Part shown: positions 1-34,643 of the stretch, one piece after another
How positions within the stretch are numbered: the first letter of the stretch is position 1
Layout of the letters: each line of letters begins with the position of its first letter
Source: Melioribacteraceae bacterium
GTDB taxonomy: Bacteria; Bacteroidota; Ignavibacteria; Ignavibacteriales; Melioribacteraceae
Reading direction: 5' to 3'
Length of the DNA: 34,643 nucleotides
NCBI GenBank assembly: GCA_021647785.1
Contig: JAKIUC010000047.1
Location: 1-34,643, forward strand
Program-made: the position numbers and the translations under genes
The notes under the pieces: generated by a model
What the model saw: the letters and a program-made list of their open reading frames with translations, nothing else
Told to the model about the DNA's origin: nothing
The model's database searches: none

Positions 1-1475
1 CCATCAAAGGTTTCATATTTTGCTGCACCTTCGTAGATGTTTGGATTGGTTGCTGATGGGCTTAGCATTGTTACATCTGACCAGCCATTAAATGAACCTC
101 GTGCGGATAAGGTATCGGTTGCAGGATCAAAACGTGCTGCTGCTATTTCTAATTCCATATTACATTGGAATGAGATTGCTATGGTTGATAATTCACGTCC
201 ATCATCATCATCAAAATATGCTAAGAATGTATCGGCACTTGCTGGTACTGTATAAGTTCTATTTGGAACTGATTCCCATCCATCACCATTTTTTACAAAC
301 TTAAATTCATGTTCATCACCTTCTGTTAGGTCTAATGTTACTGAATAGACTAAATCTCCATCTCCATCAGACATTGAGGTTGCACCTGCATCCCAGCCAT
401 TCATTGTACCGGCTATTGTTACTGTACCTGTTGCTGCATCAAAGTTGCCTTTGTTTACTTGTACACTCATATCAACTTCAAAGGTAATTGGTACTGTTGG
501 AAGTGCTCCCATAACAGCTTTTTGGATTCTTGGAGTTCCAGTAGAAAATGTTCCAACGTATGCAATTGTTCCATCTGGCGAAAAATCAATTCCTCTTGGA
601 AGCTCTCCATCTTCAGGGCTATCCCATAAAATACTAGCACCTAATTCTTTTGTAGCTGTATCATACTCATACCAAGCTACATTTTCTAAAGCGGTATCTC
701 CACCTCTCGAATCATTTGAAATCCATAGTTTTCCTGTAGCTGGGTTCCAAGCAGAAGATTCAATAGACATACCTTCATGAGTTGAGTCTGTTAATGTAAA
801 TTCAGAGAACTCATCTGCTCTGGTATAAATAAAGGTTTTTGCAGCAGTAAACGGCATCCAATAAATTGTAAGTCCATCTGCTGAAACTTCCAAAGTTCTT
901 GAGATTGCTGGAGGACCAACTACAGCAGCACCCAAGTAGTTCAAATCAGTATCATAAGTAGCAATTTGATTTGTACCACCACCAATTACTGGTCCAACAT
1001 AAATTGTACCATCGTCTGATACTGATGGTGCTGTGGGTGATGAGCCAGTTTCAGTAATATCTGCACGAGCCATTCCTACACCAGTTTGGTAGTTAATCTT
1101 AAACATCTTGCTTCTACTGGATTGTACATAGAGAATATTACCATTCTCATCAACACCAAGACCTCTACAATTTCCATTTAGAGTATCCACAACAAAGCCA
1201 CCACCTGTAGCTACTGTAGAAATTGGTGAGAAATCAGCTTCTGTACCATCAGCATTAAATACTACAATTCCAGATGTTGCAACTGAATCATCCCCAAAAG
1301 GGATATCTTTGAAGTAACTTGATACCCAGACTTTTCCATCAGGGTCAACCGCAATACCATGCGTACCACCAGTGAATGATGTGTCTGGGAAAGCACCTTC
1401 GTTTGTCCATTGTGCATTAGCAACTGATGCAAACAGTGCTACCATAGCCAATACAACCATTAGTTTTTTAATCAT
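1..1475 (-). CDS. Secreted beta-propeller protein with E-set/glycogen-binding-like domains (partial, C-terminus outside window)
   Basis: The frame opens with ATG at 1475 behind a strong AGGAGGT (1479-1485) and stays open to the window edge, giving at least 491 residues. Residues 1-21 are a signal peptide ending ANA before Q22. Residues about 23-325 form a propeller-like domain with repeated DGxVWVSS, DENGN and SDDGTIYVGP blades, homologous to the two domains of the upstream gene at 1654-3885. From about residue 327 a domain with FEVDMSVQVNKG and GTMNGW motifs resembles the AMPK-type glycogen-binding E-set fold, and a second similar one (GSFNGW) starts near residue 423 and is cut. Such domains often bind carbohydrate or act as spacers. 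A T9SS tail is expected beyond the edge but is not visible. Binding function is inferred; the signal peptide and domain repeats are seen directly. Confidence 0.85.
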   Translation of the reverse strand, partial: MIKKLMVVLAMVALFASVANAQWTNEGAFPDTSFTGGTHGIAVDPDGKVWVSSYFKDIPFGDDSVATSGIVVFNADGTEADFSPISTVATGGGFVVDTLNGNCRGLGVDENGNILYVQSSRSKMFKINYQTGVGMARADITETGSSPTAPSVSDDGTIYVGPVIGGGTNQIATYDTDLNYLGAAVVGPPAISRTLEVSADGLTIYWMPFTAAKTFIYTRADEFSEFTLTDSTHEGMSIESSAWNPATGKLWISNDSRGGDTALENVAWYEYDTATKELGASILWDSPEDGELPRGIDFSPDGTIAYVGTFSTGTPRIQKAVMGALPTVPITFEVDMSVQVNKGNFDAATGTVTIAGTMNGWDAGATSMSDGDGDLVYSVTLDLTEGDEHEFKFVKNGDGWESVPNRTYTVPASADTFLAYFDDDDGRELSTIAISFQCNMELEIAAARFDPATDTLSARGSFNGWSDVTMLSPSATNPNIYEGAAKYETFD

Positions 1476-1589
1476 AATACCTCCTATAGTTTATATGATA
1501 GGTCTTAAATAAATAAAGAATAATACTGGTATAAAATCATAATTTTTATCAAAAGATACAATAGAAATATTTTAATATATTAAATAAAT

Positions 1590-1629
1590 TAATAAAAAAA
1601 AGCTAGCTCTAATATATAGAACTAGCTTT
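1590..1629 (-). terminator. Rho-independent terminator of the tandem-propeller gene
   Basis: On the minus strand a 12-base-pair stem (arms 1618-1629 and 1599-1610, one G:U pair) with a 7-base loop is followed directly by a run of U. It lies 25 bases after the stop codon of the gene ending at 1654, so it should separate that gene from the propeller gene starting at 1475. Confidence 0.85.
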
Positions 1630-1653
1630 CAATAAATGCTATAATAAGAGCTA

Positions 1654-3885
1654 CTATTTTAATAACATCATTTTTCGTGTTTCGTTAAATTTACCTGAAG
1701 ATATTCTATAAACATACATTCCTGTAGAAAGATTTGCTGCATTGAAATCTACTTGATAAGTACCAGCAGATTTAACTTCATTAATTAATTCAGCTACTTC
1801 TTGCCCAAGAATATCAAACACTTTGATTGTAACAAGTCCACTATTAGGAATTGAAAAATTAATAATTGTGCTTGGATTAAAAGGATTAGGATAGTTCTGA
1901 GACAATTCATATCCATTAGGCACTTCAGAACTAATAACTTCAACACCATTTACAACCATGGAAAGTTTTTGTAAACGTGGGGTACCATTAGCGAAAGTAC
2001 CTATATAAGCATTAGTACCATCTGAATCAAATGCAATACCTCTTGCAAATTCACCATCTTCTGGTGAATCCCAGTTTAGAGCTTCTGTAAATGTTTTGCT
2101 CTCTACATCATACGCATAATAAAATAAATTACCTTTTGTAATGTCATTTCCACGTCCTGCATCATTTGATACCCATAACTGTCCTGTAACTGGATGCCAT
2201 GTTGATGATTCAATACTCATTCCAAAATGAGTAGAATCTGCTAACTCAAAAGAACTGAACTCATCGGCTCTTTTATAAATAAATGTCTTCTGAGCAGTAA
2301 ACGGCATCCAATATAGAGTTAAACCATCTGCTGATACCTCTAATGTTCTTGCTATTGCTGGAGGTCCATCAACCGCACTACCAAGATAATTTAAGTCTGT
2401 ATCATAAGTTGCAATTTGTTTGCCAGCTCCTCCAACTACTGGACCTACATAAATAGTTCCATCGTCTGATACTGATGGTGCTGTTGGGGATGAGCCTGAT
2501 TCTGGAATAAGTGCTCTAGCAATTCCTTCTCCATTAGTATAATCTATTTTAAGCATTTTGCTCGGACCAGATTGGACATAAAGAATATTTCCATTCTCAT
2601 CTAAATTAAGACCTCTACAATTTCCATTTAATGTATCAACCGTAAAACCACCACCTGTAGATACTATGAATATTGGTGAAAAACTTGTTTCTGTACCATC
2701 TTCATTAAAGACTAAAATTGCAGATGTCAAAACTGTATCAGTTCCATCTACTAAAGGAACATCTTTGAAATAACTTGATACCCATACTTTTCCTTCTGCA
2801 TCAACTACTACTCCGTGTGTTCCACCTTTGTAACTCGTATCTGGGAAAGCACCTTCGTATGCCCATGGAGCATTATTGGCTACAGGAGCAAGCGGGGAAG
2901 CTAATTCATCAACAACAACTTTTTGTAAACGTGAAGTAGTATTTGAAAAAGTACCAATATATGCAGTATTTCCATCTGGTGCAAAAGCTATACCTCTTGC
3001 AAATTCACCATCTTCTGGTAAATTCCAATTTAACGCATCAGTAAATGTTCTGCTTTCAACATTATAGCCATAGTAGTACAAATTACCTTTTGTAATATCA
3101 GAGCCTCTAGCAACATCGTTTGATACCCATAGCTCCCCAGTAACTGGATGCCATGTTGATGATTCAATACTCATTCCAATGTGAATTGAGTCGGTAAGAT
3201 CAAAAGCACTAAATTCATCTGTTCTTGTATAAACGTATGTTTTACCAGCTGTAAATGGCATCCAATAGATAGTAAGTCCATCAGCTGAAACTTCTAATGT
3301 TCTTGCTATTGCTGGAGGTCCATCAACCGCACTACCAAGATAATTTAAGTCTGTATCATAAGTTGCAATTTGTTTACCAGCTCCTCCAACTACTGGACCA
3401 ACATAAATAGTTCCATCATTTGATACTGATGGTGCTGTTGGTGATGAACCTGATTCTGGAATAAGCACACTAGAGATTGCTGCCCCAGTTGTATAATCAA
3501 GTTTAATCATTTTGCTTGGACCAGATTGTACAAAAAGTACATTCCCATTTTCGTCTAAGTTTAATCCCCTGCAGTTCCCGTTAATTGTATCAGGTGTTCC
3601 ATTAACGTCAACAATGTAAATTGGTGAAAATGATACTTCTGAACCATCCGCATTAAAGACTTTAATGGCTGATGCTAAGGTTGTATCAGTTCCATCAATA
3701 AATTCAACATCTTTAAAATAACTTGATACCCATACTTTCCCGTCTATATCTACTACTACCCCATGGGTTCCCCCATAATTAGTTGAATCAGAAGAAGGCC
3801 ACGCACCGTCATTTTTCCACCCTTGTGCGGTAATTAAGGTTGAAATTAAAACAACCAATAAAATTGGTGAAATTAGTTTTTTCAT
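1654..3885 (-). CDS. Secreted tandem beta-propeller protein with T9SS type A sorting domain
   Basis: 743 residues. Signal peptide 1-20 (ending ITAQ). Two tandem copies of one propeller-like domain follow: copy A about residues 22-330 and copy B about 340-645, each with GGTHGVVVD, GKVWVSSYFKDV, NGNCRGLNLDENGN, SGSSPTAPSVS and EDGEFARGIAF motifs. The repeat period is 318 codons. Residues about 655-743 are a T9SS type A sorting domain (NYPNPFNPST, ending KMMLLK), so the protein should be exported by the Sec pathway, cross the outer membrane by T9SS and be attached to or released from the surface. The start follows AAGGAG. The single-propeller homologue lies immediately downstream, and the TonB receptor/PorV/lipoprotein genes lie upstream in the same direction. 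Ligand or enzyme activity is unknown; lactonase-like or NHL-like propellers are the nearest folds by appearance. Confidence 0.9.
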   Translation of the reverse strand: MKKLISPILLVVLISTLITAQGWKNDGAWPSSDSTNYGGTHGVVVDIDGKVWVSSYFKDVEFIDGTDTTLASAIKVFNADGSEVSFSPIYIVDVNGTPDTINGNCRGLNLDENGNVLFVQSGPSKMIKLDYTTGAAISSVLIPESGSSPTAPSVSNDGTIYVGPVVGGAGKQIATYDTDLNYLGSAVDGPPAIARTLEVSADGLTIYWMPFTAGKTYVYTRTDEFSAFDLTDSIHIGMSIESSTWHPVTGELWVSNDVARGSDITKGNLYYYGYNVESRTFTDALNWNLPEDGEFARGIAFAPDGNTAYIGTFSNTTSRLQKVVVDELASPLAPVANNAPWAYEGAFPDTSYKGGTHGVVVDAEGKVWVSSYFKDVPLVDGTDTVLTSAILVFNEDGTETSFSPIFIVSTGGGFTVDTLNGNCRGLNLDENGNILYVQSGPSKMLKIDYTNGEGIARALIPESGSSPTAPSVSDDGTIYVGPVVGGAGKQIATYDTDLNYLGSAVDGPPAIARTLEVSADGLTLYWMPFTAQKTFIYKRADEFSSFELADSTHFGMSIESSTWHPVTGQLWVSNDAGRGNDITKGNLFYYAYDVESKTFTEALNWDSPEDGEFARGIAFDSDGTNAYIGTFANGTPRLQKLSMVVNGVEVISSEVPNGYELSQNYPNPFNPSTIINFSIPNSGLVTIKVFDILGQEVAELINEVKSAGTYQVDFNAANLSTGMYVYRISSGKFNETRKMMLLK

Positions 3886-3993
3886 TGTTACTCCTTACTT
3901 AATTAATGATATTGTTTATTTATAGTGCATATTAGCATAGTATTAACTTATCTGTTTTATATTATTTGTTTTATACTAATAACCATTCATAAA

Positions 3994-4019
3994 TATAAAC
4001 TGTTTAAAAACAGTTTATA
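3994..4019 (-). terminator. Possible terminator hairpin after the IPT/propeller lipoprotein gene
   Basis: A perfect stem (about 3995-4004 with 4009-4018) and a 4-base loop sit 67 bases after the lipoprotein stop codon. On the minus strand it is followed by only three U, so termination is plausible but weak; it could also be a structure in the leader of the gene starting at 3885. Confidence 0.4.
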
Positions 4020-4085
4020 AAAAATTATCACAAAATATTTACTCTATCCTTAAAATCCCTATAAAGAATTCAAAACACTAGTCTA

Positions 4086-5300
4086 TTAATCTCTACCAAA
4101 TTCTGGAGCACCAATTTTTTCCATATTTAGTGTATAAATAGTTTGAGTTGTTTCTATACCAACACCAACAAATTGTTCTCTAATGGCATAAAGATTAACT
4201 CCTGTACTCCAGCCAAAATTAATAATTTTAGGATCAATTAAATTTTCATACCAATACCCATACGAACCATCAGCATTAACATATATCATTGGGTTTAATC
4301 CATCAGTACCAATATATAGCTGACCGTCATTCGCAAAGGTTATTGCTTTAACATCCAGAATATCATATCCATAATTTTCTGATAATTGGAAATAATTTTC
4401 TGCACTTCCAAGACTATCGGCTGATATTATTGGCATCCTAATAATATCTTGTGAAGTTTCTGATTTAACTGCCATATATAAATAATCATTAAATATTTTT
4501 ATAGAACTAACATTATCTGCAAAATCGAAAGATTTAATATCTTTATCGGGTGTAACTCTATAGATAAATCCTCCCTTTCCCGCAGTCCAAATATTTCCAT
4601 CTTTATCAAAATCTAAATCGAACATTGCAGTACCGTTAGCAAATGCAGCAAATATACCAGGAGCATTTCCTTCGGTAATTTCAAAAATAGCTCTTACACC
4701 ACGAACCCCATAAAGTGTACCTCCAGTTTTATACTTAAGGCTAAAGTAAAAAGTCTCACCACCTTTTGGTGCAAAATCTACCATCTCTCCATCTGGAGTA
4801 ATTTTTTTAACACCCTTCCCTGCACCATCTTCTGTTAAAGAGAAATAGAGATTTCCAAGTTCATCTGCAGTAATTGCATAAGGTTGTTGAAATCCTAAGA
4901 AAGGATAGACTTCAGCAACTGCCGCTTCTAACTTATACAATTTAGAATCGCTGAATTTTTCTACACCAGCAACAGCAATTTTTACTTTAATGGAATCTTG
5001 TACTAAATCAGGAGCTAAAACCCTTAACTCAGTTTCTGTAGCATTTAATACCTTTGCTGGAAGTGACCCAAAATAGACAAAATTATTTGCAACTTCAGAC
5101 GAGAAGTTTTTACCAGAAATAGTAATTTCAGTTACTCCAGCCAAGCCTTGCGTTGGGTTCATTGAAGTAATTACTGGTGTGGCTCCAGGTTCTTTATCTG
5201 AATACAAACTTGGAGTTGTATCAGGAGAGCAACTTATCATTAACATAAAAGTTATGATAGAAACTATTGATATAATTACTAAATTGTTTTTCTTTTTCAT
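4086..5300 (-). CDS. Outer-membrane lipoprotein with IPT/TIG domain and NHL-like propeller
   Basis: 404 residues. The N-terminus is a lipoprotein signal with lipobox LMISC, putting the lipidated cysteine at residue 24. Residues about 42-128 form an IPT/TIG immunoglobulin-like domain (TSMNPTQGLAG, ITISGKNF). Residues about 130-400 are repeated propeller-like blades (DELGNLYFS, DKDGNIWTAG, ANDGQLYIG). IPT plus NHL-type lipoproteins are common as surface-exposed partners of TonB receptors in Bacteroidota, where they bind glycans or other ligands. It is the last gene of the run starting with the receptor at 11850, 87 bases after the PorV-like gene. It has the same broad architecture (propeller) as the two secreted proteins downstream, but clearly different sequence. 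Ligand unknown. Confidence 0.85.
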   Translation of the reverse strand: MKKKNNLVIISIVSIITFMLMISCSPDTTPSLYSDKEPGATPVITSMNPTQGLAGVTEITISGKNFSSEVANNFVYFGSLPAKVLNATETELRVLAPDLVQDSIKVKIAVAGVEKFSDSKLYKLEAAVAEVYPFLGFQQPYAITADELGNLYFSLTEDGAGKGVKKITPDGEMVDFAPKGGETFYFSLKYKTGGTLYGVRGVRAIFEITEGNAPGIFAAFANGTAMFDLDFDKDGNIWTAGKGGFIYRVTPDKDIKSFDFADNVSSIKIFNDYLYMAVKSETSQDIIRMPIISADSLGSAENYFQLSENYGYDILDVKAITFANDGQLYIGTDGLNPMIYVNADGSYGYWYENLIDPKIINFGWSTGVNLYAIREQFVGVGIETTQTIYTLNMEKIGAPEFGRD

Positions 5301-5387
5301 TTGATAATCCTATATTTTTCTTCCGCCTGTTAACGGCTGAAATATTTAATAGAAATTTAATTATTTATATATTTAACTAAACTATTT

Positions 5388-6392
5388 TTATAATGTTAAT
5401 TTTAAAGCGATGCGATGAATATCTTTAAAATATTCCGCTGGTGTAAATGAGTAATCGAAACCAATTTTTGTTCCATCCTCTTCAAGAATAATACCCGCAC
5501 CATAACTTAACTTACCAATATCGGAATTTGTTATATATCCGCCGCGGAGTGTAAACGTATTATTAAAAGTATATTCTCCTCCTACACGTAGTAGTTCTTT
5601 ATTATCTCGAGGATGCTCTGCATCTATTGCAAATAGGAATGTATGTTTAGCAGGATTTATATTTGTAAAATCGAGTAAGTTCATTGATAATCCAATAGTA
5701 AATGCTAACGGTAGTTGAAAGCTTTCTTCAAAATATGTTATCTCCTGCGAAAAATTACGAATTGACATTCCAAAATTTAAACTTTTATATCCGGTTTTAT
5801 AAAGAACACCGAAGTCAAACGAAACAACATCCAAATCAATTTTTCGAGTTTCATAATTATCATAATCACCACCAACAACATGCCCTGCACCATAATTTTG
5901 ATAGACATACCGAACATCTCCACCTACAGAAAATTTATCGGAGAGTGCTCTGGAATAACTAAACCCCACTGCTAATGCGGATGGTTTGTAAACACCAATA
6001 TCAAGAGAACCACCATCGGGACCAATAATTGTTTGATTAAAAGCGCCATAATCTACATTGAGAAGTGAAAGACCAAAAACCCCATATAAACCATTTGCCG
6101 GAGCATAAGTTAAAGCAGCATGGATATAGTTAATATCAGCAATCCATGTTGTATTTGTAAAACTAACATTAAACAGAGATGTTTGCCTTGAAACACTTGA
6201 TGGATTATAATAAAGGGAGGCAGAATTACCTTCTAATGAAGTAACAGCCCCACCCAATGCTGCACCCCTTGCATCGGCACTAACACTTAAAAACTTCATT
6301 CCACTTTGTGCTAATTTTACTTGAGCAATATTATTTTGTATTGCAAAAAGCAGTATTATAACAGACAAGATAATTTTTAATTTATTATTCAT
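5388..6392 (-). CDS. PorV/PorQ-family outer-membrane beta-barrel protein
   Basis: 334 residues with signal peptide 1-24. The mature start has the family's signature run GMKFLSVSADARGAALGG followed by an NSASLYYNPSS motif, as in the PorV/PorQ (FadL-like barrel) family. The rest alternates short polar and aromatic-rich strands and ends in LKLTL, typical of a barrel C-terminus. In T9SS bacteria PorV escorts cargo from the translocon to the attachment complex; Ignavibacteria-type genomes carry many paralogues and the job of each is generally unknown. It sits 19 bases after the T9SS-like cargo gene at 6412-8541, which suggests they are made together and that this paralogue may serve that cargo. 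That pairing is inference. Confidence 0.88.
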   Translation of the reverse strand: MNNKLKIILSVIILLFAIQNNIAQVKLAQSGMKFLSVSADARGAALGGAVTSLEGNSASLYYNPSSVSRQTSLFNVSFTNTTWIADINYIHAALTYAPANGLYGVFGLSLLNVDYGAFNQTIIGPDGGSLDIGVYKPSALAVGFSYSRALSDKFSVGGDVRYVYQNYGAGHVVGGDYDNYETRKIDLDVVSFDFGVLYKTGYKSLNFGMSIRNFSQEITYFEESFQLPLAFTIGLSMNLLDFTNINPAKHTFLFAIDAEHPRDNKELLRVGGEYTFNNTFTLRGGYITNSDIGKLSYGAGIILEEDGTKIGFDYSFTPAEYFKDIHRIALKLTL

Positions 6393-6411
6393 TTAAGTAC
6401 CTATTACAATT

Positions 6412-8541
6412 TTATCTAATTATCGAAAATTTAACAATTTCTCTGTCACCGGTTTTACCATCTGTAATTACTGCAATATAAATACCACTAACTACCAATT
6501 GGTTAGAAGATGTTCGCAAATCCCAATCATCCGAACCACTACCATCATTATGCTCAATAGTTTTAATTAATTCACCGAGTTCTGTAAAAATTAGGATTGT
6601 TGCAACACCTGAAAGGTTATCGAAAGAAATTTTATTACGTTCAACACTACTGCTTCCAAACATCCAATTATCGCTTGCTGAAATAATATAAGGATTTGGA
6701 TATACTCTAACTTTATCAGTAATATTATCTTCACCCCTACTTCGTTTAAATGCTGAAGTATAAGACTGAGTATAAGACCTATTACTTTTTAATGTATGTG
6801 CAGGAATATTTAATGCAGGATTTGCCGGCTGATCTTCACCAACTGAAACAATGTAGTAATAATATGCTATATCTTGTCTTTGAGTTGTATCTTGATATTC
6901 AAGAACATCTGAACTTAAATCGGCAATTTTTTCAAATTTGGAATAATACTCGTTACTTGCATAGCCATCTACAGCTTCTAAAGTATTTCTGTATATTTCA
7001 AATCCTTTTACCTCAGGACCATCCGGATGAAGCTCCCAACTTAAATCTATTCTTCCACCACGTGAGTTAACCTCGAAGCTTCTTGGCGGATAAGGTGCAA
7101 AGGGAATATCCCAATCGTTTTTATAAGCATCCATTGCTCGCTCAAATGTAACATGAAGGGAATCTTGACCTCCAAGCACAGCAATATTTTTCTCTGCAGT
7201 ACTTATAGTAGCAGCTTTAAATAATTTTCCAATTTTAATTGCCTCATCTCTACTTAATCCGGAAGAACCTTCAACAATAGTTATTTTAACACTATCACCA
7301 TAGGCAACTTGATATGGACCATAACCATTAACATACGAGTAACCAGCACCATTTACAGATTTATCACCACCAACTACGAGGGAACCAACATAATCGCCAC
7401 CAGTAATCCAATCTGCATGGCTCTCCTCAGGATGACCTTTTACCATCATTGCGTATCTGTCTTGCATTTGCTGACCATTAAAAGTATCGGCAGCATATTG
7501 CAAAGCACCATCCGATGATTCATAGCCAGTAGTACTTGGTTGATTAGGATCATCTATTGTTTGATCGGTTCCATTTTGAGCAAATAGAGTTAGCATGCCT
7601 GAAAACTGAGCAGCACCAAGTCTTCCAACTGTATCTGCTGCATTTATTCTTGCACCATATCCTTCATCCGGGCGCCAAATGGGACCGCCAACACTATTGT
7701 AATCACCAAATTTATCATAATATCCGTGCCATGCATAAGAGTATCTCAACTCTGCATTTAAACCAGCTGGATATGGACCAACTTCATTATTAAGGGTATT
7801 TGCACCCCAAGAAGTTGGGTCACCAAAAAGAATTCTTGTTTCTTTAATAAAACCATGTCGTCGCTGGAAGTAGAAATAAACATCCTCTAAATCTCCGTCT
7901 GTTCTTTCAATTTCATCATCATCATCTATATTTCCAGTGTTGATAAAAGTATATTCTGTAACATGGAAATTATCATAGTAGGGATTACTAAATTGAAAAA
8001 TCTTTCTTTTCATCGTCATACCAAGTTGAGTATTTACTACATTGTAAATCATCTGATCATACGGCATGTTCGGGTCTAATTCATCAATAGTAATTTGCTG
8101 CCCCGGATAGTTAGTTAATTCTCCATCCACTCTAACTTCTGTTGGTTGAAACTTAGCATACTGTTTAAACTCAATTGCAAAAAATTCACTAGAGCCACCG
8201 GTTTGTGGTCTTGGTCCGCAATGAACTACTTTATAATCAAAAGTAGTATTACTCGCTTGAGGGTCTGTATAGTTTCGGGTACCAATCCACAATCCTTTTG
8301 CTGCCTGCATATCTTGTTTAGGATAGTAAGCTGGCCACTGCCATCCCCACAGTTGTTCTTTACCTGATGCGTTATCTTCCTCTCTTTCCTGACCAATACT
8401 TGAATACCAATTGTGGAAAGAACCAACATTTAACCATTTTTCAGTTTTTCCTATGCTTGATTGAGCGTTACTTTCACCAATTGGTACAATAATGAATGCC
8501 ACAATCAATAAAGAAAACATTTTATAAAAATCTTTTTTCAT
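6412..8541 (-). CDS. Large secreted protein with FN3 domain and T9SS-like C-terminal domain
   Basis: 709 residues. Signal peptide 1-26 (ESNAQ). Residues 30-480 are a large region rich in W, Y and G that I cannot assign to a named family (motifs WGWQWPAYYP, GLWIG, DGDLEDVYFY). A fibronectin type III domain spans about 485-575 (DLSWELHPDG, FEIYRN, YYYIVSVGED). The last 100 residues (VRVYPNPYI, SGIYIAVI, ending VKFSIIR) look like the divergent T9SS sorting domain that is common in this lineage. It lies between the TonB receptor gene and the PorV-family gene, all co-directional. A surface-attached role with the receptor is plausible, but no activity can be read from the sequence. The start follows an AGGT ribosome site. 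Confidence 0.82.
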   Translation of the reverse strand: MKKDFYKMFSLLIVAFIIVPIGESNAQSSIGKTEKWLNVGSFHNWYSSIGQEREEDNASGKEQLWGWQWPAYYPKQDMQAAKGLWIGTRNYTDPQASNTTFDYKVVHCGPRPQTGGSSEFFAIEFKQYAKFQPTEVRVDGELTNYPGQQITIDELDPNMPYDQMIYNVVNTQLGMTMKRKIFQFSNPYYDNFHVTEYTFINTGNIDDDDEIERTDGDLEDVYFYFQRRHGFIKETRILFGDPTSWGANTLNNEVGPYPAGLNAELRYSYAWHGYYDKFGDYNSVGGPIWRPDEGYGARINAADTVGRLGAAQFSGMLTLFAQNGTDQTIDDPNQPSTTGYESSDGALQYAADTFNGQQMQDRYAMMVKGHPEESHADWITGGDYVGSLVVGGDKSVNGAGYSYVNGYGPYQVAYGDSVKITIVEGSSGLSRDEAIKIGKLFKAATISTAEKNIAVLGGQDSLHVTFERAMDAYKNDWDIPFAPYPPRSFEVNSRGGRIDLSWELHPDGPEVKGFEIYRNTLEAVDGYASNEYYSKFEKIADLSSDVLEYQDTTQRQDIAYYYYIVSVGEDQPANPALNIPAHTLKSNRSYTQSYTSAFKRSRGEDNITDKVRVYPNPYIISASDNWMFGSSSVERNKISFDNLSGVATILIFTELGELIKTIEHNDGSGSDDWDLRTSSNQLVVSGIYIAVITDGKTGDREIVKFSIIR

Positions 8542-8581
8542 AATTCTACCTAAAATTTCATATGTTTATATTTTTTAACGC

Positions 8582-8661
8582 TGTCATTACGAAGGAGTGA
8601 ATACGACTGACGTAATCTGTTACAGATTGCTTCATCCCACAAAACGGGATTCGCAATGACA
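8582..8661. repeat. Interspersed inverted-repeat element with three stem-loops
   Basis: The ends are near-perfect inverted repeats (8582-8593 with 8650-8661, 11 of 12 pairs; core TCATT-CGAA). Inside are a perfect 6-base-pair hairpin (8614-8619 with 8623-8628) and a 5-base-pair hairpin (8634-8638 with 8646-8650). The TCATTGCGAA-type ends are a known style of short dispersed repeat in many bacteria. It fills most of the gap between the TonB receptor gene and the next gene, so it would be transcribed within the putative operon. Confidence 0.7.
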
Positions 8662-8709
8662 TTCTTAAATTTTGTATTTGTCTTTTGATTAGTCAAACTT
8701 ATTTCTCAT

Positions 8710-11700
8710 CTATAATGAAATATTAAATTTTAGCCCGAAGAATATGTTCCTCGGATTTAAGAATGTAAAGAAACTATAATTTGGCATATCTATATATGAT
8801 TTATCTTTAAGAACTTTATTCATTTTTGTTTCATCTGATCTTTCCCATCCTGAGCCTGTAGAATATTCATAAAACCGTCTTGTTTGGGAATCATAATATA
8901 TTAGACCCTCATCTGGGCTTTCAATATTATTAATATTTGAAACAGCTTCAATAGGAGTATATTCAGCACCAGTTACTCTATAATCACCAGGTTTATCATT
9001 TCCAGGTACATTATAGTATTTTTGCGTTTCACTATTAACAATGTTTTCAGGTAAATGAAGTGATTTCATATAATTATCGTAGTCAAAATTAAATCGTGAA
9101 AAGCCTGTTGAAGAGAGAACTTTACTATTAAAAACATTATTTAGCTGAACATAAATTTGAATATCGAAAGTTCCAAAATCCAAACCTTTTGAAAGACGAA
9201 TATCTGTATTATAATAATCTAACCATTGCAGATTATTTGTTGTCTTAGCACTTTCACCAGCATCTCCTTTCCATGATGTATAACTACCAGCTTTCCATGT
9301 TGAAAGAATATTTAATCTCCACCCGCTAATTAAATCACCAAACCCAACAGGTGTAAATATATCGATATTTGCTCTTGCAAGTGGGCGAGGTATAGGTTTA
9401 TCTTGTTTGAACCATGTTTGCCCGGAAGTGTTAATATATTCAGTTTGGTCAACAGAAGATTCATAATATCTTCCCCATCCAAATTTACCGAGTGAAGTAA
9501 CCATATAGTTATAGTTCACAAAACCAGTAATCCAATCACCACGGTTTTTACTTATTTGAACTTCAAAACCTCGAATATCTCTATACTGTATTGGTTCGGT
9601 TTTAAGATAATTAACAACCCCATCAGCACTTGTATAACGAATATCGCGTGACTCATTTGTTATATCTTTATAATAACCAGTCATTCTTAAAAGATATTGG
9701 TCGAACAAATTGTGTTCATATCCAACTTCGTATGTAATTGTTTTTTCTAACTTAGCATAAGGGTTTGCAAACGAGTTAACTTTTCCAAAAGAATCCTCTG
9801 CAACAAGATATAAATTATTTGGAGTTGGCAAAGTTTGGTAATGCCCATAATTTAAGAACAACTTACTATTAACAGTAATAGGAAAAGCAACTCCAATACG
9901 TGGCATAAATATTAACTGCGGTGTTACTTTTTCTTTCACAATTAGGTTATCTCTATTGGCAGCATTTGAAGCAGATAAACCAGGGTCGAAAGTTGAGTAT
10001 TGATACCAGTCAGTATTTGGGTCAGAGTATTCTACACGTACACCAATTGTAGCAACCATAGCCTCAAATTCTAATTTATCTTGTATATACCCAGCTAATA
10101 AAATTGGAGTAGTATCCCAAGCATAAGTACGATTACTGGTAGAATAGAGTTCAGAGACTCTTCCATAATTTGTATTGAAGTTACTCATCCTAAATAGAAA
10201 ACCAACCTTAATATTGTTAAACTTATCAACCTGACTTGATAAATCGAACTTTAAATTAAAAAGAGATACTTTACTTGTATCACGTGCTTGGCTATAAATA
10301 GAACCCATCAGCATATTACTGCCATTCCACACATTTGATGCACCCTGGTAATATCCAAATGGAGCTTCATCAACATAATAGTTGTTTCCAAAAAGATTTT
10401 TCTCGCGTAAATCTCTCACAGTTCCCGGATTTGTATTATACTCTGAATTAAAATTACTGAAAATAAGATTATAGAATGTTGATGGATTTATAACGTGAGT
10501 AAATTTTGCAGCAATACTAGAACGATTAACTCTTGTTGGAGAAAAGTATGCATCAGAGAAAAGAACTGCATTAGTATAATTACCGTAATCAACTCTATCA
10601 GCTAATTGCCAGTTCGATTTAAAAAGTCCAGTTCCACCAGATGTACTTCTTGTAGTACCAGACTGTGCACCAAAATGACCTTCAACCATCAACTTCATTC
10701 CTTTAGCCAAATCAGATGTAAGTTTTACTGAAGTATTATAATCACTATAATCTGGAGTTGAAAGAGGGACTAAAAGCATAGTTTGGTTTTGCTTGTAACT
10801 TGCTAAAAACCTAAGCCCACCAAGAGATTGACCAAAAGGTACCGGACCGCCAACAGAGACATCAATATCATAATCGGGCTTTTCAATATCAAATGTTTTT
10901 CGGTATTGCCACAAGAATAACTTTTGAGCAGCTTCCGGGGTTAGGTCATCATCCGGATTATCATTTTGTAGTGTTCCCTCTGCAAAAGCATTCCATCCCT
11001 GAAACTCCGGGTATTGACGCTTTTCATATTCAGACCAAGCACCATTGTTTGTACCTGTCCAAGCAACTGCATCATCAAGATAGGGTCTAATAAAATAGGA
11101 GTTAGGATCATTTACAGAAGCACCCATATGTTTATTTGCTGCTGGTCTAAACTGACCTTGAAAACTGACACTATATTTATGTCTGTCCCCTTCCTTAGTA
11201 ACAACCTCAATTAAACCAGAGCGTACATCTCCAACATCAGCAGTAAAACCTCCGGATTGAACACGAATTTGCTGTACAGAGGTTATACTTAAATTGTTAT
11301 AGGATGAATTATCACGCCCATCTCGCATAGAGATACCGTTTACTTCATATACAACTTCATCACCCGAACCGCCTCGAATTGTACCTCCTTCAACACCTGC
11401 TTGAAGACCAACAGCACCAGCAATATCTATTACAGGTAAATTCCGAAGTTCTTCTGCATTTAGGTTGGCACTACTTGAAGCAACATCTCTCTGAACTATT
11501 GGTGTAACTGCAACTACAACAACCTCATCTGTTTTAATGGATGAATCGCTTAATTTAAAATTTGCTTCACTCGTCTCACCAATATTAACACGTAGGTTTG
11601 AAATTGTTTGTGGTGCAAATCCTATGTAGGATGCTCTTATATTATACTTACCAGGTGTTACATTAAGAATTACGAAGAAGCCATCTAAATCAGTTGCAGC

Positions 11701-11850
11701 TCCAAACATAGTTCCATCTATAATAACATTAACCCCAATTAATGGCTCTCCTGTTGTAACATCAGTTACAGTTCCTGTAATTTTGCCCGATTGAGCAGTA
11801 ATTGAGATGGTGGTTAGTAAAATAAATACAAATAGTAGAAATTTTTTCAT
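8710..11850 (-). CDS. TonB-dependent outer-membrane receptor with carboxypeptidase-regulatory-like N-domain
   Basis: 1046 residues. Signal peptide 1-19. Residues about 22-105 form a CarboxypepD_reg-like domain (GKITGTVTDVTTGEPLIGVNV, AATDLDGFFVI). Residues about 115-225 are the plug (LRNLPVIDIAGAVGLQAGV, IRGGSGDEVVYEVNG, VRSGLIEVVTKEG). The remainder is a beta barrel rich in aromatic strands, ending FGLKFNISL. The family imports large ligands across the outer membrane using TonB/ExbBD energy, with SusC-type members taking up glycans or peptides. No SusD partner is adjacent; instead a T9SS-like secreted protein, a PorV-family barrel and a lipoprotein follow. The start follows GAGGAAATTAT. It is the first gene of the run, with about 600 bases of non-coding sequence upstream, so its promoter is probably there. 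Confidence 0.93.
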   Translation of the reverse strand: MKKFLLFVFILLTTISITAQSGKITGTVTDVTTGEPLIGVNVIIDGTMFGAATDLDGFFVILNVTPGKYNIRASYIGFAPQTISNLRVNIGETSEANFKLSDSSIKTDEVVVVAVTPIVQRDVASSSANLNAEELRNLPVIDIAGAVGLQAGVEGGTIRGGSGDEVVYEVNGISMRDGRDNSSYNNLSITSVQQIRVQSGGFTADVGDVRSGLIEVVTKEGDRHKYSVSFQGQFRPAANKHMGASVNDPNSYFIRPYLDDAVAWTGTNNGAWSEYEKRQYPEFQGWNAFAEGTLQNDNPDDDLTPEAAQKLFLWQYRKTFDIEKPDYDIDVSVGGPVPFGQSLGGLRFLASYKQNQTMLLVPLSTPDYSDYNTSVKLTSDLAKGMKLMVEGHFGAQSGTTRSTSGGTGLFKSNWQLADRVDYGNYTNAVLFSDAYFSPTRVNRSSIAAKFTHVINPSTFYNLIFSNFNSEYNTNPGTVRDLREKNLFGNNYYVDEAPFGYYQGASNVWNGSNMLMGSIYSQARDTSKVSLFNLKFDLSSQVDKFNNIKVGFLFRMSNFNTNYGRVSELYSTSNRTYAWDTTPILLAGYIQDKLEFEAMVATIGVRVEYSDPNTDWYQYSTFDPGLSASNAANRDNLIVKEKVTPQLIFMPRIGVAFPITVNSKLFLNYGHYQTLPTPNNLYLVAEDSFGKVNSFANPYAKLEKTITYEVGYEHNLFDQYLLRMTGYYKDITNESRDIRYTSADGVVNYLKTEPIQYRDIRGFEVQISKNRGDWITGFVNYNYMVTSLGKFGWGRYYESSVDQTEYINTSGQTWFKQDKPIPRPLARANIDIFTPVGFGDLISGWRLNILSTWKAGSYTSWKGDAGESAKTTNNLQWLDYYNTDIRLSKGLDFGTFDIQIYVQLNNVFNSKVLSSTGFSRFNFDYDNYMKSLHLPENIVNSETQKYYNVPGNDKPGDYRVTGAEYTPIEAVSNINNIESPDEGLIYYDSQTRRFYEYSTGSGWERSDETKMNKVLKDKSYIDMPNYSFFTFLNPRNIFFGLKFNISL

Positions 11851-11910
11851 ATAATTTCCTCTACGCTTAACTATTTATGAATAATATCGGTTATTAGTTT
11901 TATAATAATA

Positions 11911-11929
11911 TCCTATGTGAAATATAGGA
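11911..11929. promoter_or_regulatory. Dyad in the 5' region of the TonB receptor gene
   Basis: A 6-base-pair inverted repeat (11911-11916 with 11924-11929, TCCTAT/ATAGGA, 7-base spacer) lies 61-79 bases before the receptor start. Its position suits an operator or a leader hairpin. There is no other support, and AT-rich sequence often yields such dyads. Confidence 0.3.
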
Positions 11930-12051
11930 ATTATTTTTAATAAAGTCCTAATTATATTAATTATATTTAGAAAATATTGAACTTCAAAAATATTCTATCA
12001 ATAATTTCGTTGAAATATTCCAACAAAAACAGTAATACTATAACTTTAATA

Positions 12052-12206
12052 AACACACCCCTTAATCCCCTCTCAAGAGGGGAAATGCCTCCATTCCACT
12101 CTGTGGAATGCTGTAAAAACCCCCTCGTGAGAGAGAAAACATAGCCATTCCACACTGTGGAATGGCTATAAAAAGTCCCCTCTTGAGAGGGGGTTGGGGG
12201 TGTGTT
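12052..12206. repeat. 155-base non-coding inverted-repeat element with nested hairpins
   Basis: The outer arms (about 12052-12083 and 12176-12206) match as inverted repeats through AACACACCCC and CCCCTCTCAAGAGGGG blocks. Between them lie a perfect 8-base-pair hairpin (12092-12099 with 12103-12110) and a perfect 13-base-pair hairpin (12141-12153 with 12157-12169), both built on CATTCCAC/GTGGAATG with 3-base loops. It lies between the end of the GHL10-like gene and the TonB receptor gene. The minus-strand ORF through it (11967-12218) reads TPPTPSQEG and SPLERGLRG, which is the familiar false translation of such repeats, so I treat the element as non-coding. Confidence 0.8.
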
Positions 12207-12303
12207 CTTTCCTCCCAAATATGCTTAACTTTTTATGTTAACACCATTGCCTAAAAGAACCGGACAAAACATAATCACTCAAAACATTTTGCTTAATGAG
12301 TAA

Positions 12304-12320
12304 TCCCAATACAATTGGGA
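12304..12320. repeat. Hairpin TCCCAAT/ATTGGGA
   Basis: Perfect 7-base-pair stem (12304-12310 with 12314-12320) with a 3-base loop, inside the repeat-rich gap 11851-12447. The 13 bases from 12317 (GGGACTGTGATAA) recur at 12413-12425 beside another CCCG/CGGG structure, so this is one unit of a small repeat cluster. Confidence 0.6.
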
Positions 12321-12365
12321 CTGTGATAAGCTTTTGTCCAAAGCCTTCTGTTATAAAATAAACGG

Positions 12366-12382
12366 ATCCCGCTCTGCGGGAT
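12366..12382 (-). terminator. GC-rich hairpin downstream of the GHL10-like gene, possible terminator
   Basis: Perfect 7-base-pair stem ATCCCGC/GCGGGAT with a 3-base loop, 66 bases after the stop codon at 12448. On the minus strand it is followed by CCGTTTATTTTAT, a broken U-rich tract. It may terminate the GHL10-like transcript, or simply be another unit of the local repeat cluster. Confidence 0.45.
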
Positions 12383-12385
12383 ACT

Positions 12386-12462
12386 TTATTTTATCAGCAG
12401 CCCCGATAATGCGGGACTGTGATAAAAGAATTACTGCTAACGCAGCATTATTTTATCAGCAG
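12386..12462. repeat. 15-base direct repeat duplicating the end of the GHL10-like gene
   Basis: TTATTTTATCAGCAG occurs at 12386-12400 and again at 12448-12462. The right copy encodes the last four codons and the stop of the GHL10-like gene. The bases between contain a CCCG/CGGG structure and GGGACTGTGATAA. The layout looks like insertion of a hairpin unit with target duplication, or slippage at the gene end. Confidence 0.6.
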
Positions 12463-15339
12463 CATCTTCTTAATTGATACAAATTCTTTTGACTGTAATC
12501 TGTACAAGTATAAACCACTTGTCATTTCAGAAGCATCAAAAGAAATATTGTAAATGCCGGCTTGTAAATCTTCATTAACAAGTACTGCTATTTCCTGACC
12601 TATTATGTTATAAACCCTAAGAGATGTCATACCGCTTTCAGGTATACCAAATGAAATAGTTGTTACAGGATTAAAGGGGTTAGGATAATTCTGCTCTAAA
12701 GTATATTCTTGAGGAAGACTTAAATCAATATCCTCCGCAGAGACAACAGAATCTGCTGCTGTTTTAAATTTAAATATTCCAGTCCACTCGCTTTGTCCAA
12801 AATCATTACTCGCTAACACACGCCATGAGTATATTTTATTAACTTCTAAATCTTCATATTTAAAAGTTGTATCAGCAACAAGTGTATCTATCATTAAATC
12901 TTCCAAGTTAATGTTTAATCCTTCTGATAGCTGGAGGTTATACTCCGTTGCTAAATCGGAACTATTCCAAATAAATGTTGGGTTTAATTCTATATCCAAA
13001 GATACATCTTCAGGATATATTAGTGATGTCATAAGTGGAAATCCGGTAGCAAATTTGAACGCTTCCGAAAACAGACTACTACCACCATTGTTATAAGCTC
13101 TAACCCTCCAATAGTAAGTTGATGCACCTTCAAAGCCACCGAGTGTAATTGTGGTATCTTTAATATTATCAATATCAAATACTCTTTGAGAAAATGTTTC
13201 TATTAGCGAAACTTGTATTCTAAAATCGTCCGAATATTCATCACCCTGCCAAACAAATGTTACAGTATCCCCCAATGTGCTTAAGTCATGTAAAGGAGAG
13301 AGCAATATTGGAATCTCTGGTAGAATAATTATTGTTTTCAATTGGAATAAATCTGCCCATCGGCTAATACCAAAATCATTTCTTGCAGTTACACTCCAAG
13401 CATAAAAAGTACCTGGTTTCAAATTGGCTATCTGGAAAGTTGTATCTGTTACAATTGTATCAACAACAATTTTTTCTGAAGTAATGCCAAGTCCTTCAGA
13501 TAATATAAAGCGATACGAAACTGCAATCGGGTTACTACTCCATTCAAACAATGGATTTAATTCGACATCAATTTCCTGGTACATTGGTGTAAGTAGAATT
13601 GGAGCAGCAGGGTATGCAGTTGTAAAACTATAACTATCAGCAAAATTACTTTCACCAGCAAGATTTGCAGTTTTCACCCTCCAGAAATATTCTGTTTCCC
13701 CAGATAAACTAGTAATTTGGTATGAGGTATCTAACAGCGAATTTTCTGAATAAACAATATTTGTAAAAGCTACATCCGTAGAGAGCTCAAACGAATAAGA
13801 ACTTGCATTATTTGCATAATTCCAAACAAGTTGCAGTGTATCTCTAACATCAATCGAGGAATTAAATGGTAACAATAGATTTGGTACATCTGGTAAAACA
13901 ATGGAAGGCTGGTATTCAAATTTATTACTGATACTACTTTCATTATTATTCCAATCAAGTGCTGTTACGTAGTAGTAAGCATTACTCGTTGGAAAATTTT
14001 CATCAATTTGCACAAAATGATTTGATGTTATTTTAAATATATTCTTTGGGTCTGAAATATCTGTTGTATCAAAGTTTGAATCCTCCGAACGGTAAAGAAC
14101 GTAGAACTTTATCTCCTCCCCTTCCGGAATATCCCAAGTTAATGCTGTTGTTCCAATTCCGGCAACTCTATCAAAACGTAAATTTGTTGGTTTGTTTGGG
14201 GCAACAGTATCTTTCCAATCCATAACCGGAAGTAGTGCGGGATATTTATAATAGCTATTAATTAGTGTATCTGTAATTCCCCCTTTGTTATCGTCAAAAT
14301 TGTTTGATGTAAAATATACTTCTCCAAAAATTCCATCAGTCTCACGGTTTAGAGTAACCATTTTCCCAATTTGAGTTTTATCAAAATTAGATTCACCTAC
14401 TCTGTAGTAGGCTAAGCCCGGATAAATATGCCTATCGTTACTAACACTTGCCCACCAAGGAGCTAACTTTCCGTAATCCTGCCCGCCGCCAAATGACCAG
14501 TAAAGTTGGGGTGCAAGATAATCTATAATTTGTTCATCCAACCAAGTTACTGCATCGCAATAGATAGCACTATAAACATTCCATCCCCAAGTACCCTCTG
14601 GTGTTCCGCTTTTCCAAATACCGGGTGGGCTTTGTCCAAATTTTACACGAGGGTTTACAGCTTGTATTGTTGCATAAATCATACGGAGCAATTCATTTAC
14701 ATTATCTCTACGCCAATCCCCTTTATCTGTAAAGCCATTTGGATAATCGGCAAATGTTTGATCATCCTCGTTTGTAATTCCAGATAGATAAAAGTAATCA
14801 TCAAAGTGAATTGCGTCTAAATCATACCTTGAAATTATATCTGTAATAACATCAACAATATGTTGGCGTACTTCGGGTATGCCTGGGTCTAAAATTTCAT
14901 CCCCATCAATATTTAAAACCCACTCCGGATGTCGTCTTGCAACATTCATTTCATCGAGAGCTAAATTGTAGCTTGCAAGTCTAACTCTGTACGGATTTAA
15001 CCAAGCATGCAGTTCCATACCACGTTTGTGAGCTTCTTCAATTGCTATTTGCAGCGGGTCAAAAAATGGAGATGGGGCTTTCCCCTGCTGCCCCGTAAGC
15101 CAATATGACCAAGGCTCAATATTTGATTGATACATTGCATCAGATGCAGGACGTATTTGCATTATTACTGCATTGATATTGGTTGCTTTTAAATAATCAA
15201 TTATTCCAATTAAATCTGAAATCTTTTTTTCTGTTGTATTGGATGGACTTGAGGGCCAATCGATATTACGAACTGTGGAGAGCCATGCACCTCTTAGTTC
15301 ACGCTTAGGTGTAGTGGTTTGTGAAAATACTTGAGTCAC
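12448..15339 (-). CDS. GHL10-type glycoside-hydrolase-like protein with FN3 domains and T9SS sorting domain
   Basis: 963 residues counted from a GTG at 15339. Residues about 12-330 match the GHL10 (DUF187, 'family 10 glycosylhydrolase-like') family: RELRGAWLSTVRNIDWPS, AVIMQIRPASDAMY, HAWLNPYRVR, DAIHFDDYFY. Four to five FN3-like domains follow (about 380-860), several with EYFWRV or YYWRVRA motifs. Residues about 875-963 are a T9SS type A tail (NYPNPFNPVTT, ending KKMLLIK). It probably acts on cell-wall or extracellular polysaccharide outside the cell. The start is odd: a signal-peptide-like stretch (RILLIILFLVTQVFSQ) is encoded in frame upstream of the GTG back to a stop at 15397, but contains no ATG, GTG or TTG early enough. 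An ATT at 15369 would give a normal signal peptide, so the true start may be non-canonical or mutated. Confidence 0.88.
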   Translation of the reverse strand: MTQVFSQTTTPKRELRGAWLSTVRNIDWPSSPSNTTEKKISDLIGIIDYLKATNINAVIMQIRPASDAMYQSNIEPWSYWLTGQQGKAPSPFFDPLQIAIEEAHKRGMELHAWLNPYRVRLASYNLALDEMNVARRHPEWVLNIDGDEILDPGIPEVRQHIVDVITDIISRYDLDAIHFDDYFYLSGITNEDDQTFADYPNGFTDKGDWRRDNVNELLRMIYATIQAVNPRVKFGQSPPGIWKSGTPEGTWGWNVYSAIYCDAVTWLDEQIIDYLAPQLYWSFGGGQDYGKLAPWWASVSNDRHIYPGLAYYRVGESNFDKTQIGKMVTLNRETDGIFGEVYFTSNNFDDNKGGITDTLINSYYKYPALLPVMDWKDTVAPNKPTNLRFDRVAGIGTTALTWDIPEGEEIKFYVLYRSEDSNFDTTDISDPKNIFKITSNHFVQIDENFPTSNAYYYVTALDWNNNESSISNKFEYQPSIVLPDVPNLLLPFNSSIDVRDTLQLVWNYANNASSYSFELSTDVAFTNIVYSENSLLDTSYQITSLSGETEYFWRVKTANLAGESNFADSYSFTTAYPAAPILLTPMYQEIDVELNPLFEWSSNPIAVSYRFILSEGLGITSEKIVVDTIVTDTTFQIANLKPGTFYAWSVTARNDFGISRWADLFQLKTIIILPEIPILLSPLHDLSTLGDTVTFVWQGDEYSDDFRIQVSLIETFSQRVFDIDNIKDTTITLGGFEGASTYYWRVRAYNNGGSSLFSEAFKFATGFPLMTSLIYPEDVSLDIELNPTFIWNSSDLATEYNLQLSEGLNINLEDLMIDTLVADTTFKYEDLEVNKIYSWRVLASNDFGQSEWTGIFKFKTAADSVVSAEDIDLSLPQEYTLEQNYPNPFNPVTTISFGIPESGMTSLRVYNIIGQEIAVLVNEDLQAGIYNISFDASEMTSGLYLYRLQSKEFVSIKKMLLIK

Positions 15340-15657
15340 TAAAAATAATATAATGAGTAATATTCTAATAGGATATCCGATGTTATTATTATTATACTAA
15401 AAACCTACTGGCTAAATGGTAACTTACCCTATTTTTTATAAAACTTCAAGAAATATCGTTCAATAATCTAATAGATTTTGAATGTTTATTCTCATGGCTA
15501 CATTTTATTTTGCTCGTAGAACTCCGAGAGATGTTCTGGGGGAAAAGCCACATGTGTCTTTTCAATTTAACTTTCTCAAATTTATAGTGAGATGAATAAC
15601 TTAGTATAACCTAAATTGAACATAACTCACAAATAATTATCGTCGGGTTAACAAATA
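15340..15657. other. Gap of 318 bases between thiolase and GHL10-like genes
   Basis: The first 60 bases (15340-15399) encode in frame the likely signal peptide of the GHL10-like protein. In the rest I see no RNA gene, no convincing open frame and no strong hairpin. It should contain the end of the thiolase transcript and the promoter of the GHL10-like gene, but neither can be pinpointed. Confidence 0.5.
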
Positions 15658-16893
15658 CTATTTTCCCTTTTTATAAATAATGCACGTTACGGTTTTATCA
15701 TCGCCACCCATGTTTATTGTCATTCCGTATGGACGTTCATCCGAAATTTTAATCTGTGCATCTCCAGCTTTTCCGGTAAGCTGTTGCCAAACTGTTATAG
15801 CTTGATGAACTCCAGTAGCACCAACAGGATGCCCCCATCCAATGAGACCACCAGTAGTATTGAATGGTACTTCGCCATTGCGGGCTGTGCTGCCGTTTAA
15901 TACATATTCCGTACCTTTACCAGGCTCTGCAAATCCAATTGCTTCTGTAGCCATTATACCAGCAATAGTAAAGCAATCGTGAGTTTCAACAGTACCAATT
16001 TGTTCCTTTTTAATTCCAGCTTTTTCTAATGCTTTTTTTACTACCTTTTCGGTTGTGATAAGTCTGGTAGGGTCTTCAGGTTGTGTTGTAATATCATCTT
16101 CTCCTTGTGCAAAAGCAATAACTTCAACAGCATCATTTTTATCAATACCACAACGGCTTAAACCTTCCTCCGTCATAATTGCCAATGCTGATGCTGCATC
16201 TGAGACTTTGGAACAATCGAACACAGTTAAATTATCTACAAATACTTTTCCATTAGGTTCAATGTTTGCAGTTTCTTCAAGATTAGTATCTGAGTTGTGA
16301 TATTCTTGTGCAGTAGAATCAAGGCGAGCATTTTCAATAGCATTTTTGTACCAGCGTACCATTGCATTTCTTGTAACTTCCCTTCCATACTTTTCGTAAT
16401 ATGCACATGCCCTCACACTAAATTGTCCTGGGAAGAAGTGTGCATGACCATCCTTTCTATCTTTCCACCAACCAGCAGTAGCAAGTATATCAGCACCATA
16501 AACAGCTTTAACAGTATTCTGAACTTCAAAGCCAATAGTTAAAATAACATCACTCTCATCGGATAAGAGAAATTTAATTCCTGTAGCAACAGCCATACCA
16601 CCAGAGCCACACGCACCTTCCACTCTAGTAGATGGTTTATATTTTAATTTTTCATCAATGTAAGGTGCATATCCAGGAAGGTTTGCCTGCTTATTATATT
16701 GCGAAGCATTGAAATTACTAATTACTGTTTCATCCACATTTTGTGCCCCGCCAATTTGTTTTAATGTTGCTTCGCCCGCCTCTTTAATATAATGCTCTAA
16801 GCCTGGTCTTGGTTTTTTAGGATGAAATTCTTTTCTACCTGTACCGAGCGAAATTGTGTTATAACCAGCAGTGATATATATTTTCTTCCTCAT
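15658..16893 (-). CDS. Thiolase-family acyl-CoA acyltransferase
   Basis: 411 residues from the ATG at 16893 (MRKKIYITAGYN). An upstream in-frame ATG at 16908 adds only MGGII and lacks a ribosome site, whereas GGGAGGA (16900-16906) precedes the chosen start. The thiolase fold is clear: nucleophile Cys95 in VEGACGSGGMAV, a THDCF motif near residue 303 and the GWGHPVGATG loop near 353. The form with GACGSGG and ETHDCFTIAG resembles the SCP2-type thiolase subfamily, which cleaves 3-oxoacyl-CoA or condenses acyl-CoA units. The start codon overlaps the stop of the dehydrogenase gene by one base (TAATG), implying translational coupling. Together they would perform the last two steps of beta-oxidation or the reverse reactions. 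Direction and chain length cannot be told. Confidence 0.92.
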   Translation of the reverse strand: MRKKIYITAGYNTISLGTGRKEFHPKKPRPGLEHYIKEAGEATLKQIGGAQNVDETVISNFNASQYNKQANLPGYAPYIDEKLKYKPSTRVEGACGSGGMAVATGIKFLLSDESDVILTIGFEVQNTVKAVYGADILATAGWWKDRKDGHAHFFPGQFSVRACAYYEKYGREVTRNAMVRWYKNAIENARLDSTAQEYHNSDTNLEETANIEPNGKVFVDNLTVFDCSKVSDAASALAIMTEEGLSRCGIDKNDAVEVIAFAQGEDDITTQPEDPTRLITTEKVVKKALEKAGIKKEQIGTVETHDCFTIAGIMATEAIGFAEPGKGTEYVLNGSTARNGEVPFNTTGGLIGWGHPVGATGVHQAITVWQQLTGKAGDAQIKISDERPYGMTINMGGDDKTVTCIIYKKGK

Positions 16894-18242
16894 TATAATT
16901 CCTCCCAAGGTAAAAAATTATTAATTGGACCGTAGCTGTGGAAGAATCCGGTAAGCATAACATTGTTTACATCTTTCCCAGTTCTCGCAACGTTTTGTTC
17001 AATTAGTTTTAATCCATTCTCTCTTGTTGCATGCATAAAACTCTTAGCAACTTTTGCTCCGAGAGTATCGAGTGAATTTAAACTTTTGAAATATGTAGCT
17101 AATAAATCTGTTCTATCTTTAATTTTGATAACCTCTTTCCATTCTATATGGTTATCCGGTAGATTACCAATTAAATTATCCATTTTTTCAGAAATAACTT
17201 TAACATCAACATATTCATTATTGTAGAAATCGTAGATTGCAGATATTTTCCCTTTTTCATATTTCATAAAACCATCTTTTTGAGACCCATCAGAATTCTG
17301 ACCACCTTTAACTTCTCTATCGAATAGTTGGTCTAATAAATCGCTGTGCAAATCTTCATTTTTAAAATAAGGGTTCATAACTTCCATAATATATTTGCAG
17401 ACATCAATACCAACGTAATCAATTAGTTGAAATATTCCCATCGGGCGAATCATAAATTCTTGCGAAACTTTATTAACAATGTAAAGAGCTTCTGCAAATC
17501 CAAAATCTGATTTTAGGTCGTTCAATAATTTTATTCCAAACAGGGCATCTCTCATAAAATGTCCGTTACCAATAAAACCCGCTACATCATTGGAGTTCAC
17601 AACAAACTTTCGCAATCTTTTAGCATAGATTAATGCAAATTCATTAAGTTCGGTAAGTGTATCGTTTCCATTTATTAACTCTACTAATTTTTGAATTGCA
17701 GGAGGGTTGTAAAAATGGAATCCTATTATTCTTCCCTCAAGTTTAGTTTGCTCATTTAAATAACTAATAGGAACTGAAGATGTATTAGTAAAAAACCAAG
17801 GAGAAGTTTCACTATTCTCATCAATCTGTTTAAATAATTTAATTTTTAATTTTGGATTTTCATTAACAGCTTCAAAAATTACATTTGAATTAAATGTGTT
17901 TTCAATTCTAATTGAAGGACGAATAACCGAAAGAACTTTGGCAATGTATTCATCAATTATTTCGCTGTTGTAAACTAAGTTTTTATTTTCAGAATATGCT
18001 TTACGCAGAAAAACTATTTTTTTCTCAGCAATCTTACGAGCTTGTACCCTCACATAATCAGCCAATCCAGCCAATGCTTTGTCAGAAACATCAATTGCAT
18101 TTAGTACAAATGTAAGATTTTCATTCTCTTTTTTGAAACTTAAATCAGCCATTTCAACGGCTGTTAGTAGTAGTATTCCACTTCCCATTTTGCCAGCAGC
18201 CCCAAGAACAGAGACGTTGGAAAGCCGTTCATCATAAGTCAT
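16893..18242 (-). CDS. 3-hydroxyacyl-CoA dehydrogenase
   Basis: 449 residues from ATG at 18242 (MTYDERLSN), chosen because AAGGAT precedes it and because the 51 residues upstream in the longer frame are low-complexity and run through the 27-base repeat. The NAD-binding Rossmann motif VSVLGAAGKMGSG is at residues about 10-22. The FYNPP motif near residue 180 and the NSNDVAGFIGNGHFMRDALFG segment belong to the HCDH family, which oxidises (3S)-hydroxyacyl-CoA to 3-oxoacyl-CoA. At 449 residues it is longer than the short, roughly 290-residue butyryl-type enzymes; the C-terminal part carries helical extensions that I do not recognise. The gene overlaps the thiolase start by one base, and the two should form a bicistronic fatty-acid or 3-hydroxybutyrate-type unit. 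Confidence 0.88.
   Translation of the reverse strand: MTYDERLSNVSVLGAAGKMGSGILLLTAVEMADLSFKKENENLTFVLNAIDVSDKALAGLADYVRVQARKIAEKKIVFLRKAYSENKNLVYNSEIIDEYIAKVLSVIRPSIRIENTFNSNVIFEAVNENPKLKIKLFKQIDENSETSPWFFTNTSSVPISYLNEQTKLEGRIIGFHFYNPPAIQKLVELINGNDTLTELNEFALIYAKRLRKFVVNSNDVAGFIGNGHFMRDALFGIKLLNDLKSDFGFAEALYIVNKVSQEFMIRPMGIFQLIDYVGIDVCKYIMEVMNPYFKNEDLHSDLLDQLFDREVKGGQNSDGSQKDGFMKYEKGKISAIYDFYNNEYVDVKVISEKMDNLIGNLPDNHIEWKEVIKIKDRTDLLATYFKSLNSLDTLGAKVAKSFMHATRENGLKLIEQNVARTGKDVNNVMLTGFFHSYGPINNFLPWEEL
16900..16906 (-). promoter_or_regulatory. Ribosome binding site GGGAGGA that fixes the thiolase start
   Basis: GGGAGGA lies 6 bases before the ATG at 16893, inside the last codons of the dehydrogenase gene. 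It rules in favour of the TAATG overlap start over the ATG at 16908. Confidence 0.8.
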
Positions 18243-18337
18243 AAATATTATCCTTTTAAAATTAACAATGAGAAAAAATAGTTTTTTCTTTTTAGAAAGA
18301 CAAGGAGAAATTAGGGGTAAAATGAACTGGGTAAAAC

Positions 18338-18364
18338 TATACCGACAATGAAATGTCTGTGAGA
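18338..18364. repeat. 27-base direct repeat, left copy
   Basis: Identical over 27 bases to 19221-19247. The core GACAATGAAATGTC has a 4-base-pair dyad, extended imperfectly on both sides. This copy lies between the antitoxin gene and the dehydrogenase gene. Together the two copies flank the toxin-antitoxin pair and the DUF5686 tail remnant. Confidence 0.85.
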
Positions 18365-18394
18365 CTCTTAAAGAGGATTTTGTTGTGTTTACCA

Positions 18395-18613
18395 CTACCT
18401 TTTTCTTATCTCTTTAAGAATATCTAAAATCTCATCTTTCTCAATATTGATATTTATACCTTTTACATTCAAAGGAGATTTTTTTTCTGAGCAAGCTTTT
18501 ACTTCAAAAAGACTTCCATCTTTTCGTTTAATTAAAACGGTTCCCTCTCTCTTTGCTTTGTCGAGCAAGAAAGCCAATTTTTGACGTGCTTCACTATATG
18601 TATATGTTTGCAT
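18395..18613 (-). CDS. Phd/YefM-like antitoxin
   Basis: 72 residues from ATG at 18613 (MQTYTYSEARQKL); the frame can extend to a TTG at 18625 but GAGG sits before the ATG. The N-terminus with SEARQKLAFLLDKA and VLIKRKDG has the pattern of Phd/YefM antitoxins, which bind DNA with the N-domain and neutralise the toxin with a C-terminal helix; the C-terminus here (EILDILKEIRKR) is a charged helix. It starts one base after the stop of the PIN-domain toxin gene, so the order is toxin first, the reverse of most VapBC pairs. The complex would be expected to repress its own promoter. Confidence 0.82.
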   Translation of the reverse strand: MQTYTYSEARQKLAFLLDKAKREGTVLIKRKDGSLFEVKACSEKKSPLNVKGININIEKDEILDILKEIRKR

Positions 18614-18614
18614 T

Positions 18615-19007
18615 TTAAACCTCAATAATTTTTATTTTCATTTTTTCTGCAATATTTATTAAACCTTTATCAAGTGTTAGTAAAGGAACACTAAACTTTC
18701 TTGAACATTCAAGAAAGTATGAATCATAAGCATAAGTATTATACTTACTTGCTATTTCTAATGATGCAAATAGATTTACATCAACAAATCTTATAGGGAT
18801 CATTGAATAGGAATCTAAAACTATTTTTACCATTTCAAAAGTGATTCTATCTCTTTTAAGCATCGCAGAGAATGCGTTCCCTATCTCCCAATGGAGTGAA
18901 GAGGGAGCAACCAATTCCTCCCCTTTTGTTATTTTCAAAATTCTTGATTTACTTTTTTCATTTGTCAAAACAGCAATTATCACAGAAGTATCAACAACAA
19001 TACTCAT
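18615..19007 (-). CDS. PIN-domain toxin, VapC-like
   Basis: 130 residues from ATG at 19007 (MSIVVDTSVIIAVL), preceded by GGGAGGA at 19011-19017. The longer frame to 19079 adds residues encoded in the upstream region and lacks such a site. The PIN-fold acidic residues are present: Asp6 in VVDTS, Glu in HWEIGNAF and Asp in YAYDSYFLE, which bind metal for RNA cleavage. VapC toxins cut tRNA or rRNA when the antitoxin is degraded. The gene is coupled to the downstream antitoxin with 1 base between them. The pair lies between two copies of a 27-base repeat and abuts the remnant of a DUF5686 gene, marking it as an accessory insertion. Confidence 0.9.
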   Translation of the reverse strand: MSIVVDTSVIIAVLTNEKSKSRILKITKGEELVAPSSLHWEIGNAFSAMLKRDRITFEMVKIVLDSYSMIPIRFVDVNLFASLEIASKYNTYAYDSYFLECSRKFSVPLLTLDKGLINIAEKMKIKIIEV

Positions 19008-19021
19008 AGTTCCTCCCACTA

Positions 19022-19043
19022 CAAATCTATTGTACAATTGTAC
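19022..19043 (-). promoter_or_regulatory. Palindrome and TAnnTTTG box upstream of the toxin gene
   Basis: GTACAATTGTAC (19032-19043) is a perfect 12-base palindrome. Just after it on the minus strand is TAGATTTG (19022-19029), matching the TAnnTTTG -7 element of Bacteroidota promoters. A palindrome beside a promoter is the usual operator layout for an autoregulated toxin-antitoxin pair. The box is only 15 bases from the ATG, which would make a very short leader, so the promoter call is tentative. Confidence 0.4.
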
Positions 19044-19083
19044 TAAAATATACACGAATTTGATCTCTAATACAAGCACTTAT

Positions 19084-19203
19084 ACTAACTATTGGGAAAT
19101 CTATGGTGGTATTGCAGGTATTTTAGGATTTATAAATGTAAATGCCGCCTATAATAGTTTCAGTAACACTGTTGTTCGTCTTGAATTTTTAAAGTTTCTT
19201 TAA
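19084..19203 (+). pseudogene. C-terminal remnant of a DUF5686-type gene
   Basis: This stretch reads NYWEIYGGIAGILGF through to FLKFL and a TAA stop, matching closely the last 39 residues of the intact gene at 19421-21784 (YYWEIYGGIAGILGF to LSKFL). Nothing of the rest of that gene is found upstream; instead the reverse-oriented toxin gene begins within 80 bases. It is thus the tail of a former paralogue whose body was deleted or replaced. Confidence 0.85.
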
Positions 19204-19220
19204 CAATTTTATAAAACTGA

Positions 19221-19247
19221 TATACCGACAATGAAATGTCTGTGAGA
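19221..19247. repeat. 27-base direct repeat, right copy
   Basis: Identical over 27 bases to 18338-18364. It starts 18 bases after the stop codon of the DUF5686 remnant, and a few bases of TAAAACT also match before both copies. Confidence 0.85.
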
Positions 19248-19420
19248 TTATGTGGCACTGTTGCTCATCAATCCTTAAATTACAAATGTAATATTTTATC
19301 CACCTAAAAATCATTTGAACCAGAGAAAAGTAGTTTTAGAATGTAACATTTCTTAGTTTCATTCGTCCATATAAAAGTGTTTTCTTTACTAAATTTCAAC
19401 TGAATAATTTAGGGTACAAA

Positions 19421-21784
19421 ATGAAATTATTTCCAATAGTATTTTTAATCTTTTCTTCAATTCTTTATTCACAAGTAACAAGTCTTTCTGGAAATATTAA
19501 CAATAATGAGACTGACAAACCAATTTCTTTTGTTAACATTGGTGTTAAAGGAACTTATTTTGGGACAAGTTCAAATGAGTTTGGTCAGTTTAAACTTGCA
19601 CTTAAAAATGGCACCCACAATTTAATTTTTAGCTGTGTGGGATATGAAACAAAAACAATAGCAGTTACAATGCCAAATGATAGTGAAGTTTTAATTAACC
19701 TTAAACCCATTTCAATAGTGTTACCTGAAGTAATTGTTAATGCAGAAGAAAATCCTGCCTACTCAATAATTAGAAAAGCTATTGAGAATAAAGAAAAGAA
19801 CAAAGAAGGTTTATTAAATTATCATTATGATTTTTATTCGAAAAATATTTTAAAGTCGGGTAAAGAAATTATTTTTATGGAAGAAGATATGGGCGAAGGA
19901 TTTATTAATTTACCCGATGATGTAAAAGAAATAAAAACGGAACTACATCATACAGAGAATATTTCTGGAAAAGTATTTACACAAATTGACTTAAACTTTC
20001 TCGAAAAAAAAATAATAGATTTCACTAATGATTCTATAACCCTTGGTAAATTTGTATTTCATTTACCAATTTCAAAATTTGCTTTTGACTATTATGATTA
20101 TCAACTTTTAGGGATTCAGCAAAGTGGCAATCGTAATTTCTATCAAATTAAGGTTATTCCCCTTTCTGATATACGACCAACTTTTAAAGGTGAAATTTTG
20201 ATTGATGATTCTTCATATGCCCTTACAAACTTAAATCTGACTCTTGAAAATAGAAACTTAATGCCCTTTACAGAATTTAAAATGTCGATTATCCAAAATC
20301 TGACAAACCATAAAAAATATTGGCTCCCTAAGTATTATAACATCGATGTTATATATAGTATAAACTATTACCATCTCATAACTCTTGATAGTGCAATTAC
20401 TTCTTACGTAAAGGTTTTTAACAATCATGCTATTAACATAAATAAAAGTGACTCACTTTTAAAGAACATAAGTAGAATTGGTGATACAACATTTAACTTA
20501 GAACCTAAAATAATAACACAATCTAAAATTGATTCTATTAGATTATACCCTTTATCATTAGATGAAATAAAAGCATATCAAGATATAGATAGTACTAAAG
20601 ATATTGCTACATCTCTAAAATTTGGCGGTATTGGTGGTAAGCATATTAAATCGGAAATAAAAAAGAAAAAAAATAAAAAGAATAATAGTTTCAACTTTGG
20701 AAAACTTTTTAATTATACCGATTTTCAAAATAACCGAGTTGATGGAATAATGCCTGGATTAAAATACTCTTATGGAATTGCTGATACAGTATTTAGGTTT
20801 TCGATAAATGTTGGCTACACTTTAGCAAGTAAAGATATTAAGGCAAATCTTTCATTTTATTTTCCAACAAAAAATAGATTTTTTAATGGAATTGAACTTA
20901 GTGGAAATTACGGAACCAAACCAACATCAGTTTATAGTCACTATCCAAATTTGTGGAATGGTATAGCAGTAACACTCGGTTTGGAAGACCATTTTAATTA
21001 TTACTTTTCAAAAGGTGGAACTCTTGGAATTGTGAAAAAATTTAACAAAAAGACTACTGCAAAACTAAGCTTTGCAGTAGAGTCACAAAGTTCTGTTAAT
21101 GCAATAAAGTATTACAGTATCTTTAATACAAATAGGGATGTTAGAATTAATCCAAAAATAACTAATGGTACAGACAACAAAATTGTTCTAAATATTAACA
21201 GCGGCAAATCTCCTTTTGAAATAAATTTAACAACAGCAAATGGATTTGTTTCCCAAGTTGATTTTTCTTCCAAATTATTGGGAAGTGATTTTGAATATGC
21301 AAGAGTAAATGCCGTATATAAATTTTATATTCGTACAATATACAATGAACTCTTTTTTGCACCTTATCTTGGCGTTTTTATTGAAGCTACCTCTCTGTTT
21401 GGGTCGTATGGACTGCAACATTTATACACTCCACAAACTGCTTTAAGTTTCTTTTCACCTTTTGGTGCTTTTAAAGGTTTGCAGCCATATCAACTAACTG
21501 GTAATAATAGTATTGCTATTCACATAGAGCATAATTGGCGAAAAACATTTTTTGATATGCTTGGTATTTATTTCCCTGTAGCCTGGAATTTAGAATTAAC
21601 TACAGGAGTAAGTGGTTTAGGTATTTGGAACAATAGTAATAATCTAAAAAAAATAAGTTCGGATGGTTACTATTGGGAAATATACGGAGGTATTGCAGGT
21701 ATTTTAGGATTTCTGAACATCAATGTTGCATATAACAAATTCGGAAATACTGTTGTTAGGTTTGAACTTTCTAAGTTTCTCTAA
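19421..21784 (+). CDS. DUF5686 / carboxypeptidase-regulatory-like outer-membrane protein
   Basis: 787 residues, the only long plus-strand gene here. Signal peptide 1-18 (ILYSQ). Residues about 22-95 form a CarboxypepD_reg-like domain (GNINNNETDKPISFVNIGVKG, SSNEFGQF). The segment from about residue 108, with NPAYSIIRKAIENK and YDFYSKN, is the hallmark of DUF5686, a Bacteroidota family of outer-membrane barrels of unknown function. The second half alternates strands with aromatic residues and ends YNKFGNTVVRFELSKFL, as a barrel would. A lysine-rich run near residue 415 (EIKKKKNKKNN) separates the two halves. It converges with ricT, 49 bases away. A tail remnant of a paralogue lies just upstream at 19084-19203. 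Confidence 0.88.
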   Translation: MKLFPIVFLIFSSILYSQVTSLSGNINNNETDKPISFVNIGVKGTYFGTSSNEFGQFKLALKNGTHNLIFSCVGYETKTIAVTMPNDSEVLINLKPISIVLPEVIVNAEENPAYSIIRKAIENKEKNKEGLLNYHYDFYSKNILKSGKEIIFMEEDMGEGFINLPDDVKEIKTELHHTENISGKVFTQIDLNFLEKKIIDFTNDSITLGKFVFHLPISKFAFDYYDYQLLGIQQSGNRNFYQIKVIPLSDIRPTFKGEILIDDSSYALTNLNLTLENRNLMPFTEFKMSIIQNLTNHKKYWLPKYYNIDVIYSINYYHLITLDSAITSYVKVFNNHAININKSDSLLKNISRIGDTTFNLEPKIITQSKIDSIRLYPLSLDEIKAYQDIDSTKDIATSLKFGGIGGKHIKSEIKKKKNKKNNSFNFGKLFNYTDFQNNRVDGIMPGLKYSYGIADTVFRFSINVGYTLASKDIKANLSFYFPTKNRFFNGIELSGNYGTKPTSVYSHYPNLWNGIAVTLGLEDHFNYYFSKGGTLGIVKKFNKKTTAKLSFAVESQSSVNAIKYYSIFNTNRDVRINPKITNGTDNKIVLNINSGKSPFEINLTTANGFVSQVDFSSKLLGSDFEYARVNAVYKFYIRTIYNELFFAPYLGVFIEATSLFGSYGLQHLYTPQTALSFFSPFGAFKGLQPYQLTGNNSIAIHIEHNWRKTFFDMLGIYFPVAWNLELTTGVSGLGIWNNSNNLKKISSDGYYWEIYGGIAGILGFLNINVAYNKFGNTVVRFELSKFL

Positions 21785-21833
21785 CGTTTAATAAAGATAT
21801 AGACTTAACATCTTAAATTTTTCAACCAAACTA

Positions 21834-22670
21834 TCAATCAACTTCAAACGATAAGCAGCACTTTAGTTTACCGCAGGGTCCGCAATGCTTTGTAAGAAAT
21901 GAAGTGAGATTTTGTTCATTTGCAATTTGTGTAGTAACCTTTTTGAAGCTGCTTACAAAACTAGTGCAACAATACTCTCTTCCGCAAGAGCCAACACCAC
22001 CAATCATTTTTGCTTCATCCCTTACACCTATTTGGCGAAGCTCAATTCTTGTTTTAAATTCGGTAGCAAGTTCTTTAACCAATTGTCGGAAGTCAACCCT
22101 ACCGTCGGCAGTATAATAAAAATATAGTTTCTTTCTATCAAATTGATAATGGATATCAACTAACTTCATTTCCAATTTATGTTTTGTAATTGACTCCATA
22201 AAAAACTCTTTTGCCGATTTCCCATCATCAATGTTAGCTTGGTAATGCCTTAAATCTTCTTCATTTAGTTTACGCAGAACTTTTGGTATATCTTCTCCAA
22301 ATAAACCAAGGCGTTGTCGTTTATATCTTACAACTTCTTCAGTCTCAGTTATTATTGCTACTTCAGTACCCTCTGGTAATCTGATGAGAATTAAATCATT
22401 ATTATTTAATTCCACATCATTGCCATTAGTGTAGCAAAAATGTTTGCCAACTAATCCTTTACTATTTGCTTCAACAATTTTTCGCTTATCAATTTCAGTT
22501 CCATTACTAAAATCGGGGCTACATCCTCCGCAAGAAGCATCAGCACTCTGTAGCTTTTTTATATCGTTTAATATTTTATTTTTGAAGAGATTATTATATG
22601 TAGAATTGAGATTAGGTACAACCGAATCCAATTCGCTATTATTTATAAAAGATAGATCTAAATTATACAT
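21834..22670 (-). CDS. ricT: RicT-like PSP1-domain protein (YaaT family)
   Basis: 278 residues. The PSP1 core and its cysteine-rich end are clear: GGVGSCGREYCCTSF near residue 230 and HCGPCGKLKCCLSFE near 265. In Bacillus, RicT (YaaT) works with RicA and RicF as an iron-sulphur complex affecting mRNA maturation by RNase Y; a role in this lineage is not established. An extra SCGGC motif near residue 46 adds possible metal ligands. The gene starts 6 bases after the holB stop, the same holB-yaaT adjacency as in Bacillus, which supports both calls. AAAAGG at the holB end serves as ribosome site. Confidence 0.88.
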   Translation of the reverse strand: MYNLDLSFINNSELDSVVPNLNSTYNNLFKNKILNDIKKLQSADASCGGCSPDFSNGTEIDKRKIVEANSKGLVGKHFCYTNGNDVELNNNDLILIRLPEGTEVAIITETEEVVRYKRQRLGLFGEDIPKVLRKLNEEDLRHYQANIDDGKSAKEFFMESITKHKLEMKLVDIHYQFDRKKLYFYYTADGRVDFRQLVKELATEFKTRIELRQIGVRDEAKMIGGVGSCGREYCCTSFVSSFKKVTTQIANEQNLTSFLTKHCGPCGKLKCCLSFEVD

Positions 22671-22676
22671 TACGTA

Positions 22677-23783
22677 TTACCTTTTTGTAATTGCAGTGAT
22701 GTTAAAGATAATGTTCAATATTAATAGATTCAAGTTAATGTTTTTATCCATTTCATTTCTAAGGTTTGTTAATGAAAATATTATTTCATCAAGTTGCACA
22801 TAATCAAATTTTGCAATAAATTTTTGAATAGTATCTTCGTATTTTTTGAAATGAATATTACCACTTCCAATCTTCATTTTTTGAACATCAATAAACCAAG
22901 TTACAAATAGTTGAATAATAATTGGAACAACATTTTTCGATTTTTTCTCTATTAGATTATTAAATAGTTTAATTGCAGTATTATATCTATGCCCTAACGA
23001 ATATCTCAAAATATTTATTGATGTCTCTTGAAGGTCATCAAACCCATACTCCAACAACTTAAATACATTATAAACAGAGCCATTAGAAAATGGAATTATC
23101 TGCTGAGCTAAAATTGGATCAATACTAAAGCGGCTAATTAAAATATCGTTTAAAATATTATCTTGCAGAGCAGAAAACTGGATTTGCCAACAACGAGATT
23201 TAGTAGTAGGTAATAAATTTTCCGGTTTATCTGAAATTAAAATAAATATTACACCCTTTGGTGGTTCTTCGAGGCTTTTAAGTAAAGCGTTTTGAGCTTC
23301 TTTGCTCATGAGATGAGCATCTTCGATGAGAATTAATCTGTATGGTAATTCATCATAATTAATTGAGAGTGATCTCTTTATATCTCTGATACTGCTAATT
23401 TTAATATTATTTGCACCCTCAATAAAGACTTCATAAAAACTATTTTCCGATTTTTTACGAATCTCATCTTTAATGTTTTCTAAATCACTACTGCTTATTT
23501 TTTTAAGTGGAAAATCATCAGGCAACTCTCCCTTACCACGCGGTAACGGAATTACATATTTAACCACCGGCTCTTCAAGTTTATCTATTTTTGAAGTAAA
23601 ATCTTTGGAGGGAAGATGTAACCTTAATAATTCCTTAATGAACTCTCTTGCAGTTAGATGCTGACCAACATTTCTTGTACCTGTAAATAATAACGCATGC
23701 GGAATTTGTTCTGTGGTAATAAACTTATTGAGAATTTCAACTACTTTATCTTGTCCTGTAATTGAACTCAAATGGTTAGACAT
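22677..23783 (-). CDS. holB: DNA polymerase III delta' subunit
   Basis: 368 residues. The AAA+ clamp-loader fold is visible: SSITGQDKVVEILNKFI, then HALLFTGTRNVG where the P-loop should be, the LILIEDAHLMSKEAQNALLKSLEEPP block and the TTKSRCWQIQF sensor region with the SRC motif. The P-loop lacks the GKT residues, as expected of the delta' subunit, which does not hydrolyse ATP. The zinc-binding cysteines typical of many delta'/tau proteins are not seen. It would act with DnaX and HolA to load the sliding clamp. It is 2 bases from the DUF2795 gene and 6 bases from ricT. Confidence 0.88.
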   Translation of the reverse strand: MSNHLSSITGQDKVVEILNKFITTEQIPHALLFTGTRNVGQHLTAREFIKELLRLHLPSKDFTSKIDKLEEPVVKYVIPLPRGKGELPDDFPLKKISSSDLENIKDEIRKKSENSFYEVFIEGANNIKISSIRDIKRSLSINYDELPYRLILIEDAHLMSKEAQNALLKSLEEPPKGVIFILISDKPENLLPTTKSRCWQIQFSALQDNILNDILISRFSIDPILAQQIIPFSNGSVYNVFKLLEYGFDDLQETSINILRYSLGHRYNTAIKLFNNLIEKKSKNVVPIIIQLFVTWFIDVQKMKIGSGNIHFKKYEDTIQKFIAKFDYVQLDEIIFSLTNLRNEMDKNINLNLLILNIIFNITAITKR

Positions 23784-23785
23784 AA

Positions 23786-24037
23786 TTAGATATACTCGCC
23801 ATCGTCATCCATAAAGAGGAAATCTTCATCTGTAGGATAATCGGGCCAAACATCTTCTATAGTTTCAAATAAAACTATTTCATCTTCAGAGCTATCATCA
23901 ATATCAACTAACTCTTCTAAATTGTAAATTACTTCACGTGGTGCACCAATGCGGTCTGCATAATCAATAAGTTCTTCCTTTGTGGCTGGCCATGGTGCAT
24001 CATCAAGATAAGAAGCCAATTCAATTGTCCAAATCAT
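23786..24037 (-). CDS. DUF2795 family protein
   Basis: 83 residues, very acidic. WTIELASYLDDAPWPATKEELIDYADRIG and the following APREVIYNLEEL match the DUF2795 pattern, a small family without known function; the second half is Asp/Glu-rich (WPDYPTDEDFLFMDDD). It is packed between the M23 peptidase gene (13-base gap) and holB (2-base gap), so it is very likely co-transcribed with them. Confidence 0.85.
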   Translation of the reverse strand: MIWTIELASYLDDAPWPATKEELIDYADRIGAPREVIYNLEELVDIDDSSEDEIVLFETIEDVWPDYPTDEDFLFMDDDGEYI

Positions 24038-24050
24038 ATAGTGTTATTCC

Positions 24051-24983
24051 TTATTTATAATTCTTTGCTAATTCAAATATTTTAACATCATCAAAAATAA
24101 AATTTCGAGGATTTAGAGCAATTCCATTATGTTTAACTTCATAATGCAAATGAGGTCCCGTAGATAAACTACCAGAACTTCCGGTTAATCCAATTAAATC
24201 GCCCCTTTTTATTTTCTGACCCTTTCTTACTTTATATCTATTTAAGTGACCATATAAAGTTTTGTAACCAAAACCATGGTTAATAATAATAGTTTTACCA
24301 AGACCACCTTTTCTTCCAATAAATTCTACAACTCCACCACCAGGAGCATAAACTGGAGTATTGTAATAAGCTAAAAAGTCAACACCATTGTGCATTCTTT
24401 TAATTTTAAGAATTGGATGTCGCCTCATACCAAACCTATCGCCATAACTTCCGGTAGTTGGTTTTATTGCTGGTAAAGCATCATACAGTTCACTGTTCAA
24501 TAAAAATGCTTTTTTAATATCTTCATAGTTCTCATTTTCCAATTTTATTTTCAGCTCTATTGTTTCAACATAATTATCAAGAGTTGAAATAATATCATTA
24601 GCTTCAGAGCTATTTGAAAAAATTAAATTATTAAAAATTGAGCCGCCCGTTCCAATATTTCGTTCTTCATCAGTAATCAATTCCAAATTATTTTTCATTC
24701 TCAAATCGTAATTTGTTATTGATAAAGAATCTAACTGAGAGTTAAAAACTTGAAGATTATTTACAATTTCTGACAATTCCTTCTTTAGCATACTATTTTC
24801 AGTTTGCAGCGTTTTTAATTGGGAATTTGGATTAAGTGTATAATTTAAAATAAAATAGACTCCAAAAATAAAGAAAGAAATTAAAAGCGTGGATAAAGCA
24901 AGAAGATAGAGAAATTTTCTGTGATATTTCTCAATCTCTATAAATTTTAATTTGCTTTTCGAAAAATAATAATATTTCTTCAT
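24051..24983 (-). CDS. M23 (LytM-type) cell-wall peptidase with membrane anchor and coiled coil
   Basis: 310 residues. A single hydrophobic segment at about 25-48 anchors it in the inner membrane. Residues about 50-115 have the spacing of a coiled coil (LKTLQTENSMLKKELSEIVNNL). The M23 domain (about 180-300) starts SYGDRFGMRRHP and keeps the zinc ligands of HNGVD and the HxH of GPHLHYEV, so it should be an active endopeptidase cutting peptide cross-links in peptidoglycan, unlike EnvC-type inactive forms. It is the first gene of the run to ricT, preceded by a 449-base gap that carries a long inverted-repeat element. Confidence 0.9.
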   Translation of the reverse strand: MKKYYYFSKSKLKFIEIEKYHRKFLYLLALSTLLISFFIFGVYFILNYTLNPNSQLKTLQTENSMLKKELSEIVNNLQVFNSQLDSLSITNYDLRMKNNLELITDEERNIGTGGSIFNNLIFSNSSEANDIISTLDNYVETIELKIKLENENYEDIKKAFLLNSELYDALPAIKPTTGSYGDRFGMRRHPILKIKRMHNGVDFLAYYNTPVYAPGGGVVEFIGRKGGLGKTIIINHGFGYKTLYGHLNRYKVRKGQKIKRGDLIGLTGSSGSLSTGPHLHYEVKHNGIALNPRNFIFDDVKIFELAKNYK

Positions 24984-25432
24984 ACTTTTTTTCCCCCCAC
25001 TTATCGAGAGAGAACCATTTCTTTTAAAAATTGTTTTTAATTTAAATCTAATTTTAATAATTTAACTTTTGGATAATAGTTTTGTAAATTAGATTGAAAC
25101 AAAACATAATATTTTGGAGCGAAAGTACTAAAATGAATCATTTTTGTCAAGACAAAGTTAAATATTCAGCAATTCGGGGTCAAAACATTTTGATAGTAGT
25201 GTTTGTAAATCCCGCTGGGCGAGATTGAAACATGTACTAAGTCATTGCTAACCAACGACTTAAGTCGTTGCAGTACTTAAATTTAATCCCGCACTACGGG
25301 ATTTTAGAACCTTCAAATAACCAGAATATTATTTTAACAAATAACAATATTTTACTACATGCTATACGGTATAGGTGTTTTCATTGATTTCAGTTTTGGA
25401 CACAAATTGTGTAAATATTTTTTATTCTTGTT
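24984..25432. other. 449-base gap between hprK and the M23 peptidase gene
   Basis: No gene was recognised. The main content is the 110-base inverted-repeat element at 25201-25310. The part nearest the peptidase gene (24984-25200) is AT-rich and probably holds its promoter, which I cannot place. Confidence 0.6.
25201..25310. repeat. 110-base imperfect inverted-repeat element
   Basis: The two halves match when one is reverse-complemented: outer GTTxxxAAATCCCG arms, a CGxGATT block and a GTACT block. Each half contains its own small hairpin (25208-25226 with one mismatch; 25285-25303 perfect 7-base-pair stem AATCCCG/CGGGATT). Near the centre is a perfect 18-base palindrome, CAACGACTTAAGTCGTTG at 25253-25270. 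There is no coding sense. It resembles a MITE or REP-like unit. Confidence 0.7.
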
Positions 25433-26443
25433 TTATTCAAAATCATGTTCAAAATAATCGACATTTGTGCTACTAAGATTTCCTTTCCCTTTCATCTTTT
25501 TCTGTATTCTCTCAGATAGAACTTTTGCAGCATCATAATCATAATGTTTTAATAAATAATTGAGTGCAATTACTTCTGCAACAACAGTAATATTCTTACC
25601 AGATACAATTGGCAATTTAACATAAGGCAGGTTAACATCCATAATAGGAATTTTTGAATCGTCTAATCCAGTTCTGGTATAGGCTTCATCGGGGTCCCAC
25701 AATTCTATTTCAATAACAACCTCAACACGTTTCTGAAAGCGAATTGCACGTACGCCAAACATGCTTCTAATATCAATAATGCCTACTCCCCTAATTTCCA
25801 TAAAATGGCTTGCAACATCTGTACCTGCACCCATCAATATTCCCTCACCTTTTTTTGTGAGAATTACAACATCATCAGCTACAAGTCTGTGTCCACGTTC
25901 AACAAGATCTAATGCAACTTCGCTTTTCCCAATTCCCGATTTACCAACAAACAACATCCCAACACCATAAACATCTACAAATGATGCATGAACAGAGAGT
26001 TTGCTAGCAAAAATATCATCAAGAAAATCAATAATTAGAAATGAGCTTTTTGATGTATTTAATTTAGAACCAAAAATTGGAATACTTTTCTTTTTTGCTA
26101 ATTCTAATAATTCCTGGTATGGTTTAACTCCATTTGTAATAACTATGCACGGAATTTCAAATTCAAATATCTTTGAAAATATTTTTTTTCTTTTTTCAAC
26201 TGAAATTCCATTTAAATAACTAATTTCAGTATTGCCAAATATTTGAATTCTATTATAAGTAAATAGACCCACAAACCCGGCTAAGGCTAAACCGGGTCTG
26301 TGTAAATTGGGCTGCGTAATAAAATGTTCAAATCCTATTTTACCCGTATAAGAAATTAATCCGAAATTTTTCTTTGCATGTTTGAAAAAATATTCGATAC
26401 TTATTTTCTCTTTTCGAGTAATATTATTTTCATTAATTTGCAT
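25433..26443 (-). CDS. hprK: HPr kinase/phosphorylase
   Basis: 336 residues. The Walker A motif GKSGIGKS is at about 165-173, followed by VALDLVERGHRLVADDVV, and the family signature MEIRGVGIIDIRSMFG follows, with the kinase/phosphorylase region around RFQKRVEVVIEIELWD. The enzyme phosphorylates and dephosphorylates a serine of HPr-type carrier proteins; in bacteria of this group it is often kept without a full sugar PTS, and its target is unclear. It follows hpf by 6 bases, an arrangement known from other phyla. Confidence 0.95.
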   Translation of the reverse strand: MQINENNITRKEKISIEYFFKHAKKNFGLISYTGKIGFEHFITQPNLHRPGLALAGFVGLFTYNRIQIFGNTEISYLNGISVEKRKKIFSKIFEFEIPCIVITNGVKPYQELLELAKKKSIPIFGSKLNTSKSSFLIIDFLDDIFASKLSVHASFVDVYGVGMLFVGKSGIGKSEVALDLVERGHRLVADDVVILTKKGEGILMGAGTDVASHFMEIRGVGIIDIRSMFGVRAIRFQKRVEVVIEIELWDPDEAYTRTGLDDSKIPIMDVNLPYVKLPIVSGKNITVVAEVIALNYLLKHYDYDAAKVLSERIQKKMKGKGNLSSTNVDYFEHDFE

Positions 26444-26449
26444 TTATAC

Positions 26450-26746
26450 TCACTTAGAAATTCTTTTCGATTTCTCCCTTTTAAGTTGTCGTTTAAGTTT
26501 ATCTAACGCAATGTTAACCGATTTTGAAAACTCTTCAGAATCTTCAGAAGCAGTAAGAGTTTTCCCAGGTATCTTCACAATTATTTCTGCTGTTTTAATA
26601 CTATCCTTTAAGTGCGTATAACTTAGCACCACATTAACATCAAGTATTTTTTCATTATATTTTTCTAACGTTTTTACTTCATTATTAATAAATTCTTTTA
26701 ACGTATCTTTTGCTTTAAATTTTCTAGAAGTTATGTTGATATTCAT
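26450..26746 (-). CDS. hpf: Ribosome hibernation promoting factor (short HPF/RaiA type)
   Basis: 98 residues, the short form with only the S30AE domain and no C-terminal dimerisation domain. NINITSRKFKAKDTLKEFI and KTAEIIVKIPGKTLTASE are typical. It binds the 30S decoding centre and stores ribosomes as inactive dimers or monomers during slow growth. It lies 9 bases after the Xer recombinase gene and 6 before hprK, with a GGAGGC-type ribosome site in the first gap. Confidence 0.92.
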   Translation of the reverse strand: MNINITSRKFKAKDTLKEFINNEVKTLEKYNEKILDVNVVLSYTHLKDSIKTAEIIVKIPGKTLTASEDSEEFSKSVNIALDKLKRQLKREKSKRISK

Positions 26747-26755
26747 TGAAGCCTC

Positions 26756-27643
26756 CTATGATTTTGGATGAGATGTGTTATAAGTTTTTTTTAATCTTTC
26801 AATACTTACATGAGTATATATTTGTGTAGTACTCAAATTTTCGTGCCCCAGAATCTCCTTTACCCCCAATAAATCGGCACCTCTATCCAACATATGCGTT
26901 GCAGCACTATGCCTTAAAATATGAGGTGATTTTTTTGAAATATCACTTACCTTTTGCATTTGTTCCTTTACATGTTTCTGAATAATTCTTGGGTAAATTC
27001 TATTCCCATTTTTTGCAAGAAATAATGGTAACTCTTTTGAAATAAATTGAAGACTATCTAAATATTTTTCTAATGCAGTAATTGATTTTGTTCCTATTGG
27101 TACATATCGCTCTTTTGAGCCTTTCCCTTTTACCTTGATGCTTCTGTTAGATAAATCGATATCACCTATGTTTAAATTACATAGTTCAGAAACTCTTATT
27201 GCAGAGCCGTATAAAAGTTCAAATATTGATATCAATTTTAGATTGTTTTTGTTTTCCTCCTTGTCGGATAATAATTTAATAATTTTTTCGTAAGAATCAA
27301 GTGAAAGTGTTTCTGGTATTTTTCTTTTTATTTTCGGATTTTTAATATCCTTCAATGGATTTTGCTCAATAATTCCATTTTTAATTCCAAATAAAAATAA
27401 ACTGCGAAGAGTTGTTAGTTTACGAGCAATAGTTGTTGTTGAATTGTTTTTAAAATTAAGATTAACAATAAATAATCTAATATGCTTTTTAGTAATTTTA
27501 TTTATTTTAATAATATTTTTTAATTCTAAGAATTCTTGAAATTGTTTCAAGTCACTACTATATGCAGAGGTTGTATTGTCCGAAGCATTTTTAATACCCT
27601 TTAATTCACTAAGGTACTGACTAATAATATTATCAACTCTCAC
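26756..27643 (-). CDS. Tyrosine recombinase of the XerC/XerD type
   Basis: 295 residues, the usual length of Xer proteins. The N-terminal SAM-like core-binding domain covers about 1-90. The catalytic residues are present: Arg near 149 (GSAIRVSELCNL), Lys in GKGSKERYVP, His241 and Arg244 (HILRHS), His267 (LGHENL) and Tyr276 (TTQIYTHV). It resolves chromosome dimers with a partner Xer at a dif site. Whether it is XerC or XerD cannot be decided without comparison. Placement beside hpf in a housekeeping group argues against an integrase of a mobile element. Confidence 0.92.
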   Translation of the reverse strand: MRVDNIISQYLSELKGIKNASDNTTSAYSSDLKQFQEFLELKNIIKINKITKKHIRLFIVNLNFKNNSTTTIARKLTTLRSLFLFGIKNGIIEQNPLKDIKNPKIKRKIPETLSLDSYEKIIKLLSDKEENKNNLKLISIFELLYGSAIRVSELCNLNIGDIDLSNRSIKVKGKGSKERYVPIGTKSITALEKYLDSLQFISKELPLFLAKNGNRIYPRIIQKHVKEQMQKVSDISKKSPHILRHSAATHMLDRGADLLGVKEILGHENLSTTQIYTHVSIERLKKTYNTSHPKS

Positions 27644-27692
27644 TTATGTTCCCTATTAAATCTTCAATAATAAAAGTAAAACTGAGTTATGC

Positions 27693-28151
27693 CTAATTAA
27701 TAGTATCACTTGAAAATAATGTAACTCTACTACCAGGAAGAATCCTTGCATCGTAATCAACCAAAGAAAGAAGAATCATCCAGTTAATATCTTCTAACGT
27801 TAGGTTATTTGTAGGAAATAATAATATCTGTTCTAACAATATTTCGAAATCAGATGAATCAATTAATCCAATATTTTGGAGGTGAATTAAATAACTGTAG
27901 TACTCAACTCCTATTGCATCTATCTCTTCATCACACAAAATTCTAATATTTCTATTTTGTTCAGTAAATTCAATATTTTTTTCAATTCTATTAGCAACAA
28001 TTTTATCGTGTACCAAACTAAAAGCAGCAGAGACAGTCTGCTTATCAAACTTATTTTCACTTGCAAGATTTTTTCCAACATCTTCAAGCGAGTACTTTTT
28101 ATTTAATCCATCTAAAATTTTTGTTAGAACTTCAATAACTTTAGTAGTCAT
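27693..28151 (-). CDS. DUF494 (Smg-like) family protein
   Basis: 152 residues. KVIEVLTKILDGLNKKYSLEDV at the N-terminus, RILCDEEIDAIGVEYYSYLIHLQNIGLID in the middle and LTLEDINWMILLSL near the end match the DUF494/Smg family, whose function is unresolved. It overlaps ybeY by 11 bases and precedes the Xer gene by 49 bases. Low confidence in any functional inference; high that it is a real gene. Confidence 0.8.
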   Translation of the reverse strand: MTTKVIEVLTKILDGLNKKYSLEDVGKNLASENKFDKQTVSAAFSLVHDKIVANRIEKNIEFTEQNRNIRILCDEEIDAIGVEYYSYLIHLQNIGLIDSSDFEILLEQILLFPTNNLTLEDINWMILLSLVDYDARILPGSRVTLFSSDTIN

Positions 28152-28593
28152 ATTTTAATAGTATATTTTTAAAATCGTTTTCAAATTTTTTAGTTAATTT
28201 ATTCTCTTCTTTCTTCATCTTTCTTTTATCCGAAGCACTTTTATCATCAAATCCAACAAGATGAAGAATTCCGTGTATTATTAATCTTACAATTTCACTT
28301 CCAAGATGTACATTAAACTTAATGGCATTCACAATTGCTTCACTAATTGAAATAAATATTTCTCCATCCAAATTAGTAGTATTTCCAGAATAGTTAAATG
28401 TAATTATATCGGTATTATAATTATGCTTAAGATATTTTTTATTAATTTTAAGCATATACTCTGCATTAACAAAATTCACATTTAATGATTCTATTGCAAA
28501 ACTTAGTTCTTTAGATAATTTATTAACAAAGGAATGTACTAATCTTTTTTCAACTTTAATCTGTTTTGATGTAGAAATAGAAAGATTTTTCAA
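28141..28593 (-). CDS. ybeY: Endoribonuclease YbeY (rRNA maturation factor)
   Basis: 150 residues. The catalytic motif reads HGILHLVGFDDKS, with His107 and His111 in place; the third zinc ligand position of the canonical HGxLHLxGYDH is Asp117 here. LNVNFVNAEYMLKINKKYLKHNYNTDIITF is the usual N-terminal block. YbeY takes part in 16S rRNA 3'-end processing and ribosome quality control. It is the first gene of the co-directional group down to hprK, and overlaps the DUF494 gene. Confidence 0.92.
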   Translation of the reverse strand: MKNLSISTSKQIKVEKRLVHSFVNKLSKELSFAIESLNVNFVNAEYMLKINKKYLKHNYNTDIITFNYSGNTTNLDGEIFISISEAIVNAIKFNVHLGSEIVRLIIHGILHLVGFDDKSASDKRKMKKEENKLTKKFENDFKNILLKYDY

Positions 28594-28767
28594 AAGTAAT
28601 TTCTCATAGTTTGGAACTGAATATATCTTATTATCGAATTATTATCAAGAGTATTTAAAAAAATATTTGAACTATTTTTTTGATGAAGTTTGAAGTTATT
28701 TTTACCGAGAAGTTTCGCAAAATATCTCTGCAATTTTTAGAATTATTTACGTTTTGAAAGTATGTCG

Positions 28768-31700
28768 TTATTTCAGTAAAACTAACTTCTTCACGTCAGT
28801 AAAATCATCAGCAATAATACGGTAAAAATAAACACCAGAGGCTAAACTTGAAGCAATAAACTCTATTTCATGATTACCAGCGTTCATAGCTTGGTTTGAT
28901 ATTAATGTCTTTACAACCTCACCAATTACTGAATATATTTTCAATTCAACCTTGCTCTCTTTTGGTAACGAGAATCTGATTACTGTACTAGGGTTAAATG
29001 GATTTGGGTAATTCTGATACAATAAATATTCTCTTGGAATTAGATTTTTAATTTCGTTTTTAATAAACTGACTGTTTCCAAATAGAAGTCTGAAACTGTT
29101 TTCTTTATGTATAGATTTAATTGGAACGGTCTCTTCATCAAAGTAGTAAACTTTTGATAGTCTTGTATCAATTAAAACTATTTCATAATCTTGATAGTTC
29201 TCAAGTCCGCTTACGTTTAATTTATATTTTTTATTTTGCTTTAGGTTTATTCGTAAGTCATATTCTATTCCTTCACCAATCTCTGTTCTGTAATCTTCAA
29301 TTAAAAAATGTTCGAGAAGACTATTTATTATCACCATTCCTTCTGAGCCAATATATCTTGGGAAATAAATATCGTATTTATCAAAACCACTAACAGCATC
29401 TTCCCTAAAACCTAATTTTACAAAACTACGAGTTTGTTTATCATCTTTCAATTCAAGCTCAATATCGTTATTTGTAACCCCTACTCTTTTTGCTAATCCA
29501 CCACTATCTTTTGTGTGATATGGAATATTTATAGATGTTACTCCATCATCATTTAAATAATAATAGCCAACGTAGGGTTCAAAATTTGTTGATATGGAAT
29601 ATGCTCCATTATATTGATAGATAACGTCGGATGCATTATTCAAACTATTAAGGAGTTTCACATCATCCCATTTTACTCCTATTTCAAAAGGATTTGAGAT
29701 AATATTCCAACCATTATTTAGTGCAATTGTTGTGTAGCCGTTATTAACAGGAACTGACTCAAAAGTTTCATTTACCTTTAGGTTTTCTTCTGCAACTATC
29801 CAAAAACCAAGTCCGGGTTTGAAGTTAAACTTAGAAGTACCATCGTACTCTTCTAAGTAATCACTCGGGGTACCTTCTTTACCATTATCAAAATATGCTT
29901 TCCATGTTGTTCCATATTCTCCTTTCATAACGTCTGATAGAGAGTAATTACCATTACCTGGCAATCCAATCATTCTAAAGCTTTCATCTGCATCTACATT
30001 ACCAAAACTTACTTCTCGTTCTACTACAACTGTTAATGGGTAGATAACAAATGTATCATCTGATTGATCTATTATTGAAGTATCTTCAACTGATATTACT
30101 TTTACAATGCAATCTACAGAAGGTGTATTTGGGATATTCCATGAATAGCTTTCACTATTAGCAACAACATCACTAACTATAGTAATCCAGTCTATACCTT
30201 CATTAATAGAACTTTCAAGAGTTATGTGTTCAATATTTCGGCTATCCCAAGTTATATTTACTTCATCTCCAACATCAAATATCTCATTTCCGTTCGGATA
30301 GGTTATTGTTACAAATGGAGTTAAAACAATTGTAAATTCTGAGTCGGACAAATCGTAAATTAGATTATTACTTGCATCACTTATTCTAACTAAACAATTT
30401 TCCGATTCTATTTCTGGAACTATCCACGTATATGGAGACGAGGAAACAGAGATTGAATTTTCAATTGTTATCCAATCAGTTCCTGAATTTATTGAGTATT
30501 CCATTTTAACATTATCTACATATTCACTAACCCAAGTAATATTTTGTGAGGTTCCACTTATCCAAGTTTCTCCACCATTTGGGGAAGTTACTACTACAGT
30601 TTGTACAACAACTTCCTGAACTATTTTGAATGTTTCATTGCTTACATCACTCGGGTTACCATCAGTATCACTTATGCGTACAATACAATTGTCCGACAGT
30701 GTGTTTGGTATAGTCCAAGTATAACTTTCTGTTGATGCAGTTATTGAGGCAATAATTTCTATCCAACTTCCTCCGTTATCTGTGCTGTATTCTATTTTTA
30801 CACTTCCTACTTCATTGGATAACCATGTGATATTATGGATGCTGTTTACACTCCATTCTTCTCCACCATTGGGTGATGTAACTTCCAATGTTTGTGCAAT
30901 AACATTTTGAACTATTTTAAATGTAGAATCACTCTCATCTCTAATATTTGAATTACTCGTACTTGTTATTCTTACCTTACATTCTTCTGATGGGTTGTCA
31001 CGAACATCCCATGTATAACTGCCATTTGAAGATGGGATGGAATTTATAATTTTTCTCCATATAATTCCGTTATCTGATGTGTATTCTATTTTTATACTAT
31101 CTACATTACTACTTGTCCACTCAATTGTTTGGTTTGAACCAACTAACCATTCTTCACCACCATTGGGTGAGGTAACTTCTAATCTTTGTACGACAACATC
31201 TCGAACTATCCTAAATGTTGAATCACTTTCATCTCTAATATTTGTATTGCTCGTACTTGTTATTTTTACCTTACATTCTTCCGATGGGGTGTCACGAACC
31301 TCCCATGTGTAACTGCCATTTGAAGTAGCCACAATTGAAGAGGTACCTGGTATTACTTTCCTCCAAATAATTCCATTATCTAATGTATATTCTATTTTTA
31401 TACTATCTACATTACTACTTGTCCACTCAATTGTTTGGTTTGAACCAACTAACCATTCTTCTCCACCATTGGGTGAGGTAACTTCGATTGTTGGATTTGG
31501 AACCGCATTAATTGTAAATACTGTATTACTAATATCAAATACATTTCCTCCAACTTCGCTTATTCTTATCTTACTATTTGTTGAGGGCGTGTTCGGAATT
31601 GTCCAGTTGTAGTTTCCATCTGAAAGTGTTGATGAAATTACTGTTGACCAACTACTTCCGTTGTTGGTACTATATTCTATCTTTACATTTGCAACATTAC

Positions 31701-33498
31701 TACTTGTCCAGTTTATGTTATGATTGCTACCAACTTCCCAGTTCTCTCCACCATTTGGAGAAGTAACCACAATGGAAGGTTGATAGATTGAAAACACCGC
31801 ATCGCTCTGGTCAGTTATACTCACATTCGTTGCATCACTTATTTTAACTTTACAGTTTGTTGATTGTGTATTTGGTACAGTCCAACTATAACTATTGGCT
31901 GCTGCCGGTGTTGAAGCAATTATTGTTGTCCAACTTGTTCCGTTATTCGTAGTGTACTCAATTTTTACATTGCGTACATTGGAACTTATCCAAGTAATAT
32001 TTTGGGAAGTGCCAATAAGCCAATTTTCCGTTCCATTAGGTGATGCAATTACAATTGTTGGTTGTGTATTTTCATAAACAGAACCATTTATTAAATCAAT
32101 CTCAACAGCGTTAAAATCAGTATCTTGAATATCTGCAGAATCAGCATCGAAAGCAATAACAGAGTTGCCACCAGAGTAGTTAAAAACTAAATCAGCTATA
32201 TCTCCGTCAAGAAGATCTAACCCATTTGCAGTAAAATAACCTAAAGAGAGTCTCCCTCCAACTTCATTTCCTACTAATGAACCACTTACAACATTTTCAA
32301 ATCTCACAAATTCTAATACAGCTGCATCGTACATTACATCTAAATTAAAAGAACCAATATTATTTAATTTCAATCCAGATAAAGGTACACTAACTTCAGT
32401 GCCTGCAATTGCAGAAATATTACCCAAAAGCATTGACGACCTAACTATAGTTTCACTTATAGAACCATCAATAAATACTGCATTAATTTGATTTGAGAAA
32501 CCATCAGAAATTTGATTAGTTCCCAAGAAACCAACAAAACTTGCTCCACCATTGTAAACAAACTTTAAGTCCAATATTTTTGAAGCAATATCAACAGGAG
32601 TAGTGTTAAACCAAGCAATACTAATAGCATTATCTTGAGGATTTACAACAAAAGAGCCTCCTATTAGATTGTTATTTGCTACTTCAACAAATGTTAAAAC
32701 AGTTGAATCATATCCAATATTTATATTAACACTTCCTAAATCGTTAACCTCAGCGTTGATAGGTACCAATACTTCCTCACCCATATTGGCAGTAATGTTA
32801 GGGATTGACACTGTAGTACTTGGAGCCAATCCAACAGTAAAATTAGCATCACTTTGGTCTGTTATACTTGCATCTGATACATCACTTATTTTTACAATAC
32901 ATTGATTTGATGGGCTATTTGGTATTGTCCAATTGTAATTCCCTGCACTTGCTGGTGTTGTTGCTATTACTGTTGACCAACTACTTCCATTATTTGTACT
33001 ATATTCAATTTTTACATTTGTTACGTTAGTACTTGTCCAAGTTATTGCCTGTGTACTTCCAACAATCCAATTTTCACCACCGTTTGGTGAGGTGACAACA
33101 ACTGTTTGTTGATAGATTGTGAACACTGCATCACTCTGGTCTGTCACACTTCCATCCGAGGCATCGCTTATCTTTACTTTGCAGTCTGTAGAAGGTGTGT
33201 TTGGTACTCTCCATAAATAACTTTCCGTACTTGCTGCAGTACTTGCAACAACTGTAGTCCAGTTTGTGCCATTGTTCGTAGAGTATTCTAATTTAATAGT
33301 TCTGCCACTATTATTATCTGCCCAAGTTATATTATTTGTAGAACCTGCTCGTAGAGATTCTCCACCATTGGGTGAGGAAATCAAGAAAATTGATGACAAA
33401 GAACCACTGGAAGAAGTACCTTCTCCAATAGATGCTAAAACATCGGAACAATGCAAAAAGAAGAATATGAATAACGAAATAATACACATTCTTTTCAT
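28768..33498 (-). CDS. Giant modular surface protein: nine SPNGGE repeats, two cohesin-like domains, T9SS tail
   Basis: 1576 residues; start ATG at 33498 after AGAGGT. Signal peptide about 1-22. Nine modules of about 90 residues each begin SPNGGExW and run through NITW, VKIEYSxNNG, IPNTPS, CxVKISD to DQSDxxFxI, the pattern of the Kre9/KNH-like (Ser-Thr-rich) domain. Two precede and seven follow two cohesin-like domains (about 228-345 and 353-470; VPINAEVNDLGSVNINIGYD, VPLSGLKLNNIGSFNLDVMYD). Residues about 1160-1480 hold a region with GFWIVAEE and GWNIISNPF motifs common in this lineage, and about 1486-1576 a T9SS sorting domain (NYPNPFNPST, ending VKKLVLLK). Modules five and six share a 74-base identical tract. 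Likely a surface adhesin or scaffold; the cohesin-like domains could bind dockerins but none is seen here. Confidence 0.9.
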   Translation of the reverse strand: MKRMCIISLFIFFFLHCSDVLASIGEGTSSSGSLSSIFLISSPNGGESLRAGSTNNITWADNNSGRTIKLEYSTNNGTNWTTVVASTAASTESYLWRVPNTPSTDCKVKISDASDGSVTDQSDAVFTIYQQTVVVTSPNGGENWIVGSTQAITWTSTNVTNVKIEYSTNNGSSWSTVIATTPASAGNYNWTIPNSPSNQCIVKISDVSDASITDQSDANFTVGLAPSTTVSIPNITANMGEEVLVPINAEVNDLGSVNINIGYDSTVLTFVEVANNNLIGGSFVVNPQDNAISIAWFNTTPVDIASKILDLKFVYNGGASFVGFLGTNQISDGFSNQINAVFIDGSISETIVRSSMLLGNISAIAGTEVSVPLSGLKLNNIGSFNLDVMYDAAVLEFVRFENVVSGSLVGNEVGGRLSLGYFTANGLDLLDGDIADLVFNYSGGNSVIAFDADSADIQDTDFNAVEIDLINGSVYENTQPTIVIASPNGTENWLIGTSQNITWISSNVRNVKIEYTTNNGTSWTTIIASTPAAANSYSWTVPNTQSTNCKVKISDATNVSITDQSDAVFSIYQPSIVVTSPNGGENWEVGSNHNINWTSSNVANVKIEYSTNNGSSWSTVISSTLSDGNYNWTIPNTPSTNSKIRISEVGGNVFDISNTVFTINAVPNPTIEVTSPNGGEEWLVGSNQTIEWTSSNVDSIKIEYTLDNGIIWRKVIPGTSSIVATSNGSYTWEVRDTPSEECKVKITSTSNTNIRDESDSTFRIVRDVVVQRLEVTSPNGGEEWLVGSNQTIEWTSSNVDSIKIEYTSDNGIIWRKIINSIPSSNGSYTWDVRDNPSEECKVRITSTSNSNIRDESDSTFKIVQNVIAQTLEVTSPNGGEEWSVNSIHNITWLSNEVGSVKIEYSTDNGGSWIEIIASITASTESYTWTIPNTLSDNCIVRISDTDGNPSDVSNETFKIVQEVVVQTVVVTSPNGGETWISGTSQNITWVSEYVDNVKMEYSINSGTDWITIENSISVSSSPYTWIVPEIESENCLVRISDASNNLIYDLSDSEFTIVLTPFVTITYPNGNEIFDVGDEVNITWDSRNIEHITLESSINEGIDWITIVSDVVANSESYSWNIPNTPSVDCIVKVISVEDTSIIDQSDDTFVIYPLTVVVEREVSFGNVDADESFRMIGLPGNGNYSLSDVMKGEYGTTWKAYFDNGKEGTPSDYLEEYDGTSKFNFKPGLGFWIVAEENLKVNETFESVPVNNGYTTIALNNGWNIISNPFEIGVKWDDVKLLNSLNNASDVIYQYNGAYSISTNFEPYVGYYYLNDDGVTSINIPYHTKDSGGLAKRVGVTNNDIELELKDDKQTRSFVKLGFREDAVSGFDKYDIYFPRYIGSEGMVIINSLLEHFLIEDYRTEIGEGIEYDLRINLKQNKKYKLNVSGLENYQDYEIVLIDTRLSKVYYFDEETVPIKSIHKENSFRLLFGNSQFIKNEIKNLIPREYLLYQNYPNPFNPSTVIRFSLPKESKVELKIYSVIGEVVKTLISNQAMNAGNHEIEFIASSLASGVYFYRIIADDFTDVKKLVLLK

Positions 33499-33648
33499 AG
33501 TTACCTCTTAATAATAAATATATCTATCATTTTTACTATCCTACTTTTACAATTATACATTGTGTTGTGCTGTTATGAGTAAATGTCAAGTTTCTATTAA
33601 TCATATTGTTTGTATTTATACTTTTTCATTTAGTCTTTATTCTTGTTT

Positions 33649-34643
33649 CTAATCCTTCAAGCACCTTACAATAAAACCGAAATACGTACCGCGATAGATG
33701 AAGTAAATATTATCACTATTGGTGTACAGTCCCAGGTAGTAAGCGGCATCAGTAGTACCCTCAGAACTCCAAAAGTGAGCGTTATCACCTAAAGCGTTGA
33801 AATAGCCATCACCGGTACGGTAGCCCGCAAGTAGCGCAGAGAAGCCGCTTGTGTTTGTACCAGCACCACTGCCTGTTCCTTCTCCTATTGCTTTTAATGC
33901 ATTCCCGTCATTATTTACCGCTGTCTTTAATGTTTCAAATTCACTTAGTGTTGGTATATGCCAGCCATCTGGGCATATACCTTGGGTACCTGGTGTTGTA
34001 CTATACTGCATCGCTTCATTCCATTGGTATAAACCGCCATAAGTTGTACAGTTTGCAGGGTCATTGCCATAACAGTATTTTTCAATTGTGCTATTATTGG
34101 TGGCATCTTCACTCCCTTGTATCATTGACCCTACATCAAGATTCTCTTTTAGCCAGCATTGGTCGCCTATCTGTACGGTGTTGTAAGTCTTACCTGCATA
34201 AGTTACAGTCGGTATGCCGGGGCAGGGAGCAAAAATAGTTTGAAATGACCACACACTTGACCAATCTGAAATACCATAGCTATTAGTTGCACTCACTCGC
34301 CAATAATATGTGGTAGAATTATTTAATCCGGCAATTTGCTGACTTGTGTTGGTTAAACCACTCTGATTATATACAAAACCGGAGAAGGAACTGTTTGTTG
34401 ATACTTGCAATGTGTAGCTTGTTGCTCCGCTACTCGAATTCCAACTTAAGGTTGGGGATGTGGATTGATCTGTTGTACCGTTTGTTGGTGACGATAATGT
34501 TGGTACTTGGGGAGCTGTACCTACAGTTGTAAATGACCATACACTTGACCATCCCGCTGTACCGTAGCTATTAGTTGCACTCACACGCCAGTAATATGTG
34601 GTAGAATTACTTAAACTTGAAACTTGCTGATTAGTACTGGTTA
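33649..34643 (-). CDS. FN3-repeat protein with C-terminal FISUMP domain (partial, N-terminus outside window)
   Basis: The frame runs in from the right edge without a start (the apparent start at 34584 is an internal GTG in YYWRVSATNSYG) and ends at 33649. At least two FN3-like modules are seen, with TYYWRVSATNSYG and WSSVWSF repeated at a period of 96 codons. The last 190 residues form a FISUMP domain (Fibrobacter succinogenes major paralogous domain): YAGKTYNTVQIGDQCWLKENLDVG, GICPDGWHIPTLSEFETL, GYRTGDGYF, HFWSSEG and FIVRCLKD. FISUMP proteins are secreted lipoproteins or surface proteins of unknown role. No T9SS tail follows. It is 150 bases upstream of the giant modular protein and may be co-transcribed with it. 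Confidence 0.88.
   Translation of the reverse strand, partial: TSTNQQVSSLSNSTTYYWRVSATNSYGTAGWSSVWSFTTVGTAPQVPTLSSPTNGTTDQSTSPTLSWNSSSGATSYTLQVSTNSSFSGFVYNQSGLTNTSQQIAGLNNSTTYYWRVSATNSYGISDWSSVWSFQTIFAPCPGIPTVTYAGKTYNTVQIGDQCWLKENLDVGSMIQGSEDATNNSTIEKYCYGNDPANCTTYGGLYQWNEAMQYSTTPGTQGICPDGWHIPTLSEFETLKTAVNNDGNALKAIGEGTGSGAGTNTSGFSALLAGYRTGDGYFNALGDNAHFWSSEGTTDAAYYLGLYTNSDNIYFIYRGTYFGFIVRCLKD

Follow-up and report, generated by a model that had tools for sequence, protein, structure and literature searches.

The locus examined here raises the question of what a TonB-dependent receptor gene does beside genes for a secreted protein, a PorV-family barrel and a lipoprotein, with no SusD gene among them. 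The window, meaning the whole stretch of DNA that was analysed, is 34,643 nucleotides long and constitutes a complete contig (labelled C97) of a Melioribacteraceae bacterium, hereafter the host. A preliminary description of this sequence had proposed an uptake or export unit, in which a dedicated PorV paralogue delivers the 709-residue secreted protein (here called the cargo) to the surface beside its receptor. The reading that we favour, with moderate confidence, is that the locus is a SusD-free uptake operon in which the receptor's partner is delivered through the T9SS, probably binds glycan and is held in place by a PorV-family barrel dedicated to it.

Organization of the locus

The four co-directional envelope genes named in the preliminary description all lie on the minus strand (Table 1), and the ORF map confirmed gaps of 168, 19 and 87 bases between the receptor, cargo, barrel and lipoprotein genes. 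The two additional secreted propeller genes also adjoin the group as described, the second being cut by the contig end. Scanning of positions 3800-15700 gave 11 terminator-like sites against a mean of 5.4 in shuffled sequences, with no terminator-like stem-loops in the three short gaps, and promoter-like sites were no commoner than in shuffles (55 compared to 54.6). The GHL10 gene upstream of the receptor gene possibly belongs to a separate transcript from that of the receptor operon. It is a member of the conserved unit described below, which the first reading of the sequence had overlooked.

Table 1. Features of the locus, with positions in the window
Feature	Position	Strand	Remark
TonB-dependent receptor, 1046 aa	8710..11850	minus	first gene of likely operon
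Cargo with T9SS tail, 709 aa	6412..8541	minus	proposed glycan-binding receptor partner
Cargo N-terminal beta-sandwich plus helices, ~residues 28-480	7102..8460	minus	GH94/GH116/GH149 N-terminal domain fold
Cargo FN3 domain, ~residues 485-590	6772..7089	minus	structure model
Cargo PorZ-like T9SS C-terminal domain, ~residues 608-709	6415..6720	minus	NF052228 and PorZ structure match
PorV/PorQ-family outer membrane barrel, 334 aa	5388..6392	minus	proposed dedicated shuttle and anchor for cargo
TIG/IPT lipoprotein, propeller-like C-terminal part, 404 aa	4086..5300	minus	domain matches
PROP: SMP-30-like propeller protein, ordinary type A T9SS tail	1654..3885	minus	domain and tail matches
Second propeller protein, CBM20 match	3..1475	minus	truncated at contig end
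GHL10 enzyme, FN3 domains, ordinary type A T9SS tail	12448..15339	minus	Cwp19/DigH homologue
Terminator-like stem-loop cluster	12058..12447	minus	between GHL10 and receptor genes

Conservation of the unit

Related loci were collected as the best matches by cargo similarity and are a non-random sample, one set retaining the best 80 of 247. The 113 loci obtained were reduced to 98 non-redundant loci at 90% identity, and neighbouring genes were assessed in a set of 104, in which the dropped loci were kept and duplicates left out. The receptor gene was located directly upstream of the cargo gene in 95 of the 98 loci, the other three stopping at contig ends. Counted by gene, 108 of 111 full-length cargo-type genes in the non-redundant loci were directly preceded by a receptor gene; two of the three exceptions begin at a contig end, and the third (L155) follows a 106-residue fragment adjoining one. 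A PorV-family gene was present in 96 of the 98 loci. It was unseen among the ORFs of six, four of which (L149, L152, L156 and L157) contained it directly after the cargo gene in a DNA-level search, and the same search found none in L072 or L168, two loci truncated by contig ends; on the short contig of L072 the lipoprotein gene directly follows the cargo gene. Frequent further members of the 98 loci were the TIG lipoprotein (88), the T9SS-tailed propeller protein PROP (69) and a T9SS-tailed GHL10 enzyme (43). The cargo ORF was not called complete in seven of 120 related loci, of which L098, L109, L135 and L137 contained receptor, cargo and PorV in order at the DNA level, indicating calling faults or partial coverage; the other three (L114, L115 and L154) are solitary relatives considered below.

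The four genes form a conserved unit, which is kept across several phyla and deep lineages. The co-occurrence anticipated in the preliminary description was borne out, and scattered orthologues, which it had named as the contrary outcome, were looked for and not seen, the few solitary relatives carrying a different tail. The receptor-cargo order, in 95 of 98 loci and 108 of 111 genes, rules out a chance cluster. A tally of 238 out of 245 genomes with matches is not a count of the family, as many of the matches are to the tail alone.

Two receptor-cargo pairs with one shared PorV gene were encountered in L161, L171, L180 and L185, as well as in L189, which is cut soon after, and host contig C8 likewise carries two pairs with one PorV gene. 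Such duplication of pairs beside a single PorV suggests that receptor and cargo are a unit, as SusC and SusD are. In the host, 14 operons contain both receptor and PorV genes; the locus belongs to a family of SusD-free operons found throughout the genome. This repetition across the host genome had also escaped the preliminary description.

The receptor and the absence of SusD

The receptor contains a CarboxypepD_reg domain and a weak Plug match in the Pfam scan, and its score against the SusC/RagA model TIGR04056 (66.2 bits) is far under the cut-off of 368. Its AlphaFold2 model (pLDDT 87.2, pTM 0.83) comprises a plug and a large beta-barrel, and matched TonB-dependent transporters in both Foldseek and VIA-align, the latter aligning PirA with Z 37.5 over 503 residues and Cir with Z 36.2 over 542. 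Since its model is that of an ordinary TonB-dependent transporter, an export role appears less likely than uptake, and only the uptake half of the original "uptake or export" proposal is favoured.

No PF07980 (SusD) match was obtained in the 99%-complete host genome, with a positive Bacteroides control, in agreement with the earlier description of a locus without SusD. PF07980 was the family searched genome-wide, other SusD-like Pfam families being covered for the operon proteins by their Pfam scan. Across the class, 56 of 245 genomes contain PF07980 matches. The same family, both in the Pfam scan of the cargo and in the host genome search, ruled out the cargo as a SusD homologue. SusD, the fold of which is mainly helical, was also absent from the VIA-align matches listed for the cargo model, an absence that does not prove a different fold.

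The cargo body resembles the non-catalytic sandwich of glycosidases

The preliminary description could not name a family for the large N-terminal region (residues 30-480) of the cargo. Pfam and the tail models agree in this respect, with no Pfam family for the whole protein and only weak T9SS-tail matches; a fold could, however, be assigned. The structure model is confident (pLDDT 91.5), and its N-terminal part aligned with GH94, GH116 and GH149 enzymes over 235-291 residues with Z of approximately 15-19. The best GH94/GH116-type matches align solely within residues ~28-535, and the part that follows models as FN3. In GH94, GH65, GH15 and GH116 enzymes this sandwich is non-catalytic. No catalytic barrel was seen after the cargo sandwich in the structure comparison, though an absent match is not proof. 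On the basis of the modelled fold, the cargo probably binds glycan.

A PorV-family barrel and a separate class of cargo tail

The barrel scored 182.9 bits against the PorV/PorQ-family model NF033709 (cut-off 90) and fell below the equivalog cut-offs for PorV, PorQ and PorV2 (85.6/250, 81.7/220 and 31/325 bits, respectively). In a tree with a random sample of 30 of the 96 related PorV genes, it was placed in a clade of its own (support 100/99) together with the C8 copy and the 30 sampled relatives. The host encodes a T9SS, with SprA_N and the PorU, PorQ and PorZ models over their cut-offs and a canonical-like PorV at 239.5 bits against a cut-off of 250; the genes for PorU, PorQ, PorZ and this canonical-like PorV lie in other parts of the genome. 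PorV-family matches numbered 3 to 26 per genome in 41 genomes, some of them possibly gene pieces.

The cargo tail was under the cut-off for the type A tail model TIGR04183 (20.4 bits compared to 23). NF052228 matched residues 600-709 (E 2e-6), and the modelled C-terminal domain aligned with PorZ (5m11) with Z 12.7 and rmsd 2.2 over 90 residues at 23% identity. The cargo is thereby predicted to end in a domain that matches the PorZ-like T9SS C-terminal domain.

Tail-class HMMs were built from the host's own tails and applied to the other loci. There, 110 of 130 cargo tails were assigned to the cargo class. Of the remaining 20, 19 were unassigned or ambiguous and one was called ordinary on 11 bits; these ends resemble cargo tails and have an insertion ahead of the final strand, which defeated the filter. 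Ordinary tails were assigned to 75 of 79 PROP and 47 of 50 GHL10 proteins, and the cargo class to neither. Within the host, 16 tails scored 97.7-133.5 bits, these being the very rows from which the cargo-tail model was built, one scored 49.9 and the rest at most 39.4. The cargo class is separate from the 150 ordinary tails scored (out of 201 candidates). Every one of its 17 host members belongs to a receptor operon; for 16 that operon includes a PorV gene, and 13 end within ~250 bases of a PorV-family gene. The distances of receptor, cargo and PorV were correlated across 13 host operons (r 0.84-0.85). Co-variation of tail and PorV was considered as direct support for a shuttle, but it failed on removal of the three most divergent operons, the correlation then being lost (r -0.05, p 0.59).

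Solitary relatives provide a natural tail swap

Five relatives with the cargo body (L114, L115, L154, L196 and L201) are solitary, as no receptor, PorV or lipoprotein genes were detected near them; best-segment identities were 70% for L114, 64% for L115 and 38% for L154. The tails of all five are of the ordinary type A (84-111 bits), and each of 11 other intact copies, all within operons, had the cargo-class tail. Beyond L114, L115 and L154, 16 stretches were picked by eye from the matches of the 245-genome tally as ones that stopped before the tail or had a separate tail. L195 (the same locus as L115), L204 (internal stop, unreadable tail) and L206 (cut by a contig end) were uncounted, and a single contig contributed overlapping stretches with two cargo genes, L198 and L210. 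The ordinary tails on solitary bodies indicate that tail class tracks the partner genes and not the body.

Together with the canonical-like PorV encoded elsewhere and the distinct tail class, this makes delivery of the cargo by a dedicated PorV paralogue, as originally suggested, the best-supported reading, and the barrel is proposed as a dedicated shuttle and anchor of the cargo. It is unlikely, in our estimate, that canonical PorV exports the cargo, with the paralogue being a FadL-like channel or structural barrel and the tail binding the receptor or another part. PorV is kin to FadL, and such an arrangement would fit the weak Toluene_X/FadL match of the barrel in Pfam, the uncorrelated tail and PorV distances in the ten closer operons, and a cargo-class cargo on host contig C74 for which no PorV gene was found in the 17 kb read. 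Moreover, the solitary copies are without receptor and PorV alike, so their tails could reflect service to PorV, to the receptor or to both. The ordinary tails of these copies nevertheless weaken it and strengthen the dedicated-shuttle reading, and the separation of the cargo tail from the 150 ordinary tails and its closeness to PorV-family genes in the host also speak against it.

The solitary relatives bear on a further alternative, in which the genes are neighbours through shared regulation only and the cargo, as an enzyme or adhesin free at the surface, has nothing to do with the receptor. The body can evidently work alone, and its FN3 domain is common in adhesins and enzymes. Set against the strict gene order, broken only at contig ends, the duplication of pairs, the change of tail class with partners and the catalytic barrel that was not seen, this alternative strikes us as very improbable.

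Enzymes, accessory proteins and the likely substrate

The lipoprotein contains a TIG domain (E 1e-11) and weak propeller matches, its lipobox-like start being judged by eye. The GHL10 domain (PF02638) of the upstream enzyme scored 211.3 bits against a cut-off of 27.9, and the enzyme matched Cwp19 (5oq2) with E 1.8e-92 and DigH at 36% identity. Both relatives are reported as peptidoglycan-acting, and this suggests that the window enzyme may cleave peptidoglycan glycan strands. Over half of the loci, some of them cut short, lack GHL10. Genes for amidase, NlpC/P60, epimerase-like, NagA, NagB and NagX-like proteins or BadF-type kinases were found in 15 of 104 loci and in none of 19 other host stretches, and no extra nag or amidase genes were found in the host's own neighbourhood. 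The closeness of GHL10 to Cwp19 and DigH, with the amidase and nag genes of some loci, suggests that peptidoglycan glycan fragments are most likely the substrate of this subfamily; the many loci lacking GHL10 and the host neighbourhood lacking nag and amidase genes tell against it.

An alpha-glucan (starch or glycogen) seems a doubtful substrate by comparison. It could account for the CBM_20 match in the second propeller protein (25.6 bits, cut-off 23.3), for that in the C8 propeller and for alpha-amylase genes in four of 104 loci (L071, L079, L085 and L107, with Pfam confirming those of L071 and L079). The CBM20 matches exceed the cut-off only narrowly, however, and the recurrent enzyme is GHL10, with its two peptidoglycan-acting relatives and the accessory genes of the 15 loci.

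Instead of feeding the cell, the locus could also serve to turn over or recycle polymers of its own wall or envelope, the receptor then having a signalling or housekeeping part. The wide conservation over deep lineages would suit this, and GHL10, amidase and NagX-type genes also function in recycling; the host also encodes AnmK. The T9SS tails of the enzymes, on the other hand, predict that they work outside the outer membrane, and a propeller sensor kinase (8 of 104 loci; the query also matches one of 19 other host stretches) and a LuxR-type regulator (7 of 104) lie beside the unit. We rate recycling as a minor possibility next to feeding.

Proposed mechanism

In the proposed uptake operon, the cargo would be secreted via the SprA translocon and picked up by the operon's own PorV paralogue in place of canonical PorV. 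It would stay at the surface with its PorZ-like C-terminal domain bound to the barrel, beside or on the receptor in a complex that we infer. The non-catalytic sandwich would then catch oligosaccharides and hand them to the receptor, which is SusD's job in Bacteroidota. The GHL10 enzyme and the propeller proteins, with ordinary tails, could depend on canonical PorV for export and serve to prepare the substrate or retain it, the substrate being peptidoglycan glycan fragments in this subfamily.

With the chances evenly balanced, deep lineages of Bacteroidota-related phyla may take up glycans through the outer membrane by a second general route, in which each TonB receptor is paired not with SusD but with a glycosidase-derived binding protein, exported by the T9SS and placed at the surface by a PorV-family barrel of its own that recognises the PorZ-like tail. 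A single genome would hold some fourteen systems of this kind for different substrates, the copy in the window scavenging peptidoglycan fragments. If true, this would explain how large nutrients enter T9SS bacteria that have few SusD proteins or none and why PorV-family genes abound in them, and would suggest how peptidoglycan fragments may be imported. It would also widen cargo-specific T9SS shuttling from type B domains and PorP/SprF to PorZ-like tails and PorV barrels, and the natural tail swaps, in which the same body occurs with and without partners, could be used for probing shuttle specificity.

Comparison with known systems

No description of a receptor-cargo-PorV module was found in the open-access literature searched. 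The unit resembles SusCD loci in that a TonB receptor gene is followed by a surface-partner gene, with more surface lipoproteins and glycoside hydrolases, a pair that duplicates as a unit and regulators nearby in some loci. It differs in its partner, a T9SS-tailed beta-sandwich, in having a PorV-family barrel in the operon and no PF07980, and in a receptor far under the SusC/RagA cut-off.

Type B C-terminal domains and PorP/SprF of F. johnsoniae, as presented in PMC12618676 and PMC10202324, likewise involve a cargo co-encoded with a PorV-like barrel, several pairs in one genome and a shuttle thought to set the final place of the cargo; here, in contrast, the tail is PorZ-like, the barrel is of the PorV/PorQ family and a TonB receptor lies alongside. 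Type A domains are stated there to all use PorV (PMC12618676), and a term search of the main text of that paper returned no mention of TonB or SusC. The PorZ tail is reported to be retained on PorQ (PMC10202324), and we propose likewise that the cargo keeps its C-terminal domain, bound by a barrel of the PorV/PorQ family; the cargo tail matches PorZ in sequence and fold. PorZ, however, serves secretion itself, whereas the cargo is a glycosidase-type sandwich with a TonB receptor as partner gene. Finally, Cwp19 and DigH share the catalytic domain of the window GHL10 enzyme, which is distinguished from them by its T9SS tail, its FN3 domains and its link to a TonB receptor operon.

Organization of the locus and its proteins

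Four co-directional genes had been described, separated by 168, 19 and 87 bases and followed by two more secreted propeller genes, and all six are present on the minus strand of contig C97 (table), which the window covers in full and which belongs to a 4.25-Mb, 99% complete genome. By consensus matching, no terminator-like site was found in the three short gaps and several lay in the interval that separates the receptor gene from GHL10 upstream of it, which suggests that receptor, cargo, barrel and lipoprotein probably form a single transcript and GHL10 a separate one. Near-palindromic repeats resembling a small mobile or REP-like element lie between the GHL10 and receptor genes (12054-12192); a 21-mer from them is single-copy in the window. 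Further along (28768-33498, minus strand), a 1576-aa T9SS-tailed protein has Cohesin, Reelin-subrepeat and Kre9-like matches, and a cohesin carried by a T9SS cargo seems unusual.

Coordinates of the genes of the locus in the window
Feature	Position	Strand	Basis
TonB receptor	8710-11850	minus	ORF
Cargo, 709 aa	6412-8541	minus	ORF
PorV/PorQ-family barrel	5388-6392	minus	ORF
Lipoprotein	4086-5300	minus	ORF
Secreted propeller gene 1, after the lipoprotein	1654-3885	minus	ORF
Secreted propeller gene 2, cut by the contig end	3-1475	minus	ORF

The structure of the cargo was modelled with confidence (pLDDT 91.5, pTM 0.88). The protein matches no Pfam family, and the preliminary description could name none for its N-terminal region. 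The fold of that region is recognizable: residues ~28-480 align to GH94, GH116, GH149 and related enzymes over their N-terminal sandwich and linker (Z ~15-19, 235-291 residues). An FN3 domain follows, and the C-terminal domain resembles that of PorZ (Z 12.7, rmsd 2.2, 90 residues, 23% identity) and also matches NF052228. Since the catalytic barrel of GH94/GH116-type enzymes was not seen in the structure alignment, the cargo is best read as a putative binder. Its closest named relative among the best 80 of 247 matches is from a Melioribacteraceae MAG (86% identity).

In the receptor, a CarboxypepD_reg domain is accompanied by a weak match to the plug, and the score against the SusC/RagA model is far under its cut-off; the structure model (pLDDT 87.2, pTM 0.83) is that of a TonB-dependent transporter. 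The barrel exceeds the PorV/PorQ family cut-off and falls under those of the individual PorV, PorQ and PorV2 models. In a tree with several long branches and unsure deeper order, it lies in one well-supported clade (100/99) with a copy on host contig C8 and a sample of 30 out of 96 related genes; the canonical-like PorV, PorQ and PorV2-like proteins of the host fall outside this clade. A TIG domain was recognized in the lipoprotein, along with weak matches to propeller families.

Conservation across genomes

Conserved co-occurrence was assessed in 245 genomes of the class and in a scan of named genomes (best 80 of 247), which together yielded 120 neighbourhoods, 113 with a full cargo ORF and 98 once near-copies were removed. 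The receptor gene lies immediately 5' of the cargo in 95 of the 98 loci, the remaining three being at contig ends; counted per full cargo gene, the figure is 108 of 111, again with three at contig ends. By ORFs, the same run includes PorV in 92 loci, the TIG lipoprotein in 88, a propeller in 69 and GHL10 in 43, and a DNA-level search recovered PorV in four of the six loci missing it; the two others, L072 and L168, are truncated at contig ends. With near-copies still included, median gaps are 19 bases between receptor and cargo (n=110) and 16 between cargo and PorV (n=75). The unit is thus confirmed and strongly conserved, with its mechanism remaining putative. Record titles among the best 80 of 247 matches, mostly metagenome bins, span Ignavibacteria, Rhodothermales, Balneolaceae, KSB1, Neomarinimicrobiota and Calditrichota, with one each from Delongbacteria and WOR-3.

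Four loci (L161, L171, L180, L185) have one PorV gene common to two receptor-cargo pairs. In 41 genomes of the class, each genome has from 3 to 26 matches to the PorV family. In 23 of 113 loci (e.g. L089:7951-8907, L161:11082-12092), an extra lipoprotein-like gene (~190-390 aa) follows the cargo and precedes PorV; the three examples scanned gave no Pfam match. A propeller sensor kinase (Reg_prop, Y_Y_Y, HisKA_3; 8/104 loci) and a LuxR-type response regulator (7/104) adjoin the unit in some loci, among them L076:1299-5130, L084, L092, L094, L096, L117 and L119.

With PF07980 as the one SusD-type family searched genome-wide, the host genome gave no match, in line with the reported lack of SusD at the locus. 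Across the class, PF07980 matches occur in 56 of 245 genomes. Four genomes of one family, f25 (G148, G156, G176, G240), have 4-8 each; three of them are among the seven genomes without a cargo-model match and the fourth has a single weak one, a hint that SusD and cargo systems replace each other.

Repeated operons in the host genome

The host has SprA, and its PorU, PorQ and PorZ each exceed their model cut-offs; a PorV-like gene adjoins PorU (239.5 of 250 bits). A second full copy of the unit is found on C8 (receptor-cargo-receptor-cargo-PorV-lipoprotein-propeller), and contigs C5, C82, C54, C24, C61, C85, C2, C86, C90, C75, C47 and C16 carry further operons, each combining a receptor and a PorV-family gene with a T9SS cargo whose tail is like that of the window cargo, giving 14 such operons in total. 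The 17 kb of C74 that were read (L194, 4000-21000) contain a receptor and a cargo-class tail, and no PorV-family gene was found there. Judged from protein starts, LacI-like regulators on C24 and C75 and ABC transporter-like genes on C24 would be sugar-linked neighbours of some operons. Two similar receptor-cargo pairs (L031, C90:1-4794; L038, C3:1-4856) are cut by contig ends at the same cargo point, probably because the assembly broke inside a repeat.

Two tail classes

A profile of the 16 host cargo tails recovers these at 97.7-133.5 bits and one further tail, that of the C16 operon cargo, at 49.9 bits, with nothing else in the host above 39.4 bits. TIGR04183, with 150 of the 201 candidates scored, gave 150 ordinary type A tails, and the 16 are not among them. 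Inspection placed a PorV-family gene within ~250 bases of the end of 13 of the 17 cargo tails; for the 150 ordinary tails, no listed host PorV-family gene was nearer than 1 kb. In other genomes, the two host tail models assign 110 of 130 cargo tails to the cargo class, the other 20 carrying an insertion on which the filter used failed; propeller tails (75/79) and GHL10 tails (47/50) are ordinary, and none is cargo class. Both classes therefore coexist inside one locus, as would be expected if the cargo had a shuttle of its own and the enzymes used canonical PorV. Counting against a dedicated shuttle, tail and PorV distances show no correlation (r -0.05) in the ten host operons that are closer to one another; distances of whole cargo, PorV and receptor do correlate (r 0.52-0.69 in these ten, 0.84-0.85 in all 13 operons).

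A natural tail swap bears on the same point. Among the 120 related loci, three (L114, L115, L154) have a cargo body, up to 70% identical to that of the window, on stretches where receptor, PorV and lipoprotein sequence was not detected; their tails score as ordinary type A (93.5-110.8 bits), against 11.6 or less for the cargo class. L113 and L114 belong to one bin. Another 16 cargo-model matches were read, of which three were left out: a duplicate of L115, a copy with an internal stop and one that is cut. They added two solitary copies with ordinary tails, L196 (102.4 bits) and L201 (84.0 bits), which, like the repeat of L115, are from genomes also bearing the operon (G208, G130 and G211, respectively). 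As solitary copies have ordinary tails in 5/5 cases and intact copies adjoining receptor and PorV a cargo-class tail in 11/11 (65.3-101.7 bits), tail class goes with the partner genes and not with the cargo body; any of the partners may be the one that reads the tail. Duplication of the operon as a block, taken alone, would not yield such tracking. The uncounted copy with the internal stop (L204:8825-10837, G007 C3) looks solitary, with no receptor or PorV labelled nearby, has an unreadable tail and is possibly decaying.

Candidate substrate

GHL10 is the recurrent enzyme of the loci. Its domain in the window matches Cwp19 (E 1.8e-92), for which lytic transglycosylase activity is described (PMC6016235), and the PF02638 protein DigH of E. 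coli (36% identity, E 2e-79), described as cutting denuded peptidoglycan glycans (PMC12288456). Near GHL10, some relatives encode an N-acetylmuramoyl-alanine amidase, an NlpC/P60 peptidase with SH3 domains, NagA and NagB over cut-offs, an L-Ala-D/L-Glu-kind epimerase under model cut-offs, or NagX-like or BadF-type kinases, both under NCBIfam cut-offs. Of 104 non-redundant loci, 15 have at least one of these genes, as against 0 of 19 other stretches of the host taken for comparison; AnmK is present in the host, and none of these extra genes was found in the host's own neighbourhood of the unit. Counting against peptidoglycan, CBM20 matches and, at 4 of the 104 loci, alpha-amylase genes suggest alpha-glucans instead. 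On gene content, peptidoglycan fragments are the favoured candidate substrate, with the chances for and against roughly balanced.

Comparison with known systems

The searched open-access literature yielded no published description of a receptor-cargo-PorV module. In the genome paper of Melioribacter roseus, Mros0761-0759 are labelled SusC, SusD and SusE (PMC3534657). The present unit would function in the manner of SusCD systems and is set apart from them: homology to SusD was searched for with PF07980 and not found. It also resembles type B cargos and their cognate PorP/SprF shuttles, a pairing reported as demonstrated experimentally (PMC12618676), except that here a PorZ-like tail is paired with a PorV-family barrel. 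A review proposes that cognate PorV-like barrels could protect the tail from cleavage, as for PorZ/PorQ (PMC10202324). New in comparison with these systems is the joining of SusD-free uptake with cargo-specific T9SS shuttling, a proposed mechanism that is open to experimental test.
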